DNA of 64,000 nt from Rhodospirillum centenum SW (GTDB lineage: Bacteria; Pseudomonadota; Alphaproteobacteria; Azospirillales; Azospirillaceae): assembly GCF_000016185.1 (NCBI RefSeq), contig NC_011420.2, forward strand, positions 3,837,501-3,901,500, written 5' to 3'. Below are positions 1 through 64,000 of this stretch, piece after piece. Every line of letters starts with the position of its first letter. Position 1 is the first letter of the stretch. The position numbers and the translations under genes are program-made. The notes under the pieces are model-generated. The model saw nothing but the letters and a program-made list of their open reading frames with translations. It did not search any database and was not told the origin of the DNA.

Positions 1-2
1 TG

Positions 3-857
3 GACATCTATGCCTCGGGATACCGGGTGGCCGCGGCCCTCCAGCTCGCCCAGGGCGAACACGACGGGGCCCTGGCCGTTCTGGCCCGTGGCGAGCGGAC
101 GGCAGCGGAGCGGGGGCTCGCGCGGCTGGGCCGGCTGATCGCCTGCGAACGTGCCCGCATCCTGACCGCCATGGGGGAGACGGCCTGGGCACGCGACGCC
201 CTGGCACCGCTTCAGGCGGAACTGCCGCTCATGCGCGCCTCACCGGCCGCCTGGCGGGAGCGCCACGCCTTCCTGACGGTCCAGGCCCGGCTGCTGCTGG
301 CGGAGGGGCACCCGCACGCCGCACTGGAGGCCGCCGGCGAGGCCGCGGAGCGGGCGCGGGAGGCCGGCATGACGGTCCACCGGATACAGGCACTCGTCCT
401 GAAGGCCGAAGCCGCCACCCGGCTGGCGGTGGAAAGCGGCGGACCGCACGACACCACCGCCGACCCGGTGGCGGAGCTGGCCCAGGCCCTCACCCTGGCG
501 GCCCCGGAAGGGCTGCGGCAGGTCTTCCTGGAGCACGGCGAACGGCTGGCGCCGCTGCTGCGCGACTGCCTGCGCCGAAGCCGGGAGATCGGGCTGGACA
601 GTCTGGCCCGCGCCTTCGCCGAGGAGCTGGAACGCACCCTGGCGCGGCCCCGCGACGAGGCCGACACGCTGAGCCCGCGCGAGCGCGCCGTGGTCATCGA
701 GCTGTGCCGCGGCGCCTCCAACAAGGAGATCGCCCGGGCGCTGGCCATGACCGAGAACACGGTCAAGTTCCACCTGAAGAACATCTTCGGGAAGCTGGGC
801 GTGGACCGGCGGGCCGCCGCCATCATCACCGCCCGACGCCTGCTCGGCCTGTCCTGA
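3..857 (+). CDS. LuxR-family (LAL/MalT-like) transcriptional regulator, 5' truncated by window edge
   Basis: The frame is open to the left edge of the window, so only the C-terminal 284 residues are visible. The last ~62 residues form a LuxR-type helix-turn-helix: LSPRERAVVIELCRGASNKE, then IARAL, then TENTVKFHLKNIFGKLGVDR. The Ala/Leu/Arg-rich helical part before it (QLAQGEHDGALAVL, AWARDALAPLQAEL, PHAALEAAGEAAERA) looks like the TPR-like ligand-sensing region of LAL or MalT regulators. No receiver domain is visible, but the N-terminus is missing. The gene lies just upstream of, and in line with, the hydantoinase-type run, with a lux-box-like palindrome in between, so it may control that run; this is inference. 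Family call is firm, target is not. Confidence 0.85.
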   Translation, partial: DIYASGYRVAAALQLAQGEHDGALAVLARGERTAAERGLARLGRLIACERARILTAMGETAWARDALAPLQAELPLMRASPAAWRERHAFLTVQARLLLAEGHPHAALEAAGEAAERAREAGMTVHRIQALVLKAEAATRLAVESGGPHDTTADPVAELAQALTLAAPEGLRQVFLEHGERLAPLLRDCLRRSREIGLDSLARAFAEELERTLARPRDEADTLSPRERAVVIELCRGASNKEIARALAMTENTVKFHLKNIFGKLGVDRRAAAIITARRLLGLS

Positions 858-954
858 CCGTTCCCCCTTTCCGGCCCCGACCGAAGGCACCTGTCGGAGA
901 ACGCCGGTGTCCCGGCGCCGCGGGCAGCGGCCGGGAGCGGCCGGCCCTGGCCGC

Positions 955-976
955 CACCTACCCGGACGGGTAGGTG
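955..976. promoter_or_regulatory. Lux-box-like perfect inverted repeat upstream of the hyu locus
   Basis: The arms CACCTACCC and GGGTAGGTG are exact reverse complements around the 4-base centre GGAC. The core has the ACCT-N12-AGGT form of LuxR-family binding sites. It lies 98 bp after the LuxR-type gene and 163 bp before the first hyu-like start. No T-run follows on either side, which speaks against a simple terminator. Binding by the upstream regulator is inferred. Confidence 0.45.
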
Positions 977-1139
977 CGGGTCGGGGCCACCCTGACCCGG
1001 CCCACCCGAATACGGCCCGAATCCACCCGCCGGCCTTTTTGACAAGTCGGTGACGGTCCCGAAGACTTCGAAGCGGGGTCGCCAAGAATCGCGGCCACGG
1101 TTCCAGGTAATCCGGCCCCCGCGGCCGGCGGGAGGGCAG

Positions 1140-2711
1140 ATGCGCATCGGCGTCGATGTCGGCGGAACCAATACGGATGCAGTCCTCATGGACGGGCGCC
1201 GGGTGGTCGCCACCTACAAGTCACCCACGACGGCCGATGTCGGCAGCGGCATCGTCGCCGCCATCCGCGCGGTGCTGGACGCTTCCGGCCTGGGACCGGA
1301 GAGCATCAAGGCGGTGATGATCGGGACGACCCATTTCACCAACGCCTTCGTCGAGCGCAAGCGGCTGCTGCCGGTGGGGATCATCCGGATCGCCCTGCCG
1401 GCGGGCAAGGGCCTGCCGCCCCTGATGGACTGGCCCGAGGACCTGAAGGCCGGCGTCGGCGGCGATGTCGCCCTGGTCGGCGGCGGCCGGGAGTTCGACG
1501 GCCGCCCGATCGCGCCCCTGGACGAGGCGGCGGTGGCCGAAGCCGCCCGCCGCTTCCGGGCGAAGGGACTGACGGCGGTCGCCATCAGTTCGATCTTCGC
1601 CCCGGTCAACCCGGACATGGAGGAGCGCGCCGCCGCCATCGTGCGCGAGCTGCATCCCGACGCGCTCATCACCCTGTCCGGCAGCATCGGCCGGATCGGC
1701 ATGCTGGAGCGCGAGAACGCCACCATCATGAATGCCAGCCTGGCCGAGATGGCGCGGCATGTGGTGGCGTCCTTCCATGCCGCCCTGGCCGAGCTGAAGC
1801 TGGACTGCCCGTTCTTCGTCAGCCAGAACGATGGCACCCTGATGAATGCGGAGACGGTGGCGCGCTTCCCCGTCCTCACCTTCGCGTCGGGTCCCACCAA
1901 CAGCATGCGCGGCGCCGCCTACCTGTCGGGCCTGACGGACGCGCTGGTCATCGACATCGGCGGCACGACCAGCGATGTCGGCATGCTGGTCAAGGGCTTC
2001 CCCCGCGAATCCTCGGTCGCCGTGGACATCGGCGGCGTCCGCACGAACTTCCGGATGCCGGACATCCTCTCCATCGGGCTGGGCGGCGGCAGTCGCGTCC
2101 GGCCTGTGGAGGGGCCGGCGGAGAACCCGGGGGAGGTCAGCGTCCGGGTCGGGCCGGACAGCGTCGGCTACCGTCTGCCGCAGGAGGCCCGCGTCTTCGG
2201 CGGCGAGGTCCTGACCACTTCCGACATCGCGGTCGCGGCCGGCCTTGCCAGCATGGGCGATCCGTCCCGCCTCGCCGGTCTGGACCGCGGGCTGGTCGCG
2301 TCGGCCCTGGCCGAAATCCGGCGCCTGCTGTCCGGCGCCATCGACCGCATGAAGACCAGCGCCACCGACCTGCCGGTCGTGCTGGTGGGCGGCGGCGCCA
2401 TCCTGGTGGACGGGACGCTGCCCGGGGCGGCGCGGATCGTGCGGCCGGAGAACGGCGGCGTCGCCAATGCCATCGGCGCCGCCATCGCGCAGATCGGCGG
2501 CGAGGTCGATCGGGTCTACTCCTACCAGGAGCTGGGCCGCGAGGCGGCCATCGCCAAGGCCAAGGAAGAGGCAGCGGCCATCGCCGTCCGCGCCGGAGCC
2601 GACCCCGGCAGCATCGACATCCGCGACCTGGAGGAGGTGCCGCTGGCCTACCTGCCGGGCGGGGCCGTGCGCATCCGCGCCAAGGCCGTCGGCGACATGG
2701 CCGGAATCTGA
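1140..2711 (+). CDS. Hydantoinase/oxoprolinase family protein, short HyuA-like ATPase (DUF917-associated type)
   Basis: This protein of 523 residues belongs to the ASKHA-fold hydantoinase A/N-methylhydantoinase A family, which couples ATP hydrolysis to opening of cyclic amide rings. The N-terminal phosphate-binding motif MRIGVDVGGTNTDAVLM is at residues 1-17, the second (IDIGGTTSDVGML) near residue 271, and a late glycine-rich motif (VLVGGGAILV) near 413. The ATG at 1140 is chosen over an upstream GTG (1050) because GGAGGG sits just before it and the family motif starts directly after it. It is shorter than full HyuA (~690 residues, as in the gene at 6011), matching the short form usually paired with DUF917. 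The DUF917 gene follows 15 bp downstream. The exact substrate is unknown. Confidence 0.85.
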   Translation: MRIGVDVGGTNTDAVLMDGRRVVATYKSPTTADVGSGIVAAIRAVLDASGLGPESIKAVMIGTTHFTNAFVERKRLLPVGIIRIALPAGKGLPPLMDWPEDLKAGVGGDVALVGGGREFDGRPIAPLDEAAVAEAARRFRAKGLTAVAISSIFAPVNPDMEERAAAIVRELHPDALITLSGSIGRIGMLERENATIMNASLAEMARHVVASFHAALAELKLDCPFFVSQNDGTLMNAETVARFPVLTFASGPTNSMRGAAYLSGLTDALVIDIGGTTSDVGMLVKGFPRESSVAVDIGGVRTNFRMPDILSIGLGGGSRVRPVEGPAENPGEVSVRVGPDSVGYRLPQEARVFGGEVLTTSDIAVAAGLASMGDPSRLAGLDRGLVASALAEIRRLLSGAIDRMKTSATDLPVVLVGGGAILVDGTLPGAARIVRPENGGVANAIGAAIAQIGGEVDRVYSYQELGREAAIAKAKEEAAAIAVRAGADPGSIDIRDLEEVPLAYLPGGAVRIRAKAVGDMAGI

Positions 2712-2726
2712 AGGAAGGGCTGAGCC

Positions 2727-3821
2727 ATGACCATCGACCTGAGCATCCCCGCCCTTCACGACATCGCCCGTGGCGCCGCCTTCCTGGGCACCGGCGGCGG
2801 CGGCGATCCCTATATCGGGCGGCTGCTGGCGCAGCATGCGCTGGCGAAATACGGGGCGCCGCCCGTGGTGGCGCTCCAGGACCTGCCGGACGACGCCAAC
2901 CTCTACACCATCGCCATCATGGGCGCGCCCACGGTGATGGTGGAGAAGCTGGTCGGCGGCGACGAGGTCGGGCTGGCCGTGAAGGCGCTGGAGCAGCACA
3001 CCGGCCGGCCGGCCACCGCCATCCTGCCGGTGGAGATGGGGGGCATCAATTCGCTGCTGCCGGTCAAGCTGGCGGCAGAGCGGGGCCTGCCCGTCGTGGA
3101 TGCCGACGGGATGGGCCGCGCCTTCCCCGAACTCCAGATGGTCACCTTCAACGTGATGGGCATCCCGGCGACGCCCATGGCGCTGGCCAACGAACACGGC
3201 GAGTACAACGTCATCAGCGCCCGCGACGCCAAGTCGGCCGAGGACATGGCCCGGCTGATGGTGATCCACATGGGCGGCGGCGTGGCGTTGTCCTGCTATC
3301 CCATGAGCGGGGCGGAGGCGAAGCGGGCCGCCATCCCCGGCACGCTGTCGCTGGCGCTGGGCATCGGGCAGGCCATCGCCGCCGGGCGGCGCGCCGGCGA
3401 CCCGTTCGAGGCGCTGCTGGGCTATCTGCGCGGCACGGACTACTACCGGCACTGCGCGGTGCTGTTCGACGGCAAGATCGTGGACCTGGTGCGGGAGACG
3501 ACCCGCGGCTTCTCCATCGGCCGGTGCAGCATCGCCGCCGACGGCGCCGCCACGGCGGACATGGAGATCCTCTTCCAGAACGAGAACCTCGTGGCGCGAC
3601 GCGGCGGCCGGACGGTCGCCATCGTGCCCGATCTCGTCACCATGCTCGACCGTGAGACGGCGGAGCCGATCACGACCGAGTCGCTGAAGTACGGGCAGCG
3701 GGTCCGGGTGATCGGGGCGAGCGTGCCCCCGATCATGCGCTCGCCCGCCGCCCTGGCCTGCTTCGGACCCCGCAGCTTCGGGATCGAAGAGGATTTCCAA
3801 CCAATAGAAGACCTCATCTGA
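2727..3821 (+). CDS. DUF917 family protein (partner of HyuA-like ATPase)
   Basis: The 364-residue protein has the DUF917 hallmark GTGGGGDPYIGRLLAQHAL near residues 20-40 and the conserved stretch ILPVEMGGINSLLPVKLAAE, with VDADGMGRAFPELQM after it. DUF917 (PF06032) is, as I recall, now associated with S-methyl-thiohydantoin desulfurase proteins; that naming should be checked. Members are commonly encoded next to HyuA-like ATPases, as here (15-bp gap, same strand). No signal peptide or membrane segment is visible, so it is probably cytoplasmic. The likely job is to work with the upstream ATPase on a hydantoin-like ring, but the substrate cannot be read from sequence. Confidence 0.85.
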   Translation: MTIDLSIPALHDIARGAAFLGTGGGGDPYIGRLLAQHALAKYGAPPVVALQDLPDDANLYTIAIMGAPTVMVEKLVGGDEVGLAVKALEQHTGRPATAILPVEMGGINSLLPVKLAAERGLPVVDADGMGRAFPELQMVTFNVMGIPATPMALANEHGEYNVISARDAKSAEDMARLMVIHMGGGVALSCYPMSGAEAKRAAIPGTLSLALGIGQAIAAGRRAGDPFEALLGYLRGTDYYRHCAVLFDGKIVDLVRETTRGFSIGRCSIAADGAATADMEILFQNENLVARRGGRTVAIVPDLVTMLDRETAEPITTESLKYGQRVRVIGASVPPIMRSPAALACFGPRSFGIEEDFQPIEDLI

Positions 3822-3839
3822 GGCGAAGCGGAGGCTCCA

Positions 3840-5927
3840 TTGCGCACGTCGATCCAGCTCACGTCCCGCCTGCTCACGACGACCACCCTGACGGCACTTC
3901 TCGCCGGGCTGACAGCGGTCCCCGCCGCGGCCCAGTCCGGCCTCGCCATCGAGGAGATCGTCGTCACCGCCCAGAAGCGTGAGGAGCGGTTGCAGGACGT
4001 GCCCGTCTCGGTGACCGCCTTCTCCGCCGACGCGATCGAGGATGCGGGCGTGCGCACGCCGCAGGACTTCATCGCACTGACGCCGAACATCGGGATCGTG
4101 CAGAGCTTCACGGTCGGCAACAGCTTCGTCACGGTCCGCGGCATCTCCCAGATCAACAACAGCGATCCGTCGGTCGCTGTCGTGGTGGACGGGGTGCCGC
4201 AGGCGAACCAGAAGCAGCTCACCCAGCAGCTCTTCGACATCGAGCGGATCGAGGTGCTGAAGGGACCGCAGGGCGCCCTCTACGGCCGCAACTCCATCGG
4301 CGGCGCCATCAACATCATCACCCGGCAGCCCGGCAACGACTTCGAGGGATACACCGAGGCGGGCTATGCCGAGGGCAACACCCGCACCCTGTCGGCCGCG
4401 GCCGGCGGGGCGATCGTCGCCGACAGGCTGTTCTTCCGCGCCGCCGGCTCCTATGCCGACAGCGACGGCCAGATCACGAACGGGTTCCTGGACGAGAAGG
4501 CCGACTTCTACGAGGACAGGACGGGCCGCGCCCAGTTGCGCTGGATCGCCAGCGACAGCGTCACGGTCGATCTGCGCGGATCGATCTCCGACACCGAGGG
4601 CGGCGCCGTCCTCTACAGCCAGTTCCCGACCCTGGGCTTCTCCAACAACGAGAACGTCAAGCCGGACGAGAACCTGCTGGGCCGCAGCGAGCGCGACATG
4701 GGCGATCTCAGCCTGAAGCTCGACTGGGACTTCGGCGCGGCAACGCTGACCTCGATCAGCGCCTACAGCAAGGTCAAGGAGAACTACCGCGGCGACCTGG
4801 ACTTCTCCCGGGTGCAGTCGATCGGCCAGGGTCAGGACCTGGAGGTCGAGATGTGGAGCCAGGAACTGCGCCTGACCTCGCCCGACGACCAGCCGCTGCG
4901 CTGGATCGGCGGCGCCTACATCCTGCAGACGGACCGCGACCTGCGCACCACGGTCTTCCTGGACACCAACAGCACGCTCGCCGGCCTGCAACCGCTGTTC
5001 ATCTTCGGCGACGAATCCAACGACAACCTCGCCTACGCCTTCTTCGGCCAGGCCTCCTATGACGTGACCGACCGCTTCGAACTGTCCGGCGCGCTGCGCT
5101 ACGACAGCGACGAGCGCGAGCAGACCGACCTGCTGCGCAACAACGCGGTGCGCTCCAAGACTTTCAGCGAGTGGCAGCCGAAGGTGACGGCGAAGTACGA
5201 ATGGACGCCGTCGCTGATGACCTACGCCACCTTCTCGACCGGGTTCCGCTCCGGCGGCTACAACGCGCCCACCGTCAACCCCAGCATCTTCCAGAAGGAA
5301 GTCAGCACGAACTACGAGGTGGGCTTCAAGTCCCAGCTCATGGACAACCGCCTGATCCTGAACGGTTCCGCCTTCTACACGAAGCTGGACGACGCACAGA
5401 TCTTCCGGGTCGATCTGACGGCCGGCGCCCAGATCATCGACAATGTGAAGGAAGCCGAGCTGACGGGCTTCGAGCTTGAGTTCCAGGCCCGCCTCGCCGA
5501 AGGCTGGGACGCGTTCGGCGGCGTCGGCGTGACCGACAGCGAGATCAAGGATTTCGACGGAACCCGCGCCTACCGCGGCAACCAGCTTCCGAACAACACC
5601 AAGGCGAAGATCAACGGCGGAACGCAGTACAGCTTCCCCATCACCGACGCGCTGTCCGGCCTGCTGCGCGCCGACGTCGAATACCGCGGCAAGCAGTACT
5701 TCCATGCCGACAACATCGACTACCGCGATCCGGTGACCCTGGTGAACCTGCGCGCCGGGCTGGAGACCGAGCGCTGGTCGCTGACGGCCTATGTGAAGAA
5801 CCTGACCAACAAGCAGTTCTTCACGGAATACGCCGACGGCTTCTGGTCGGGCTCGGCCACCGGCCAGGATCTGGGCCAGCTCTCCCCGCCGCGGCAGTTC
5901 GGCGTGACCGGCCGCGTCCGGTTCTGA
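3840..5927 (+). CDS. TonB-dependent receptor of the hyu locus
   Basis: The 695-residue outer-membrane receptor has a signal peptide ending near AAAQ (about residue 31) and the plug-domain opening EEIVVTAQKREERLQDVPVS typical of IroN/FecA-like receptors. Further plug motifs are VAVVVDGVPQ, IERIEVLKGPQGALYGRN and GGAINIITRQP. The beta-barrel follows and ends in a C-terminal aromatic residue (GRVRF). The start is TTG at 3840, supported by GGAGG five bases upstream; no ATG fits better. It lies between the DUF917 gene (18-bp gap) and hyuA, suggesting it imports the compound the neighbouring enzymes degrade. Specificity is not determinable. Confidence 0.9.
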   Translation: MRTSIQLTSRLLTTTTLTALLAGLTAVPAAAQSGLAIEEIVVTAQKREERLQDVPVSVTAFSADAIEDAGVRTPQDFIALTPNIGIVQSFTVGNSFVTVRGISQINNSDPSVAVVVDGVPQANQKQLTQQLFDIERIEVLKGPQGALYGRNSIGGAINIITRQPGNDFEGYTEAGYAEGNTRTLSAAAGGAIVADRLFFRAAGSYADSDGQITNGFLDEKADFYEDRTGRAQLRWIASDSVTVDLRGSISDTEGGAVLYSQFPTLGFSNNENVKPDENLLGRSERDMGDLSLKLDWDFGAATLTSISAYSKVKENYRGDLDFSRVQSIGQGQDLEVEMWSQELRLTSPDDQPLRWIGGAYILQTDRDLRTTVFLDTNSTLAGLQPLFIFGDESNDNLAYAFFGQASYDVTDRFELSGALRYDSDEREQTDLLRNNAVRSKTFSEWQPKVTAKYEWTPSLMTYATFSTGFRSGGYNAPTVNPSIFQKEVSTNYEVGFKSQLMDNRLILNGSAFYTKLDDAQIFRVDLTAGAQIIDNVKEAELTGFELEFQARLAEGWDAFGGVGVTDSEIKDFDGTRAYRGNQLPNNTKAKINGGTQYSFPITDALSGLLRADVEYRGKQYFHADNIDYRDPVTLVNLRAGLETERWSLTAYVKNLTNKQFFTEYADGFWSGSATGQDLGQLSPPRQFGVTGRVRF

Positions 5928-5959
5928 GGCTGCGCCGGACCCCGGACGAGCGCACCCGT

Positions 5960-5984
5960 CCCGGCGGCTGTCATGGCCGCCGGG
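5960..5984. terminator. Hairpin between TonB receptor and hyuA
   Basis: CCCGGCGGC and GCCGCCGGG form a perfect 9-bp stem around a 7-base loop, 33 bp after the receptor stop. The following TCCCCTTTCC is pyrimidine-rich but not a true T-run. It may attenuate rather than stop transcription into hyuA. Confidence 0.4.
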
Positions 5985-6010
5985 TCCCCTTTCCGCTTCC
6001 GCAAGGACCC

Positions 6011-8092
6011 ATGATGCGCGTCGCAACCGATGTCGGCGGGACCTTCACCGATCTGGTGCTGTGCCGGGAGGACGCCCATGGCGCCATCACCGGCGTCTCC
6101 ACGGTGAAGGTCGACACCACGCCCCCGGACTTCGAGCGGGGGGTGCTGGATGCCCTGCGCACGGCCGACGTGGCGATGGACGGTCTGGGCCTGTTCGTCC
6201 ACGGCACGACGGTGGTCATCAACGCCCTGACCGAGCGCAAGGGCGTCGTCACCGGGCTGATCACGACGGAGGGCTTCCGCGACGTGCTGGAGATCGGGCG
6301 GTCGAACCGGCCCGACCTGTTCAACTTCGCCTTCCGCAAGCCGGTGCCGTTCGTGCCGCGGCACCTGCGCCGGGAAGTCCCCGAGCGGCTGGACGTGAAG
6401 GGCCGGGTCGTGCGGGAGCCGGACCTGTCCGGCCTGCCCGCCATCCTGGACGACTTCCGGGCCGCGGGCGTGGAGGCCGTCGCGGTCTGCCTGCTGCACG
6501 CCTACCGCAACCCGGCGCACGAAGCCGCCGTGGCGGCGGAGATCGCGCGGCTGTGGCCGGAGGTGACCGTCACCGCCTCGCATGCCGTGACGCGGGAATG
6601 GCGCGAGTACGAGCGGACCAGCACGGCCGTGCTGTCCGCCTATGTGAAGCCCGCCGCCGGCCGCTACCTGGACAGGCTGCGGCAGCGCCTGGAGGCCGAC
6701 GGCTTCCGCGGCCGCGCCTACGTGATGCAGTCGAACGGCGGCATCGCCACCCTGGCCGCGGCCCGCGCCAATCCCATCGCCATGGTGGAATCCGGCCCGG
6801 TCGGCGGCATGCTGGCCGCGGCGGCGCTGGGCCGCCTGATCGGGGAGCCCGACGTCATCGCGCTGGACATCGGCGGCACGACGGCGAAATGCACCCTGAT
6901 CCAGGGCGGCGAGCCGCGCATCACCACCGATTACTGGATCGAGCAGACGCCCCGGACCCCCGGCTACGCCATCAAGACGCCGGTCATCGACATCGTGGAG
7001 ATCGGCAACGGCGGCGGCAGCATCGCCTGGGTCGATGCCGGCGGTGCGCTGCATGTCGGGCCGAAGAGCGCCGGCTCCACCCCCGGCCCCGTCGCCTATG
7101 GCCGCGGCGGCACGGAGCCGACGACGACCGACGCCAACCTGCTGACCGGGCGGATCAATCCGGACCGCTTCGCCGGCGGGGCCATCGTCCCCGACCTGCC
7201 GGCCGTGGAGGCCGCCTTCGCCCGCGTGGGGTCCGCCTTCGGTGCCGATGCGGTCGCCACGGCCCGCGGCGTCATCCGCATCGCCAACGCCAACATGGTG
7301 AACGCGCTGAAGCTGGTCTCGCTGAACCGCGGCCACGACCCGCGCGACTTCGCCCTGGTCGCCTTCGGCGGCGGCGGCGCCATGCACGCGGCCCAGCTTG
7401 CGGCCGAGCTTGCCATTCCCCGCGTCGTGATCCCGGTCCATGCCGCCGTCTTCTCGGCCCTGGGCATGCTGATGTCTGACCTGCGGCGGGACTATATCCG
7501 CACCCGCATCCTGCGCCTGGACACCGCCCCGCCCGCCGAGTTGGCGAGCCTGTTCGACGAGCTGGCGGCGGAAGCCGGCGCGGATTTCGGGGAGGACGGC
7601 TTCGCCCCGGAGACGGTGCTGCTGACCCGTCATGTCGATGCCCGCTATCTGGGCCAGGAGCATACGGTCAAGGTGCCGGTGCCCGCGGGCCCGCTGGACG
7701 CGGTCGCCATCGCCGATCTGGTCGAGGCGTTCCATGCCGCGCACCGCCGGGCCTACACCTTCGCGCTGGACGCGCCGGTGGAGATCGTGAACGCGCATCT
7801 GGTCGGCGTCGGCCAGATCGCCAAGCTGGACCTGCCGCCCCGCCCCGTCACCGGCCGCACGGTGGAGACGGCCCGCACCGGCGCCCGCCGGGTCGATTAC
7901 GACGTGGACGGCATCCACGACGCCGCCGTCTACGACCGCGACGCGCTGGAGCCGGGCATGACCCTGGACGGCCCGGCGCTGGTGGAGGAAGGCGCCACCG
8001 TCGCCGTCGTGCCCCCCGGCTGGACCGTGCGGGTGGACACCTTCGGCAATCTCATCCTCGACCGCCGGACCGGCGGCACCCCGGAAAGGTGA
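6011..8092 (+). CDS. hyuA: Hydantoinase/oxoprolinase subunit A (HyuA-type, ATP-dependent)
   Basis: This is a full-length HyuA/5-oxoprolinase N-half protein of 693 residues. Motifs seen: MRVATDVGGTFTDLVLC at the N-terminus, VHGTTVVINALTERKG (residues ~69-84), the nucleotide-binding IALDIGGTTAKCTLI (~284-298), and GNGGGSIAWVD. The C-terminal region carries YLGQEHTVKVPVP, usual for the family. It should form a heteromer with the HyuB subunit encoded 4 bp downstream and hydrolyse a cyclic amide (hydantoin, N-methylhydantoin, 5-oxoproline or acetophenone-like) with ATP. Two ATG codons stand in tandem at 6011 and 6014; either may serve. It is distinct in size and sequence from the shorter paralogue at 1140. 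Confidence 0.9.
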   Translation: MMRVATDVGGTFTDLVLCREDAHGAITGVSTVKVDTTPPDFERGVLDALRTADVAMDGLGLFVHGTTVVINALTERKGVVTGLITTEGFRDVLEIGRSNRPDLFNFAFRKPVPFVPRHLRREVPERLDVKGRVVREPDLSGLPAILDDFRAAGVEAVAVCLLHAYRNPAHEAAVAAEIARLWPEVTVTASHAVTREWREYERTSTAVLSAYVKPAAGRYLDRLRQRLEADGFRGRAYVMQSNGGIATLAAARANPIAMVESGPVGGMLAAAALGRLIGEPDVIALDIGGTTAKCTLIQGGEPRITTDYWIEQTPRTPGYAIKTPVIDIVEIGNGGGSIAWVDAGGALHVGPKSAGSTPGPVAYGRGGTEPTTTDANLLTGRINPDRFAGGAIVPDLPAVEAAFARVGSAFGADAVATARGVIRIANANMVNALKLVSLNRGHDPRDFALVAFGGGGAMHAAQLAAELAIPRVVIPVHAAVFSALGMLMSDLRRDYIRTRILRLDTAPPAELASLFDELAAEAGADFGEDGFAPETVLLTRHVDARYLGQEHTVKVPVPAGPLDAVAIADLVEAFHAAHRRAYTFALDAPVEIVNAHLVGVGQIAKLDLPPRPVTGRTVETARTGARRVDYDVDGIHDAAVYDRDALEPGMTLDGPALVEEGATVAVVPPGWTVRVDTFGNLILDRRTGGTPER

Positions 8093-8096
8093 CCCC

Positions 8097-9779
8097 ATGC
8101 AGCCCGCGGACAGCTTCACCCGTGAGGTGATCAAGAACGCCCTCGTCGCCATCGGCGACGAGATGTTCACGGCGCTCAAGCGCACCAGCATGAGCCCGAT
8201 CATCTACGAGACGCTCGACTATGCCATCGGCATCACCGACGCCGCCGGCCGCCTGATCGCCCAGGGCAACGGCGTGCCGCTGTTCATCGGCACCCTGGAC
8301 GCCGCCGTGCGCTCCGTGCAGGAGAAGTTCGCCGGCCCCGGCCGCATCAGTCCCGGCGACGTCTTCATCACCAACGATCCCTATGGCGGCGGCGGCACGC
8401 ACCTGTCCGACGTGACGCTGGTGCGTCCCATCTTCCACGAGGGCACGCTGCTGGCCTGGGCCGCCAACAAGGCACACTGGACGGAGGTGGGCGGCAAGGA
8501 CGCCGGCAGCTTCAGCCCGAACACGACGGAGATCTACCAGGAGGGGCTGCAGTTCCCCGCCGTCCGCCTGTTCGACCAGGGCCGCATCAACGAGGCGCTG
8601 GTGGACATGATCCGCGCCAATGTGCGCCTGCCGGACATGACCCTGGGCGACATGTGGGCCGGGGCCGCCGCGCTTCAGCTTGGCGAGCGCCGCTTCCTGG
8701 ATCTGGTGGACAAGTACGGCACGGCCGGGGTGGCCGATGCGGTGGAGCATCTGCTGGACCATGGCGAGGCGATGATCCGGCAGGAACTGGCGCGGCTGCC
8801 CAAGGGCACCTTCACGGCGGAGGACATGATCGACGACGACGGGCTGGGCAACGGCCCCTTCCCGGTCCGCGTCGCCATCACCATCACCGACAGCGAGTTC
8901 ATCGCCGACTTCACGGGCAGCGCCGCCCAGGCGCCGGGTCCCATCAACAACACCCGCGCCGGCCTGCTGTCGGCCGTGCGCGCCGTGTTCAAGGCCCTGA
9001 CCAACCCGGCGATCCCGGCGACCGAGGGCGTCTTCCGGCCGCTGAAGGTGATCTGCCCCGACGGCACCGTGATGACGGCCAGCCGCCCGGCCCCCGTCTC
9101 CATCTACTACGAGACGATGATCTCCGCCGCCGACGTGATGTGGAAGGCGCTCGCCCCGCACATGCCCGACCGGCTTCCGGCGGGGCATTACGGATCGGTC
9201 TGCGCGACGGTGATCGCCGGCCGGCATCCCGACAGCGGCGACTTCTTCCTGCTGGTCGAGCCGCTCGCCGGCGGCTGGGGGGCCGCCTGCGACGGCGACG
9301 GCCAGCAGGGCCAGTTCTGCGTCGGCAACGGGGAGACCTACAACATCCCGGTGGAGGTGACGGAGGCCCGCTACGGCGTGCGCGTCGAGCGCTTCGGCTT
9401 CCATACGGAGGATGGCGGCGCCGGCCGCTTCCGCGGCGGCAAGGGGTTGCAGCTCGAATACCGGGTGCTGGGCGACGGCGCCTTCATGTCCACCACCTTC
9501 GGCCGTTACCGGCATCGGCCCTGGGCCATGCAGGGCGGCCAGGAGGGCTCGCCCAACTTCGCCGAGGTGGTGCGGGCCGACGGCGAGGTCGTCCGTTTCA
9601 GCAAGACCGCGCGCCTGCCGCTGGCCCGGGGCGATCTGGTGCGGCTGGTCACCGGCACCGGCGGCGGCTGGGGCGATCCGCGGGAACGGGACCCGGCGCG
9701 CATCGCGGCAGACCTGCGCGACGGCTATCTGACGCCCGCCCAGGCGGCGCGGGACTACGGCTACGACAGCGGACACTGA
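8097..9779 (+). CDS. hyuB: Hydantoinase/oxoprolinase subunit B (HyuB-type)
   Basis: The 560-residue protein is a hydantoinase B/5-oxoprolinase C-half. Typical stretches: TREVIKNALVAIGDEMFTAL and KRTSMSPIIYETLDYAIGI at the N-terminus, then FITNDPYGGGGTHLSDVTLV (~residues 90-109), and near the C-terminus the glycine-rich TGTGGGWGDPRERDP. It starts 4 bp after hyuA, so the two are translated together. HyuB supplies the hydrolytic part of the ATP-dependent ring-opening enzyme. Length agrees with standalone HyuB proteins (~520-590). The family is certain; the ring substrate is not. Confidence 0.92.
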   Translation: MQPADSFTREVIKNALVAIGDEMFTALKRTSMSPIIYETLDYAIGITDAAGRLIAQGNGVPLFIGTLDAAVRSVQEKFAGPGRISPGDVFITNDPYGGGGTHLSDVTLVRPIFHEGTLLAWAANKAHWTEVGGKDAGSFSPNTTEIYQEGLQFPAVRLFDQGRINEALVDMIRANVRLPDMTLGDMWAGAAALQLGERRFLDLVDKYGTAGVADAVEHLLDHGEAMIRQELARLPKGTFTAEDMIDDDGLGNGPFPVRVAITITDSEFIADFTGSAAQAPGPINNTRAGLLSAVRAVFKALTNPAIPATEGVFRPLKVICPDGTVMTASRPAPVSIYYETMISAADVMWKALAPHMPDRLPAGHYGSVCATVIAGRHPDSGDFFLLVEPLAGGWGAACDGDGQQGQFCVGNGETYNIPVEVTEARYGVRVERFGFHTEDGGAGRFRGGKGLQLEYRVLGDGAFMSTTFGRYRHRPWAMQGGQEGSPNFAEVVRADGEVVRFSKTARLPLARGDLVRLVTGTGGGWGDPRERDPARIAADLRDGYLTPAQAARDYGYDSGH

Positions 9780-9791
9780 GGGGGGACGGCC

Positions 9792-10115
9792 ATGCGGACC
9801 TTCACCATCGCCGACCCGGAGGACGGGCGGCTGACGCGGGAACTGGGGGTGCTGGACCTGCCCGGCGGCGGCCGGCTGCGCATCGGCACCGCCCTGCTGC
9901 CGGCCGGTGCGCGGATTCCCGATGCGGGCGCCTCGCTGCACGCGGGGCATGAGCTGTCCGTCATCCTGTCCGGCCGGGCGGAAACGGAAAGCGGCGGGGA
10001 AGCCGCCGTCATCGGGGGTGGCATGGTCAGCGTCATCCCGGCGGGGGAACCGCATGTCGCCGTCGTGCGGGAGGAGATGCGGCTTGTCTATTTCATGCTG
10101 GAACCGGCAAGCTGA
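9792..10115 (+). CDS. Small cupin-domain protein
   Basis: The 107-residue single-domain protein contains the two half-motifs of a cupin barrel: HAGHELSVILSGRAE (residues ~50-64) and IPAGEPHVAVV (~81-91), supplying His and Glu ligands for a metal. GGGGGACGGCC before the ATG is a plausible ribosome binding site. It lies 12 bp after hyuB and 6 bp before an FAD oxidase, all on the same strand. It could be an isomerase, dioxygenase or sensor for the pathway. Cupins are too diverse for a function call. Confidence 0.8.
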   Translation: MRTFTIADPEDGRLTRELGVLDLPGGGRLRIGTALLPAGARIPDAGASLHAGHELSVILSGRAETESGGEAAVIGGGMVSVIPAGEPHVAVVREEMRLVYFMLEPAS

Positions 10116-10121
10116 GCCGCC

Positions 10122-11246
10122 ATGGAACACCGGGCGGACATCGTCGTCATCGGGGCCGGGATCGCCGGGCTGTCTGTCGCGGCCTTTCTGGCGCCGCGGC
10201 GGCGTGTCCTGGTGCTGGAGGCGGAGGCGCAGCCCGGCTATCACGCCTCCGGCCGCACCGCGGCCCTGTTCGCCGAAGCCTACGGCAACGCCCCCGTCCG
10301 GGCCCTGACCCGCGCCAGCCGGCCCTTCTTCGAGACACCGCCGGCGGGGTTCTGCGACCAGCCCCTGCTGCACCCGCGCGGCACCCTGTTCATCGCCACC
10401 CACGACCAGGCGGAGAGCCTGGCCGCCACCGCCGCGGAGATCGGGCCTGCCCTGCTCCCGCTCGACCCTGACCAGGCCGTGGCGCTGGTGCCCCGGCTGC
10501 GGCGGGAGCGGCTGCTGGGCGCGCTGCACGATCCGACCGCCGCCGACATCGACGCGCATGCCCTGATGCAGGGCTTCGTCCGCATGATCCGGGAGGCCGG
10601 GGGCACCGTCCTGACCGACCGTGCGGCCGATGCCATCGACCGCACGCCGGACGGCTGGCGCATCCGGGCGGGCGGGGAGACGGTCGCGGCCGACCTTCTG
10701 GTCGATGCCGCCGGCGCCTGGGGCGACCGCGTCGCCGCCCTGGCCGGCATCGCTCCCGTGGGGCTGGAGCCGAAACGACGCACCGCCTTCCTGTTCGATC
10801 CGCCGGCTGGGCCGGATACCGCCGGCTGGCCGATGGTGATGGACGTGGACGAGGGCTTCTACGTGAAACCGGAGAGCGGCCGCCTGCTCGGCTCCCCCGC
10901 GGACGAGAGCCCGTCGGAGCCCTGCGACGCCCAACCGGACGACTATGACATCGCCGTCGCCGCCGAGCGCATCCAGGAGGCGCTGGACCTGGAGTTCCGG
11001 ACGCTGAAGGCGAAGTGGGCGGGGCTGCGCACCTTCGCGCCCGACCGCACGCCCGTCGCCGGCTTCGACCCGGCGGACGACCGCTTCTTCTGGCTGGTCG
11101 GGCAGGGTGGCTACGGGATGCAGACCGCCCCGGCCCTGGGACGGCTGGCGGCCGGGCTGATCCTGGACGGAAGCCTGCCGCAGGACTGCCGGGACGAGGG
11201 CGTCGCGGTCAAGGATCTCGCCCCCGGCCGCTTCGGGGGACGCTGA
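10122..11246 (+). CDS. FAD-dependent oxidoreductase, D-amino-acid/glycine oxidase (DAO) family
   Basis: The 374-residue DAO-family flavoprotein has an N-terminal dinucleotide-binding fold ADIVVIGAGIAGLSVAAFL (residues 5-23) with the acidic end VLVLEAEAQPGYHASGRTAA. The C-terminal FAD-contact region is FAPDRTPVAGFDPADDRFFW, then GQGGYGMQTAPALGRLAAG. No signal peptide is visible. It probably oxidises a C-N bond in an amino acid or N-substituted amino acid released by the hydantoinase steps; that link is inferred from its place in the run. Its TGA overlaps the next gene's ATG by one base. Confidence 0.85.
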   Translation: MEHRADIVVIGAGIAGLSVAAFLAPRRRVLVLEAEAQPGYHASGRTAALFAEAYGNAPVRALTRASRPFFETPPAGFCDQPLLHPRGTLFIATHDQAESLAATAAEIGPALLPLDPDQAVALVPRLRRERLLGALHDPTAADIDAHALMQGFVRMIREAGGTVLTDRAADAIDRTPDGWRIRAGGETVAADLLVDAAGAWGDRVAALAGIAPVGLEPKRRTAFLFDPPAGPDTAGWPMVMDVDEGFYVKPESGRLLGSPADESPSEPCDAQPDDYDIAVAAERIQEALDLEFRTLKAKWAGLRTFAPDRTPVAGFDPADDRFFWLVGQGGYGMQTAPALGRLAAGLILDGSLPQDCRDEGVAVKDLAPGRFGGR

Positions 11247-12247
11247 TGGCCGGAACCGGGGAGAGGCCGATGCCACGGGACATGACGGGCAGGCCGAGGG
11301 TCGTCTGGGACAATCACGCCTGCATGCCACTACGCAGCGATGCCAGCTTCCTGCCACAGCTCCAGCGCCTGCGCGAGAGCGGCTTCACCATGGTCAGCCT
11401 GAATGTCGGGATGGATCAGACCCCGGCGACGGAGATCATGGAAACCGCGGCCTTCTTCCGCGACTGGATCGCGGCCCGCCCGGACGAGTACTGCCTGGCC
11501 GGCAGCACCGAGGACGTGGCGGACGCCGCCGCCACCGGCCGGCTGGGCGTCGCCTTCGACATCGAAGGCGCGGAGTCGCTCGCCGTCCGGCCGGAATTCG
11601 CGGAGATCTACCGTTCCTTGGGCGTGCGCTGGATCAGTCTGGTCTACAACCGGACCACGGGCATCGGCGGCGGCTGCCATGACGACGACCCCGGCTTGAC
11701 CGCGGCCGGCGAGCGGGCCGTACAGGCCATCCAGGAAGCCGGCATGGTCGTCTGCCTGAGCCATACCGGCTGGCGCACCGCGCGCGACGTGCTGGAGCGC
11801 GCCGACCGGCCGGTGATCTTCTCCCACTCCAACCCGCACGCGCTGAAGGCGCACGGTCGCAACATCGGCGACGATCTGATCCGCGCCTGCGCCGCCACGG
11901 GCGGGGTGGTCGGCATCAATGGCGTGGACCTGTTCCTGGGCGGGGAGCCGACGCCGGAGCGGATCGCCGCCCATGTCGCCTATGTCGCCGATCTGGTGGG
12001 GCCGCAGCATGTCGGCCTGGGGCTGGACTATGTGTTCGACCAGGAAGAGCTGCGCGACTGGCTGAACCGGCACCGGGACCGCTGGTCGCCCGAGCTGGGC
12101 TACCGGCCGGACATCGCCGTCGCGCCGCCCGAAAGCCTGAACGGCATCGTCGAGGCGCTGGCGCGGCAGGGCTTCGCGGCCCCCGAACTGGACATGATCC
12201 TGGGCGGCAACTGGCTGCGCGTGGCCCGGCGCTGCTGGAACGCCTGA
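11246..12247 (+). CDS. Membrane dipeptidase-like (peptidase family M19) protein with HxC in place of HxD
   Basis: The 333-residue protein matches the renal-dipeptidase (M19) fold. The zinc-site residues appear as E107 (FDIEGAESL), H173 (LSHTGWR), H194 (VIFSHSNPHAL) and D261 (HVGLGLDYVFD). At the N-terminal metal motif, normally HxD, it reads WDNHACMP, i.e. H24-A-C26, so Cys takes the place of Asp. Cys could still bind zinc. The start at 11246 gives TGATG coupling to the oxidase gene; a later ATG at 11270 is possible. No signal peptide is seen, so it is probably cytoplasmic and hydrolyses a dipeptide or cyclic amide made in the pathway. It closes the hyu run. Confidence 0.82.
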   Translation: MAGTGERPMPRDMTGRPRVVWDNHACMPLRSDASFLPQLQRLRESGFTMVSLNVGMDQTPATEIMETAAFFRDWIAARPDEYCLAGSTEDVADAAATGRLGVAFDIEGAESLAVRPEFAEIYRSLGVRWISLVYNRTTGIGGGCHDDDPGLTAAGERAVQAIQEAGMVVCLSHTGWRTARDVLERADRPVIFSHSNPHALKAHGRNIGDDLIRACAATGGVVGINGVDLFLGGEPTPERIAAHVAYVADLVGPQHVGLGLDYVFDQEELRDWLNRHRDRWSPELGYRPDIAVAPPESLNGIVEALARQGFAAPELDMILGGNWLRVARRCWNA

Positions 12248-12362
12248 GCCGGTCCGGCGCTCGGTATCGGCCCCGTGACCTTTTCCGCGACCTGCTGTCC
12301 CTGACCCGGCGGGGGGCGTTGCCGTGCTGGATCGCCCGGCGGCATCCGTGTATCGATGGCGC

Positions 12363-12525
12363 CGTTCCAGGTGCCCGGTTGCCTCCGGGAGAATCGGGAA
12401 GGCAGTGGAAGTCTGCCACGCGCCCAGCGCTGTGAAGGGGACCTTCCGGACGGATGCCACTGGCCCCGCGGGCCGGGAAGGTGTCCGGAAGGGGTGAGCC
12501 TGAGTCAGAAGACCGGCCTGGAACG
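12363..12525 (+). promoter_or_regulatory. Cobalamin (B12) riboswitch
   Basis: The leader of bluB has the cobalamin-riboswitch layout. A 9-bp closing stem pairs CGTTCCAGG (12363-12371) with CCTGGAACG (12517-12525). Inside are GGTGCCC near the 5' end, a GGGAATCGGGAA-like segment (here GGGAGAATCGGGAA), GATGCCACTGG, GCCGGGAAGG and the conserved 3' block GAGTCAGAAGACC. It should lower bluB expression when adenosylcobalamin is plentiful. The switch mechanism, start-site masking or termination, is not clear. Confidence 0.93.
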
Positions 12526-12582
12526 TCCTGGGAAGCCGCCATGGACGGGCGGCGACCCGTGCTTGCCCATGCAGGGGAAACC

Positions 12583-13290
12583 ATGGAAGCCAATCCGTAT
12601 CAGGCCGACGCAGAGTTCACCGCCGCCGAGCGCGACAGCGTCTACAAGTGCATCTTCAAGCGGCGCGACGTGCGGGGCCAGTTCCTGCCCGATCCGATCC
12701 CGGACGAGGTGCTGGGGCGCATCCTGAAGGCGGCCCACCACGCGCCGTCCGTCGGCTTCATGCAGCCCTGGGACTTCATCGTCGTGCGCGACCCGATGGT
12801 GAAGCGCAAGGTGCGCGACGCCTTCCAGACCGCGAATACCGAAGCGGCCGACATGTTCGAGGGCGACCGGCAGGAGACCTACCGACGGCTGAAGCTGGAG
12901 GGCATCGTCGAGGCGCCGGTGGGCATCTGCGTCACCTGCGACCGCGAGCGCACCGGCCCGGTGGTTGTCGGCCGCACGCACCAGCGCGAGATGGACCTCT
13001 ACAGCGCCGTCTGCGCCGTGCAGAACCTCTGGCTGGCCGCGCGGGCGGAAAATGTCGGCGTGGGCTGGGTCAGCATTCTGCGCCATGCCGACCTGCGCGA
13101 GGCGTTGGGCATCCCGGCCTCGATCCAGACCATCGCCTATCTCTGCGTCGGCTATGTCTCGCACTTCTTCCAGAACCCGGAACTGGAAGCGGCCGGCTGG
13201 CTGCCGCGCACGCCCCTGCGCGACGTGGTCTGGTTCGACCGCTGGCACGGCCGCACGGGCGAGGAAACGCTCCTGCAGCAGCTCGGGTAA
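12583..13290 (+). CDS. bluB: 5,6-dimethylbenzimidazole synthase BluB
   Basis: BluB cleaves FMNH2 with O2 to make 5,6-dimethylbenzimidazole, the lower ligand of cobalamin. The 235-residue protein shows the nitroreductase-like fold: CIFKRRDVRGQF, LKAAHHAPSVGFMQPWDFI, the segment THQREMDLYSAVCAVQNLWL, and GVGWVSILRHADLREALGIP. The ATG at 12583 follows AGGGGAAACC; an in-frame ATG at 12541 lies nearer the riboswitch end and would add 14 residues. The cobalamin riboswitch directly upstream independently supports the assignment. It stands alone, without other cob genes nearby. Confidence 0.95.
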   Translation: MEANPYQADAEFTAAERDSVYKCIFKRRDVRGQFLPDPIPDEVLGRILKAAHHAPSVGFMQPWDFIVVRDPMVKRKVRDAFQTANTEAADMFEGDRQETYRRLKLEGIVEAPVGICVTCDRERTGPVVVGRTHQREMDLYSAVCAVQNLWLAARAENVGVGWVSILRHADLREALGIPASIQTIAYLCVGYVSHFFQNPELEAAGWLPRTPLRDVVWFDRWHGRTGEETLLQQLG

Positions 13291-13310
13291 CGCCGGGCCT
13301 TCCGGAACGG

Positions 13311-13338
13311 ACAGGGGTGGCGGAAAGGCCATCCCTGT
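13311..13338. terminator. Bidirectional hairpin between bluB and fitB
   Basis: ACAGGGGTGGC pairs with GCCATCCCTGT (one mismatch) around the loop GGAAAG, between two convergent genes. No T-run follows. Confidence 0.45.
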
Positions 13339-13369
13339 TCCTGCGGCGGCGCCACGGACGTCGCATCGG

Positions 13370-13801
13370 TCAGGGCGACAGCGGATCGATCCACGGGTTG
13401 ATGAGCACGACCCCGCATCCGGTGAAATCCGCCGTATTGCGCGTGACCACGATCCCGCTGCGCGCCCGGGCAATCGCGGCGATCTGGGCATCGAAGTGGC
13501 TGATCGGCCGGCCGGCCGACTGGCGTTCCGCCGCGATCACCGCATAGGCGGAAGCGGCGGCGCTGTCAAAGGGCAGAATGCGGCCCTGGAAGTCCTCGGT
13601 GAGGATAGCGTCGATGGCATGAGCTATCCCATCCTTCCGGCGCCCCGCCGGCATGATCGCAGCCCCCCTCCGCAGTTCTGCTTCGGTGATGGCCGTAAGA
13701 TAAACGTCTGTCCCGTCCTGGGCAGCGAGCCACCGTTCGACGGCTGGCTCCGGAACACGGCGCAGCACTTCAGAAAGAACATTCGTATCGAGGATGAGCA
13801 T
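13370..13801 (-). CDS. fitB: PIN-domain ribonuclease toxin, VapC/FitB type
   Basis: The 143-residue PIN-domain protein has the acidic catalytic set: D5 in MLILDTNVLSE, E40/E42 in AITEAELRRG, D104 in SHFDAQIAAI, and D125 in VVTRNTADF. FitB-type PIN proteins cleave RNA and are held in check by a ribbon-helix-helix partner. That partner is encoded 8 bp upstream, antitoxin first, the usual order. The pair sits between bluB and the fatty-acid transporter with no metabolic link to either, so it is probably a mobile or stabilising element. Confidence 0.9.
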   Translation of the reverse strand: MLILDTNVLSEVLRRVPEPAVERWLAAQDGTDVYLTAITEAELRRGAAIMPAGRRKDGIAHAIDAILTEDFQGRILPFDSAAASAYAVIAAERQSAGRPISHFDAQIAAIARARSGIVVTRNTADFTGCGVVLINPWIDPLSP

Positions 13802-13809
13802 CCCGCCGC

Positions 13810-14052
13810 TCAGATGAACGCGGGGGGCTCGCGCATCGCCCCGCGTGGCGCAATCTCCAGGTCGATACCGCCGAGAGCCCTGACGCGGGCACGGATGGAC
13901 GCGGCAAGGTCGCGCGGCGCTGCCTGCGAGGCCACCGCCTGCCGGAGGATCTGCTGTGCTTCCTCCTCCATGGAACGGCCGTTCTCAGCCGCCCTGGTCC
14001 GCAGACGCTGTTCGAGCGTGGCGTCGAGATTGCGGATGGTGATGCTTGCCAT
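13810..14052 (-). CDS. fitA: FitA-like ribbon-helix-helix antitoxin
   Basis: The 80-residue protein starts MASITIRNLDATLEQRLRTR, the beta-strand and helix of a FitA-type ribbon-helix-helix DNA-binding domain (MASITIRNL is nearly diagnostic), then GRSMEEEAQQILRQAV. The C-terminal tail (IDLEIAPRGAMREPPAFI) is the part expected to wrap around the PIN toxin. It probably represses its own operon as a complex with the toxin. It is co-directional with fitB. Confidence 0.9.
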   Translation of the reverse strand: MASITIRNLDATLEQRLRTRAAENGRSMEEEAQQILRQAVASQAAPRDLAASIRARVRALGGIDLEIAPRGAMREPPAFI

Positions 14053-14163
14053 GGGCGTGCTCCCCAGGACGATGTCCGCTCATCATAGGCACCGGATGCG
14101 ACCGCGGACAATGGAAAGGCCTGGTCGAGCAGGCCTCACCGCAACGGTCCACGCGAACGCAGC

Positions 14164-15474
14164 CTACAGAAACAGGAAGCCCAGGGAGATGACGACGCCC
14201 GAGAGCAGCAGGATGACAAGGCAGTAGCCCATCACGTCCTTGGCCCGCAGCCCGGCGATGGCGAGCGCCGGCAGGGCCCAGAAGGGCTGGATCATGTTCG
14301 TCCAGGCATCGCCCCAGGCGACCGCCATGGCCGTGCGCGGCACGTCCGCCTGAAGCTCCAGGGCGGCGGGCAGCATCACCTGGGACTGCACCGCCCACTG
14401 GCCGCCGCCCGACGGGATCAGGATGTTCAGCAGTCCCGCACTCCAGAAGGTGAAGAGCGGCAGGGTCTGGGCCGTCGAGATGGAGACGAACCAGGCCGAG
14501 AGGTCGCGCGCCAGCCCCGACCCCACCATCATGCCCATGATCCCGGCATAGAAGGGGAACTGGATGATGATGCCGGCAGCACCCTTCACCGCTTCCTCCA
14601 GGCTGCGCAGGAAGCGGTGGGGCGTGCCGTGCAGAAGAATCCCCAGCATCAGGAATCCGAAATTGACGATGTTGAGGTTCAGGCCGCCCTGGCGCCAGAC
14701 ATGAACGGCGAGATAGGCGAGACCGAGTCCCCCGATCGCCAGCGCCAGCAGCCGGCTGTGCTCCAGATGTTCGGCCGGCCGCTCCACCACCTCCCCGGTT
14801 GAAGGCGTCGGATCGGCAAGCCTGTCAGGATCCACGAAGACCGGCCGTGCGCCATGCCCCAGCATCAGCCGGTTGGCGAGGGGGATCAGCACGAACAGGG
14901 CCAGGACGATGGTCAGGTTGAACCCGGCGAAGATCGTCTCGCTGGTCGGCACGACGCCGATCAGCTTTTCCGTGAAATGGCCGGGCGTGGCGATGACCAG
15001 GGGCACCGACCCCGAAAGGCCGCCATGCCAGACGATGAAGCCGCTGTAGGCCGACGCGATCAGCAGAGGGTAATCGACCTGCACCCGGCGCGCGAGCTGC
15101 CGGGCGAACAGGGCGCCGATCACCAGCCCGAACCCCCAGTTCACCCAGCTTGCGACCAGAGAGACGACCGTGACCAGCAGGATCGCCTGTCCCGGGGTCC
15201 GCGCCAGCCTGGCAAGCGCCCCGAGCAGGCGGGCGAAGACCGGCGTGCTGGCCAGCACGAAGCCGGTGACCAGAACCAGGACCATCTGCATGCTGAATTC
15301 CAGCAACTGCCAGAAGCCCTTGCCCCAATGCTCCACCATCGCCTGCGGGGACTGGCCCTCGAAGAGCATGCCCGAGACGAACACCAGGAGCGTCAGCAGC
15401 AGCACCAGCACATAGGGATCGGGAAGGAAGCGTTCTGTCAGGCGGGTCGAGGCCAGCGTCAACGATCGGAACAT
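14164..15474 (-). CDS. atoE: Short-chain fatty acid transporter, AtoE family
   Basis: This 436-residue integral membrane protein of the AtoE/TIGR00366 family has many hydrophobic segments. Typical blocks: LTERFLPDPYVLVLLLTLLV at the N-terminus, LVASWVNWGFGLVIGALFAR, AYSGFIVWHGGLSGSVPLVI, the conserved NILIPSGGGQWAVQSQV, and GDAWTNMIQPFWALPALAI near the C-terminus. AtoE proteins are associated with uptake of short-chain fatty acids such as acetoacetate or butyrate. No ato CoA-transferase or thiolase genes adjoin it here. It is divergent from the exported deaminase-like gene at 15693. Confidence 0.9.
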   Translation of the reverse strand: MFRSLTLASTRLTERFLPDPYVLVLLLTLLVFVSGMLFEGQSPQAMVEHWGKGFWQLLEFSMQMVLVLVTGFVLASTPVFARLLGALARLARTPGQAILLVTVVSLVASWVNWGFGLVIGALFARQLARRVQVDYPLLIASAYSGFIVWHGGLSGSVPLVIATPGHFTEKLIGVVPTSETIFAGFNLTIVLALFVLIPLANRLMLGHGARPVFVDPDRLADPTPSTGEVVERPAEHLEHSRLLALAIGGLGLAYLAVHVWRQGGLNLNIVNFGFLMLGILLHGTPHRFLRSLEEAVKGAAGIIIQFPFYAGIMGMMVGSGLARDLSAWFVSISTAQTLPLFTFWSAGLLNILIPSGGGQWAVQSQVMLPAALELQADVPRTAMAVAWGDAWTNMIQPFWALPALAIAGLRAKDVMGYCLVILLLSGVVISLGFLFL

Positions 15475-15692
15475 GCTTTCTCCTCAGTGATGGCCAGCGG
15501 CGACGGGAAACTCCCTTCGTATCCATCCTTCTACCAGCACTGACGCCAGGTTCTACCCGTAATGACGCCCGGTCGGACGCTTCGTTCCCGCCTTTGCGGC
15601 GATGGGAAACCGGATGTCCACCGATACCCCGTTTGCACCACGTCCCCGATCTGGTCATATCGGTGCTTCCGTTCCGCTGCCCGGACAGACCG

Positions 15693-17237
15693 ATGCGCCG
15701 TCCCCTGCCCCTGCTGCTTCTTCTCTGCCTGCTGACAGCGGGGTGCGCGGCGCTGCCGGAGCGGGGGCCGGCGCAGCCGTCCGCCATGGACATGGAGTCG
15801 GTGTTCAGCGCGGCCCGGACGGATTCGGCGCATCTCACCCGGTTCCTCACGGCCATGCCGAAAGGGGCCGACCTGCACACCCACCTGAGCGGTGCCGTCT
15901 ATGCCGAGAGCTTCGTCGCCTGGGCGCAGCAGGACGGGCTGTGCTTCGACCGCACGGCCCGCGCCATCCTGCCGCCGCCCTGCCGCCCGGACGACGGGGT
16001 GCCGGCGGTGGCGGATCACGCGAAGGCGCCCGGCGGCCAGGGCGAGATGCTGAACGCGCTGTCGATCCGCGGCACCGGCACCGGCATGGTGGACGGGCGC
16101 GACCAGTTCTTCGCCACCTTCGGCCGGTTCGGTGCCGTCTCCGCCGTCCGCACGGGCGACATGCTGGCGGAGGTGGCCCGCATCGCGGCGGATGAGCGCA
16201 TCCTGCATCTGGAGGAGATGCTGTCGCTGCGCTCGGCCGACCTGCGTGCCCTGGCCGCCACCCTGCGCTGGTCCGACGATCTGGACGCCCAGCTCGCCGC
16301 CGTGCGCGGCGCGGCCCTGGACGCGGCGGTCGCGGCGGCCCGGGCCGATCTGGACCGGCACGAGGCACGCAAGCGGACGGTGCTGGGCTGCGGCCCGGAC
16401 GGAACTGGGCCGGCCGCCTGTGCCGTCGGCATCCGCTACATCCTCCAGGCCAACCGGAGCGGCACCCCGGCCGAGGTCTTCGTCCAGGCGGTGTTCGCCG
16501 CGACCCTGACGGGGGCCGATGCCCGCGTGGTCGGGCTCAACCTCGTGGCGCCGGAGGACGGGCCGTCCGCCCTGCGCGATTTCGACGCGCAGATGCGGGT
16601 GCTGGGCTTCGTCACGGACCGTTTCCCGCACCTGAACCTCGCCCTGCACGCGGGCGAGCTGACCCCGGTGCTGGCGCCGCCGGGCGACTTGCGGGACCAC
16701 ATCACGAAATCCGTCGCCGTGGCCGGGGCGACCCGGATCGGCCATGGTGCCGCCATCGCCTATGAGACGGACGCCGCCGCGACCATGGACCGGATGGCGC
16801 GGGAGCGCATCCCGGTCGAAGTGCTGCTGACCAGCAACGAGCAGATCCTGCACCTGGACCGCGATAGCCACCCGTTCCGGCTCTACCGCGCCCACGGCGT
16901 TCCGCTCGTGCTCGCCACCGACGACCAGGGCGTTTCCCGCTCGACGCTCGCGCTGGAGTACGTGAAGGCCGTGCGCTGGTTCGGGCTGGACTACGCGGCG
17001 GTGAAGCGGCTGTCGCGGGACAGCCTGCGCTACAGCTTCCTGCCCGGTGACGATCTCTGGGCCGATGCGGAGACGACCCGGATCGTTCCCGCCTGCGCTG
17101 CCGACGGCCCTGGCGCGCCCTCCCCCGCCCCGGCCTGCGCCGGCTTCCTGGCCGGCAGCGAGAAGGCCCGGGTCCAGTGGCGGCTGGAGGCGGCGCTCGC
17201 CGCGTTCGAGGCGGCGGAGCTGGCCCGTCACCGGTAG
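15693..17237 (+). CDS. Exported adenosine deaminase-like lipoprotein (amidohydrolase superfamily)
   Basis: The 514-residue protein starts with a lipoprotein signal (MRRPLPLLLL, lipobox LTAGC, C18). The adenosine deaminase family motifs follow: metal-binding HTHLSGA (H62, H64), LALHAGEL with its catalytic His/Glu, TRIGHGAAI, LLTSNEQIL and VLATDDQGVSRS. ATG 15693 is preferred over an upstream TTG (15594) because it begins the signal peptide. Unlike cytoplasmic Add (~330 residues) it carries an insert of ~150 residues after the HTH motif (to about residue 240), like secreted ADGF-type or periplasmic family members. It probably scavenges extracellular purine nucleosides; whether the base is adenine is not shown. 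Confidence 0.85.
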   Translation: MRRPLPLLLLLCLLTAGCAALPERGPAQPSAMDMESVFSAARTDSAHLTRFLTAMPKGADLHTHLSGAVYAESFVAWAQQDGLCFDRTARAILPPPCRPDDGVPAVADHAKAPGGQGEMLNALSIRGTGTGMVDGRDQFFATFGRFGAVSAVRTGDMLAEVARIAADERILHLEEMLSLRSADLRALAATLRWSDDLDAQLAAVRGAALDAAVAAARADLDRHEARKRTVLGCGPDGTGPAACAVGIRYILQANRSGTPAEVFVQAVFAATLTGADARVVGLNLVAPEDGPSALRDFDAQMRVLGFVTDRFPHLNLALHAGELTPVLAPPGDLRDHITKSVAVAGATRIGHGAAIAYETDAAATMDRMARERIPVEVLLTSNEQILHLDRDSHPFRLYRAHGVPLVLATDDQGVSRSTLALEYVKAVRWFGLDYAAVKRLSRDSLRYSFLPGDDLWADAETTRIVPACAADGPGAPSPAPACAGFLAGSEKARVQWRLEAALAAFEAAELARHR

Positions 17238-17272
17238 AGCATCTCTCCGACGCGGAGTGCTGCAGGGGCCGG

Positions 17273-17308
17273 CGGGTCTGTCTTCCCTGACCGGGATCGA
17301 CAGACCCG
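17273..17308 (+). terminator. Hairpin downstream of the deaminase-like gene
   Basis: CGGGTCTGTC and GACAGACCCG form a perfect 10-bp stem with a 16-base loop, 35 bp after the stop codon. No T-run follows. Confidence 0.4.
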
Positions 17309-17400
17309 GCGGACAGCCTATGCCGGAAGCATCAACATCGGATCCGTCTTTTCTGGGACCTGACGCCGGATTGGCTATACCTGAAGAGAAAATACACTCA

Positions 17401-17467
17401 CAGAATTTACATCAATTCTGGCAAATAACACTTTATATCGAGTTTCGTGTTGCTGTATTTCAACACG
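17401..17467. promoter_or_regulatory. AT-rich promoter region with two inverted repeats, upstream of a TonB receptor
   Basis: The 417-bp gap before the TonB receptor at 17655 has an AT-rich island (17380-17520) that stands out from its surroundings. It holds two perfect inverted repeats: CAGAATT/AATTCTG with a 6-base spacer (17401-17420) and CGTGTTG/CAACACG with an 8-base spacer (17446-17467). These look like operators in a promoter region. No clear -35/-10 pair could be fixed. The rest of the gap holds no gene I can support. Confidence 0.45.
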
Positions 17468-17654
17468 CCTCTGTTTTTATGTGATTTCTTCTTTCGAGAC
17501 ATTTCGCATCCTGAGTTCCCGATGCTAGCTCGCAGGAATGGCCTGCCCGGCATCGCCTGCGCTGACGGGGGGCGGCAACCGCCACCCGGCGCGGCCGGGC
17601 GGCCCGCGACAACGAACGGCAGGCCGCAACGGCCGCCGGAACAGGGAACAGGGA

Positions 17655-20624
17655 ATGAGCAGACTGACAGGAAACCATCGGACGCGCCGGGCGCCCGGAA
17701 CGCTCCGCGCCGTCATGCTGGCCGGGGCTGCGCTGGGCACGCTGGCAGCCGCGCTTCCGGCCACGGCGCAGACCCCGCAGGGTCAGGTCGAGGAGATCAT
17801 CGTCACCGGCTCGCGCATCCGCCAGGGCAACCTGACCAGCACGAGCCCGGTGACGGTCATCGGCAGCGAGGAGTTCGCCTTCCAGGGCACGACGCGGGTC
17901 GAGGATCTGGTCAACAATCTGCCCCAGGCCTTCGCCGACCAGGGCGGCAACGTCTCCAACGGGTCCACCGGCACGGCGACGGTGGACCTGCGCAACCTGG
18001 GTCCCACCCGCACCCTGGTGCTGGTGGACGGCAAGCGGCTGCCCGCCGGCACGCCGGGCGGCACGGACGCCAGTTCCGCCCCCGACCTGAACCAGATTCC
18101 GGCATCCCTGGTGGAACGGGTCGAGGTGGTGACGGGCGGCGCCTCCGCGGTCTACGGCTCCGACGCGGTCGCCGGTGTCGTCAACTTCATCATGCAGGAC
18201 GATTTCGAGGGCGCCCGGGTGGACGCCCAGTACAGCTTCTTCCAGCACAAGAACGACAACCGTCTGGCCGATGTCGTCCGTGCCGCCAACTACGAGCTGC
18301 CCAAGGACGATGTCACGGACGGCTTCACCCGGGACATCACCGGCGTGCTGGGCATGAACTCGGCCAACGGCAAGGGCAACATCACGATCTACGCCGGCTA
18401 CCGCGAGATCGATCCCGTCGTTCAGTCCAAGCGCGACTACAGCTCCTGCGCCCTGGGCAGCAATGACGACGGGTCGGGCTATGTCTGCGCCGGGTCCGCC
18501 ACCAGCTATCCCGGCTACTTCGTCGTCGGCGACGACCAGGAACTGACGCTCGATCAGGCCACCGGCGGCTTCCGCCCGTTCAACCTGTCGACCGACCTCT
18601 ACAATTTCGGGCCACTGAACTATTACCAGCGTCCGGACGAGCGCTATACGGCCGGCGCCTTCGGCCGGTACGAGTTCAACGAGGCGGTCGAGGTCTATTC
18701 CACCTTCATGTTCCATGACGACAGGACGGTGGCGCAGATCGCGCCCAGCGGCCTGTTCGTCGGCAGTTTCACGACGCCGTGTTCCAACCCCTTCCTGTCG
18801 CCGCAGCAGGCGGCGACGCTCTGCACCGCGCAGGGGCTCGGCCCGGACGACACCGCCGAACTGCTGATCGGCCGCCGCAATGTCGAGGGCGGCGGCCGCC
18901 AGGACGATCTGCGCCACACCTCCTACCGCTTCGTCGGCGGCTTCCGCGGCGATTTCATGGAGGGGTGGAGCTATGATGCCTCCTACCAGTACGGCACGGT
19001 GGTGTTCGCCGAGAACTACCGGAACGACTTCTCCATCGCCCGCAGCCAGCGGGCCCTGGATGTCGTGACCGATCCGGCAACCGGGCAGCCCGCCTGCCGC
19101 TCCTTCGTGGACGGCACGGACCCGGCCTGCCGGCCCTACAACGTCTTCCAGATCGGCGGCGTCACGCAGGAGGCCCTGGACTATCTCCAGACCCCCGGCT
19201 TCCAGGAAGGCGAAACGGTGCAGGAGGTGCTGACCGCCTCGGTCTCCGGCGATCTGGGCCAGTACGGGGTCCGCAGTCCGCTGGCGACGGACGGCATCGC
19301 CATCGCCCTGGGGGCGGAGTACCGGCGCGAGGAGCTGGAGCTGCGCACCGATGCCGCCTTCACCACCGGCGATCTGGCCGGCCAGGGCGGCCCCACGATC
19401 AGCGTGGACGGCGCCTTCGACGTGCGGGAGCTGTTCGGGGAGCTGCGCCTCCCGCTGGTCCAGGACAAGCCTTTCGTGCAGCAGCTCAGCCTGGACCTGG
19501 GCTACCGCTGGTCCGACTACAGCACCTCGGGCACGACCAACACCTACAAGGTGGCGGGCGACTGGTCGCTGACCGCCGACGTCCGCCTGCGCGCCAGCTA
19601 CAACCGGGCCGTCCGGGCGCCCAACGTGCGGGAGCTGTTCGCGGCACAGGGCGTCGGTCTGTTCGACCTGTCCGCGGACCCCTGCTCCGGCGCCACGCCG
19701 ACCTTCTCCCTGGAGCAGTGCGCGAACACCGGGGTCACCCCGGAACAGTACGGCCGCATCCTCAACAACCCGGCCGGGCAGTTCAACCAGCTTGCCGGCG
19801 GCAACACGGATCTCGACCCGGAGAAGTCGGACACCATCGCGCTGGGGGCGGTCTTCACGCCCGGCTTCCTGGCGAACTTCAGCGTCGCCCTGGACTATTT
19901 CCGCATCAAGCTGGAAGACCAGATCGGCACGGTGCCGCCGACGCTGGCGCTGGACCAGTGCGGCCGCACGGGCGATCCCTATTTCTGCGGTTTCATCCAG
20001 CGCGGCGCGGGCGGCAGCCTGTGGACGGACCCCCAGGGCTATATCGAGGCGTTCAACCTGAACCTCGGCACGCTGGAGACCTCAGGCATCGATCTCGAAG
20101 TGGCCTACCGGATGGATCTGGCCGACCTGGGCCTGCCCGACCGGGGCGGGCTGTCCTTCAGCTTCATCGGGACCTGGCTCGACAAGTTCGAGAGCAGGCC
20201 GGTGCCGGTGCTGGACGTGGAGTACGACTGCGCCGGCTATTACGGCCCGACCTGCGAGGTGCCCCTGCCGGAATGGCGCCACAAGGCGCGCGTCACCTGG
20301 TCGGCGCCGTTCGGGCTGGACGTGTCGCTGAGCTGGCGGCACATCGCCAAGGTCAACCTGGACCTGTCCTCGGACGATCCGGACCTGAACGGCAGCTTCG
20401 CCGCCATCGACGAGACGCTGGACAGCCAGGACTACTTCGATCTGGCGGCCAACTGGGAGTTCTATGAGGGTTTCACCCTCAACGCCGGCGTCAACAACCT
20501 GTTCGACAACGACCCGCCGGTCAGCTCCGAGGTCGGCACCGGCTTCGGCAACGGCAACACCTATCCCCAGGTCTACGACGCCCTGGGGCGCTATGTCTTC
20601 GTCGGCCTGACGGCGCAGTTCTGA
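17655..20624 (+). CDS. Large TonB-dependent receptor (Caulobacter/Xanthomonas carbohydrate-type)
   Basis: The 989-residue receptor has a signal peptide ending ALPATAQ and the mature start QVEEIIVTGSRIRQGNLTST. This VTGSRI opening is typical of the ~1000-residue receptors of Caulobacter-like bacteria. Plug motifs include TATVDLRNLGPTRTLVLVDG, VERVEVVTGGASAVYGSDAV and AGVVNFIM. The barrel ends in VFVGLTAQF with an aromatic C-terminus. ATG 17655 follows AGGGA and starts the signal peptide. It is closely related in layout to the receptor at 35072-38005. A small secreted protein gene follows 109 bp downstream. Substrate is unknown; oligosaccharides are a common guess for this type. Confidence 0.92.
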   Translation: MSRLTGNHRTRRAPGTLRAVMLAGAALGTLAAALPATAQTPQGQVEEIIVTGSRIRQGNLTSTSPVTVIGSEEFAFQGTTRVEDLVNNLPQAFADQGGNVSNGSTGTATVDLRNLGPTRTLVLVDGKRLPAGTPGGTDASSAPDLNQIPASLVERVEVVTGGASAVYGSDAVAGVVNFIMQDDFEGARVDAQYSFFQHKNDNRLADVVRAANYELPKDDVTDGFTRDITGVLGMNSANGKGNITIYAGYREIDPVVQSKRDYSSCALGSNDDGSGYVCAGSATSYPGYFVVGDDQELTLDQATGGFRPFNLSTDLYNFGPLNYYQRPDERYTAGAFGRYEFNEAVEVYSTFMFHDDRTVAQIAPSGLFVGSFTTPCSNPFLSPQQAATLCTAQGLGPDDTAELLIGRRNVEGGGRQDDLRHTSYRFVGGFRGDFMEGWSYDASYQYGTVVFAENYRNDFSIARSQRALDVVTDPATGQPACRSFVDGTDPACRPYNVFQIGGVTQEALDYLQTPGFQEGETVQEVLTASVSGDLGQYGVRSPLATDGIAIALGAEYRREELELRTDAAFTTGDLAGQGGPTISVDGAFDVRELFGELRLPLVQDKPFVQQLSLDLGYRWSDYSTSGTTNTYKVAGDWSLTADVRLRASYNRAVRAPNVRELFAAQGVGLFDLSADPCSGATPTFSLEQCANTGVTPEQYGRILNNPAGQFNQLAGGNTDLDPEKSDTIALGAVFTPGFLANFSVALDYFRIKLEDQIGTVPPTLALDQCGRTGDPYFCGFIQRGAGGSLWTDPQGYIEAFNLNLGTLETSGIDLEVAYRMDLADLGLPDRGGLSFSFIGTWLDKFESRPVPVLDVEYDCAGYYGPTCEVPLPEWRHKARVTWSAPFGLDVSLSWRHIAKVNLDLSSDDPDLNGSFAAIDETLDSQDYFDLAANWEFYEGFTLNAGVNNLFDNDPPVSSEVGTGFGNGNTYPQVYDALGRYVFVGLTAQF

Positions 20625-20656
20625 CGCCGCAGCCCGGTATCGACTGACGCGCAGCA

Positions 20657-20690
20657 CCGGGAGCGGGACGCCCACCGTCCCCGCTCCCGG
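20657..20690 (+). terminator. Hairpin after the large TonB receptor
   Basis: CCGGGAGCGGGACG pairs with CGTCCCCGCTCCCGG (one bulged base) over a 5-base loop, 32 bp after the receptor stop. No T-run follows directly, so it may only partly stop transcription into the small gene downstream. Confidence 0.45.
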
Positions 20691-20733
20691 CCCGTCGCGG
20701 GTTTTCCGACGCAGTTCTCCGACGGGAGTGACC

Positions 20734-21177
20734 ATGCACCCTGCCCGGATCGCGGCCGCCACCCTCCTCCCCCTGCTGGCTTCCGCGGGGGCCGCGGCGG
20801 ACACGCTGGAGAGTGTCATGGCCTGCCGCGGGATCACGGCCGCCACCGCGCGGCTCGCCTGCTTCGACGCCGCCACCGCATCCACAGCACCCCCCGCCCC
20901 CGGGACTCCGCCCGCCCTGGGATCGGAGCAGCTCTCCCTGACGCCGCCGGAAGGCGCGCCCGACCGGCTGCGCGCGGTCATCACCGGGCTGCGCCAGGAC
21001 CGCGACGGGCGCTGGCTGTTCACGCTGGACAACGGGCAGGTCTGGCTGCAGCGGGAGGACGATCCGCTGCGCATCGGCATCGGCGAGACGGTGACCGTCA
21101 GGCCGGGGGCGTTCGGGTCCTACAGCATGGTGCCGGACAGCCGCCCGACCCGGATCAAGGTGCGACGGGTGCAGTAG
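20734..21177 (+). CDS. Small secreted protein with NGQVW domain, paralogue of the gene at 34318
   Basis: The protein has 147 residues with a signal peptide (MHPARIAAATLLPLLASAGA, cleavage near AAA-D). Two conserved parts stand out. One is a cysteine pair, CRGITAATARLACFDAAT, and the other is a C-terminal beta-rich part, LDNGQVWLQ...GETVTVRPGAFGSYSMVP. The gene at 34318 has the same two parts and also neighbours a large TonB receptor. It resembles small periplasmic proteins of unknown role. ATG 20734 is preferred over GTG 20728 because of the GGGAG spacing. The 3' end overlaps the convergent histidine kinase by 23 bp. Confidence 0.75.
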   Translation: MHPARIAAATLLPLLASAGAAADTLESVMACRGITAATARLACFDAATASTAPPAPGTPPALGSEQLSLTPPEGAPDRLRAVITGLRQDRDGRWLFTLDNGQVWLQREDDPLRIGIGETVTVRPGAFGSYSMVPDSRPTRIKVRRVQ

Positions 21178-22264
21178 CGCCCTGCCCGTCTCCGGTCCAG
21201 AAATCCAGGGTCACCGAGAAGCGGGCTCCCCCACCCGGAACGCGGCCGGCCTCCAGCCGGTGTCCGAGCGCATCGCAGAGCCGGCGGCTGATGGCGAGCC
21301 CCAGCCCCTGCCCGCTCTCCGGGCCGGTGCCGTGCCGGTAGTCGGCCACCAGATGCGGCAGGCTGGCGGGATCGATGCCGGGGCCGGTGTCCAGGACGTC
21401 GATGCGCAGGCGGCCCACCCGCCGGCGGCAGCCGAGCAGCACGCGGCCCGCCGGCGTGAACCGGACCGCGTTGGACAGCAGGTTGTCCAGGATGCGCTCC
21501 AGCAGTCTGGGGTCCGATCGCACCACGGCGCGGACGGGAACGACAGCGAGAACCAGCCCCTTGGCGGCCGCGGCAAGGCGGTGCCGCTCCGCCACCCGGA
21601 GCAGCAGGGGACCCAGAGCCACCGCCGCCACGTCCATCCGCCCCGTGCTGGCCCGGCCGAGGTCGAGAAAGGTGGCGCAGAGGTCCCGCGCCGACGCCAG
21701 CGCCGCCTGCATCCCGTCCAGCGGCTCCCGGAAGCGCGGATCGTCACCGGCCCGCAGATCAAGCACGCCGGTCAGCAGGGTCAGGGCGTTCAGCGGCTGT
21801 TGCAGATCGTGCGCGGAGGCCGCCAGCAGCCATTCCCGGAAACGGAGATCGGCGAGCGGGACCGCGGGCGCCGCCTGGACCTCCCGCTCCACGGCAATGT
21901 AGCCGCGGCTTCCGTCGGGATGCGTCAGCGGGGCGGCGATGATCTCGCAGAGATAGGGCTCGCCACCCCGGCGGTAGTTGAGCACCGTCGCCCGGGCCGG
22001 CCGACCGGCGCGCAGCGTGTCCTTGAAGCCGGCGAAGGCCCGCGGGTCGGTTCCAGGACCCTTCAGAATGACGGGTGTGCGCCCGACGGCATCGTCGGCG
22101 CCGAAACCAGTCAGGCGGGAGAAGGCGGGATTGACGTAGAGGATCGTCGGACCCGGCGGGTCCAGCATCGCATCGGTGACCACGACCGCCTCGTCCAGTG
22201 CCTCCCACAGGGGCTGGACGAGGGCCGGGGGCAGCGGTGACGGGGCAGTCAACTCGGGGGTCAC
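21155..22264 (-). CDS. Soluble PAS-domain sensor histidine kinase (orphan)
   Basis: With GTG 22264 (GGAGG eight bases upstream) the protein has 369 residues. A PAS domain covers ~15-130, with ILYVNPAFSRLTGFGADDAV and the tail VLNYRRGGEPYLCEIIAAPL. This resembles LOV-type PAS domains, but the flavin-binding GRNCRFLQ is replaced by GRTPVILK, so no photoactive cysteine. The phosphoacceptor is H152 in SAHDLQQPLNAL; the N-box is LLERILDNLLSNAVRF; G-boxes are DTGPGID and GQGLGLAI. No membrane segment, no receiver domain and no response regulator gene adjacent. It is divergent from the YhiI-RbbA-type operon, a possible target. Confidence 0.88.
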   Translation of the reverse strand: MTPELTAPSPLPPALVQPLWEALDEAVVVTDAMLDPPGPTILYVNPAFSRLTGFGADDAVGRTPVILKGPGTDPRAFAGFKDTLRAGRPARATVLNYRRGGEPYLCEIIAAPLTHPDGSRGYIAVEREVQAAPAVPLADLRFREWLLAASAHDLQQPLNALTLLTGVLDLRAGDDPRFREPLDGMQAALASARDLCATFLDLGRASTGRMDVAAVALGPLLLRVAERHRLAAAAKGLVLAVVPVRAVVRSDPRLLERILDNLLSNAVRFTPAGRVLLGCRRRVGRLRIDVLDTGPGIDPASLPHLVADYRHGTGPESGQGLGLAISRRLCDALGHRLEAGRVPGGGARFSVTLDFWTGDGQGATAPVAP

Positions 22265-22674
22265 GGTTCGGGCCTCCGGGAAAGATCGGCCAGCCTCGCC
22301 AACGGCAGGCCGGTCGGCAAGACCAAGGTGCGTACAATGAAATCTCCGCACCCGGGCCGATGAAACAAACACACCCTCCAACCACAGGGAAGCCGGAATG
22401 TCCGGCAATGAAAAGACGATACTCTTTGACCCGGGGGCTGTCCCACGGACAAAATCGGGACCGCATCCGTGCGGACGGGTGTATCTGACCTCTTCAGGAT
22501 CTTCAACGATCCCTCGGGGCTTCTTCGGGCATCCCGCCTGCGCCCCCCGCAGGGCGTCTCGCCCGGCCGGCCGTGAATTGATCCACGACAAGGCGGTCGA
22601 ATTTTGATGGCCATAGGCTATCGCCCTGATTTAACTGGACTCCCCCCTCTTCACCGCAGCGCAGGTCCCCCCCG
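22265..22674. other. Divergent intergenic region, no gene supported
   Basis: The 410 bp between the kinase and the HlyD-type gene are more AT-rich than the genes and must hold two divergent promoters. Short imperfect repeats are present, such as CCGCATCCGTGCGG near 22461, but I can fix no promoter or RNA element. Confidence 0.4.
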
Positions 22675-23664
22675 ATGCGCATCGCCCCCCTTCTCGCCAT
22701 CCTGTCGGTCGCCGCCCTTGCGGGCGGCGGCTACACATACTGGAGCAGCAACCAGTCGTCCCGTGTACCGGACGGCTTCGCCAGTTCGAACGGCCGTATC
22801 GAGGTCGAGCGTATCGACATCACGGCCAAATATGCCGGTCGCGTGGCCGAAATGCTGGTCCGCGAAGGCGACGACGTGTCCAAGGGCGCCGTCGTCGCCC
22901 GGCTGGACGACAACGAGACCCGCGCCCGCCTGCTCGCCGCCCGCGCCTCCGTGCGCCGGGCCGAGGAGGCCGTCGTCAAGGCCCAGGCGGAACAGAGGAT
23001 CCGCGAGGCCGAATTCGACCTGTCCAAGGTGGAACTCCGCCGGGCGGTGGAACTGGAGCGACGCTCCGCCGGTCCGGTGATGGACGTGGACCGGCGCAAG
23101 GCCGCGAACGCGGTGGCCGAGGCTACGGTGAAGGGCGCCCAGGCCGCCGTCGCCGACGCCGAGGCCGCCAAGCAGGCGGCGGAGGCCGAGGTGGCACAGA
23201 TCGAGGCCGTGCTGGCGGAACTGACCCTGGCCGCCCCCGTTGCCGGTCGCGTCGAATACAAGCTGGTGCAGCTTGGCGAGGTGGTGCCGGCCGGTGGCCG
23301 GCTGGCGACGCTCCTGGACCTCACGGACGTGTTCATGACCGTCTTCCTGCCGACCCGGCAGGCCGGTCAGCTCGCCCTCGGGTCGGAGGCACGGATCGTT
23401 CTGGACGCGCTGCCCGATTACGTCTTCCCCGCCACGGTCACCTTCGTCGCCGCGGAAGCGCAGTTCACCCCGAAATCCGTCGAAACGGCGGAGGAGCGGG
23501 AGAAGCTGATGTACCGGGTCAAGCTGTCCGGCGATCCGGCCCTGCTGGCGACCTTCCGCCGTCATGTCCGGGCCGGACTGACGGGGCAGGCCTATGTCCG
23601 CCTTGATCCGACCGTCGCCTGGCCGGAGACCCTGGCGCCGAGGCTGCCCGATGCCACCAACTGA
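22675..23664 (+). CDS. HlyD-family membrane fusion protein (YhiI-like)
   Basis: The 329-residue periplasmic adaptor has an N-terminal anchor (APLLAILSVAALAGGGYTYW, residues 4-23), then a lipoyl-type half motif with ITAKYAGRVAEMLVREGDDV. A long Ala/Glu/Lys-rich coiled coil spans ~75-180, and the second half motif is LTLAAPVAGRVEYKLVQLGE. It is followed, with a 14-bp overlap, by an RbbA-type ABC protein and then a permease: the order of E. coli yhiI-rbbA-yhhJ. It should link the inner-membrane ABC exporter to an outer-membrane channel. The substrate is unknown. Confidence 0.9.
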   Translation: MRIAPLLAILSVAALAGGGYTYWSSNQSSRVPDGFASSNGRIEVERIDITAKYAGRVAEMLVREGDDVSKGAVVARLDDNETRARLLAARASVRRAEEAVVKAQAEQRIREAEFDLSKVELRRAVELERRSAGPVMDVDRRKAANAVAEATVKGAQAAVADAEAAKQAAEAEVAQIEAVLAELTLAAPVAGRVEYKLVQLGEVVPAGGRLATLLDLTDVFMTVFLPTRQAGQLALGSEARIVLDALPDYVFPATVTFVAAEAQFTPKSVETAEEREKLMYRVKLSGDPALLATFRRHVRAGLTGQAYVRLDPTVAWPETLAPRLPDATN

Positions 23665-26419
23665 ACCGGCGGTCGTCGTCACCGGGGTCGGGCACCGTTA
23701 CGGTGCCACGGCTGCCCTGATCGACGTCTCCCTGACCGTTCCCGCCGGCGGCACCGTCGCGGTGATCGGTCCCGACGGGGTGGGAAAATCCACCCTTCTC
23801 GGCCTGATCGCCGGCGTGAAGAAGCTGCAGACCGGCAGCGTGCAGGTGCTGGGCGGCGACATGGCCTCGTCCGCGCACCGCAACAGCGCCGCCCCCCGTA
23901 TCGCCTACATGCCGCAGGGCCTGGGCCGGAACCTCTACCCCACGCTGTCGGTGGCGGAGAACATCGACTTCTTCGGCCGGCTGTTCGGCCTGTCGGCCGA
24001 AGAGCGGCGCCAGCGCGTGGGCCGGCTGCTGCAGGCGACAGGCCTGCATCCCTTCCCCGACCGGCCGGCCGGCAAGCTGTCGGGCGGCATGAAGCAGAAG
24101 CTTTCGCTCTGCTGCTCGCTGGTCCACGATCCGGACCTGCTGATCCTGGACGAACCGACGACAGGCGTCGATCCGCTGTCGCGCCGCCAGTTCTGGTCCC
24201 TGATCGCCTCCATCCGCGCCGACCGGCCGGGCATGACGGTGATCGTCGCCACCGCCTACATGGAAGAGGCGGCGCTGTTCGACCGGCTGGTCGCCATGGA
24301 TGCCGGTCGCATCCTGGCAGCCGGCACGACGGCGGAGGTCCTGGCCGGGGTCGGGGCTGCGACACCGGAAGAGGCTTACCGCGCCCTGCTGGATCCTGCG
24401 GGCGGGAGCCATGCGGCCCTGGTCATGCCGCCCCGGCGGGAGGTCGATGGCCCCCCCGCCATCGAGGCCGAGAACCTGACCTGCCGTTTCGGCAGCTTCA
24501 CGGCGGTGGACCACGTCAGCTTCAGCATCGGCCGGGGCGAGATCTTCGGCTTCCTGGGCTCGAACGGCTGCGGCAAGACCACCACCATGAAGATGCTGGC
24601 CGGGCTGCTGCCGGCCAGTTCCGGATCGGCCGCGCTGCTGGGCCGCCCGGTCACGGCGGGCGGCATCGAGACACGGCTGCGCGTCGGCTACATGTCGCAG
24701 GCCTTCTCCCTCTACGAGGAGCTGTCGGTCCGCGACAACCTGTTGCTGCATGCCCGGCTGTACCGTATCCCGGAAGCCGAGGTGGCCACCCGGATCGAGC
24801 GGGCACTGGACGGGTTCGGCCTGCGCGACGCGGCCGACACGGAACCCGCATCGCTGCCGCTGGGCATCCGTCAGCGGTTGCAGCTCGCCGCCGCCTGCCT
24901 GCACGACCCCGAGGTCCTGATCCTGGACGAACCGACCTCGGGCGTGGACCCCGCCGCCCGCGACATGTTCTGGCAGCTTCTGGGCGGTCTGTCGCGCGAC
25001 CGGGCGGTGACGATCTTCGTCTCCACCCACTTCATGAACGAGGCGGAGCGTTGTGACCGCATCTCGCTGATGCATGCCGGTCGGGTGCTGGCGGTCGGCA
25101 CGCCGGCGGAACTCGCCCGCGGCCATGCCGGCCTTGAGGATGCCTTCATCGCCCAGCTCGAAGCGGCCGGTGGCGGCGATCCCGGCACGGCGCCGCCCGC
25201 CGCCGACGCCCCCCGCACCGCTGGCGCGGACACGGAGTCGGACTCCGGAGCAGGCCGGAGACGGGCGGAGGCCAACCCGGAGTCGTTCATCGTCTCGGCC
25301 GGACGCGTCTGGGCCTTCGCCCGGCGCGAGATGGTCGAGGTGCTGCGCGACCGCATCCGCCTGGCCTTCGCGCTGCTGGGTCCGCTGCTGCTGCTGGTCA
25401 CCCTGGGCTATGGCATCAGCTTTGACGTGGAGGACCTGTCCTACGCCGTCTTCGACCGCGACCAGAGCCTGGAAAGCAGGCGACTGGTGGAAGAGTTCGC
25501 CGGCTCGCGCTACTTCTCCGAACGGTCACCGATCCTGACCGATGCGGAGATCGACCGCCGCCTGCGCTCGGGCGAGCTGAAGCTGGTCATCTCGATCCCG
25601 CCCGGGTTCGGGCGCGACCTGCTGAGCGGGCACGGTCCGGAGCTGGCGGTCTTCCTGGACGGGGCGATGCCGTTCCGGGCCGAGACGGCGCGGGGCTATG
25701 TCCAGGGCATCGCGCTGCAGTATGCCAACCGCCTGCTGACCACCGAGGCGTCCGTTCCGGTGCAGAGCGCCCCGACGCCGAAGGTCGAACCCCGCTTCCG
25801 CTACAACCAGGACTTCCGCAGCGCCGCCGCCATCCTGCCCGGCTGCATCATGGTTCTGATGATTCTGATCCCGTCCATGCTGACGGCCGTCGGCGTCGTG
25901 CGGGAGCGGGAGATCGGGTCGATCAGCAACCTCTACGCCTCGCCCGCCAGCGTGGGCGAGTTCCTGCTGGGCAAGCAGATGCCCTATATCGTGATCGGCT
26001 TCACCAGTTTCCTCTCGCTGGTCCTGCTGGCGGATCTGCTGTTCGACGTCCCGGTGCGGGGCTCGCTGCCGGCGCTGCTGCTGGGAGGGCTGCTCTATGT
26101 CGGGGCAGCGACGGGGCTGGGGCTGGTCGTCTCCACCTTCGCCCGGACCCAGGTCGCGGCCATGGCGGCCGCCGCGATCCTGACCACGGTCCCGTCCATC
26201 AACTTCTCGGGCTTCCTCTATCCCGCCGCCACCGTCGAAGGGGCAGGGCACTGGATCGGCCTGGGATTCCCGGCCCTCTGGTTCCAGAACGTCAGCCTGG
26301 GGACCTTCGCCAAGATCCGGCCGTTCGAGGCGTTCTACCTGGACTTCTTCGTGCTGTTCGGATTCTGCGCGGGCTTCCTGATCGTGGCCAGCCTGATGCT
26401 GGCGAAGCAGGAGCGCTGA
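23651..26419 (+). CDS. RbbA-like ABC exporter: two ATPase domains fused to a membrane domain
   Basis: The 922-residue fusion starts inside the end of the adaptor gene. ATPase 1 (~5-235): Walker A IGPDGVGKST (~40), signature LSGGMKQKLSL (~142), Walker B LLILDEPTTGVD (~163). ATPase 2 (~275-500): Walker A GSNGCGKTT (~304), a divergent signature LPLGIRQRLQL (~401), Walker B VLILDEPTSGVDP (~422). An ABC-2 membrane domain follows (~570-922) with PPGFGRDLLSGHGPELAVFL and several late hydrophobic helices. This layout and the LPLGIRQ signature are characteristic of RbbA/YhiH. RbbA was first described as ribosome-associated; the operon context here points to export. Confidence 0.92.
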   Translation: MPPTEPAVVVTGVGHRYGATAALIDVSLTVPAGGTVAVIGPDGVGKSTLLGLIAGVKKLQTGSVQVLGGDMASSAHRNSAAPRIAYMPQGLGRNLYPTLSVAENIDFFGRLFGLSAEERRQRVGRLLQATGLHPFPDRPAGKLSGGMKQKLSLCCSLVHDPDLLILDEPTTGVDPLSRRQFWSLIASIRADRPGMTVIVATAYMEEAALFDRLVAMDAGRILAAGTTAEVLAGVGAATPEEAYRALLDPAGGSHAALVMPPRREVDGPPAIEAENLTCRFGSFTAVDHVSFSIGRGEIFGFLGSNGCGKTTTMKMLAGLLPASSGSAALLGRPVTAGGIETRLRVGYMSQAFSLYEELSVRDNLLLHARLYRIPEAEVATRIERALDGFGLRDAADTEPASLPLGIRQRLQLAAACLHDPEVLILDEPTSGVDPAARDMFWQLLGGLSRDRAVTIFVSTHFMNEAERCDRISLMHAGRVLAVGTPAELARGHAGLEDAFIAQLEAAGGGDPGTAPPAADAPRTAGADTESDSGAGRRRAEANPESFIVSAGRVWAFARREMVEVLRDRIRLAFALLGPLLLLVTLGYGISFDVEDLSYAVFDRDQSLESRRLVEEFAGSRYFSERSPILTDAEIDRRLRSGELKLVISIPPGFGRDLLSGHGPELAVFLDGAMPFRAETARGYVQGIALQYANRLLTTEASVPVQSAPTPKVEPRFRYNQDFRSAAAILPGCIMVLMILIPSMLTAVGVVREREIGSISNLYASPASVGEFLLGKQMPYIVIGFTSFLSLVLLADLLFDVPVRGSLPALLLGGLLYVGAATGLGLVVSTFARTQVAAMAAAAILTTVPSINFSGFLYPAATVEGAGHWIGLGFPALWFQNVSLGTFAKIRPFEAFYLDFFVLFGFCAGFLIVASLMLAKQER

Positions 26420-26422
26420 ACC

Positions 26423-27547
26423 ATGCAGCAATGGCTGAAGAACGTCTTCCGCCTGGGCGCCAAGGAACTGGCCAGCTTCATGGCCGACAAGGTGCTGCTG
26501 GGCCTGATCATCTACTGCTTCACTCTCTCCATCTACGAGGTGGCGACGGGCGTGAAGACAGGGGTGGAGAACGCCACCGTCGCCATCGTGGACGGCGATC
26601 ATTCCATCCTGTCGAGCCGCATCGCCCAGGGTCTGCTGCCGCCGGAGTTCGGCCGCACGGTCCTGATGGACCGCTCACAGGTGGACGCGGCGATGGATTC
26701 GGGGGAGATCACCTTCTCCCTGGATCTGCCGCCACGGCTGGAGGCCGACCTGCTGCGCCGGCATGAACCGATCGTGCAGCTCAACATCGACGCCACCGCC
26801 ATGACCCAGGCGGGTCTTGGGTCCGTTTACGTGCAGTCGATCATCCAGCGGGAAACGGCGGCTCTGCTGACGCCGGCGCTGGAGACGCCGTTCCCCATCA
26901 CACTGGTCACCCGGGCGCTGTTCAACCCGAACCTCGAATCGATGTGGTTCCAGTCGGTGATGGAGGTGATCCGGAGCGTGACGATCCTGTCCATCCTGCT
27001 GGTGGGGGCCGCGGTGATCCGCGAGCGCGAGCACGGCACCATCGAACACCTTCTGGTGATGCCGGTGACCGCCAGCGAGATCGCGGCGGCGAAGATCTGG
27101 GCCAACGGACTGATCATCCTGCTCGCGGTGGGACTGTCGCTCCTGCTGGTGGTCCAGACGCTGCTGGATGTGCCCATCCAAGGCTCCATCCTGCTGTTCC
27201 TGGGCGGTACGGCCATCTATCTGTTCGCCACCACCTCACTGGGCATCCTGCTGGCGACGCTCACCCGGTCGATGCCCCAGTTCGGCCTGCTGGCGATCCC
27301 CGTGTTCCTGATTCTCGATCTGCTGTCCGGCTCGACCACCCCCGTGGAAAGCATGCCGGATGGCCTTCAGACCGTTCTCCAGGCCTCGCCTGCTGTCCAC
27401 TTCGTGAAGCTGGCGCAGGCGATCCTCTTCCGTGGTGCCGGAATCGAGACCGTGTGGCCGCAGATGCTGCTGCTCGCGGGGCTCGGCCTTGTCTTCCTGC
27501 TGGTCGCCCTGTCCCAGTTCCGCGCCATGCTGGCGCGCAGCCAGTAG
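26423..27547 (+). CDS. ABC-2 type permease (YhhJ-like)
   Basis: The 374-residue ABC-2 membrane protein has one N-terminal hydrophobic segment (KVLLGLIIYCFTLSIYEVAT), a large extracytoplasmic part, and a cluster of C-terminal helices (SVTILSILLVGAAVIRERE, GLIILLAVGLSLLLVVQTLL, ATTSLGILLATLTRSMPQFG). The REREHGTIEHLLVMPV stretch is the usual coupling motif of this family. It starts 3 bp after the RbbA-like gene and is the last gene of the export operon. It probably pairs with the membrane half of the RbbA-like protein. Confidence 0.92.
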   Translation: MQQWLKNVFRLGAKELASFMADKVLLGLIIYCFTLSIYEVATGVKTGVENATVAIVDGDHSILSSRIAQGLLPPEFGRTVLMDRSQVDAAMDSGEITFSLDLPPRLEADLLRRHEPIVQLNIDATAMTQAGLGSVYVQSIIQRETAALLTPALETPFPITLVTRALFNPNLESMWFQSVMEVIRSVTILSILLVGAAVIREREHGTIEHLLVMPVTASEIAAAKIWANGLIILLAVGLSLLLVVQTLLDVPIQGSILLFLGGTAIYLFATTSLGILLATLTRSMPQFGLLAIPVFLILDLLSGSTTPVESMPDGLQTVLQASPAVHFVKLAQAILFRGAGIETVWPQMLLLAGLGLVFLLVALSQFRAMLARSQ

Positions 27548-27555
27548 CGTTCGCC

Positions 27556-27576
27556 AAGGGCGCGGCGGGCGCCCTT
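27556..27576. terminator. Bidirectional hairpin between export operon and XRE gene
   Basis: AAGGGCGC and GCGCCCTT form a perfect 8-bp stem with a 5-base loop, placed between two convergent genes and touching the XRE stop codon. Confidence 0.6.
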
Positions 27577-28151
27577 CAGCTGCGGCGGGCGGCCCGCTCG
27601 ATGTCCGCGGGGTCCCAGATGGCCCCGCGGCGGCGGCGGGGCCTGCGACCCTGTCGCCGGGCGCCGTCCCCCGGGGCGGCGCCCGCGCCGTTGTCCGTGT
27701 CCACGGACAGGCCGGCCGGTTCGCTCTCCTGATCCAGGAAGGCAGCGTCCACACTCCGCCCCTCTGCGAGCGCCTTCGCCAACCCGACCATGGCATGGCG
27801 CACACCGGCCGGGATACGGCGGCTTGCCGAGAGAAGATTCAGGCTTTCGCGGTCCAGGGCCGCATCCCGGCTCCCCACCTGCGTCGCTCCCAGACCTTCG
27901 AGAAGATCGGCGGGGGTAGTGTCCAGCGCATTGGCGAGCTTGATAAGAGTTGGCACAGCCACCCGATTGGATCCGCGCTCATACTTCTGGACCTGCTGGA
28001 AGGTCAGACCCACCCTTCGGCCCAATTCCTGTTGCGTCATGCCCAAGAGACCACGACGCGCCCGGACCCGCTCCCCTAGGGCGGCGGAAACGGCAGCGTC
28101 TTCTTCGCTCTGCCGCGGCCCGCGCCGCCCGCGGTTTCCCTTTTCCACCAT
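27576..28151 (-). CDS. XRE-family transcriptional regulator
   Basis: The 191-residue protein has a Cro/C1-type helix-turn-helix at ~27-85: GERVRARRGLLGMTQQELGR, then VGLTFQQVQKYERGSNRV, then LIKLANALDTTPADLLEGLG. The remaining half is unstructured-looking and ends in a very basic stretch (RRQGRRPRRRRGAIWDP). ATG 28151 is chosen because the HTH begins soon after and upstream sequence looks like promoter, though the SD (GGTGAG) is weak. It is divergent from the sugar ABC operon and might regulate it; that is a guess from position. This XRE type is widespread in Rhodospirillales, often without known target. Confidence 0.85.
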   Translation of the reverse strand: MVEKGNRGRRGPRQSEEDAAVSAALGERVRARRGLLGMTQQELGRRVGLTFQQVQKYERGSNRVAVPTLIKLANALDTTPADLLEGLGATQVGSRDAALDRESLNLLSASRRIPAGVRHAMVGLAKALAEGRSVDAAFLDQESEPAGLSVDTDNGAGAAPGDGARRQGRRPRRRRGAIWDPADIERAARRS

Positions 28152-28169
28152 GGTCTCACCACTGGCTGG

Positions 28170-28240
28170 ATATTGCCCGGCGAGTATATAACGCGAAAAG
28201 CGCGCGAAGAAAACACGCGTGTATTCGGACCGGAATTCGC
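28170..28240 (-). promoter_or_regulatory. AT-rich promoter segment of the XRE gene
   Basis: Reading leftwards, TATACT (a good -10 match) occurs about 40 bases before the XRE start. It is preceded by CGCGCTTTTCGCG and the 10-bp palindrome ACACGCGTGT (28213-28222), a possible autoregulatory operator. No convincing -35. The remaining ~285 bp up to the permease gene at 28527 hold no supported gene. Confidence 0.4.
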
Positions 28241-28526
28241 CGGCTGCGCGAATCCGGAAGGGCTCGGCCCTGTCAGCCCCCACGGACAGCCGCCCGGCAC
28301 CGACGGGCTACTCCCCCTTGAATCCGGCGCATGGATACCCGCGTCCGCGGGGACGAATCCCGTCCTGCTCCGTTGATCCTTGCAGGCAGAGCAGAAAAGG
28401 CATCCGCCGGCTCCCGGGTCGGACGGATCGGACGGGAGGATGAAGCATGCCAGTCGGAAGACGGCCGCGGCGGGAACCGTCCGCCCCCACCCCTGGGAAG
28501 AGGTCCCGCCGCACGGGAGGCCGCCG

Positions 28527-29483
28527 ATGACGGCAACCACGCCCGGCAGCCTGACCGGGGCCGAGGACCGGAACCGGATCGGGGGCGAGACCGTCGGCCG
28601 CCTGGAACAGCGCCGCCGCCGCGCGGCCCTGCTGTTCCTGCTGCCGACCGTCGTGGCACTGCTGCTGGTCGCGGGCTGGCCGCTGCTGCGCACGGTCTAT
28701 CTGGGCTTCACCGATGCCCGACTGGGCAGCACCGAAGAGGCGGCGTTCATCGGCTTCGCCAACTTCGGCTACCTGCTGACCGATCCGGGCTGGTGGCAGG
28801 CCACCTGGGTCACGCTGAAATTCGCCTCCGCCTCCGTGGTGCTGGAGACGCTGCTGGGCATGGTCATCGCCCTGGTGCTGAACGCGCACCTGCCGGGCCG
28901 CGGCCTGATGCGGGCCGCCGTCCTGGTGCCCTGGGCCATCCCGACCGTCATCAGCGCGCAGATGTGGGGCTGGATGTACCACGACCTCTACGGCGTGGTG
29001 AACACGCTGCTGGTCGGGATCGGCATCCTCGACGCCCCGGTGGCCTGGATGGCCGATCCCGACACGGCGCTCTGGGCCATGGTGGCGGTTGACGTCTGGA
29101 AGACCACGCCCTTCATGGCGCTGCTGATCCTGGCGGCCTTGCAGACCCTGCCGACCGAGATCTACGAGGCCGCGCGGGTGGACGGGGTGCATCCGGTGCG
29201 GGTCTTCTTCCGGGTGACGCTGCCGCTGATCCGGCCGGCCCTGATGGTCGCCATCATCTTCCGGGCGCTGGACGCCCTGCGCATGTTCGATCTGGCCTAT
29301 GTGCTGGCCGGCGGCAATCCGGCCACGGCGACGCTGTCCGTCTATGCCCGGCAGAACCTCGTGGACTTCCAGGACGTGGGCTACGGCTCGGCGGCATCCA
29401 CCCTGCTGGTGCTGCTGATCCTGCTGATCACCATCATCCTGCTGACGGTCGGCCGCGTGCGGCTGGCCGCCGACACCCGCTGA
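28527..29483 (+). CDS. Sugar ABC transporter permease (MalF/ThuF-like)
   Basis: The 318-residue inner-membrane permease starts at ATG 28527, seven bases after GGGAGG. Its first helix is [20 protein letters not shown]. The binding-protein-dependent transport signature is [20 protein letters not shown], followed by [20 protein letters not shown]. Length and helices fit the MalF/UgpA family. It is the first gene of a same-strand set: second permease (11-bp gap), ATPase, MFS protein, binding protein. Similarity of the set to ThuEFGK suggests trehalose, maltose or sucrose as substrate. Confidence 0.9.
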
Positions 29484-29494
29484 GGGGGACCGGC

Positions 29495-30328
29495 ATGCGT
29501 GTGAAACGGCAGATCGGACAGGCTCTCTTCTACGTCCTCGTGGCGGTCCTGCTCCTCTACACCCTGTTCCCGTTCTACTGGGCGATCGTCTCCTCCCTGC
29601 GCAGCGGGCAGGCGCTGTTCAGCACGGACCTGATCCCCACCGACCCGGTCTGGGAGAACTACGCCGCCGTCTTCCGGGAGCAGCCCTTCGCCCGCAACAT
29701 CCTGAATTCGGTGATCGTTGCCGTTTCGGTCGTGGCCCTGTCGCTGCTGCTGTCCTTGACGGCTGCCTATTCGCTGGGCCGGGTGCGCTTCCGGGGCCGT
29801 GGCTTCCTGCTGATGGTGGTGCTGGCCGTCAGCATGTTCCCCCAGGTCGCCGTGCTGTCGGGGCTGTTCGAACTGGTCCGGATCCTGGGCCTCTACAACT
29901 CCCTGACCAGCCTGATCCTGTCGTATCTGATCTTCACCCTGCCCTTCACGGTCTGGGTGCTGGCGACCTTCATGCGGGAGCTGCCCAAGGAACTTGAGGA
30001 GGCCGCCCTGGTGGATGGCGCCAGTCCCTGGGTCATCCTGACCCGCGTGTTCCTGCCCCTGATGTGGCCGGCCATGGTGACCACGGGGCTGCTGGCCTTC
30101 ATCGCCGCCTGGAACGAGTTCCTGTTCGCCCTGACCTTCACCTTGTCGAACGAGATGCGGACCGTCCCCGTGGCGATCGCGCTGATCACCGGGGCCAGCC
30201 AGTACGAGCTGCCCTGGGGACGGGTGATGGCCGCGAGCGTCATCGTCACCGTGCCCCTGATCGTGCTGGTGCTGATCTTCCAGCGCCGGATCGTCGCCGG
30301 CCTGACCGCCGGCGCCGTGAAGGGCTGA
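29495..30328 (+). CDS. Sugar ABC transporter permease (MalG/ThuG-like)
   Basis: The 277-residue permease has an N-terminal helix ([20 protein letters not shown]), the typical [14 protein letters not shown], and the EAA coupling loop [20 protein letters not shown] near residue 170. It pairs with the upstream permease to form the channel dimer. The stop is followed by 57 bp and the ATPase gene with its own strong SD (GAGGGAGGAAACC). No substrate can be assigned from this subunit alone. Confidence 0.9.
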
Positions 30329-30385
30329 TCCCCCGGTCCGGCGGCCCGGAAAACGAGCAAGGAAACGAACAAGAGGGAGGAAACC

Positions 30386-31549
<1,164 letters not shown>

Positions 31550-31615
31550 CCACCCCTGTCCGCGGGTTCCCGGACGACGCACGACAGACCGGCCGGAGCC
31601 GAGGACACCACGCGC

Positions 31616-32821
31616 ATGGACAGCCTGACACCGCTCGAGACCGCCGCGACGGTGCCGGGATCGGACGAAGCCGCGGAGATGGTCCGCAGGGCCGGACGCG
31701 CCCGCTGGGCCGTCTTCCTGGTCTTCTTCGTCAACGGCTTCGTCTTCGCCAACTGGGTTCCGCGCGTCGCGGAAATACGGACGGCCCTGGGCGCCTCGGA
31801 AGGGCAGATGGGGCTGGCGTTGCTGGGGATCGCCGCCGGCGCCGTGGTCGCCATGCCGGCGGCGGGCTGGGCCGCCGGGCGCTGGGGGACACGGCCGATC
31901 TGCCTGGGAGCAGCCGCGCTGCTGGGGCTGGTACTGCCGCTCGCCGGGCTGGCCTCCGACCTGCCGGCCCTGGCGGCGGCGCTGGTCCTGTTCGGCGCGG
32001 TCAGCGGCACGCTGGACGTCGCCATGAACGTACAGGGGGCGGAGGTGGAGCGCCGCCTGGGCCGGCCGGTCTTCGCCAGCTTCCACGGCGGCTTCAGCCT
32101 GGGCGGGCTGGCCGGGGCCGGGACGGCCGCACTCCTGGCCGGGTCGGGTGCGGACCCGGCGACGCAGTTCCTGCTGATCGGCCCGATTGCCAGCCTCGTG
32201 GGCGTGCTGGCCGCCGGGCAGATGCTGCGGCGCGCCGCGGCCGGCGGCCATGCCGGCTTCCACCTCGCGGCCCTGCGCGGGCTGGGCGGGCTGTCGGCCA
32301 TCGCCCTGATCTGTCTGCTGGCGGAAGGGGCGGTGGCAGACTGGAGTGCCATCCTGCTGGCAGACTGGCGTGCTGCCGGGCCGGAGGCGGCGGGAGCGGC
32401 CTTCGCTCTCTTCTCCGCCACCATGGCCGCGGGCCGGCTGACGGGCGACCGGCTGATCGCCCGGGCCGGGGCGCGGGCGGTGCTGACGGGCGGCGGGATG
32501 CTGGCCGCCGGCGGCCTGGCGCTGGCGGTCGCCGTGCCGTCCGCGACGGCAACGGTGCTGGGCTTCGGCATCGTCGGCGCCGGCCTGTCCTGTATCTTCC
32601 CGCTGACGCTGCTGCTGGCCGCCCGGGCGGCCGGCGCCTCCGCCGGGCTGGCCATCGCCGCGGTCTCGACCGTGGGCTACGGCGCCTTTCTGGGCGGCCC
32701 GCCGAGCCTGGGCTTTCTGGCGGAGGCGGTCACCCTGCCCTGGGCCCTGGCGGCCGTGGCGGCGCTGCTGGCCCTCGTGCCCCTGCTGGGCACCCGCCTG
32801 CCCCCGCACGCAACAACCTGA
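31616..32821 (+). CDS. MFS transporter (YbjJ-like)
   Basis: The 401-residue protein has about twelve hydrophobic segments. The N-terminal block VFFVNGFVFANWVPRVAEIR and GLALLGIAAGAVVAMPAAGW resemble the YbjJ branch of the major facilitator superfamily. The charged inter-helix loop typical of MFS proteins is present (AAGRWGTRPICLG). It lies inside the sugar ABC set, between the ATPase and the binding protein, an unusual place. It could export or exchange a sugar or product. Substrate unknown. Confidence 0.85.
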   Translation: MDSLTPLETAATVPGSDEAAEMVRRAGRARWAVFLVFFVNGFVFANWVPRVAEIRTALGASEGQMGLALLGIAAGAVVAMPAAGWAAGRWGTRPICLGAAALLGLVLPLAGLASDLPALAAALVLFGAVSGTLDVAMNVQGAEVERRLGRPVFASFHGGFSLGGLAGAGTAALLAGSGADPATQFLLIGPIASLVGVLAAGQMLRRAAAGGHAGFHLAALRGLGGLSAIALICLLAEGAVADWSAILLADWRAAGPEAAGAAFALFSATMAAGRLTGDRLIARAGARAVLTGGGMLAAGGLALAVAVPSATATVLGFGIVGAGLSCIFPLTLLLAARAAGASAGLAIAAVSTVGYGAFLGGPPSLGFLAEAVTLPWALAAVAALLALVPLLGTRLPPHATT

Positions 32822-32901
32822 GTCGCCGGCCGTTCCATGACGGCGGGCAGGCGGAGTCCGGCCCGGCGCAAAACACGAACCGTCACGGGAGGAAACGGAC
32901 C

Positions 32902-34176
32902 ATGGGACTGAAGAGCCTGATCCTGGCCGCCGCCGCGACCGCGGCGCTGGCCGCGGCGAAGACGGCAATGGCGGCGACCGTCACCATCTCCTGCGGGGCG
33001 CTGGGGGCGGAGCTGCAACTCTGCCAGCAGGGTGCCGAGGCCTGGGCCCAGAAGACCGGCAACCAGGTCAAGGTCGTCTCCACGCCCAGTTCCGCCACCG
33101 AGCGGCTGGCCCTTTACCAGCAGATGCTGGCGGCACGGTCGGGCGACATCGACGTCTACCAGATCGACGTGATCTGGCCCGGCCTGCTGTCGCAGCATTT
33201 CGAGGATCTGTCCGGCGCCGTGGACAAGGCGACGCTGGCGAAGCACTTCCCCAGCATCGTCGAGAACAACACCGTGGACGGCCGGCTGGTCGGCATGCCC
33301 TGGTTCACCGATGTGGGCCTGCTCTACTACCGCACGGACCTGCTGGAGAAGTACGACAGGCCGGTGCCGACCACCTGGGCGGAGATGGAGGAGTCGGCCC
33401 GGGTGATCGTCGAGGGCGAACGCAAGGAGGGCGATCAGCGGCTCCAGGGTTTCGTCTTCCAGGGCAAGGCCTATGAGGGCCTGACCTGCAACGCGCTGGA
33501 GTGGATCGACAGCCACGGTGGCGGCAGCATCGTCGCCGGCGACGGGGAGATCACGGTCGCCAACCCGCAGGCGGTCGAGGCCATCGGGAAGGCCGCCGGC
33601 TGGATCGGCACGATCACCCCGCAGGGCTCCCTGAACTACGGCGAGGAGGAGGCCCGCGGCGTGTTCCAGTCGGGCGACGCCGTGTTCATGCGCAACTGGC
33701 CCTATGCCTGGTCGCTGGCGCAGGGCCCGGACAGTCCCGTCAAGGACAAGGTCGGTGTCGCCGCCCTGCCCAAGGGCGGCGATCAGGGCAAGCATTCCGG
33801 CACGCTGGGCGGCTGGCAGCTCGCCGTCTCGACCTATTCGGCGAACAAGGAGGCGGCGATGGACCTCGTGCGCTATCTGGCGGGCGAGGAGGAGCAGAAG
33901 CGTCGCGCCATGGAGGGGTCGTTCCTGCCGACCATCCAGTCCCTCTACCAGGATGAGGAGACGCTGAAGGCGGTGCCGATCATGCGCGAACTGGTCGATT
34001 CGTTGAAGAACGCCGTGGCACGGCCGGCGACCGTGACCGGGGACCGCTACAACCAGGTCTCCACCGAGTTCTTCACGGCCGTCCATTCCGTCCTGACCGG
34101 CCAGCGTCAGGCGGACGTGGCGATGCAGGACCTGCAACGCCGGCTGGACCGTCTGAGCAGGGGCGGGCGCTGGTAG
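32902..34176 (+). CDS. Sugar ABC transporter substrate-binding protein (ThuE/trehalose-maltose type)
   Basis: The 424-residue periplasmic binding protein has a signal peptide (LILAAAATAALAAAKTAMAA) followed by VTISCGALGAELQLCQQGAE. Family stretches: RSGDIDVYQIDVIWPGLLSQ, DGRLVGMPWFTDVGLLYYRT, GFVFQGKAYEGLTCNALEWI with the SHGGGSIV that follows it, and MRNWPYAWSLAQGP. The QGKAYEGLTC motif is typical of trehalose/maltose-binding ThuE. Its gene is last in the set, although binding-protein genes usually come first. A perfect hairpin follows. Trehalose, maltose or sucrose are the likely ligands. Confidence 0.92.
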   Translation: MGLKSLILAAAATAALAAAKTAMAATVTISCGALGAELQLCQQGAEAWAQKTGNQVKVVSTPSSATERLALYQQMLAARSGDIDVYQIDVIWPGLLSQHFEDLSGAVDKATLAKHFPSIVENNTVDGRLVGMPWFTDVGLLYYRTDLLEKYDRPVPTTWAEMEESARVIVEGERKEGDQRLQGFVFQGKAYEGLTCNALEWIDSHGGGSIVAGDGEITVANPQAVEAIGKAAGWIGTITPQGSLNYGEEEARGVFQSGDAVFMRNWPYAWSLAQGPDSPVKDKVGVAALPKGGDQGKHSGTLGGWQLAVSTYSANKEAAMDLVRYLAGEEEQKRRAMEGSFLPTIQSLYQDEETLKAVPIMRELVDSLKNAVARPATVTGDRYNQVSTEFFTAVHSVLTGQRQADVAMQDLQRRLDRLSRGGRW

Positions 34177-34184
34177 ATCGCGCC

Positions 34185-34214
34185 GCTGCGGACCCTGTGG
34201 GCCGGGTCCGCAGC
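34185..34214 (+). terminator. Hairpin closing the sugar ABC gene set
   Basis: GCTGCGGACCC and GGGTCCGCAGC form a perfect 11-bp stem over an 8-base loop, nine bases after the binding-protein stop. There is no T-run. Confidence 0.55.
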
Positions 34215-34317
34215 CCCGGGACCGAAGGCCGCTCCGCGAGAAAGGAGATGCCGGGTCCGCCCGGATTGGCTATCTAGACCGGCAGAGAATCACCTTCGCA
34301 TCGGTTTGGAGCCAAGG

Positions 34318-34860
34318 ATGGGTTTGCTTGCCAAGTACCCGGGCCGGGCCTGGGCGGCCGCGCCGGCCGTCCTGGTCGCGGCCTTCGCCGGGACGGCGAC
34401 GGCGCAGAGCCTGGACGCCTGCCGTCAGATGCAGGACCCGCAGGCGCGTCTCGCCTGCTATGACCGGCTGGGTCCGGCGACGGCGCTGCCGCCGGCCGAA
34501 AGCCCCCGCGTCGGCGGCATCCGCCCCACGGCACCGTCGGGAACCTATGCCGTGCCGCCGGCCGTTGCGTCACCGGAACAGAAGTTCGGTGCCGAGAACG
34601 TGCGGCAGCCGGCCGGCGTCGCCGCGCCGCGGCCGCAGGAGATCGAGGCGCTGACCGCCCAGGTGGCATCCGTGCGTCAGGCCGGCATGGGCCGCATCGC
34701 CGTGACCCTCTCCAACGGCCAGGTCTGGCGGCAGACGGAGACGGTCCGCCTGGATCTTTCCGCAGGCGATACGGTCACGATCGAGCGCGGGGCGCTGGGC
34801 AGCTACAACCTGCTGACCAGCCGCACCTCCCGCCTCTACAAGGTGGAACGCACGCAGTAA
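34318..34860 (+). CDS. Small secreted protein with NGQVW domain, paralogue of the gene at 20734
   Basis: The 180-residue protein has a signal peptide (WAAAPAVLVAAFAGTATAQ) and a mature cysteine pair in CRQMQDPQARLACYD. A Pro/Ala-rich linker follows, then the C-terminal domain TLSNGQVWRQTETVRLDLSA and GDTVTIERGALGSYNLL with the end SRLYKVERTQ. The paralogue at 20734 shares the cysteine pair and this end. ATG 34318 is preferred over TTG 34306 by SD spacing. It is convergent with a large TonB receptor (35072-38005), so here the pairing differs in orientation from the first locus. Function unknown; probably periplasmic. Confidence 0.78.
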   Translation: MGLLAKYPGRAWAAAPAVLVAAFAGTATAQSLDACRQMQDPQARLACYDRLGPATALPPAESPRVGGIRPTAPSGTYAVPPAVASPEQKFGAENVRQPAGVAAPRPQEIEALTAQVASVRQAGMGRIAVTLSNGQVWRQTETVRLDLSAGDTVTIERGALGSYNLLTSRTSRLYKVERTQ

Positions 34861-34913
34861 CGGACGCTGGCGTAGCCGGAAGCGTCCCAGGGACAGTCTC
34901 GCACGACATCATG

Positions 34914-34950
34914 AAAAGGGCGGTCGGCCATGGAGCCGGCCGCCCTTTTT
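34914..34950. terminator. Rho-independent terminator (bidirectional)
   Basis: AAAAGGGCGGTCGGC pairs with GCCGGCCGCCCTTTT over a 6-base loop (one G-T pair). The right side ends in five T and the left begins with four A, so it can act in both directions. It is the clearest intrinsic terminator in the window. Confidence 0.9.
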
Positions 34951-35004
34951 CGTGCCCGCCCTGCGCGGACCCGAAGAGCGGCCCCACTTCCGGCACAAAA
35001 GGAA

Positions 35005-35032
35005 GGGGCGGCGGCATCGCTGCCGCCGCCCC
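35005..35032 (-). terminator. Terminator of the second large TonB receptor
   Basis: GGGGCGGCGGCA and TGCCGCCGCCCC form a perfect 12-bp stem with a 4-base loop. Read on the minus strand it is followed by TTCCTTTTG. It lies 40 bp after the receptor's stop codon. Confidence 0.8.
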
Positions 35033-35071
35033 CGTGATCCGCGGGGTCGCCCCCTGGATCCGCCTTCTGGA

Positions 35072-38005
35072 TCAGAAGGTGACCTTCACACCGGCGTAGA
35101 AGAACCGGCCGATCGCGTCGTAGGTACCGGACGCCGTCTCGGTGCCGGTCTCGTTGCCCGGCAGGTTCGAGAGGATCGGAGCCGGCTTCTTGTCGAAGAC
35201 GTTGTCCGCACCGGCGTACAGCTCGAAGTTCTCCGTCGCCGCGTAGCGGACCTGGACGTCGTGGTAGAACCAGTTGCCGACGCCGACATTGCCCGGCCAC
35301 TCCATGGACGCCAGGAACTGGTTGTCCAGGTAGGAGTTGCCGATCCAGGTCGAGGTCCAGGCCACCGACAGGTTGTCCAGACCGTAGATGAGGTTCAGAG
35401 CAGCCTTGTCACGCGGCGTCCCGATCTCACCGTTGAAGCTGTCCTTCGCCGCACCCTCCAGCGGAATCTCGTAGCCCTTGAAGACGTGCGTGTAGGACAG
35501 GCGGGAGTTGAGCTGACCGGCGAGGCCGAGATCCTCAAGGTCGAGGCGATGGTTCAGCGTGATATCCAGACCGCTGGTGGCCAGGCTGCCGGCGTTGGCC
35601 ATCGGCTGATCGACCTCGTCGATGGCACCGGCGCTGTTGACGCCGAAGGCCTGATACCGGCGGATCAGCTTGCAGTATTCCTGATCGTTCGTTCGGTAGC
35701 ACTGGTCGAGGATGAACTGGCGCGGAATGGCCGAAATCGCATCCTCGATCTTCACGTTGAAGTAATCGACCGTCATCGAGAAGGCGGACAGCGCTTCGAT
35801 GGTCGGGGTGATCACCGCACCGATGGTCCAGGACTTGCCCTTTTCCTCGGAGAGGTTGGGGTTGCCCAGGTCGAAGCCGCTGACGCCCTGAACGTCCGAC
35901 TGGGTGAGGGTCACCTTGCCGTTCGCCGCGATGTTGGACAGGACGCCCGGGTCACGGCGGCAGTTCTCGCCGATCACGCCACCGCCGGTCGCACCGATAC
36001 CCACGCAGGGATCGATCAGGCCGGTCGGGTAGTTCTGGCTCGGCGGCGAATACAGCTCGCTGATGTTCGGGGCGCGGACCGACTGGGCGCGGATCACGCG
36101 GAAGCGGATGTCGTCGATCGGCTGCCACTCGCCGCCGATGTTCCAGCTCGTCGTCGTGCCGATGGTGGAGTAGTCGGAGAAGCGGACCGCGCCACGCAGG
36201 TTGAGCTGCTTGGCAAACGGCAGGTCGGCCAGGATCGGCACGTTCGTCTCGGCGTAGCCCTCGAACACGTCGAAGTCGCCGCGGGTGGCCGGGATGGCGT
36301 TACCGGCGTTCAGGCCCGACTGCTGCAGGGCATCGAACTCGGAGCGGCTCCGCTCGGCCCGGTACTCGGTGCCGAGGGCCACGCCCAGCGCACCGGCCGG
36401 CAGATCGACGACGTCGCCGGTGACGTTCAGGCCGGCGATGGTCTGCTGCGTGAAGGTGGAGAGCATGCCCGGTGCGGCGATGTACTTGGCCGCCTCGGGG
36501 CTGATGGAACCGAAGCCGAACAGGTTGATCGGATGGCACCCCTGGGCGCGGGCATCGGCGTCGCGGCAGATCAGCTCGGTGCGGTTGCCGTTGCTGTTGA
36601 TGTCGTTGACGTCAACGACAGCGTCCAGCGCCTGGCGGACGCTCTGCACGTTGACCTGGCCGTTGGAGACCTGGCTCTCGCTGGTCTTGCCGTAGCCGAG
36701 GTAGGTCTCGTAGCGCCAGCCCTCGACCATCGGGATGTCGCCGTCGGCACCGACCAGGAAGCGGTAGGTGTCGCGGTCGGCGGTGTTGCCGCGGTTGCCG
36801 ACTTCGCGCAGGCGGCGCGTGAACACCAGATCCTTCAGGCCGTCGCCGTTGGTGTCGGTCGCCGCGTCGTAGAGCGCGGTCGGCACCAGCGGATTGCGCG
36901 ACCCGTCGGCGTTCTGGATGTTCCAGACGGTGGCCGGGAAGATGTCGTCCGACGCCAGACCGAACGGCTCCATCTCCGTCTTCGTCTGGGTGCCGGCGTA
37001 GGTGCCTTCCATGAAGAAGCGGAGGTTGTCGTTCACCTCATAGTCGCCCTGGGTGGCGAAGAGGTAACGCTCCGTCGGAATGGCGATGGTGCGGTAGTCG
37101 GACCGGTTGAAACCGTCGGCCGCGCGGGTCTCGGTGCCGTTGGTCGAGAACCCGGAGATCAGGTTGTTGTTCTTGTCGTAGGTGAAGTTGCGCCCGCCGG
37201 CGGTGAAACGGCCCTGCGGCGCGTAGCTGGAGTAGTAGGGGCGGGACACGGTGAAGGCGTGGCTCGGGTCGCCGTCCAGGGCGCCCAGCGAGCTCTGGTC
37301 CACCGCGGCGAAATCGCGGTTGCGCGAGAACACCGCACCCTGGTTGCTGTAGCCCAGGAAGCCGACGATGTTGCCGCGGTTGTCGTCGAAGTTGCCGCCC
37401 ATCATCAGGCTGACGTCCTTCTCGATGCCATCCCCTTCCTCGGAGATGCCATAGCGGGCGTCGGCTTCGATGCCTTCGAAGTCCTGCTTGTAGATGATGT
37501 TCACGACACCGGCGACGGCGTCGGAGCCGTAGACGGCCGAAGCGCCGCCCGTCAGCACCTCGACGCGGTCGATGAACTGGGTCGGGATGGTGTTCAGGTC
37601 GACGGCGGCGCTGCCCGGAATGCCGGAGACGAAGCGGCGGCCGTTGACCAGGACCAGGGTGCGGTCGACGCCCAGATTGCGCAGGTTGATCGTGGCGGCG
37701 CCGGCGCTGGCGGTCTGGAAGTTCGAGTTCGTGCGCGAGATCGACGGGGCGCCGAAGGTCGGGTTCTTCAGGAGCACGTCCTGGAGGGTGGCCGACGCGG
37801 CGATGTCGATGTCCTCACCGCCGACGACCTGGAGCGGCGAGGGGGAATTCAGGTTGCTGCTGGCGATGCGGGAACCGGTGATGACGATTTCTTCGACCTG
37901 GCCCTGCTGGGCGGCGGCCGGCATGGCGGTAATGAGGACGCCGATCGCAGCGCCGGCCATCAGGCCGCGCCTGATCGCAGTTTCTCTGAGGTCCATGAGT
38001 GCCAT
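35072..38005 (-). CDS. Large TonB-dependent receptor (Caulobacter/Xanthomonas type), second copy
   Basis: The 977-residue receptor has a signal peptide ending ITAMPAAAQ and the mature start QGQVEEIVITGSRIASSNLN. Plug motifs: ATINLRNLGVDRTLVLVNGR, DRVEVLTGGASAVYGSDAVA and GVVNIIYKQDFEG. It ends FFYAGVKVTF. It shares layout with the receptor at 17655 (VTGSRI start, LRNLG..RTLVLV, TGGASAVYGSDAVAGVVN). ATG 38005 has GAAGGGA very close upstream; ATG 37996 is an alternative. A 225-base leader separates it from a promoter-like site at 38236-38264. Substrate unknown; sugars or iron complexes are possible. Confidence 0.92.
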   Translation of the reverse strand: MALMDLRETAIRRGLMAGAAIGVLITAMPAAAQQGQVEEIVITGSRIASSNLNSPSPLQVVGGEDIDIAASATLQDVLLKNPTFGAPSISRTNSNFQTASAGAATINLRNLGVDRTLVLVNGRRFVSGIPGSAAVDLNTIPTQFIDRVEVLTGGASAVYGSDAVAGVVNIIYKQDFEGIEADARYGISEEGDGIEKDVSLMMGGNFDDNRGNIVGFLGYSNQGAVFSRNRDFAAVDQSSLGALDGDPSHAFTVSRPYYSSYAPQGRFTAGGRNFTYDKNNNLISGFSTNGTETRAADGFNRSDYRTIAIPTERYLFATQGDYEVNDNLRFFMEGTYAGTQTKTEMEPFGLASDDIFPATVWNIQNADGSRNPLVPTALYDAATDTNGDGLKDLVFTRRLREVGNRGNTADRDTYRFLVGADGDIPMVEGWRYETYLGYGKTSESQVSNGQVNVQSVRQALDAVVDVNDINSNGNRTELICRDADARAQGCHPINLFGFGSISPEAAKYIAAPGMLSTFTQQTIAGLNVTGDVVDLPAGALGVALGTEYRAERSRSEFDALQQSGLNAGNAIPATRGDFDVFEGYAETNVPILADLPFAKQLNLRGAVRFSDYSTIGTTTSWNIGGEWQPIDDIRFRVIRAQSVRAPNISELYSPPSQNYPTGLIDPCVGIGATGGGVIGENCRRDPGVLSNIAANGKVTLTQSDVQGVSGFDLGNPNLSEEKGKSWTIGAVITPTIEALSAFSMTVDYFNVKIEDAISAIPRQFILDQCYRTNDQEYCKLIRRYQAFGVNSAGAIDEVDQPMANAGSLATSGLDITLNHRLDLEDLGLAGQLNSRLSYTHVFKGYEIPLEGAAKDSFNGEIGTPRDKAALNLIYGLDNLSVAWTSTWIGNSYLDNQFLASMEWPGNVGVGNWFYHDVQVRYAATENFELYAGADNVFDKKPAPILSNLPGNETGTETASGTYDAIGRFFYAGVKVTF

Positions 38006-38235
38006 TTCCCTTCGTTCTCTGGAGCAAACCAACGGGCGGCGGAACGGGCCGCGCTGCCATGACGGTGGGCGCACCGTTCGACCAGCCTCCGCGCACCACC
38101 GGGGGCAGATGGCTAGCAAGCGTGGGGAAAGGCTCCAACCTTCGGAGTGTCGCGGCTTCACTATTTCGTAACATGTGTGGCACGAAGGGCTCAGTTTTTC
38201 GGCAATGCAGACGAGTTATTACCTTATCGAGATGC
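38006..38235. other. Long leader region of the second TonB receptor, no gene supported
   Basis: About 230 bases lie between the promoter-like site and the receptor start. I see no known riboswitch pattern. The 527-bp gap as a whole (38006-38532) is AT-rich in 38160-38300 and holds no supported coding region. Confidence 0.4.
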
Positions 38236-38264
38236 ATAATTGCCTCGTTGTTGCTTGATATCAA
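38236..38264 (-). promoter_or_regulatory. Sigma70-like promoter for the TonB receptor
   Basis: On the minus strand TTGATA is followed after exactly 17 bases by AATTAT, close to -35/-10 consensus and within an AT-rich patch. The -35 also lies in the palindrome TTGATATCAA, a possible operator. Confidence 0.5.
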
Positions 38265-38532
38265 ATGTATGTATCGAAAAGATATTCTGCTTCGTGGGTC
38301 CATTTACGCCAGCCACCCGGGCCCGGTTCGCTTCATCGTGGCAGGCCGGGGCCAGAATACCTGGACCGCCAGCGACTCCTGTCCGACCGGAGACCGGCGC
38401 AAGGCCTGCTGTTTCGCGCTTGCGAAAAATTCCACACCCCTTGTATTCTTTTGGATATAGCGGTCCGGGAGATGCAGGCGGTCGTGGCCGCACAGCCGGA
38501 CCGGCAGGAAAGCCGGGGCACGGGGTGGCGCG

Positions 38533-39054
38533 ATGGAAGGGCCGGGCAGGACCGCAACGACGCTGAGGGCCGGGGAAGTGGCCGTGGACGCCCCGGCGGC
38601 AACGGATGCCACGCTCTATTTCATCGGCCGCATCCACACCCCCTGGAGCCGTCCGGAGCAGTGTCCCCGGCAGGGTCGGGACGACGGCCCCGTCTGCCGC
38701 ATCGAGGTGTTCGAGCCCTGGGTCGCCGCCCTGGATGGCCTGGAACGGTACGGGGAAATCGAGGTGCTGTACTGGCTGGACCGCTCGGCGCGCACCCTGG
38801 TCCGCCAGAGCCCGCGCGACGACGGCCAGACCCGCGGCACCTTCGCCCTGCGTTCGCCGCTGCGCCCCAACCCGATCGGCACGCAGATCGTGACGCTGCT
38901 GCGGATCGAGGGGCCGGTCCTGCATGTGCGCGGTCTGGACTGCGTGGACGGGACGCCCCTGCTGGACCTGAAGCCCGACCGCCGGATCTTCACCCCCCTC
39001 GCCCCGCCCACGCCCGGTGACGCGCCCGGTGGCGGGGTCCCGCCCCGTTCCTGA
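38533..39054 (+). CDS. trmO: TrmO/TsaA-domain protein (tRNA m6t6A37 methyltransferase family)
   Basis: The 173-residue protein has the TsaA (YaeB/TrmO) fold signature: [60 protein letters not shown], then [20 protein letters not shown] and [16 protein letters not shown]. coli TrmO (235 residues) uses SAM to N6-methylate t6A37 in tRNA; this is a shorter form with only the TsaA domain. It lies 58 bp before a TonB receptor and an iron-complex-type ABC importer on the same strand. That hints at a role tied to metal-complex uptake rather than, or besides, tRNA modification. The symbol reflects family membership only. Confidence 0.85.
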
Positions 39055-39112
39055 CCGCCGGCCGGGGCCGACGGACCGGCCCCGGCGCCCCCTGCCTGCT
39101 GGAGACGCCGCC

Positions 39113-41200
39113 ATGCCGATGCCTGTCCGTCGCCGCCTTGCGCTTCTGCTCGCCTCCACCGTGCTGACGGCCACCGTTCTGACGGCCGCCACGCCCGCGG
39201 GCGCGCAGGACCGTCAGCCGCAGGACAGGAACCGGGGGGCGGCGACCTTCGAACTGGGCGAGATCGTCATCGTCGGCCGGCGCACCGACCGTCTCGCCAT
39301 CGGCAGCACCAGCCTGTCCGACGCCGCCATCTACCGCTTCAACCGGCCGACCCTGGACGAGGCGGCGAGTCTCGTGCCCGGTGTCACCGCGTCCAACTCC
39401 GGCGGCTCGCGCAACGAGCGCCTGATCTCCGTGCGCGGCTTCGACCGCTTCCAGGTGCCGCTGTCGATCGACGGCATCCGGGTCTACCTGCCGGCGGACA
39501 ACCGTCTGGACTTCGGGCGCTTCCTGACGGCGGACGTGGCCGAGGTGCAGATCGCCAAGGGCTACGCCTCGGTGCTGGACGGGCCGGGCGGGATGGGCGG
39601 CGCCATCAACCTGGTGACGCGCCGGCCGACCGAGGAGATCGAGCTGGAGGCGAGCGCCACCGTCTCGCTGGACCGCGAGGCCGACTTCGCCGGCAAGACC
39701 CTGTTCGGGCTGGCCGGCACCCGGCAGCAGGGCTGGTACGCCCAGCTCTCCGCCGCCCGGAACGACCGCGACCACGACACCCTGCCCGAGGATTTCGCGC
39801 CGACCGCTACGGAGGATGGTGGTCGGCGCAACCGTTCGGAGACGGAGGACTGGCGGGTCAACGCCAAGGTCGGGCTGACCCCGAACGATACCGATGAGTA
39901 CAGCCTGAGCTACACCCGCCAGGAGGGATCGAAGAACGCGCCGCTGCACGTCACCGACCCCGCTTCGGTCCAGCGCTACTGGCGCTGGCCCTACTGGGAC
40001 CTGGACAGCCTGTACTTCCTCTCCACCACCCGGATCGGTGCCGGAACGACCCTGAAGACACGGGCCTATTACAACGGGTTCGACAACCTGCTGCAGGCGT
40101 TCGACGATGCCGCCCAGACGCGGCAGACGCAGGCGCGCGCGTTCGACAGCCATTATGACGACGAGGCCTACGGCGGATCGCTGGAGCTGACGGTGCCGGT
40201 TGCCGAGCGCGACACCCTGGCCGCCGCCGTCCACTACCGCCGCGACCGGCACGGCGAATGGCAGACCAGCTTCAGCCCGTCGCGCTTCACCGAACCGGAA
40301 CAGGTTTCGACGGAAGAGACCTGGTCGGCCGCGCTGGAGAACCGCCTTTCCCTGACCCCGACCCTGCTGCTGACGGCGGGCCTCAGTTACGACTGGCGCG
40401 ACCTGAAACGGGCGGAGGACTGGGCCGGCGGGGCGACCGGCAGCCCCGTGATCTATCCGACCCGCGACAGCGACGCCTGGAACTGGCAGGCCGCGCTGTC
40501 GCAGTCGCTGGGCGACGACGCCGAACTCCATGCCCGCCTGTCGTCGCGCACCCGCTTTCCCACCCTGTTCGAACGCTTCAGCTCCCGCTTCGGGGGTGCC
40601 ACCTCGAACCCCGACCTGAAGCCCGAGCGGGCGACCAACATCGACCTCGGCGGTTCCTGGACGGCGGGAATGCTCTCCGTCGAGGCAGCGGTCTTCTACA
40701 ACGACGTGGACGACTACATCGTCGCCGTTCCTTTCCTCTACAACGGCCAGTCCGTCACCCAGAGCCGCAATGTCGGCTCGGGCGAGTTCTACGGGGCGGA
40801 GCTGTCGCTGGCGGTGGAACTGACACAGACGCTGACACTGGGCGGCAATTATGCGCTGGTGAAACGCGATATCGACGATCCGACCAGCGCCGCCCTGAAG
40901 CCGACCGGAGTGCCGGCGCACACCGCCTTCCTCTATGCCGACTGGACGCCGCTGCCCGATCTCCGGCTGACGCCGACGGTCGAGGTGGCGGGCGAGCGCT
41001 GGACGGCAACGACCGACGGGCGGCTCTATTACCGCACCGGCGCCCATACCCTGGTCGGGCTGCGCGCCGACTACAGCCTGACCGACGCGGTGGAGGTCGG
41101 CGCCGGCGTGCGCAACCTGTTCGACCGCAGCTACCAGCTCACGGACGGTTTCCCGGAGGCCGGCCGCTCCTTCTATCTCAGTGCCCGGGCGCGGCTGTGA
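39113..41200 (+). CDS. TonB-dependent receptor of the trmO-ABC importer cluster
   Basis: The 695-residue receptor has a signal peptide (RRRLALLLASTVLTATVLTA, ending near PAGAQ) and the TonB-box-like opening LGEIVIVGRRTDRLAIGSTS. Plug motifs: SVRGFDRFQVPLSIDGIRVY, VAEVQIAKGYASVLDGPGGM and GGAINLVTRRP. The barrel contains the Trp-rich RYWRWPYWDLDSLYFL and ends YLSARARL. ATG 39113 follows GGAG at normal spacing. Size and ABC-importer partners (FecBCD-like genes directly downstream) fit a siderophore, haem, cobalamin or nickel-complex receptor; which one cannot be read. Confidence 0.9.
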   Translation: MPMPVRRRLALLLASTVLTATVLTAATPAGAQDRQPQDRNRGAATFELGEIVIVGRRTDRLAIGSTSLSDAAIYRFNRPTLDEAASLVPGVTASNSGGSRNERLISVRGFDRFQVPLSIDGIRVYLPADNRLDFGRFLTADVAEVQIAKGYASVLDGPGGMGGAINLVTRRPTEEIELEASATVSLDREADFAGKTLFGLAGTRQQGWYAQLSAARNDRDHDTLPEDFAPTATEDGGRRNRSETEDWRVNAKVGLTPNDTDEYSLSYTRQEGSKNAPLHVTDPASVQRYWRWPYWDLDSLYFLSTTRIGAGTTLKTRAYYNGFDNLLQAFDDAAQTRQTQARAFDSHYDDEAYGGSLELTVPVAERDTLAAAVHYRRDRHGEWQTSFSPSRFTEPEQVSTEETWSAALENRLSLTPTLLLTAGLSYDWRDLKRAEDWAGGATGSPVIYPTRDSDAWNWQAALSQSLGDDAELHARLSSRTRFPTLFERFSSRFGGATSNPDLKPERATNIDLGGSWTAGMLSVEAAVFYNDVDDYIVAVPFLYNGQSVTQSRNVGSGEFYGAELSLAVELTQTLTLGGNYALVKRDIDDPTSAALKPTGVPAHTAFLYADWTPLPDLRLTPTVEVAGERWTATTDGRLYYRTGAHTLVGLRADYSLTDAVEVGAGVRNLFDRSYQLTDGFPEAGRSFYLSARARL

Positions 41201-41265
41201 CCGCCGGTTCCCCCGCCGTCCCCCCGGTCCCCCTCCCCTCCCCCGCCCGATCCGGAGGCTCCGCG

Positions 41266-42327
41266 ATGCGCCGCTTGCTCCTGCGCTGCGCCCTGATCCT
41301 GCTCGTCGGCATCGGGCCGGCCGCCGGCACGGCATCCGCGGCCGGAACCCGGAGCTTCCAGGACGATACCGGCCGGACGGTGCCGGTGCCCGACCGGGTG
41401 GAGCGGGTCTTCGGCGCCGGCGGGCCCGCGGCGATCCTGCTCTACACCCTGGCGCCGGAGCGGATGCTGGGCTGGCCGCGGGAGAATGCCGGGGAGGTGA
41501 AGGCGTTCCTGGCCGAGCCCTATGCCGCCCTGCCGGCCACGGGCCAGTTGACCGGCCGGGCGGCCACCGCCAGCCCGGAGGCGGTGGTGGCGCTGGCCCC
41601 GGACCTGATCCTCGATTCCGGCTCGACCGGCGCCACCTATGCCGATCTGGCGGAACGGGTGCAGCGCCAGACCGGCATCCCCTATGTCGTCCTGACGGGG
41701 GACTTCGCGGCGACGCCGGCCACCTACCGCCGGCTGGGCGCCCTGCTGGGTCTGGAAGCGCGCGCCGGGGATCTGGCCGCTTGGGCCGAGGGCATGATCG
41801 CGGAGATCGACCGCCGGCTGGCTTCCCTGCCACCGGAGCGCCGGGTGCGCGTCTATTACGGCCGCGGACCCGACGGGCTGGAGACGGGGCTCGCGGGGTC
41901 GATCAACACGGAAGTGCTGGAACGGGTGGGGGCGGTGAACGTGGCCGTCTCCGCCGGGGCCGGCGGGCTGGCCCAGGTGTCGCTGGAGCAGGTGCTGGCC
42001 TGGGCCCCGGACGCCATCGTCACCACGGACGCAGCCTTCTACGATCTGGCCCGGCACGACCCGCGCTGGGCCGGGCTGCGGGCGGTGCGGGAAGGCCGGG
42101 TGCATCTGGCACCCCGCCTGCCCTTTCCCTGGGTGGATTTCCCGCCGGGGGTGAACCGGCTGATCGGGGCGCGCTGGCTGGTCTCCGTGCTCTACCCCGA
42201 CCTCTTCCCGGAAGACATCCGGCCGGTCGTCCGCGACTTCTTCGAGCGCTTCTACCACCGCAGCCTGAGCGATGCCGAACTGGCCGGGCTGCTGACCCCG
42301 CCCGGCGGTGACGGGGCGGGGCGGTGA
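41266..42327 (+). CDS. Iron-complex/B12-type ABC substrate-binding protein (FecB/BtuF-like)
   Basis: The 353-residue protein has a signal peptide (LLLRCALILLVGIGPAAGTA) and the typical start FQDDTGRTVPVPDRVERVFG of PBP-type metal-complex binding proteins. Family stretches: PEAVVALAPDLILDSGST, RQTGIPYVVLTGDFAATPAT, and AWAPDAIVTTDAAFYD. ATG 41266 follows GGAGG. The last four bases overlap the permease start (GTGA). The ligand is unknown: siderophore, cobalamin or another metal chelate. Confidence 0.9.
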   Translation: MRRLLLRCALILLVGIGPAAGTASAAGTRSFQDDTGRTVPVPDRVERVFGAGGPAAILLYTLAPERMLGWPRENAGEVKAFLAEPYAALPATGQLTGRAATASPEAVVALAPDLILDSGSTGATYADLAERVQRQTGIPYVVLTGDFAATPATYRRLGALLGLEARAGDLAAWAEGMIAEIDRRLASLPPERRVRVYYGRGPDGLETGLAGSINTEVLERVGAVNVAVSAGAGGLAQVSLEQVLAWAPDAIVTTDAAFYDLARHDPRWAGLRAVREGRVHLAPRLPFPWVDFPPGVNRLIGARWLVSVLYPDLFPEDIRPVVRDFFERFYHRSLSDAELAGLLTPPGGDGAGR

Positions 42328-43355
42328 CGGCCGAGACCCGGCCGGCGGTGTCCCTGCCCTGGCGGCGCTGGCTGCCCGCCGTCGCCGTGTGCGGTGCCGT
42401 GCTGCTGGCCTTCGCCGTCGGCCAGTATCCGGTGGGGCCGGGAGAGCTTCTCGCCTCGCTCCGGGCGCGGGTGACCGGCGGGGAGAGCGGCCTCTCCCCT
42501 ACCGTGGAGACGGTGATCTGGCAGATCCGCCTGCCGCGGGTGGTGGCGGCCCTGGCCGTGGGGGCCGCCCTGGCCGCCGCCGGCGGGGCCTACCAGTCCC
42601 TGTTCCGCAATCCCCTGGTCAGCCCGGACCTGCTGGGCGTGTCCGCCGGGGCCAGCCTGGGCGCCATCCTGGGCATCGTGCTGGCGCAACCGCTGCTGGT
42701 CATCCAGGGGCTGGCCTTCGCCGGCGGGCTGGGCGCCGTGGCGCTGGTCTATCTGATCGGGTCCGCGCTGCGCGGGCACGATCCCGTGCTGCAACTGGTG
42801 CTGACGGGGATCGCCGTCGGGGCCATGCTGAGCGCCGCCATCAGCCTGCTGAAGGTGATGGCCGATCCCTACGACCAGCTTCCGGCCATCACCTACTGGC
42901 TGCTTGGCAGCCTGGCAGCAGTCGGGCCTGATGACATGCTGGCATTGCTGCCTGCCTGCCTGCTGGGACTGCTGCCGCTGTGGCTGTTCCGCTGGCGGAT
43001 GAACCTGCTGACCCTGGGGGAGGAGGAAGCGAAGGCGCTGGGCCTGGAGACGCGGCGGCTGCGCCTGCTGTTCATCGCCGGGGCGACGCTGATGACGGCC
43101 GCCAGCGTCGCCGTCGCCGGACTGGTCGGCTGGGTCGGGCTGCTGGTGCCGCATGTGGCCCGGATGCTGGTGGGGCCGGACTTCCGCCGGCTGCTGCCGG
43201 CCTCGCTGCTGCTGGGGGCGGGCTTCCTGCTGGTGCTGGACACGCTGGCCCGTACCGTGGCGGCAGTGGAGGTGCCGCTGGGCATCCTGACCGCCTGCCT
43301 GGGGGCGCCCTTCTTCCTCTGGCTGATGGCGGTGGGGCGGCGGGGCTGGACATGA
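42324..43355 (+). CDS. FecCD/BtuC-type ABC permease
   Basis: The 343-residue permease of the FecCD family starts with GTG overlapping the previous stop. Typical segments: IRLPRVVAALAVGAALAAAG, YQSLFRNPLVSPDLLGVSAG, ITYWLLGSLAAVGPDDML, and VAVAGLVGWVGLLVPHVARM near the C-terminus. About nine to ten hydrophobic helices are visible. It forms the channel of the importer as a homodimer. The 3' end overlaps the ATPase start (ATGA). Confidence 0.93.
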   Translation: MTAETRPAVSLPWRRWLPAVAVCGAVLLAFAVGQYPVGPGELLASLRARVTGGESGLSPTVETVIWQIRLPRVVAALAVGAALAAAGGAYQSLFRNPLVSPDLLGVSAGASLGAILGIVLAQPLLVIQGLAFAGGLGAVALVYLIGSALRGHDPVLQLVLTGIAVGAMLSAAISLLKVMADPYDQLPAITYWLLGSLAAVGPDDMLALLPACLLGLLPLWLFRWRMNLLTLGEEEAKALGLETRRLRLLFIAGATLMTAASVAVAGLVGWVGLLVPHVARMLVGPDFRRLLPASLLLGAGFLLVLDTLARTVAAVEVPLGILTACLGAPFFLWLMAVGRRGWT

Positions 43356-44125
43356 TCCTGCTGGAGACCCGCGCCCTGGCCTTCGGCTATCCGGGCCGCA
43401 CCGTCGGCGCCGGGGTCGAGCTGTCGCTGGCGGCGGGGGAGGTGCTCTGCCTGCTGGGTCCCAACGGCAGCGGCAAGACCACCCTGTTCAAGACCCTGCT
43501 GGGCCTGCTGCCGGCCCGGTCCGGGCGGGTGCTGCTGCACGGCGACGACATCACCCGGCTGCCGCGCGCAGAGATCGCCCGCCGCGTGGCCCTGGTGCCG
43601 CAGACAGCGGCCACCTACTTCCCCTTTACGGTGACGGAGCTGGTCCTGATGGGCCGGGCACCGCATATCGGCCCGTTCCGCACGCCCGGCCCGGCCGATC
43701 ATGCTGCGGCGGCAGAGGCCATCGGCATGATGGGCATCGGCCATCTGGCCGGACGGCCCTGCACCCGTCTGTCGGGCGGCGAGCGGCAACTGGCGCTGAT
43801 CGCGCGGGCGCTGGCGCAGGGAGCGCCGCTGCTGGTGCTGGACGAGCCCACCTCCAGCCTGGATTTCGGCAACCAGGTCCGGGTGCTGGAACGCATCCGC
43901 GCCCTGAAGGCGGAGGGGCGCGCCATCATCCTGTCCACCCACGATCCGGCCCAGGCCCACGCCCTGGCCGACCGCGTGGCCCTGCTGGACGGCGGGCGGA
44001 TCGCGGCACTGGGGCCGCCGGAGACGGTCGCCACCGCGGCGGCGCTGGAGCGGCTCTACGGTGTCGGTGTCACGGTGGAACGGCTCGCCGGGTCCGGAGC
44101 CACCGCCGTGCTGCCGCGCTACTGA
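43352..44125 (+). CDS. FecE/BtuD-type ABC ATP-binding protein
   Basis: The 257-residue ATPase starts at the ATG overlapping the permease stop. Walker A is LLGPNGSGKTTLFKTLLGLL (~35), the Q-loop region VPQTAATYFPFTVTELVLMG, signature LSGGERQLALIARALAQ, Walker B LLVLDEPTSSLDFGNQ, and H-loop IILSTHDPAQAHALADRVAL. It powers the preceding permease and completes the TonB receptor, binding protein, permease, ATPase set. Weak hairpins follow (44142-44157, 44160-44177). Confidence 0.93.
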   Translation: MILLETRALAFGYPGRTVGAGVELSLAAGEVLCLLGPNGSGKTTLFKTLLGLLPARSGRVLLHGDDITRLPRAEIARRVALVPQTAATYFPFTVTELVLMGRAPHIGPFRTPGPADHAAAAEAIGMMGIGHLAGRPCTRLSGGERQLALIARALAQGAPLLVLDEPTSSLDFGNQVRVLERIRALKAEGRAIILSTHDPAQAHALADRVALLDGGRIAALGPPETVATAAALERLYGVGVTVERLAGSGATAVLPRY

Positions 44126-44274
44126 CAGCGCCGGCCGGACCGTCGGAGAGTCCCGACAGTGCGGGTTTTCTGCCGCATCATTGCCAAAAATCGCCACCAC
44201 GCCGTAAATCGCTCTTCCCCTTCCGATACGCATCCCCGATAAGAACGGTGACTGCATGGACGGAGGAAGATCGG

Positions 44275-45513
44275 ATGGAAACGGCGGAACGGACGGCGCT
44301 GGGCGTGACCGATCCCCTGCGGCTGTTCCTGGAGCATTCGGAGGGCTGCGACGCCATCCAGCGCCGCATCATCGAGGTGCAGTCGCACCCCGACAAATCC
44401 AAGCACCTGCGCCTGATCCCGACGCCGGAGGCGGCGCGGCTGCTGCGCATCTCCGAAAGCCACCTGCGCGGCCTGATCCGGCAGGACGGCTGGCCCGAGG
44501 GCACGGTGGTGGGCGCGGGCAACCGCCGCGCCTTCACCCTGGCCGAGGTGAACGAGATCCGCCGCCGCCTGTTCGCCGCCACGGGCGATGCGCGCTACCG
44601 GGTCGGGCGCGACCGGGCGCGCGGGGAGAAGCTGGTCACCGTCACCGTCGCCAACTTCAAGGGCGGGGCGGCGAAGACGACCCATTCCGTGCATCTGGCG
44701 CAGTACCTTGCGCTGCAAGGCTACCGGGTGCTGCTGATCGACCTGGACAGCCAGGCCAGCGCCACCTCCATGTTCGGGCTGGTCCCGGACGAGGATTTCG
44801 ACCGGCTGGACACGCTCTACCGCCTGTTCACCCTGGACGAGGGGAGCCGCACGGCGTCGTTGGCCGACCTCGCCCGCCCGACCTACTGGGACGGGCTGGA
44901 CATCGTGCCGGCGAATCTGGGCCTCTATTCCACCGAGTTCGAGGTGCCGGTGCGGCAGATGCGCCAGCGCGAGCTGCGCTTCTGGCGGGTGCTGGCAGAC
45001 GCCCTGCCGTCGATCGACGACCGCTACGACGTCGTCGTCTGCGACTGCCCGCCGTCGCTGTCCTACCTGTCCATCAACGCGGTCATGGCGGCGAACCTGC
45101 TGCTGGTGCCGATCCCGCCCTCCATGCTGGACTTCTCCTCCGCCGGGCGGTTCTTCCGCATGGTGCATGAAACGCTGGAGACGCTGGCCGCGGCCGAGGG
45201 CGGACGGGTCAAGCAGTTCGACGCGGTGCGCCTGCTGGTCACCAAATACCAGACCTCCGATGCCAACCAGACCCAGCTCGTGAAGTGGATGGGGGCGGTC
45301 TTCGCGGACACGCTGATGACCAACCGCATGGCCCTGACCACCGGCCTCGACAATGCCGGCAACATGAAGCAGAGCTACTACGAGCTGGAGGCGAGCGACG
45401 TGAACCGTCGCACCTATGAGCGCGGGCTGGACTATCTGAACAGCGTCAACGCCGAGATCGAGAGCGTCGTCCACGACATCTGGGGCCGCAGCGGCGGCGA
45501 GGGGGCACGATGA
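44275..45513 (+). CDS. parA: ParA-type partition ATPase with N-terminal HTH
   Basis: The 412-residue protein has an N-terminal MerR-like winged helix (LIPTPEAARLLRISESHLRG, then GAGNRRAFTLAEVNEI) and the deviant Walker A of ParA ATPases: VANFKGGAAKTTHSVHLAQY (~125-144). Next come LLIDLDSQASATSMFG and VVVCDCPPSLSYLSINAVMA. The extra HTH marks the type Ia/RepA group that also represses its own operon. ATG 44275 is chosen for its GGAGGA at ideal spacing. It drives segregation of a low-copy replicon together with ParB, whose start overlaps by 4 bp. Such genes usually mark a plasmid, chromid or second chromosome. Confidence 0.93.
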   Translation: METAERTALGVTDPLRLFLEHSEGCDAIQRRIIEVQSHPDKSKHLRLIPTPEAARLLRISESHLRGLIRQDGWPEGTVVGAGNRRAFTLAEVNEIRRRLFAATGDARYRVGRDRARGEKLVTVTVANFKGGAAKTTHSVHLAQYLALQGYRVLLIDLDSQASATSMFGLVPDEDFDRLDTLYRLFTLDEGSRTASLADLARPTYWDGLDIVPANLGLYSTEFEVPVRQMRQRELRFWRVLADALPSIDDRYDVVVCDCPPSLSYLSINAVMAANLLLVPIPPSMLDFSSAGRFFRMVHETLETLAAAEGGRVKQFDAVRLLVTKYQTSDANQTQLVKWMGAVFADTLMTNRMALTTGLDNAGNMKQSYYELEASDVNRRTYERGLDYLNSVNAEIESVVHDIWGRSGGEGAR

Positions 45514-46484
45514 GCCGCAAGGACAGGATGGCCGCCCTGGACGCCGCCGTCGGGGACGTCGCCGGACGCCGGCGCGAGAGCGGGAGCGCGCGCTCCTTCA
45601 TCCCCATCGTCGCCCAGATGGAAGAGGTGTTCGAGGGCAGTGCTGCCGAGCTGGAACGGCTGAAGGCGGCCGGTCAGGTGCTGCTGGACCTCGACCCCGG
45701 CACCCTGGTCGCCACCCGCTTCCGCGACCGGCACGGGGCCGCCTTCGCGGACACGGCCTTCGAGCAGCTCGTGCAGGACATCCTGGCCCGCGGCCAGCTC
45801 GTGCCCATCCTGGTACGCCGCACCAGCGCCGGGTTCGAGATCATCGCCGGCCACCGCCGCGTCGAAGCCTGCCGCCGGCTGGGCCGGCCGGTGCTGGCCC
45901 GCGAGCTGGCGGCCGATGACAGGGGCCTTGTCCTCGCCATGGTGCGCGAGAACGAGGTGCGGGCCGACATCTCCGCCTTCGAGCGTGCCCGGCAGATCGC
46001 CGCCGTGCTGGAGGCCGGGGTGATGGACCGGGCCGGGCTGATGGCGGCGCTGGGCTTCACCAAGGGGCACCTCTCCAACCTGCTGAAGCTGGCGGAGCTA
46101 CCGGACGCCGTCGTCGCCGGGCTGGGCGATCCTCGCCCCCTGCGTATCGCCGACGGCGCCCGGCTGGCCCGGCTGCTGGCGGATCCGGCGGTGCGGGAGC
46201 GCGTGCTGGCGAAGGCGGCGGAACTGGCAGCCGGCTCCCTGCCCTTCGCCAGGCGGCTGGCCGAGCTGGTCACCGTGGCGGAGGGACGGGCCGAGCCGAC
46301 CCCCGCCCCGCGGGGCGAGCGGGTGGTCCGCAGCCGCACGGGTCAGGTGCTGGCACGCCTGACGGAGCAGGACGGGCGCCCCCTGTTGCGGCTGGCTGCC
46401 GGCCTGCCACCCGATGCGGTGGACGCCATCTTCGCCGCCATCCCCGACGCCCTGCGCCGCAGCGGCCTGGACGTGGCAGACTGA
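45510..46484 (+). CDS. parB: ParB/RepB-type centromere-binding protein
   Basis: The 324-residue protein has the ParB N-terminal CTPase-type core with IIAGHRRVEACRRLGRPVLA (~110-129) and MVRENEVRADISAFERARQI (~145-164). A helix-turn-helix follows (LMAALGFTKGHLSNLLKLAE, ~178-197). The N-terminal segment SARSFIPIVAQMEEVFEGSA resembles RepB of repABC-type replicons. It should bind a centromere (parS) and stimulate ParA. No consensus parS was found; a palindrome and tandem 15-bp repeats lie just downstream. No repC-like initiator follows. Confidence 0.9.
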   Translation: MSRKDRMAALDAAVGDVAGRRRESGSARSFIPIVAQMEEVFEGSAAELERLKAAGQVLLDLDPGTLVATRFRDRHGAAFADTAFEQLVQDILARGQLVPILVRRTSAGFEIIAGHRRVEACRRLGRPVLARELAADDRGLVLAMVRENEVRADISAFERARQIAAVLEAGVMDRAGLMAALGFTKGHLSNLLKLAELPDAVVAGLGDPRPLRIADGARLARLLADPAVRERVLAKAAELAAGSLPFARRLAELVTVAEGRAEPTPAPRGERVVRSRTGQVLARLTEQDGRPLLRLAAGLPPDAVDAIFAAIPDALRRSGLDVAD

Positions 46485-46511
46485 CGGCCAGGACCGACCG
46501 GGCGGCGCCGC

Positions 46512-47219
46512 TCAGTGCCCCGACGCGGCAGCGTCGGGGTGCGCAACGTCGGGGCGGGCAACGTCGGGGCGGGCAGAGGCGAGCGGGCCCGGGAGCCCAT
46601 GGTTGACGGTACCCAGGACCTTCGTCACCAGCGCCATGAAGGGCTGCATCATCGGTCCCACGACGACGACGAAGGCCAGAGTTCCGACGCCCACCGGACC
46701 GCCGAGCGCCCAGCCGGAGGCGACGAAGAACACCTCCAGCGCCAGCTTCGCCTGCCAGAACTGCCAGCGCCAGCGCTCCACCATGGTGATGGCGACCAGA
46801 TCCATGATCCGGATGCCGATGCCGGCAACGATGATCAGGGCCGAGCCGAAGGACGCCAGCAGCAGCCCCGTCGCCAGCATCGGGACGGCGGCCAGAACCG
46901 CCTGGGTCACCTGCTCAAGCTCCAGCCAGATCCAGAGATCGATCAGCGACCCGACCAGGAACATCGTCACGAAAGGTGACAGCGGCGGGCGACGGCGGTT
47001 CCAGAGACTCCAGAGGAGCAGGAAACCGATGGCGACCGCTCCCGACGCGATGCCGACCGTGACGCCGGTATGGCCGACGATGCCGAGAACCAGGACATCC
47101 AGCGGATCGACGCCGAGCCGGCTGTCGATGAACAGCTTGGCCCCCAGCGAGAACAGAAGGCAGCCGGAAAGGTAGAGGGCGAGGCGGCGGGGAAGGGGGG
47201 CGGAAACGGGACGGGTCAT
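46512..47219 (-). CDS. YczE/YitT-like integral membrane protein
   Basis: The 235-residue protein has five to six hydrophobic segments. The opening RLALYLSGCLLFSLGAKLFI and LGVDPLDVLVLGIVGHTGVT resemble YczE/YyaS-type membrane proteins of unknown role. GTLAFVVVVGPMMQPFMALV forms the last helix. The C-terminal tail is a short repeat (ARPDVARPDVAHPDAA) encoded by the tandem 15-bp DNA repeats listed separately. ATG 47219 follows AGGAG. It is convergent with parB, 27 bp apart. Family call is moderate, function unknown. Confidence 0.75.
   Translation of the reverse strand: MTRPVSAPLPRRLALYLSGCLLFSLGAKLFIDSRLGVDPLDVLVLGIVGHTGVTVGIASGAVAIGFLLLWSLWNRRRPPLSPFVTMFLVGSLIDLWIWLELEQVTQAVLAAVPMLATGLLLASFGSALIIVAGIGIRIMDLVAITMVERWRWQFWQAKLALEVFFVASGWALGGPVGVGTLAFVVVVGPMMQPFMALVTKVLGTVNHGLPGPLASARPDVARPDVAHPDAAASGH
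46518..46572. repeat. Palindrome plus three tandem 15-bp repeats next to parB
   Basis: CCCCGACGC and GCGTCGGGG form a perfect 9-bp stem around GGCA (46518-46539). From 46528 three 15-base units run in tandem: GCAGCGTCGGGGTGC, GCAACGTCGGGGCGG and GCAACGTCGGGGCGG. They lie 33-88 bases after the parB stop, inside the end of the convergent membrane-protein gene. They could be a parS-like site, a terminator, or simply a coding repeat. Confidence 0.6.
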
Positions 47220-47522
47220 GGGATCTCCTGCGGTGTGATCTGACCGCCATCAATCCCCGCATCACATGAGGGAGCCATCAGCCGCTTTTCCGGTTCTTTC
47301 CGTCCTCGGCCTAGACCGGTCGGGTCCCCACCCCTCCGCCGGACAATCCCTCGGCCAGTCCGGGTCGGCGACAAGCAGCAGCGGCCCCCCTTTCGACGTG
47401 CGGAGGGAACTGCACCGCCACCAAGTGCGCTGAAGCCGCCCTGGGAATGGGCCGCCGCGCATGGTTTTTTCCAGAAAACCGCCGGCTTGCGATCCCGGCA
47501 CCGGCCGCCTCAACCATCTCCG
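47220..47522. other. Intergenic region without supported gene, includes an AT-rich near-palindrome
   Basis: Between the two minus-strand membrane-protein genes. The only notable element is GGTTTTTTCCAGAAAACC at 47463-47480, 43 bases after the EmrE-like stop on its strand. It may be part of that gene's terminator. Confidence 0.4.
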
Positions 47523-47867
47523 TCAGTGCGTCACGCTCTTCGAGAAGATCTGGATCACCACCACCCCGGCGACGATCAGGCCGATGCCCAGGATCGCGGC
47601 GGCATCGAGCATCTGCCTGAAGATGACGGCCCCGATCACCGCCGTCAGCACGATCCCGACCCCGGCCCAGACGGCATAGGCGATGCCCAGCGGCACTGCC
47701 TTCAGCGCCTGGGCCAGGAAGTAGAAGGAGCCGGCATAGAAGAGGACCATGAGCAGGATCGGTCCCGGCCGGGTGAACTGCTCCGATTTCTGGAGGAAGG
47801 TGGTGCCGGCGACCTCACACACGATGGCGAGGGCCAGCGCGCCATAGGCCATGAGAACGGGGGACAT
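47523..47867 (-). CDS. emrE: Small multidrug resistance efflux protein (EmrE-like)
   Basis: The 114-residue protein has four hydrophobic helices. The first carries the essential membrane Glu: YGALALAIVCEVAGTTFLQK. Then FYFLAQALKAVPLGIAYAVW and AGVGIVLTAVIGAVIF, matching the EmrE/Qac branch rather than the guanidinium exporter branch. Proton-coupled dimers export cationic drugs or quaternary ammonium compounds. ATG 47867 follows AAGGG. Upstream lie two palindromes, CTGGCGC-A-GCGCCAG (47902-47916) and GGTTTTTCCGGAAAAACC (47965-47982). Confidence 0.93.
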   Translation of the reverse strand: MSPVLMAYGALALAIVCEVAGTTFLQKSEQFTRPGPILLMVLFYAGSFYFLAQALKAVPLGIAYAVWAGVGIVLTAVIGAVIFRQMLDAAAILGIGLIVAGVVVIQIFSKSVTH

Positions 47868-47901
47868 GAAAACCCTTATGTTCTGAACAGCGCGCCTTAT
47901 C

Positions 47902-47982
47902 CTGGCGCAGCGCCAGCCTTCGGCGCAAGGCGGCGGATGGCGGCAGGGGCCGGCCCGCGGGGACGGTTTTTCCGGAAAAACC
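47902..47982 (-). promoter_or_regulatory. Two palindromes upstream of the EmrE-like gene
   Basis: CTGGCGC and GCGCCAG meet across one base at 47902-47916, 35 bases before the start codon. GGTTTTTCCGGAAAAACC at 47965-47982 is a perfect 18-base palindrome. Both are operator-like. No guanidine riboswitch pattern was seen in this leader. Confidence 0.4.
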
Positions 47983-48157
47983 AGACAGCCCCGCTCCTCA
48001 CGCGCGAACCGGGAGGGGTGCCGCCGGGAACCAAACCGGTCGATCTGTTCACAATGGGGGCGGTTGCCGCCGGGGCGAGCCCGGCCTGTCACTGCGCTCC
48101 GTCGACACTCAGCCCCGACACCACGCCCTGGGGCGCGCCCCTTGCGTCCATACGCCT

Positions 48158-49216
48158 TCAGACCGGCCAGTAGAGATCGAACGCGCTGCCGCCCAGCGCC
48201 GACGGGCGGCAGGTCACATCGCCGCCATGGGTGCGGGCGATGGCCCGGACCACCGCCAACCCCACCCCGCTGCCGTGGCCGTGGGTTTCGCCCCGCTGAA
48301 ACGCCTCGAAGATCCGGGTTGCCAGGGCTTCAGGCACGCCGGGACCGCAATCCTCCACCAGCAGGTGGCAGCTTCCCTGACTGACCTGAACCTGAATGTG
48401 CAACGGCCCGGGAACAGCGTGACACAGGGCATTTTCCAGCAGCGCCAGCAATGCCTGACGCATCCGGACCGGATCGCACAGCACCGGCTGCGCGTCCACA
48501 TGGCAGGAGACGATGAAGCCCGCTTCGCGCAGGCTGGGCTCGATGGCCCGCACCACCGCCGCCACCTCCGTCTCCAGGTCGGTCAGTTCGAGCCGCAGGT
48601 CCAGCCGCCCGTTTTCGACCAGCCCGAGCAGCCGAAGATCCTCGATCAACCGGCCGAGCCCCTCGACCTGGGTCAACAATGAGCGGAACAGGGCCGGGGC
48701 CGGTTCGAACACGCCGTCGTTCAGCCCTTGCAGGCGACCGCGCAGCACCGTCACCGGGGTGCGCAGTTCGTGGGCGATGGCCGCGTTCCAGAACCGGCGT
48801 TCGCGCTCCATGCGTTCCAGGCGTTCAGCCATGGCATTGAAGTCACGCACCAGTTGGGCTGCCTCGCCGTGCGGATGACCATCGCTGCCGGCGCGGACCG
48901 ACAGGTTGCCCTGCGCCACCTGGCGCAGGCTTTCCGCCACCGCGTTGAGCGGCGTGACGATCGGCCTCGACAGTTTCAGTGCGAACAGAATGGCGGCCCC
49001 CAGCGCCACGGCAACGGTCAGGGCCATCCAGCCCCATTCCAGCGGCGTCGGAAGCCAATCGCTGGTGCTGTCGGGGCCTGGGAAGCTGTTCGGGGACAAC
49101 AGGAACCACGCGGCGTAGAAGGCATAGGATCCCAGGAGCGTCAGCAAGGTGGTGCCCAGGGCCAGGGCAACCATGGACCGGATGATCCGGCGGCTCAGAC
49201 TCCCGGCTTCCCTCAA
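48158..49216 (-). CDS. baeS: Sensor histidine kinase, BaeS-like
   Basis: A membrane kinase of 352 residues if it begins at TTG 49216, which has GAGGA at good spacing and lies 11 bases past the regulator's stop; ATG 49174 is the alternative. Two helices (MVALALGTTLLTLLGSYAFY and WGWMALTVAVALGAAILFAL) bracket a short periplasmic loop. A HAMP domain follows (PIVTPLNAVAESLRQVAQGN), then the H-box WNAAIAHELRTPVTVLRGRL, N-box LLALLENALCHAVPG, and G-boxes VEDCGPGVPEA and GHGSGVGLAVV. It acts with the regulator encoded directly upstream and probably senses envelope stress or pump substrates. Confidence 0.88.
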   Translation of the reverse strand: MREAGSLSRRIIRSMVALALGTTLLTLLGSYAFYAAWFLLSPNSFPGPDSTSDWLPTPLEWGWMALTVAVALGAAILFALKLSRPIVTPLNAVAESLRQVAQGNLSVRAGSDGHPHGEAAQLVRDFNAMAERLERMERERRFWNAAIAHELRTPVTVLRGRLQGLNDGVFEPAPALFRSLLTQVEGLGRLIEDLRLLGLVENGRLDLRLELTDLETEVAAVVRAIEPSLREAGFIVSCHVDAQPVLCDPVRMRQALLALLENALCHAVPGPLHIQVQVSQGSCHLLVEDCGPGVPEALATRIFEAFQRGETHGHGSGVGLAVVRAIARTHGGDVTCRPSALGGSAFDLYWPV

Positions 49217-49226
49217 GGCACGGTCC

Positions 49227-49946
49227 TCAAGACACGCTTCCCAGCCGGTAGCCGACCCCGCGCACGCTGGCCGGAATGCCCCCGAGCCCGACGGCTTCCA
49301 GTTTCTTGCGCAGCTTGCTGACGTGGCTGTCCACCGTGCGTTCCAGGGCCTCGCCCTCGGGCAGGCAGGCGACCAGCAATTCCTCACGCCCGAAGACCCG
49401 GTGCGGCGCCCGCATCAGATGGACCAGAAGCCTGAACTCGGTCAGAGTCAGCGGGAGGGGCAGGAAACGGCCGTCATTCTGCACGGCGATCTCGTGGCTT
49501 TCCAGGTCGGCCTGCAACCGCCCGAGCCGGATGAAGCGCCGGGTCGGCTGGTCGCCGCCGGGGCGGGCACGGCGCAGCACCGCCTGGATACGGGCGACCA
49601 CTTCCGCCGGGTTGAACGGCTTGACCACGTAATCGTCGGCACCGATCCGCAATCCCATCAGCTTGTCGATGTCCTGATCCAGGGCGGTCAGCATGATGAC
49701 CGGCGTGTTGCCGCGGCGGCGCACTTCCGACAGCACCTGCCAGCCGTCCACACAGGGCATCTGCACATCCAGCACGATCAGGTCCGGCTTGAGCGACAGG
49801 TGCAGGTCCAAGGTACGGCGGCCATCGGCTGCGTGCACGCCGCGCAGGCCACTCCGCTGCAGATAGGCGGACAGGATGTCGGCGATCTCCGGTTCATCCT
49901 CCGCGATCAACACCAGGGACTGTGGCTCGGCGATCGAGTGGGGCAT
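49227..49946 (-). CDS. baeR: OmpR-family response regulator, BaeR-like
   Basis: The 239-residue regulator has a receiver domain with acidic pocket LIAEDEPEIADIL, the phosphoacceptor D60 in PDLIVLDVQMPCVDGWQVLS, and the conserved Lys in YVVKPFNPAEVV. A winged-helix output domain follows (LTLTEFRLLVHLMRAPHRVF, RTVDSHVSKLRKKLEAVGLG, VRGVGYRL). BaeR-type regulators switch on RND pumps. Here the gene is divergent from an RND operon across 117 bp, so it very probably controls it. The kinase gene follows with almost no gap. Confidence 0.9.
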   Translation of the reverse strand: MPHSIAEPQSLVLIAEDEPEIADILSAYLQRSGLRGVHAADGRRTLDLHLSLKPDLIVLDVQMPCVDGWQVLSEVRRRGNTPVIMLTALDQDIDKLMGLRIGADDYVVKPFNPAEVVARIQAVLRRARPGGDQPTRRFIRLGRLQADLESHEIAVQNDGRFLPLPLTLTEFRLLVHLMRAPHRVFGREELLVACLPEGEALERTVDSHVSKLRKKLEAVGLGGIPASVRGVGYRLGSVS

Positions 49947-50063
49947 GCCAGGTCCGCGCGGTTGGATTCCACCTCCACTCTATCTCCACAAAGGCTCGAC
50001 GGAAACGCCATCCTGCCGGCCTAGGGTGCGCGCTCTTTTGCGTTCTCCACCCCAGAAGGGCCG

Positions 50064-51212
50064 ATGATGGGTACCGAACGTCTGTTCCGCGGCAGCGTGC
50101 TGCTTGCCACGGTGGTGCTCGCGCTCGCCGGCTGCGACGCCGAGGCTCCCGAACCGCCACCGCCGCCCGCGCCGGTGGCGGTGATGACGCTGGTTCCGGC
50201 CCGGGTGGACCTGACCAAAGACCTGCCGGGGCGTGTCGCCGCCCTGCGCGTGGCGGAAATCCGTCCCCAGGTCAGCGGCATCGTCCAGCAGCGCCTGTTC
50301 GAAGAAGGCACGGAAATCCGGGCGGGCGCCCCGCTGTTCCAGATCAATCCCGCTCCGTTCAAGGCCGACGCCGCGATGGCGGCCGCCGCATTGCAACGCG
50401 CCGAAGCGGCCCTGGCCCAGGCGCAGGTGCAGACCCGACGCCTGCAGCCGCTGGCGCAGGCCGAGGCGATCAGCCGCCAGACCTATGACGACGCCGTATC
50501 ACAGCGCGATCAGGCGGCGGCGGACGTCGCCCAGGCCCGCGCGACCCTGGCGCGCCGTCAGTTGGATCTGAAATTCGCCACGGTGGATGCGCCGATCTCG
50601 GGCCGCATCGACCAGGCCCTGGTCACCGAAGGTGCGCTGGTGTCACCCACCGACGCCAGCCCGATGGCCCGCATCCAGCAGGTCGATCAGGTCTATGTGG
50701 ACGTGCGCCAGCCGGCCGCCTCGCTCGATGCGGTGCGCGATGCCCTGGCCTCGCGGCAGGCCGACCGCAATGCGGGTCTGCCGGTCACGGTGTTGCGCAG
50801 CGGCGGCGCTCCCTACGGGGCCAGCGGCCGGATTCTGTTTTCCGGCATCAGCGTCGATGCGGGAACGGGTGACGTGCTGTTGCGCGTGCTGGTGGACAAC
50901 GCCCGGCGCGACCTGCTGCCCGGCATGTTCGTGCGCGCCCGGGTGCCGCGCGCCAGTTACGACGATGCCCTGATGGTGCCGCAGCAGGCGGTCGTCCGTA
51001 TCGGCGGCAAGCCGCTGGTCTGGGTGATCGGCGAGGGTGACGCGGTGCACGCCCAGCCGGTGGACCTGGGAGAACTGATCGAGCGCCGCTATCGCATCCG
51101 CGCGGGTCTCAAGGCCGGACAGCGGATCGTGGTCGAAGGATCGGAGCGGCTGAGTGAAGGCGCCGTGGTCACGCCGCACGACTGGCAGCCGGCCGACATG
51201 GCCGCGCGCTGA
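50064..51212 (+). CDS. acrA: RND efflux periplasmic adaptor (AcrA/MexA-like lipoprotein)
   Basis: The 382-residue adaptor has a lipoprotein signal with lipobox LAGC (C24). Next come LPGRVAALRVAEIRPQVSGI and the lipoyl half motif VQQRLFEEGTEIRAGAPLFQ. A coiled-coil hairpin (~95-155), FATVDAPISGRIDQALVTEG, and a C-terminal part with LPGMFVRARVPRASYDDALM follow. It bridges the inner-membrane pump and the outer-membrane channel, whose genes follow in order. Expression is probably under BaeSR-like control from the divergent region. Which drugs it handles is not shown. Confidence 0.93.
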   Translation: MMGTERLFRGSVLLATVVLALAGCDAEAPEPPPPPAPVAVMTLVPARVDLTKDLPGRVAALRVAEIRPQVSGIVQQRLFEEGTEIRAGAPLFQINPAPFKADAAMAAAALQRAEAALAQAQVQTRRLQPLAQAEAISRQTYDDAVSQRDQAAADVAQARATLARRQLDLKFATVDAPISGRIDQALVTEGALVSPTDASPMARIQQVDQVYVDVRQPAASLDAVRDALASRQADRNAGLPVTVLRSGGAPYGASGRILFSGISVDAGTGDVLLRVLVDNARRDLLPGMFVRARVPRASYDDALMVPQQAVVRIGGKPLVWVIGEGDAVHAQPVDLGELIERRYRIRAGLKAGQRIVVEGSERLSEGAVVTPHDWQPADMAAR

Positions 51213-51232
51213 GACGCCAGGAGCACCGCCCC

Positions 51233-54200
51233 ATGCCGCATTTCTTCATCCACCGCCCGGTCTTCGCCTGGGTCGTCGCCCTGTTCATCATCCTGCTGGG
51301 CCTGATCGCCCTGCCGCAACTGCCCATCGCCCGCTATCCCTCGGTGGCGCCGCCCACGGTCAGCATCTACGCCAGCTATCCCGGCGCAGCACCCCAGACC
51401 ATGAACGATTCCGTGCTGGGACTGATCGAGCGCGAACTGTCGGGCGTCAAGAACCTGCTGTATTTCGAATCCTCGGCCGACACCTCGGGCACGGCCCAGG
51501 TGACCGTCACCTTCAAGCCGGGTACGGACCCCGAGATGGCGCAGGTGGATGTGCAGAACCGCCTGAAAGCCATTGAACCACGGCTGCCGCAGGCGGTCCG
51601 GCAGAACGGGCTGACCGTGGAATCCGCCGACTCCGGCTTCCTGATGCTGGTCAGCCTGAGATCCGAGGATGGCCGGTTCGACGAGACGACACTCAGCGAC
51701 TATCTGGCCCGCAACATCATCGAGGAACTGCGCCGCATCGACGGGGTGGGGCGCGTGCAGTTGTTCGGCGCCGAACAGGCCCTGCGCATCTGGGTGGACC
51801 CGTTGCGGCTGGTCTCCTTCGGCCTGACCATGGCCGACCTGTCGGCAGCCATCACCCAGCAGAACACCCAGATCGCGCCCGGTCGGGTCGGCGATGCGCC
51901 GACCATTCCGGGACAGCGGGTGAGCATTCCCCTGACGGTGCAGGGCCAGTTGCAGACGCCCGAGGAATTCGCCGCGATCGTACTGCACGCCAATGCCGAC
52001 GGCTCCAAGGTGACGTTGGGCGATGTGGCGCGGGTGGAACTGGGGGCGCAGACCTACAGCTTCGCCAACCGCGAGAACGGACAGGCCGCCGCCGTCGCCG
52101 CCGTGCAGTTGTCGCCGGGCGCCAACGCCGTGCGCACGGCCGAAAGCGTGAAGACGCGCCTGGCCGAACTCAGCCGCGTCATGCCGGCGGGCGTGACCTA
52201 TACGACCCCGTTCGACACCGCGCCCTTCGTCAGGATTTCCATCGAAAAGGTCATCCAGACCCTGGTTGAAGCCATGGTGCTGGTGTTCCTGGTCATGCTG
52301 CTGTTCCTGCAGAACATCCGCTATACCCTGATTCCGGCCATCGTTGCCCCGATCGCGTTGCTGGGGACGTTCGCCGTCATGCTGGTGGCCGGCTTCTCGA
52401 TCAACGTGCTGACCATGTTCGGCATGGTCCTGGCCATCGGCATCATTGTCGACGACGCCATCGTGGTGGTGGAAAACGTCGAGCGCCTGATGGCGTCCGA
52501 GGGACTGTCGCCCAAGGACGCGACCGTGAAGGCGATGAAGGAAATCACCGGCGCGGTGATCGCCATCACCCTGGTGCTGACGGCGGTGTTCATCCCCATG
52601 GCGCTGGCCGGGAGCTCGGTCGGGGTGATCTATCGACAGTTCACCCTTTCCATGGCGGTTTCCATCCTGTTCTCGGCCTTCCTGGCGCTCAGCCTGACCC
52701 CGGCCCTGTGCGCCACCCTGCTGAAGCCCGTGGATCCCGGCCACCATGCCAGAGGCGGCTTCTTCGGCTGGTTCAACCGCCGGTTCGACCATCTCACCCG
52801 GTCCTATGAAACCCGCGTTGCCGCCCTGGTCCGTCGCACCGGCCGGATGATGGCCGCGTTCGCGGTCATCGTCGTGCTGCTGGGCCTGGGCTTCCTGGTA
52901 CTGCCCTCGGCCTTCCTGCCCGAGGAGGACCAGGGCTATTTCATGACCTCGTTCCAGTTGCCGTCGGACGCCACCCAGGAACGCACGCTGGATCTGGTCA
53001 GCAGGTTCGAAGCCCATGCCGCCGCGCGGCCGGCGGTGGACTCGACCCTGTCGATCCTGGGTTTCGGCTTTTCCGGCTCGGGCGCCAATACCGCGCTCGC
53101 CTTCACCATGCTCAAGGACTGGGATCAGCGCGGCGGCGCCACCACAGCCGACGAAGCCCGGCGCGCGCAGCAGGCCATGGCCGACGCCACCGACGGCACG
53201 GTCATGAGCCTTCTGCCGCCAGCCATCGAGGAGATGGGGACCTCATCCGGTTTCAACCTGCGCCTTCAGGACCGCGCCGGCCATGGTGAGGCGGCACTGA
53301 AGGCCGCCGAGGCGAAATTGCTGGAACTGGCGGCCCAGAGCGCGGTCGTCTACGGCGTCTATTCCGACGGACTGCCCGACGGTGCCAGCGTCCGCCTGGA
53401 TATTGACCGGCAGAAGGCCGAAGCTCTGGGGGTGCCGTTCACCACCATCAGCGACACCCTGGCCGCGGCCATGGGCTCGCTGTACGTCAACGATTTCCCC
53501 AATGCCGGGCGGATGCAGCAGGTGATCCTCCAGGCCGACGCCCCCGCCCGCATGCAGGTGGAGGACGTGCTGAGGCTGTACCTGCGCAATTCCAGCGGCG
53601 GCATGGTGCCGTTGTCCGAGGTGGTGACGCCGGTATGGGAAGACACGCCGCTGCAACTCGTCCGTTACCAGGGCTTCCCCTCCGCCCGCATTTCCGGCGG
53701 CCCGGCTCCCGGCGTGTCCAATGGCGAGGCCATGGCCGAGATGGAACGGCTCGCCACCCGGTTGCCCGCCGGATTTGCCTTGGAATGGACCGGCCAGTCG
53801 CTGGAGGAACGTCAGTCAGCAGCGCAGGCGCCGTTGTTGATGGCGCTGTCCATGCTGGTGGTCTTCCTGGTGCTGGCGGCGCTGTATGAAAGCTGGTCGA
53901 TCCCGCTGTCGGTGATGCTGGCGGTGCCGCTGGGCCTGTTGGGCGCGGTGGCGGCGGTGATGCTGCGCGGCATGCCCAACGACATTTTCTTCAAGGTCGG
54001 CATGATCACGGTGATCGGCCTGTCGGCCAAGAACGCCATCCTGATCGTCGAGTTCGCCCGGCAACTGCATGCCGAGGGCAAGGAACTGCTGGACGCGGCG
54101 GTCACGGCGGCACGACTGCGGTTACGCCCGATCCTGATGACCTCGCTGGCGTTCGGCCTGGGCGTGGTGCCGCTGATGCTCGCCCAGGGGGCCAGCGCCG

Positions 54201-54367
54201 AGACCCAGAACGCCATCGGTACCGGCGTGTTCGGCGGCATCCTGTGCGCCACCGTGCTGGCGGTGTTCTTCGTACCCGCCTTCTTCGTCTTCGTCATGGG
54301 CGGCCAGAAAAAGCTGCACGGCTGGCTGCACGCTGGCCGTCGCGCCGCCCCGCAGCGTCAGGACTGA
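51233..54367 (+). CDS. acrB: RND multidrug efflux transporter (AcrB/MexB-like)
   Basis: The 1044-residue HAE1-type RND pump, of typical length, begins MPHFFIHRPVFAWVVALFII. TM4 carries the proton-relay aspartates in MVLAIGIIVDDAIVVVENVE. Other family stretches: SVAPPTVSIYASYPGAAPQT, VQVDVQNRLKAIEPRLPQ-like segment, and KVGMITVIGLSAKNAILIVE with its conserved Lys in TM10. It forms a proton-driven trimer. Genes for adaptor and outer-membrane channel flank it with gaps of 20 and 4 bp. Confidence 0.95.
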   Translation: MPHFFIHRPVFAWVVALFIILLGLIALPQLPIARYPSVAPPTVSIYASYPGAAPQTMNDSVLGLIERELSGVKNLLYFESSADTSGTAQVTVTFKPGTDPEMAQVDVQNRLKAIEPRLPQAVRQNGLTVESADSGFLMLVSLRSEDGRFDETTLSDYLARNIIEELRRIDGVGRVQLFGAEQALRIWVDPLRLVSFGLTMADLSAAITQQNTQIAPGRVGDAPTIPGQRVSIPLTVQGQLQTPEEFAAIVLHANADGSKVTLGDVARVELGAQTYSFANRENGQAAAVAAVQLSPGANAVRTAESVKTRLAELSRVMPAGVTYTTPFDTAPFVRISIEKVIQTLVEAMVLVFLVMLLFLQNIRYTLIPAIVAPIALLGTFAVMLVAGFSINVLTMFGMVLAIGIIVDDAIVVVENVERLMASEGLSPKDATVKAMKEITGAVIAITLVLTAVFIPMALAGSSVGVIYRQFTLSMAVSILFSAFLALSLTPALCATLLKPVDPGHHARGGFFGWFNRRFDHLTRSYETRVAALVRRTGRMMAAFAVIVVLLGLGFLVLPSAFLPEEDQGYFMTSFQLPSDATQERTLDLVSRFEAHAAARPAVDSTLSILGFGFSGSGANTALAFTMLKDWDQRGGATTADEARRAQQAMADATDGTVMSLLPPAIEEMGTSSGFNLRLQDRAGHGEAALKAAEAKLLELAAQSAVVYGVYSDGLPDGASVRLDIDRQKAEALGVPFTTISDTLAAAMGSLYVNDFPNAGRMQQVILQADAPARMQVEDVLRLYLRNSSGGMVPLSEVVTPVWEDTPLQLVRYQGFPSARISGGPAPGVSNGEAMAEMERLATRLPAGFALEWTGQSLEERQSAAQAPLLMALSMLVVFLVLAALYESWSIPLSVMLAVPLGLLGAVAAVMLRGMPNDIFFKVGMITVIGLSAKNAILIVEFARQLHAEGKELLDAAVTAARLRLRPILMTSLAFGLGVVPLMLAQGASAETQNAIGTGVFGGILCATVLAVFFVPAFFVFVMGGQKKLHGWLHAGRRAAPQRQD

Positions 54368-54371
54368 TGTC

Positions 54372-55775
54372 ATGCGTCTGACCATCTTTGCACTGTCGCT
54401 GGCGCTGTCCGCCTGTTCCCTGACACCCGATCCGGTCAAACCGGGCCTGCCGGTGCCGGATGCCTACCCGTCCCCGGTGACCGTTGCCGATGGCGAGCCT
54501 GCCGCCGATCTGGACTGGCGCGTCATGTTCGGCGATCCGCGCCTGCAACGGCTCATCGAGCTGGCCTTGCGGAACAACCGCGACCTGCGGCTGGCGGCCC
54601 TGAACGTCGAGGCGGTACAGGCGCAGTACACCATCCAGCGGGCCGCCCGACTGCCCGCGGTCAACGCCACGGGCGGCGTCACCCGCCAGCGGATCGCCGC
54701 CGACCCGCAGGCCGATCCCGCCACCGACGGGCGCATCCAGACTCAGCACACCCTGGACATCGGCGTCAGCGCCTTCGAGATCGACCTGTTCGGCCGGGTC
54801 CGGTCGCTGTCGGACGCTGCTTTCGCCCGCTATCTGGCCAGCGAGGAAGGGCGCCGGGCGGTCCAGATCGCACTGGTCGGCACGGTGGCCGACGCCTATT
54901 TCGCCGAGCGGCTCGCCGAGGAACAACTGGATCTGGCCCGTCGCACCCTGGATGACTGGCGGCAGTCCCTGGATCTGGCGCGCCGGCTCAAGGCCGCCGA
55001 CCAGAACAGCGACCTCGACGTGGCCCAGGCGGAAGGCCAGGCCGCCACCGCCGAGGCCGATCTCGAAGAGCGCGCGCGGACACTGGCGCGCGCCACCAAC
55101 GCCTTGATTCTGTTGGTGGGCGCGGAGCTGCCCGACGAGCTGCCGCCGCCATGGCCGCTGGACGGGCACGCGGTGCGGACCCGCCTGCCTGCCGGATTGC
55201 CTTCGGACCTGCTGACCCGCCGACCCGACATCCGTAAGGCGGAGCATGATCTGGTGGCCGCCAACGCCGACATCGGTGCGGCGCGCGCCGCCTTCTTCCC
55301 GCGGCTGTCGTTGACCACTTCGCTGGGATATGCCAGCCCGATCCTGGGCCGCCTGTTCGACGGCGAGCAGCGGGGCTGGAGCTTCACCCCCCAGATCACC
55401 CAGCCCCTGTTCATGGGCGGCCAGCTACGGGCCGAGTTGAGGTTGGCTGAGATCCGCAAGTCCGAAGCCATCGCCGAGTATGAGCGGGCCATCCAGACGG
55501 CGTTCCGGGAGGTTGCCGACGGTCTGGCCGGCAGTGCCACCTATGGCCGCCAGATCGAGGCCCAGAACCGCACCGTGGCCTCGGCCGAACGGCGTCTCGC
55601 CCTGTCCACCCTCCGGTATCGCGCCGGCCTGGAAGGGCGCCTGGAACTGCTGGACGCCCAACGCCAGCTTTACGCCGCGCGCCAGACCCGATTGGACCTG
55701 AAGCGCGATGAAATCGGCAACGCCATCAGCTTATACAAGGCCTTGGGCGGCGGCACAGCATCAGCCGCCGAATGA
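54372..55775 (+). CDS. RND outer-membrane factor lipoprotein (OprM/NodT-like)
   Basis: The 467-residue outer-membrane channel protein has lipobox LSAC (C15). The two repeated halves show DWRVMFGDPRLQRLIELALR, NNRDLRLAALNVEAVQAQY, IDLFGRVRSLSDAAFARYLA, LTRRPDIRKAEHDLVAANAD and FREVADGLAGSATYGRQIEA. It forms the TolC-like exit duct of the tripartite pump. It starts 4 bp after the pump gene. The next gene is convergent. Confidence 0.93.
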   Translation: MRLTIFALSLALSACSLTPDPVKPGLPVPDAYPSPVTVADGEPAADLDWRVMFGDPRLQRLIELALRNNRDLRLAALNVEAVQAQYTIQRAARLPAVNATGGVTRQRIAADPQADPATDGRIQTQHTLDIGVSAFEIDLFGRVRSLSDAAFARYLASEEGRRAVQIALVGTVADAYFAERLAEEQLDLARRTLDDWRQSLDLARRLKAADQNSDLDVAQAEGQAATAEADLEERARTLARATNALILLVGAELPDELPPPWPLDGHAVRTRLPAGLPSDLLTRRPDIRKAEHDLVAANADIGAARAAFFPRLSLTTSLGYASPILGRLFDGEQRGWSFTPQITQPLFMGGQLRAELRLAEIRKSEAIAEYERAIQTAFREVADGLAGSATYGRQIEAQNRTVASAERRLALSTLRYRAGLEGRLELLDAQRQLYAARQTRLDLKRDEIGNAISLYKALGGGTASAAE

Positions 55776-55826
55776 AGGCCCCCAGCCAGGATCGCGCTGC
55801 TGACGCTGGTCATTCTCTCTGAACCG

Positions 55827-56894
55827 CTACAGGCGAGGACTCTTCTCCAGTTCGGCCTTCAGCGCCGTGGCATAGGCGGCGCGGGCCGTCTGCGCGATGG
55901 CGAGGCGGGTCTTCAGTCGGGCGATCTCCTGATCGGCCGCCTGAAGGCCGGCAAGCTGGGTCCGCGCCTCTTCGGACAGGGTGGTCAGATCGTAAGGGTG
56001 ACCGTCGATAGTGACGATGCTCGGCTTCGGGGTCATCGTGGCTTCCTCTGTCGTTGTCTTTCCGGCCAGCCTCTCCAGGAACCCGGTGATCCAGACCGTA
56101 TCGAATGCGCAGTCCGACGCCCGATAGGACCGGCAGGCCTCTACCGCCGCCTGCCGGCCGCTGGCCGTGTCGCCGGGCTCCAGCCCATGGCGCCGCTGGA
56201 GGTCGGCCACGATCTCCGGCGGCGGTTCGGGCGCACTGCAGAGCCAGGCCTCGGCACTCCGGAAGCGGTCGCGGCAGAACAGTCCCACCATGTAGACCGT
56301 GGCGGACAGCAGCCCCGGGCGTTGCCCCGGGGCGGCACCGATCATCGGCAGCAGCGGGGCGAGCGAGGGCAGCGCCGTGTTCGCGTAGATCCGCAGTCCC
56401 CAGTAGGCTTCCGCGATCCGGGCGAAATGCGCGGCATCCTGCACCGCCGCCATCCCGGACTCCTCCATCGGCAGAATCTCGACCTTCGGCTTGGTGACCG
56501 TCACCGTGTCGTTGGCCACGTCCACATAAAGACCGTCGAGCTGGAGAGCCGTCTGGAAATACCGGTCCCGCAGGATGCCCCAGACGCAGCGGAGTTCCCC
56601 GCCGTCCCGGATGAAATCCGCCAGCGCACGGCTGGCCTCGCACCCGGAGGCGGCGATCCGGGCGCGGAGCTTTTCCAGGGCGCACAGCGTGATCTCCCGG
56701 CAGCAGCCGAGAGGATAGGGCTTTCCGGACGGGGAGGTGAGGTGGCCGGCGAGATCAGTATCCACCTCCGCCCGAACCCCCAGAAAGAAACTCTCCAGTA
56801 TCGCCAGGCGGGGCAGCAGGAAGCGGGCCGTGCGGGCCGCTGCATCCGGCGTCACCGGGGCGGGTTCCTGGGTCAGAAGGGAAAGCGCCTGCAC
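55827..56894 (-). CDS. Unknown protein with C-terminal DUF6447-like domain
   Basis: A 355-residue protein. The last ~70 residues (IVTIDGHPYDLTTLSEEART, then QLAGLQAADQEIARLKTRLA) match the small DUF6447-type proteins, which are usually free-standing (~70 residues). The N-terminal ~280 residues are not recognised; they contain many cysteines and short hydrophobic stretches (LPLGCCREITLCALEKL-like, ATVYMVGLFCRDRF). An internal ATG just before the DUF6447 part (TMTPKPSIVTIDG) could make it separately. The start is GTG 56894. It is divergent from the DUF1612-like gene. No function is proposed. Confidence 0.65.
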   Translation of the reverse strand: MQALSLLTQEPAPVTPDAAARTARFLLPRLAILESFFLGVRAEVDTDLAGHLTSPSGKPYPLGCCREITLCALEKLRARIAASGCEASRALADFIRDGGELRCVWGILRDRYFQTALQLDGLYVDVANDTVTVTKPKVEILPMEESGMAAVQDAAHFARIAEAYWGLRIYANTALPSLAPLLPMIGAAPGQRPGLLSATVYMVGLFCRDRFRSAEAWLCSAPEPPPEIVADLQRRHGLEPGDTASGRQAAVEACRSYRASDCAFDTVWITGFLERLAGKTTTEEATMTPKPSIVTIDGHPYDLTTLSEEARTQLAGLQAADQEIARLKTRLAIAQTARAAYATALKAELEKSPRL

Positions 56895-57072
56895 GGGATT
56901 CCTGGCCGCTGTGTTTCACGATGCTGCGGACCGGAGCGCCCCTGTCGGCCGCCACGGTCTTCTTCGCAGGGCGACGGTCAATACAGGATTTACGGACCCC
57001 GGAAAAGGGACCGGCGGACAGCCGAAGAATGTCCCCGCCCGGCCCAGCACCCGGGGGTGTTCCGGGTGGCAG

Positions 57073-57096
57073 AAGGGGCTGACAAAGGGGCTGACA
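57073..57096. repeat. Two tandem 12-bp repeats in a divergent promoter region
   Basis: AAGGGGCTGACA occurs twice in direct succession, about 60 bases before the DUF1612-like gene and 180 bases before the DUF6447-fusion start. It looks like a direct-repeat operator or iteron. The remaining ~235 bp of this gap hold nothing I recognise. Confidence 0.5.
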
Positions 57097-57154
57097 ATGC
57101 CGATCTGTTGGCGCACACCCGGTCGGAGCCCCTTCCGCCCATGTTCCCGACACG

Positions 57155-58342
57155 ATGACCGCCCTGTCGCCGGCCCTTCTCTCCTCCCTGGCCCGCCCGC
57201 TGGAACAGGCGGTGGCGGCCGTCGCCCGGCTGGACGGGGCACTGATCGGCTGCCCGCTGCTGCCGGCCTGGCACTTCCGGGTCCGCATCGCCGCCGCGGT
57301 CACCCAGGCCGGACTGGACGGCATCCGGGTCGATCCGGCCCGACTGGGCGCCGCAGCCCTGGGCCTGCGGCCCGAGGCACCGGCGGCCCTCGGGGCCACC
57401 GGGCCGGCGGAGAGCAGCCGCGATGGCGGCGCCACGGCGCATGCGCTGCGCCTGCTGCACTGGTCGGCACCGGCGCGATCCGACAGCGCCGCAGGCGACG
57501 GGGAGACCGGAGCGGATGCGGACGGGCCGACAGGCGAGCGTATCGCAGCCGCCCTGGCCGGCCTGGACCGGGACGCGGGGGAGATGCCGACACTGATCGC
57601 CGCTGCCCTGGGACTGCGGCGCTGGATCGAGCGCGGCGGGGAGCGCCCTGCGCTCTGGGCCGCCCTGCCGCGCTTTCTCATGCGCCGCGGCCTGCTGCGG
57701 GCGGAGTGTCCGCTGCTGCTGGGGGCCGCGGCGCTGCGGGGGCGGAGCGCCTGGGAACAGCCGACCGGCCGCTGGGTGGCGACCTTCCTGGACGGTGTGT
57801 GCACCGAAGCGGGGCAGGCGCTCGGCCTGCTGCTGGATCTGGAACGCTGCTGGCACGCTGCGCGCAGCACGGCGGAGGCGCACAGCCGCAGCCATTCCCG
57901 CCTGCCCCAGGTCGTGGACCTGCTGGCCCTGGCGCCGGCCGTCAACCCGGAAGGCGTGGCGCGGGCACTCTCGGGCGGGCGCGATCCACGACGCTCTCCC
58001 CCGGCGGGGCCTGCCAGCACGCCCCCGCTGCCGAGCTGCTCCCCCCGCGGCGCCGGCAAGATGCTGGATAAACTGGAGGCGCTGGGGCTGGTCGTGGAGC
58101 TGTCCGGCCGCGGCACGCACAAGCTCTATGCCTTGACCGATCTGGCGCCGCTCCGGCAGCAATCGGCCCGGCCCCTTACGGCGAAGACCGCGACGAAGGG
58201 CAGGGCGGGCGGTCCCGCGGATCTGTCCTGGAGCCGCGCCCGGTTGGATCTGAGCGGGCTGGACACCCGCGGACTGGACGATGCCGCGGCGGAGGTGGAC
58301 GCCGTGCTGCGCCGTCTGGCCGCCCGGCTGGACAAGCCCTGA
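57155..58342 (+). CDS. DUF1612/HTH-domain protein (RHE_PE00001-like)
   Basis: The 395-residue protein resembles the DUF1612 plus helix-turn-helix proteins common on rhizobial plasmids. The N-terminal opening ALSPALLSSLARPLEQAVAA and LDGALIGCPLLPAWHFRVRI fit. The central LRRWIERGGERPALWAALPR and FLMRRGLLRAECPLLLGAAA follow. A putative HTH near 265-325 includes VNPEGVARALSGG, RGAGKMLDKLEALGLVVELS and GRGTHKLYAL. It may be a regulator; other roles are possible. No clear SD precedes the ATG. Family assignment is by pattern memory only. Confidence 0.6.
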   Translation: MTALSPALLSSLARPLEQAVAAVARLDGALIGCPLLPAWHFRVRIAAAVTQAGLDGIRVDPARLGAAALGLRPEAPAALGATGPAESSRDGGATAHALRLLHWSAPARSDSAAGDGETGADADGPTGERIAAALAGLDRDAGEMPTLIAAALGLRRWIERGGERPALWAALPRFLMRRGLLRAECPLLLGAAALRGRSAWEQPTGRWVATFLDGVCTEAGQALGLLLDLERCWHAARSTAEAHSRSHSRLPQVVDLLALAPAVNPEGVARALSGGRDPRRSPPAGPASTPPLPSCSPRGAGKMLDKLEALGLVVELSGRGTHKLYALTDLAPLRQQSARPLTAKTATKGRAGGPADLSWSRARLDLSGLDTRGLDDAAAEVDAVLRRLAARLDKP

Positions 58343-58361
58343 GCAACGTCCCGCGCCGGCT

Positions 58362-59540
58362 TCAGCGGTCCAGCAGTGCCCGGTAGACGGCGACCGTCGC
58401 CGCAGCCACCGCCGCCGCCCCGAAGTCAGGATCGACGACGGCACGACTGGCCGCCGCCAGCGTCTCCAGCCGGGTCCTGTCAGCGGCAAGGGCGGCGACA
58501 GCCCCGGCCAGGGCGTCGGCATCAGCAGGTGGCACCAGGATCGCGTTGCGTCCGGCCTGCGCCACCTCCCGGCTGCCGGGAATGTCCGTGGCCAGCAGGG
58601 GCCGGCCGCATGCCGCCGCTTCCAGCAGGCACATGGGCACGCCCTCGCCGCCGCGTGACGCCAGCACGGCAAGATGCGCGCGGGCCCAGACGGTGCGGAC
58701 ATCGCCGACATGGCCCGCCCACTCGATGCCCGGCTCCCGCGCCCAGCTCTCCAGCGTGGCGGCGCTGATGGCGGCGTGGCTCTCCCGGTCCGGCTCTCCG
58801 GCCAGGATCAGGCGCACGTCCAGCCCGCGGGCGCGGACCCGCCGCACGGCCTCGACCAGCACGTCCACGCCCTTGATCGTCAGCATCCGGGAGACCTGCG
58901 CGAGGATGAACGGCGCCCCCTCCGGAGGCAGGGGAAGCGGAACGAAGCGGTCAAGCGGAACGCCGGAGCCGCGGATCAGGGTCGCCGGGACACGGCCCAG
59001 CCACGCCAGATCGTCCCGGTTCTGCACGATGACCTGCGTCCGTCGTCCCAGCCCGACCGCCCGCAGGAGGGCCCGTAGCAGGACCCCGGCCAGACGGCCG
59101 GCGCCGTCCTCCCGTTGCAGCAGCAGGCCGCGGCCGGCCAGGGTGGTGACGACCCCGGGCACGCCGGCCAGAACCGCCGCGATGCCCCCCAGAACGGCCG
59201 GCTTCACCGCAACGTGATGGACGACATCCGGCTTCAGCCGGGCATAGAGCCGGGCGATCGCCAGCACGTCGCGCAGGGCCGCCAGCGGATTCAGGCTGCG
59301 CCGGACCCAGGGCAGGGGATGCAGCTCGAAGCCCTCCGCCTCGATGGCGCTGCTGTGGCGGGCGACGCGGGTGGCGACGGCCACCCGGAACCCGGCGTCA
59401 CGCGCGGCCCGGGCAGCCGGCAGGCGATGCGAACAGAAATACCAGTCCTCGGTCACCAGGAAGAGAAGCAGCGGCCGCTGCTCGGGCACGGTCCGGGCGC
59501 CCGCGTCGGCTGCCGGCATCGCTTCGGCCTCATCCAGCAT
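58362..59540 (-). CDS. Glycosyltransferase family 4 protein
   Basis: The 392-residue GT-B enzyme shows the N-terminal LFLVTEDWYFCSHRLPAARA, VVHHVAVKPAVLGGIAAVLA and VVTTLAGRGLLLQREDGAGR. The C-terminal donor-binding half has ILAQVSRMLTIKGVDVLVEA, the LAVLASRGGEGVPMCLLEAA stretch with the E-x7-E-like motif, and GRPLLATDIPGSREV. ATG 59540 follows AAGGGG. It should transfer a sugar from a nucleotide or lipid donor onto a polysaccharide or O-antigen intermediate. No other polysaccharide genes are adjacent, so the acceptor is unknown. Confidence 0.9.
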   Translation of the reverse strand: MLDEAEAMPAADAGARTVPEQRPLLLFLVTEDWYFCSHRLPAARAARDAGFRVAVATRVARHSSAIEAEGFELHPLPWVRRSLNPLAALRDVLAIARLYARLKPDVVHHVAVKPAVLGGIAAVLAGVPGVVTTLAGRGLLLQREDGAGRLAGVLLRALLRAVGLGRRTQVIVQNRDDLAWLGRVPATLIRGSGVPLDRFVPLPLPPEGAPFILAQVSRMLTIKGVDVLVEAVRRVRARGLDVRLILAGEPDRESHAAISAATLESWAREPGIEWAGHVGDVRTVWARAHLAVLASRGGEGVPMCLLEAAACGRPLLATDIPGSREVAQAGRNAILVPPADADALAGAVAALAADRTRLETLAAASRAVVDPDFGAAAVAAATVAVYRALLDR

Positions 59541-59665
59541 GGAAATCCCCTTCCGCGGAACCGCCCGCTTCTACGCGCGAAGCGGTGGCTTGCCAAGCGC
59601 CTGCCCGTGGCGTCAGGCGGAAAGGGACGGGCACGCTGCCCTGCCGCAGTGCCTCCAGATCAGCC

Positions 59666-59697
59666 TGCCGGCATCATGGCGTGCCATGATGCTGGCA
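59666..59697. repeat. Palindrome left of the orphan gene
   Basis: TGCCGGCATCATGGC pairs with GCCATGATGCTGGCA (15 positions, one G-T pair) across GT. It contains the motif GCCATG..GCTGGCATG that recurs at 61002-61015, on the other side of the gene at 59882-60976. Confidence 0.7.
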
Positions 59698-59797
59698 TGT
59701 CAGCGCTCTGATTCCAGAGCCCCCGGCCCGTGCGCCGCCGCACTGGCAGCCCGGTACGCTGCTGGACACCCCGGCTCGGTATTCCATACTGTCCGCA

Positions 59798-59829
59798 GGC
59801 CGATACCGCTGCCAATGATGGTATCGGCC
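59798..59829. promoter_or_regulatory. Perfect inverted repeat upstream of the orphan gene
   Basis: GGCCGATACC and GGTATCGGCC are exact reverse complements with a 12-base spacer, 52 bases before the orphan gene's ATG. The place suits an operator or a leader hairpin. Confidence 0.5.
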
Positions 59830-59881
59830 CGGCGATTCTGTCCTGCGCCCGCCCGGGCGTCCCTCCCAGCAGCGCCATGGC

Positions 59882-60976
59882 ATGGACAAGAAGCTCCTCA
59901 AGCTGACACTGACATCCGGTTCGTCCAAGGTCTTCAATGTCCTGGAGATCACCCGGCAGTCCGCCGCGGCCGGCACGGAACCGGCACGGCTGTTTTCCGT
60001 GCGGCCGCTCAACTACGGGGTCTTCTTCAAGGAGCCCGCGCTGGACGGCAAGGCCGGCCGCCCGGGCGAGCCGGTCATCGACACGATGCTGTACTTCCCC
60101 TACGACGCCGACCGGATCCTGGAGGGCGGCGCCTCCGTCTCGCTGAACGACAGCCGCTTCGACGCCGTCATCCGGGAATTCGCCCACAGCTTCGGCACGA
60201 CAGGCCACACGGACACCGGCACGGACAAGGCGATCCTGCGCGTGCTCAAGGAGTCGCCGTCGCTTGACCCCTTTCTGCTGAAGACGACTTTCCAACGCTA
60301 TGACGTCACCGTCCCGGACGCCTATCTGCGCATCACCGACGACGAATGGCAGGCGATCCGGAACCATGTCCGGCGCAAGATCCTGCCGATGATCGAGTTC
60401 GGGCTGAGCAACAGGTCGGCGGCGACGGTCCGGCGGGTGGATGACTTCATCGAGCGCATCTGGGACGGCTCGGACATCTCCAGCCTGTTCCCGCTGCTGT
60501 CGGCCCTCTCGATCCCCCTCAGCGAGGGCAACGAGATCATCTTTGCCTGGAAGGGCGTCACCTTCTTCGAATTCCAGTATTTCCGCCGCTACGACGCGAT
60601 CCGCGATCTGGCGGGCTGGCTCAAGGACCATTCCGGCCCGGCCGATTTCGTGGCTCAGAGCCTGCGCCTCCAGATCGAAGGCCAGTGCGATGTCGTAAAG
60701 GGGAATCTCCGTGACGCCTGGCGCGGGGTTTCCTCCATCGTTGGGGAATACAAGGAAAGCTACGACACGCTGTTCATCCAGAAAAAGTCCGCAGGCGATT
60801 TCCAGAAATTCCTGATGAACTGCCGACGCTATTATTTCGATATGGGATCGGCTTTCAATAAGATCGACCACTCCATCGAGATCTTCGACAGCTTCACCCG
60901 CGGGAATCCGAAAAAGCGCCTGCGCTCGGAGGAACTGGAGGAGCTGTTCTCCCTCCTGCATGACGTGCTGCGCTGA
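59882..60976 (+). CDS. Unknown 364-residue protein bracketed by palindromes
   Basis: I do not recognise this protein. It has no signal peptide and no membrane helix, so it is probably cytoplasmic. The N-terminal third looks beta-rich (LLKLTLTSGSSKVFNVLEIT, LFSVRPLNYGVFFKEPALDG), the rest mainly helical with aromatic and acidic residues (ITDDEWQAIRNHVRRKILPM, FFEFQYFRRYDAIRDLAGWL, NCRRYYFDMGSAFNKIDHSI), ending in a charged helix (LRSEELEELFSLLHDVLR). Its composition, with more Phe, Tyr, Ile, Lys and Ser, differs from the Ala/Arg-rich neighbours, a possible sign of transfer. No good SD precedes the ATG. Related palindromes lie on both sides (59666-59697, 60983-61032). Confidence 0.75.
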   Translation: MDKKLLKLTLTSGSSKVFNVLEITRQSAAAGTEPARLFSVRPLNYGVFFKEPALDGKAGRPGEPVIDTMLYFPYDADRILEGGASVSLNDSRFDAVIREFAHSFGTTGHTDTGTDKAILRVLKESPSLDPFLLKTTFQRYDVTVPDAYLRITDDEWQAIRNHVRRKILPMIEFGLSNRSAATVRRVDDFIERIWDGSDISSLFPLLSALSIPLSEGNEIIFAWKGVTFFEFQYFRRYDAIRDLAGWLKDHSGPADFVAQSLRLQIEGQCDVVKGNLRDAWRGVSSIVGEYKESYDTLFIQKKSAGDFQKFLMNCRRYYFDMGSAFNKIDHSIEIFDSFTRGNPKKRLRSEELEELFSLLHDVLR

Positions 60977-60982
60977 CATCAG

Positions 60983-61032
60983 GCCAGCATGGTGCCGCAA
61001 TGCCATGCTGGCATGCCGGCATGGCATTGCGG
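60983..61032. repeat. Overlapping, mutually exclusive hairpins after the orphan gene
   Basis: GCCAGCATGG (60983-60992) can pair with CCATGCTGGC (61003-61012). Alternatively CCGCAATGCCATGC (60995-61008) can pair perfectly with GCATGGCATTGCGG (61019-61032). The two stems share bases 61003-61008, so only one can form. They lie between convergent genes and have no T-run. Confidence 0.75.
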
Positions 61033-61060
61033 CCATGCCGTCCGGCGGCTCCGGCGAACC

Positions 61061-61708
61061 TCACCGCGGACGCAGCTCCTCGTACCGCTCCAGGAACGCC
61101 TGCATGGCCGCCGCCGGGGGCAGCGCCACGATGGGCATGGCACTGGGAGGGGGCAGATCCTTCCAGTTGACCCGATGGGGGGCGCAGAGGTCGCGCAGTT
61201 CCGTCGCCAAGGCCCGCTGATCGGCGATCTTGACCTCGCGCGGCTGCGGATAGCGCAGCCCGAAACGGGCGGCGACGGCCCGCTTCACCGGCGCGATCGC
61301 CGCCTCGATCATCTCCCGCCCGATACGGACTTTCCACGGGGTGGGCCAGTCGCCGGTGAACGCCTCTTCCGCATCGTGCAGCAGCGCCTCGTACTCGAAG
61401 CCCTGTGGGGCCAGCCGGCTCGCCAGCACACAATGCTGCGCCACGCTGTAGAAGTCGGTCGTATTGCCGACGAAGCGACACTGGAAGGCGAGGGGGCGGG
61501 CGATATCCTCGATGCTGAAGCGGCTCAGGTCCGGTTGCGCCAGATCGACCGTGCGCCCGGAGAAGGTCAGCATCACCGCCGTCGCCTCCGGCATCTCGAA
61601 CAGATCGAACTGATCGGGGTTGGCAGGTCGGGAGCGGCTGGGTCGGCGGGCCATGAAAAGAGAGTCCGGGAGAACGGGACGGGGAGGGCAGGGTGCCGAC
61701 ATCTTCAT
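61061..61708 (-). CDS. HD-superfamily hydrolase (YfbR-like/phage-type)
   Basis: With ATG 61708, seven bases after GGAGG, the protein has 215 residues. HD-domain residues are visible: the histidine of FYSVAQHCVLASRL, HD in YEALLHDAEEAFTGDWPTPW, and later Asp in VKIADQRALATEL. The opening YWGRT-like element of phage relatives reads VMLTFSGRTVDLAQPDLSRF. Relatives are metal-dependent phosphohydrolases acting on deoxynucleoside monophosphates. An ATG at 61654 is possible but lacks an SD. It is convergent with the orphan gene and divergent from the DUF2934 protein. Confidence 0.82.
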   Translation of the reverse strand: MKMSAPCPPRPVLPDSLFMARRPSRSRPANPDQFDLFEMPEATAVMLTFSGRTVDLAQPDLSRFSIEDIARPLAFQCRFVGNTTDFYSVAQHCVLASRLAPQGFEYEALLHDAEEAFTGDWPTPWKVRIGREMIEAAIAPVKRAVAARFGLRYPQPREVKIADQRALATELRDLCAPHRVNWKDLPPPSAMPIVALPPAAAMQAFLERYEELRPR

Positions 61709-61900
61709 ACTCCCTCCTCCGGCCCCCGTCATGGTGCTGCGCGGCGTTTCGCCCGGAGACCCCGTTCATCCGGCTGTCGCAAAATTGCAACCGCCCGCGG
61801 GTTAGAGACTATTGACCCGCATCAATGCGGCGGCGCGTAATTGTCGCCGTACTCGCTGGTACGGTGCGCTTCTCGCTTCCCCCCTGATGGAGAGTTGCCC

Positions 61901-62293
61901 ATGCCCCAGAAGTCCGACAGCCCCGACGTCCCGGACCTGATCGTCTCCGGCGCCACGGGCACCGATGTCGACATGCCGGCGGCCGGTCTGCCGGCCGCGC
62001 TCGACGCCAAGCAGGCAACCCGCCGCGCCAGTTCGGCCGCAGCGTCCGCCAAGGCGTCAACGCCGAAGCGCGGGGCCAGGAAGAAGTCCGCCGCGAATGA
62101 CGAGATCATCGCGCCGATGGCCGATGCACTGACCAGCACCGCGTCCGCCGACCTGCTGGACGAGATCCGCACGGAGGCCTACCTGCTCTGGCTGCGCGAC
62201 GGCCAGCCGAGCGGGCGTGACCTGGAGCACTGGCTCGAAGCCGAACGGATCGTCCGGCATCGCCTGTCGCTGCTGCCCCAGGCGGCGGAATAG
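61901..62293 (+). CDS. Small protein with C-terminal DUF2934 domain
   Basis: The 130-residue protein has a low-complexity Ala/Ser/Lys-rich N-terminal half (RRASSAAASAKASTPKRGAR) and ends in a DUF2934 element: IRTEAYLLWLRDGQPSGRDL followed by EHWLEAERIV. DUF2934 proteins are small, common in rhizobia and Rhodospirillales, and of unknown role. ATG 61901 follows GGAGAG at 8 bases. Confidence 0.8.
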   Translation: MPQKSDSPDVPDLIVSGATGTDVDMPAAGLPAALDAKQATRRASSAAASAKASTPKRGARKKSAANDEIIAPMADALTSTASADLLDEIRTEAYLLWLRDGQPSGRDLEHWLEAERIVRHRLSLLPQAAE

Positions 62294-62340
62294 AATAGAA
62301 CAGCCAAACTGCGGGGACAGGCGGGAGGGATGACGGCGGC

Positions 62341-62490
62341 TCAGCCGCCGCCGATCCCTTCCGTGACAATCCCCGTGCCACGGCAGTCCGGGCAGGCCGC
62401 TCCCCCCTGCCTGCCCGTTCCCCGACAGACCGGGCACAGCGCCTCGCCGGTCCCTGCTGTTCCGGCCGGTGCTTCGCTGCCCGGCTTCAT
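62341..62490 (-). CDS. Small double CxxCxGxG zinc-finger protein
   Basis: A 49-residue protein, too short for most gene callers. It has two DnaJ-type zinc-ribbon halves, CPVCRGTG and CPDCRGTG, nine residues apart, and a Gly-rich end (VTEGIGGG). The two CxxC pairs can bind one zinc ion. AGGAT lies eight bases before the ATG at 62490; an in-frame ATG at 62601 would make 86 residues. Similar mini-proteins occur in Rhodospirillales. It may bind RNA or act as a chaperone piece, both unproven. It is divergent from flgE. Confidence 0.65.
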   Translation of the reverse strand: MKPGSEAPAGTAGTGEALCPVCRGTGRQGGAACPDCRGTGIVTEGIGGG

Positions 62491-62875
62491 CGGCCGATCC
62501 TGACCCCGGGGCCTGCCCCCACGGGGCTGCTCTGTGCATGCCTGATCCGGGGGCATCTTCCCTCCGACCTGCCGGACAGGGCGCTCCTCATATCGATCCA
62601 TGCAGGCCTCCGCACGAGAATGTGGCCAGGCCACCGCCTCCGGGCGGCCCTGCTGCCCCAACAGCCGGCAGCGGCACCTGCTGCATGGCCGGCGCGGAGC
62701 CCGGGAGTACCAGCTCCCGCGATGACCGGCGGAAGATTCTGACCGGCAAGAACTGCCGCCCGCCCGGACCCGCCGCCATCCGAACCGACGGAACACACGG
62801 GAATCCCTCGATTCCGCCTCTGGCACGCCGGTTGCTGATGGCAGGCAGACGCTGCTCAAGCATGGGAGACAGAAA
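62491..62875. other. Region between the zinc-finger gene and flgE, no further gene supported
   Basis: About 385 bp of GC-rich sequence. The zinc-finger frame is open through most of it but the residues look non-coding. The flgE ribosome binding site (GGGAGA) is at its right end. No promoter could be fixed. Confidence 0.35.
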
Positions 62876-64000
62876 ATGAGCGTGTTCGGCGCGATGACGA
62901 CTGCCGTCGGCGGTTTGACCGCTCAGAGCCGGTCGCTGGGCCACATTTCCGATAACATCGCCAACTCGCAGACCATCGGGTACAAGCGGGTGGAAACCAG
63001 CTTCCAGAACCTGATCACGCAGTCGAACTCGTCCGTCCACAGCCCGGGCGGCGTCAGGGCGCGCCCCAGCTACACGAACAACATCCAGGGCAACGTCTCC
63101 CAGACCCAGTTCGCCACGAACATGGCGATCTCCGGCAGCGGCTTCTTCCAGGTCAGCCGTGGCGAGGAAGTGTCCGGCACCGTGAATTTCCAGAGCCAGG
63201 CCTACTTCACCCGGGCAGGCGACTTCTCGCTCGACAAGAACGGCTATCTGCGCAACAGCGCCGGCTATTATCTGAACGGCTGGGGCCTGCGTTCCGGAAC
63301 CAACGTCGTCGAACGGGGCACGCCGCAGCCGATCCGGGTGCAGCAGCTCATCGACAATCCGACGGCGACGACGAACATCAATCTCACGGCGAACCTGCCG
63401 CTGACGCCGAACCCCGAACAGCCGCTGCCGACGTCGGAGATCAACATCATCGACCGCAACGGCGAGACCCGCACTGTCAATCTCAACTGGCGAAAGCAGG
63501 GTGACAACAACTGGCGCCTGGATGTCGAGGCTCCCGGCAGCTCGCTACAGCCGGTAGGCGACCTGCTGTCCACCGGCAACCCCCAGTCCATCGGGCCTGA
63601 GGTCCAGATCATTCCGTCAACGACCCCTGTGCAGCAGGTCAGCACCGCGAGCTTCAGCGCCGCCACGCCGACCACCGGTACTGACTACAGCATCACGATC
63701 AACAACAAGACTTTCACCTACAAGGCACAGAGCTACGACACCAATGCCTCGGTGGCGGGCCAGTTGGTGAACCAGATCTATGCGGACGGCAGCTTCACCA
63801 ATTACACATTTGCAATCGATCCCGCGACATCGGCAATCACCGTGACCGGGCCGACCGAGGGCACACAGTTCACCTTCAAGGCCAGCTATGATGCCGCCGC
63901 CGCGACACCGACCACGGCAGGCGTGCCGGGCGTCAAGCAGCAGGTGTTCCTTCCGTTGAGCGGCATCGCCGGCGATGTGGGCGACGAGTTCACGATCCCC
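62876..64000 (+). CDS. flgE: Flagellar hook protein FlgE, 3' truncated by window edge
   Basis: The first 375 residues are present and the frame runs off the window. The N-terminal D0 helix MSVFGAMTTAVGGLTAQSRS and ISDNIANSQTIGYKRVETSF are the flagellar rod/hook signature. NMAISGSGFFQVSRGEE and QAYFTRAGDFSLDKNGYLRN follow, then GYYLNGWGL. The middle (~225-350) is Thr/Ser/Asn-rich, as in the exposed, variable hook domains. ATG 62876 follows GGGAGACAGAAA. It would polymerise into the hook joining motor and filament. More flagellar genes are expected to the right. Confidence 0.93.
   Translation, partial: MSVFGAMTTAVGGLTAQSRSLGHISDNIANSQTIGYKRVETSFQNLITQSNSSVHSPGGVRARPSYTNNIQGNVSQTQFATNMAISGSGFFQVSRGEEVSGTVNFQSQAYFTRAGDFSLDKNGYLRNSAGYYLNGWGLRSGTNVVERGTPQPIRVQQLIDNPTATTNINLTANLPLTPNPEQPLPTSEINIIDRNGETRTVNLNWRKQGDNNWRLDVEAPGSSLQPVGDLLSTGNPQSIGPEVQIIPSTTPVQQVSTASFSAATPTTGTDYSITINNKTFTYKAQSYDTNASVAGQLVNQIYADGSFTNYTFAIDPATSAITVTGPTEGTQFTFKASYDAAAATPTTAGVPGVKQQVFLPLSGIAGDVGDEFTIP

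Follow-up and report, generated by a model that had tools for sequence, protein, structure and literature searches.

Which compound is handled by a run of eight genes that places an outer-membrane receptor among HyuA-like proteins, a FAD enzyme and a dipeptidase-family hydrolase, and do these genes form one unit? The run occupies positions 1140-12247 of the 64,000-nucleotide stretch of Rhodospirillum centenum SW analyzed here (contig NC_011420.2, 3,837,501 to 3,901,500), hereafter the window, and looks like one operon, in a photosynthetic bacterium, for a small ring-shaped amide. Cyclic dipeptides, the class of ring that we come to favor, are abundant natural products, some of them signals; passages of a 2013 study report that the peptidases tested failed to open the rings and call the enzymes responsible for opening unclear (PMC3852281).

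Layout of the locus and its recurrence in other genomes

All eight open reading frames lie on the plus strand and each has a Pfam match above cut-off (Table 1), confirming the gene families and coordinates assigned in the first-pass annotation. The genes are closely spaced, with intergenic gaps of 15, 18, 83, 4, 12, 6 and -4 bp in order from HyuS to M19, the largest falling at the junction of the TonB receptor and HyuA (5927-6011). A MalT/LuxR-type protein encoded on the same strand, ending 282 bp upstream of HyuS, is probably the ligand-responsive regulator of the operon. Of 31 HyuS loci, 10 have a LuxR-regulator match no more than 6 kb from HyuS, and such a gene stands directly upstream of HyuS in L011 and in genome G710 (L112:659-3427). 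A scan for sigma-70 promoters found 0 where 0.4 were expected. The next gene downstream, 206 bp beyond M19, is BluB (12454-13290; 265 bits, cut-off 150), which has no evident role in the run.

Table 1. Genes of the run and the upstream regulator, with window positions and Pfam matches.
Feature	Position	Strand	Evidence
MalT/LuxR-type regulator, C-terminal part	27-857	+	GerE 60 bits, TPR_MalT 58 bits; 5' end left of window
HyuS, short HyuA-like ATPase, 523 aa	1140-2711	+	Hydant_A_N 141 bits, Hydantoinase_A 100 bits
DUF917 / S-Me-THD-like protein, 364 aa	2727-3821	+	S-Me-THD_N 190 bits, S-Me-THD_C 208 bits
TonB-dependent outer-membrane receptor, TTG start	3840-5927	+	Plug 79 bits, barrel 154 bits
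HyuA, ATP-dependent cyclic amidohydrolase ATPase/kinase subunit	6011-8092	+	Three hydantoinase domains; Hydantoinase_A 288 bits
HyuB, ring-opening partner subunit	8097-9779	+	Hydantoinase_B 592 bits
Small cupin, 107 aa	9792-10115	+	Cupin_2 30.3 bits, barely above cut-off of 27.2
DAO-family FAD enzyme, DauA-like	10122-11246	+	DAO 192 bits
M19 dipeptidase-family metallohydrolase	11243-12247	+	Peptidase_M19 229 bits, cut-off 26; 4-bp overlap with DAO end

The grouping of the eight genes is more than chance: a genome from a different family (G710; loci L106 and L112) repeats the arrangement with most of the genes, in one run that reads LuxR-HyuS-DUF917-TonB-NCS1-cupin-HyuA-HyuB-M19. This is the sole near-complete locus found; relative to the run studied here it adds an NCS1 permease and lacks only the FAD enzyme. 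HyuA is 57% identical to its relative in L106 and 59% to that in L085, HyuB is 57% identical to those in L085, L086 and L106 (relatives placed by tree), M19 is 45% identical to the enzyme closing the G710 unit, and the cupin is 32% and 33% identical to cupins adjoining HyuA/HyuB in G710 and Parageobacillus. On a plasmid of Novosphingobium sp. EMRT-2 (L085), LuxR-TonB-racemase-HyuA-HyuB-M24 stands beside TonB-racemase-DUF917-HyuS-LuxR, a locus that shares the regulator, HyuS, DUF917, TonB, HyuA and HyuB with the window but differs in its racemases, M24 peptidase, lyase, two receptors and two regulators, and whose stretch as shown includes neither M19 nor a cupin. In the other loci HyuS-DUF917 and HyuA-HyuB occur as separate modules, which lie ~10 and 6 kb apart on two Bacillota plasmids.

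The full gene set is rare. A HyuB search of the class at E 1e-150 matched 10 of 385 genomes, and the 11 regions examined held one M24 and no HyuS, DUF917 or M19; in the family of G710, 2 of 29 genomes (G710 and G789) passed E 1e-170. With M19 as the anchor, 33 of 337 class genomes matched, and the 20 regions examined, three of them contigs shorter than 9 kb, held none of the other seven window genes at E 1e-8 and no DAO-like neighbor at E 1e-3, so that M19 alone is no marker of the operon; at E 1e-3, peptide-type ABC genes appeared in L059 and L060 and a weak M24-like gene in L065. The neighborhood comparison proposed as a test in the first-pass annotation favors one unit in G710, for all but the FAD gene, and, with the genes rearranged, in Novosphingobium; the other loci examined show two modules, DAO is absent from the G710 unit and the sampled M19 genes stand apart from the set.

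Enzymes, uptake and neighbors of related loci

HyuA, with its N, A and C domains, and its partner HyuB (6011-9779) fit the HyuA/HyuB superfamily of ATP-dependent amidohydrolases. The closest PDB entry to HyuA is the N-methylhydantoinase 7hk5 (E 1.4e-129), and 6yra, deposited as a 5-oxoprolinase, matches at E 9e-118; these and the caprolactamase CapAB have the same domain make-up and ATPase motifs as the window pair, whereas acetophenone and acetone carboxylases are more remote relatives. HyuA and HyuB reach the cut-off of no NCBIfam equivalog model. Unlike known HyuA/HyuB systems, the window pair is joined to a second HyuA-like/DUF917 pair, an outer-membrane receptor, an M19 enzyme and a DauA-like enzyme. 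A housekeeping 5-oxoprolinase role is unlikely, given a separate fused HyuA-HyuB gene at 669 kb in the same genome, which leaves the window pair free for another task.

HyuS is a shorter relative that lacks a Hydant_A_C domain in Pfam and whose best Hydantoinase_A stretch covers profile positions 1-173 of 291. Actin-type ATP-binding motifs are nevertheless intact in both proteins: HyuA carries DVGGTFTD, DIGGTTA and FGGGG, with glycines invariant across 8 HyuA rows, and HyuS carries DVGGTNTD at 6, DIGGTTSD at 272 and VGGG at 416, with G8, G9, T10, D272, G274, G275, T276 and G417-G419 invariant across 20 aligned rows. We take these glycine-rich motifs to be the ATP motifs. DUF917 adjoins HyuS in 18 of 20 HyuS-anchored loci; this adjacency is common to the window and other HyuS loci, and in the window the pair also shares a run with HyuAB. 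The AlphaFold model of DUF917 (mean pLDDT 90) has a sole convincing PDB match, 2o3i, an entry with no assigned function (Z 39.3, 340 residues, rmsd 2.4), which gives no mechanism; the second-best row reached Z 5.3 over 92 residues (rmsd 3.3). A DUF917 search of the genome contigs matched one locus.

The first metal motif of the M19 enzyme is H-x-C, as in 15 of 17 aligned rows (window included), and not H-x-D, which we take to be the first metal motif of M19 dipeptidases. The DAO-family protein is closest to Pseudomonas aeruginosa DauA (3nyc; 181 of 367 aligned residues identical, 49%), described in passages of the literature as a strict dehydrogenase (PMC11193025), which refines the earlier label of FAD oxidase. 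R222, R305, Y53 and E246, to which the same passages assign substrate carboxylate and gate roles, are all kept, as is Y249. However, E87, which together with Glu246 binds the guanidinium of arginine in DauA, is replaced by Thr88, H48, part of the proton relay, by Leu49, and T50 by Ala (roles from passages of PMC11193025). D-arginine is therefore unlikely as the main substrate, the proton relay differs, and oxidation of D-amino acids is not assured given the loss of His48. On a Variovorax plasmid, M19 (46%) and a DauA-like gene (49%) lie ~4.7 kb apart, together with RidA, while DAO-like genes on Azospirillum and Sulfitobacter plasmids (two of 245 plasmid records) have surroundings unrelated to the operon.

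Uptake across the outer membrane is represented by the TonB receptor, which has plug and beta-barrel domains and an N-terminus that, judged by eye, resembles a signal peptide; receptors of this type stand beside HyuS or HyuAB in nine loci (L011, L012, L085, L106, L108, L109, L113, L146 and L147). The eight-gene run includes no inner-membrane transporter, and no NCS1 permease was matched in the R. centenum genome. The proposal of a complete, self-contained unit for one compound is supported as to a single unit fitting a cyclic amide, but not fully as to its self-containment. In G710 the permease is of the NCS1 family and matches the hydantoin permease Mhp1 at E 2e-11, with cytosine permease closer at E 7e-34. 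Peptide-type ABC genes lie beside HyuAB in L091, L093, L107, L165, L167 and L172, and sugar-type ABC genes in L166 and L171.

Peptidases are a further feature of these neighborhoods. Of 15 close HyuAB loci, 9 have an M24 or M19 gene no more than 6 kb from HyuB, compared with 0 of 10 from a more distant clade (Fisher p 0.0028, post hoc, with non-independent rows; 7 of the 10 outgroup contigs break off less than 6 kb from HyuB to one side or both), and the close relatives are often near peptide transporters and racemases. In Parageobacillus, the M24 protein is nearest to PepQ-type Xaa-Pro dipeptidases, under the model cut-off, and its gene is followed by those for PruA and ProDH; a Rhodococcus plasmid carries a divergent ProDH-PruA pair ~3 kb from HyuA, and L108 and L109 read TonB-HyuA-HyuB-NCS1 and then a cyclophilin-type prolyl isomerase gene. 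L171 has an M20-type hydrolase, and amidohydrolases are found in L113 and L166 where others have peptidases.

A candidate pathway and its alternatives

Tentatively, and with something short of an even chance, we infer that the operon takes up and breaks down a cyclic dipeptide (2,5-diketopiperazine) that probably contains, or releases, a D-amino acid whose side chain is neutral; the reactions, substrates and order of steps that follow are likewise our reading of the gene families. The TonB receptor would carry the ring compound over the outer membrane and a carrier encoded outside the operon would bring it across the inner one. HyuA, with ATP, would phosphorylate the lactim form of the ring amide and HyuB would complete hydrolysis to a linear dipeptide, while HyuS and DUF917 could form a second ATP-using ring opener for the same compound class, perhaps for another stereoisomer or ring. 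The M19 enzyme would then cut the linear dipeptide and the DauA-like enzyme would oxidize the D-amino acid to a 2-oxo acid, with the cupin possibly binding or isomerizing an intermediate and the MalT/LuxR regulator presumably turning the operon on. If this is true, a single bacterium, described in passages of the literature as genetically amenable, has in one compact operon specific candidate genes for uptake, for ring opening and for use of the products, and the question of how bacteria break open stubborn cyclic dipeptide rings would gain an answer that can be tested. DUF917, in NCBIfam named only for thiohydantoin-acting relatives, would gain a place in ring opening, and the conserved modules would be a handle for finding the same pathway in other genomes.

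Among the substrates proposed in the first-pass annotation, the cyclic dipeptide fits the neighborhoods best because relatives have genes for dipeptidases, racemases, peptide transport and proline catabolism nearby, whereas the thiohydantoin fared poorly, drawing on the DUF917 family name. The D-amino acid step is supported by the retained carboxylate-binding and gate residues of DauA and by the Variovorax M19/DauA-like proximity. Several observations count against a diketopiperazine: the altered M19 metal motif, the loss of His48, the absence of DAO from G710 and of DAO-like neighbors from the 20 sampled M19 regions, the rarity of the full set, the L171 hydrolase, the sugar-type ABC genes, the amidohydrolases, and the NCS1 permeases and PF01177 racemases near relatives, which fit hydantoins equally. 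Passages of the literature describe degradation of cyclo(Gly-Leu) by a ring hydrolase and a dipeptidase, the ring enzyme not being named (PMC3852281), and enrichment of DUF917 and PF01177 racemase genes in cyclodipeptide-oxidase clusters (PMC11055893), which counts for a diketopiperazine; against it, the latter source reads these genes as hydantoin or allantoin modification. The window's eight genes, unlike those clusters, include no cyclodipeptide oxidase. The cited passages contain no report of diketopiperazine activity for any HyuAB or DUF917, and a search mostly outside subscription journals found no literature joining oxoprolinase with diketopiperazine or cyclodipeptide.

The main rival, unlikely but the strongest of the alternatives, is a hydantoin operon in which HyuAB would use ATP to convert a 5- or N-substituted hydantoin, by ring opening, into an N-carbamoyl amino acid, M19 would serve as carbamoylase and the DauA-like enzyme would oxidize the D-amino acid. 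It draws on the closeness of 7hk5 to HyuA, the G710 permease, whose family includes Mhp1 (cytosine permease being closer), and the hydantoin racemases within PF01177. M20-type hydrolases are the usual partners of hydantoinases, and L171 carries one. DUF917 is itself read as a likely hydantoinase in passages of PMC11055893. Nevertheless, the eight genes include no M20 or nitrilase-type carbamoylase, and relatives place Xaa-Pro-type M24 peptidases, peptide transporters and proline dehydrogenase at the same spot.

Next in standing, and likewise improbable, is the same chemistry on another cyclic amide or peptide, such as a lactam, an imide, a pyroglutamyl peptide or a larger cyclic peptide with D-residues. 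The family spans a caprolactamase and 5-oxoprolinases according to passages of PMC6061476, sequence alone cannot give the substrate, and the fused HyuA-HyuB gene leaves the window pair free; yet the caprolactamase CapAB models are far off (505 and 282 bits against 1000 per subunit), and caprolactam would need neither a dipeptidase nor a D-amino acid dehydrogenase.

About as improbable is a broader form of the cyclic dipeptide reading, in which HyuS-DUF917 would be a new ATP-dependent ring opener, with DUF917, which has no classical metal site, replacing HyuB, and would form with HyuAB a widespread modular system for cyclic dipeptides, of which the window would carry an operon tuned to a cyclic dipeptide with a D-residue. 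Such a system would have interchangeable uptake (TonB, NCS1 or peptide ABC), a ring racemase, ring openers and a dipeptidase matched to the ring, M24 where it contains proline and, where it contains a D-residue, M19 together with a D-amino acid dehydrogenase.

That two unrelated units, HyuS-DUF917-TonB and HyuAB-cupin-DAO-M19, simply abut is very unlikely: both parts are separate in most other loci examined and the 83-bp gap falls between them, but in G710 both follow a single regulator, ordered as in the window and accompanied by cupin and M19, and they lie side by side on the Novosphingobium plasmid and near each other on the two Bacillota plasmids. Least probable is that DUF917 acts as the desulfurase of a pathway for a thiohydantoin or S-methyl-thiohydantoin. 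Although its Pfam S-Me-THD domains score above cut-off and the two NCBIfam models for thiohydantoin and S-methyl thiohydantoin desulfurases give significant E-values, a search mostly outside subscription journals found no literature joining thiohydantoin and desulfurase, the identified neighbor families show no sign of sulfur chemistry, and DUF917 falls almost fivefold under both equivalog cut-offs (95 of 450 bits for one model, 88 of 440 for the other).

A probable eight-gene operon and its occurrence in relatives

The probable operon brings known parts together in a new way. Its eight genes encode, in order, a short HyuA-like ATPase (HyuS), a DUF917 protein, a TonB receptor, HyuA, HyuB, a cupin, a DAO-family FAD enzyme and an M19 enzyme, a run that the first-pass annotation had read correctly, with successive intergenic gaps of 15, 18, 83, 4, 12, 6 and -4 bp. 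A MalT/LuxR-type regulator on the same strand ends 282 bp upstream, while BluB, which has no evident role in the operon, follows after 206 bp. No inner-membrane carrier lies inside the eight-gene run and no NCS1 match was found in the window's own genome; seven peptide-type binding proteins are encoded elsewhere in that genome. The transporter, adenosine-deaminase-family and TonB genes past BluB may form a separate uptake unit. Outside the window, the genome also carries a striking array of peptide-binding genes and a fused HyuA-HyuB gene whose domain order is that of 5-oxoprolinases. Passages of a cyst transcriptome paper (PMC4340629) name TonB receptors; hydantoin, oxoprolinase and dipeptidase are absent from the main text of that paper, and no expression data for the operon genes were found there.

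Locations of the genes and gene groups discussed (G000, the window's own genome, in which the window is G000:C1:3837501-3901500; L-numbers, compared loci)
Feature	Location	Strand
Eight-gene operon	window 1140-12247	+
Short-chain fatty acid transporter gene, adenosine-deaminase-family gene and large TonB receptor gene (1028 aa)	window 14164-20624	minus (transporter gene)
Five consecutive SBP_bac_5 peptide-binding genes	G000:C1:2278260-2286258	minus
Fused HyuA-HyuB gene (L020)	G000:C1:668480-671458 and beyond	
LuxR gene of the G710 unit	L112:659-3427	
Second TonB receptor gene and RidA-family gene beside the G710 unit	L106:5642-8192	opposite to the unit
Two tandem HyuA-HyuB pairs behind a TonB receptor, with amidohydrolase and NCS1-like permease	L113:1573-13999	
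Cyclophilin-type prolyl isomerase gene	L108:12058-12615	
Cyclophilin-type prolyl isomerase gene	L109:7345-7929	

By comparative evidence the operon is a real unit, though one that is rare in full. The first-pass annotation had made its claim of a single locus depend on the genes travelling together, and a check of co-occurrence in relatives found most of the set together in G710, which belongs to the same class but to a different family. Here LuxR, HyuS, DUF917, TonB, an NCS1 permease, cupin, HyuA, HyuB and M19 genes form one run on one strand, differing from the eight-gene run in that the DAO gene alone is missing and one permease (NCS1) is extra. Identities to the window proteins are 60% for HyuS, 56% for DUF917, 34% for TonB, 32% for the cupin, 57% for both HyuA and HyuB, and 45% for M19. 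On a Novosphingobium plasmid, a LuxR-TonB-racemase-HyuA-HyuB-M24-lyase array adjoins TonB-racemase-DUF917-HyuS-LuxR, and on two Bacillota plasmids the HyuA-HyuB pair (HyuAB) is about 10 and 6 kb from HyuS-DUF917.

The full gene set is rare. A DUF917 relative occurs in seven of the 59 genomes searched as relatives, the window's own included. HyuS adjoins DUF917 in four of the six others (L012, L013, L014 and L015), with LuxR, TonB, NCS1 or peptide ABC genes near some of these, and was not found at L016 (a 5-kb contig), at L017, or at L018, where one of the latter two genomes has another DUF917 gene; HyuAB was not found at the DUF917 loci of any of the six (L012-L018). Counting the window's own genome, 5 of 398 phylum genomes gave a HyuB match at E < 1e-160, and among the others matched at this threshold only G710 reached 57% identity. 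At E < 1e-150 the count was 10 of 385 class genomes, and at E 1e-170 it was 2 of 29 genomes in the family of G710. HyuS, DUF917 and M19 were not found in the 11 regions fetched around class HyuB matches.

A candidate ring opener and two parallel modules

HyuS has the ATPase motifs and lacks the C-terminal domain of HyuA, and DUF917 follows it in gene order as HyuB follows HyuA. Across 24 aligned DUF917 proteins, glycines G21 and G23-G26 and acidic residues E73, E103, D127, E172, E286, D302 and E318 are invariant, whereas no His or Cys is fully or almost fully conserved in this alignment, which speaks against a classical metal site. The sole convincing structural match to the DUF917 structure model (mean pLDDT 90) was 2o3i. 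We hypothesize that HyuS would activate the ring and DUF917 would complete the reaction; the pair is possibly a new kind of ring opener within the operon.

Of 20 HyuS-anchored loci (L143-L162), 18 have DUF917 next to HyuS, and the count becomes 29 of 31 once 11 loci picked by other routes are included. Within 6 kb of HyuS, LuxR matches occur in 10 of these 31 loci, TonB matches in 6, NCS1 matches in 7 and matches to DppB-type permeases in 10. HyuAB also occurs without HyuS-DUF917, as at L108 and L109, where it is accompanied by LuxR, TonB, NCS1 and a cyclophilin-type prolyl isomerase. The window and G710 thus look like the union of two parallel modules, and the types of regulator and transporter that they share suggest that both act on one compound class. 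The tandem HyuA-HyuB pairs at L113 occur in the same family as G710.

Cyclic dipeptide or hydantoin as candidate compound classes

The first-pass annotation proposed uptake and degradation of a cyclic amide, with thiohydantoin, hydantoin or a cyclic dipeptide as candidates. This broad reading holds, and among its options a cyclic dipeptide is most likely, favoured by peptidase, proline, peptide ABC and racemase neighbours taken together with the accounts of three papers. In a tree of 31 HyuB proteins, the window's HyuB is near those of L085, L106, L086 and L087 within a 17-row group of moderate support (88/86), whose rows besides the window come from 15 loci; a separate 10-row group (10 loci) has support of 99/97, and two long-branch rows plus L166 and L168 fall outside both. 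Of the 15 loci, 9 (L085, L086, L087, where the gene is apparently split between frames, L093, L106, L107, L165, L167 and L172) carry an M24 or M19 gene within 6 kb of HyuB, and L091, L108, L109, L113, L169 and L171 have none at that distance. The separate group has none in 10, where 7 of the 10 contigs stop short of 6 kb on one or both sides (Fisher p 0.0028, for a comparison chosen after the fact and rows that are not independent).

The Parageobacillus M24 protein most resembles Xaa-Pro dipeptidases, scoring 257 bits on the PepQ model (below the cut-off of 630), its best PDB rows being Xaa-Pro aminopeptidase and dipeptidase entries; the genes after it encode PruA (above cut-off) and proline dehydrogenase (299 bits against a cut-off of 500). 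On the Rhodococcus plasmid locus L166, outside the 17-row group, a divergent proline dehydrogenase-PruA pair lies roughly 3 kb from HyuA. HyuAB has peptide-type ABC genes next to it at L091, L093, L107, L165, L167 and L172, and racemase genes at L085, L086, L091, L093, L107 and L172, the PF01177 profile having been run on the L107 gene only. In the published outline of diketopiperazine breakdown, ring opening precedes a dipeptidase and the ring enzyme was unknown in 2013 (PMC3852281). A passage of the caprolactamase paper (PMC6061476) guesses that many '5-oxoprolinase' genes may encode a lactamase or cyclic dipeptide hydrolase, and one in PMC11055893 reports an enrichment of DUF917 and PF01177 genes in cyclodipeptide-oxidase clusters.

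The PMC11055893 passage itself interprets DUF917 as a likely hydantoinase, and hydantoin is a possible alternative: PF01177 takes in hydantoin racemases, the NCS1 family takes in the hydantoin permease Mhp1, and the M20-type hydrolase at L171, the amidohydrolases at L113 and L166 and the sugar-type ABC genes at L166 and L171 count against a cyclic dipeptide.

At L108 and L109, from two genomes of one genus, the prolyl isomerase gene follows TonB-HyuA-HyuB-NCS1. Its presence would make sense if opening of a proline ring yields a cis Xaa-Pro dipeptide that prolidase cannot cleave.

The DauA-like and M19 enzymes

The DAO protein matches Pseudomonas aeruginosa DauA over nearly its full length (E 5e-105; 181 of 367 aligned residues identical), keeping R222, R305, Y53, Y249 and E246, with E87 changed to Thr, H48 to Leu and T50 to Ala. 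As described in PMC11193025, R222 and R305 contact the carboxylate in DauA, Y53 and E246 form a gate to the site, the guanidinium of D-arginine is held by E87 and E246, E87 is dispensable for D-leucine, and H48 takes part in a proton relay. Given these roles and the change at E87, the predicted substrate is likelier a neutral D-amino acid than D-arginine; the loss of His48 makes the activity itself uncertain.

An alignment of 17 M19 rows (the window, L106 and 15 of 20 fetched M19 regions) places the window's enzyme in a subgroup, seen among L053-L071, with H-x-C and not H-x-D at the first metal motif (15 of 17 rows). M19 enzymes accept L-D dipeptides as substrates. As none of the 20 class-sampled M19 regions holds a DauA-like gene, the pairing of M19 with a DauA-like enzyme is occasional: on a Novosphingobium plasmid a DAO-family gene adjoins M19, and on a Variovorax plasmid about 4.7 kb separate M19 (46%) from a DauA-like gene (49%) in divergent orientation, serine hydrolase and RidA genes also being present.
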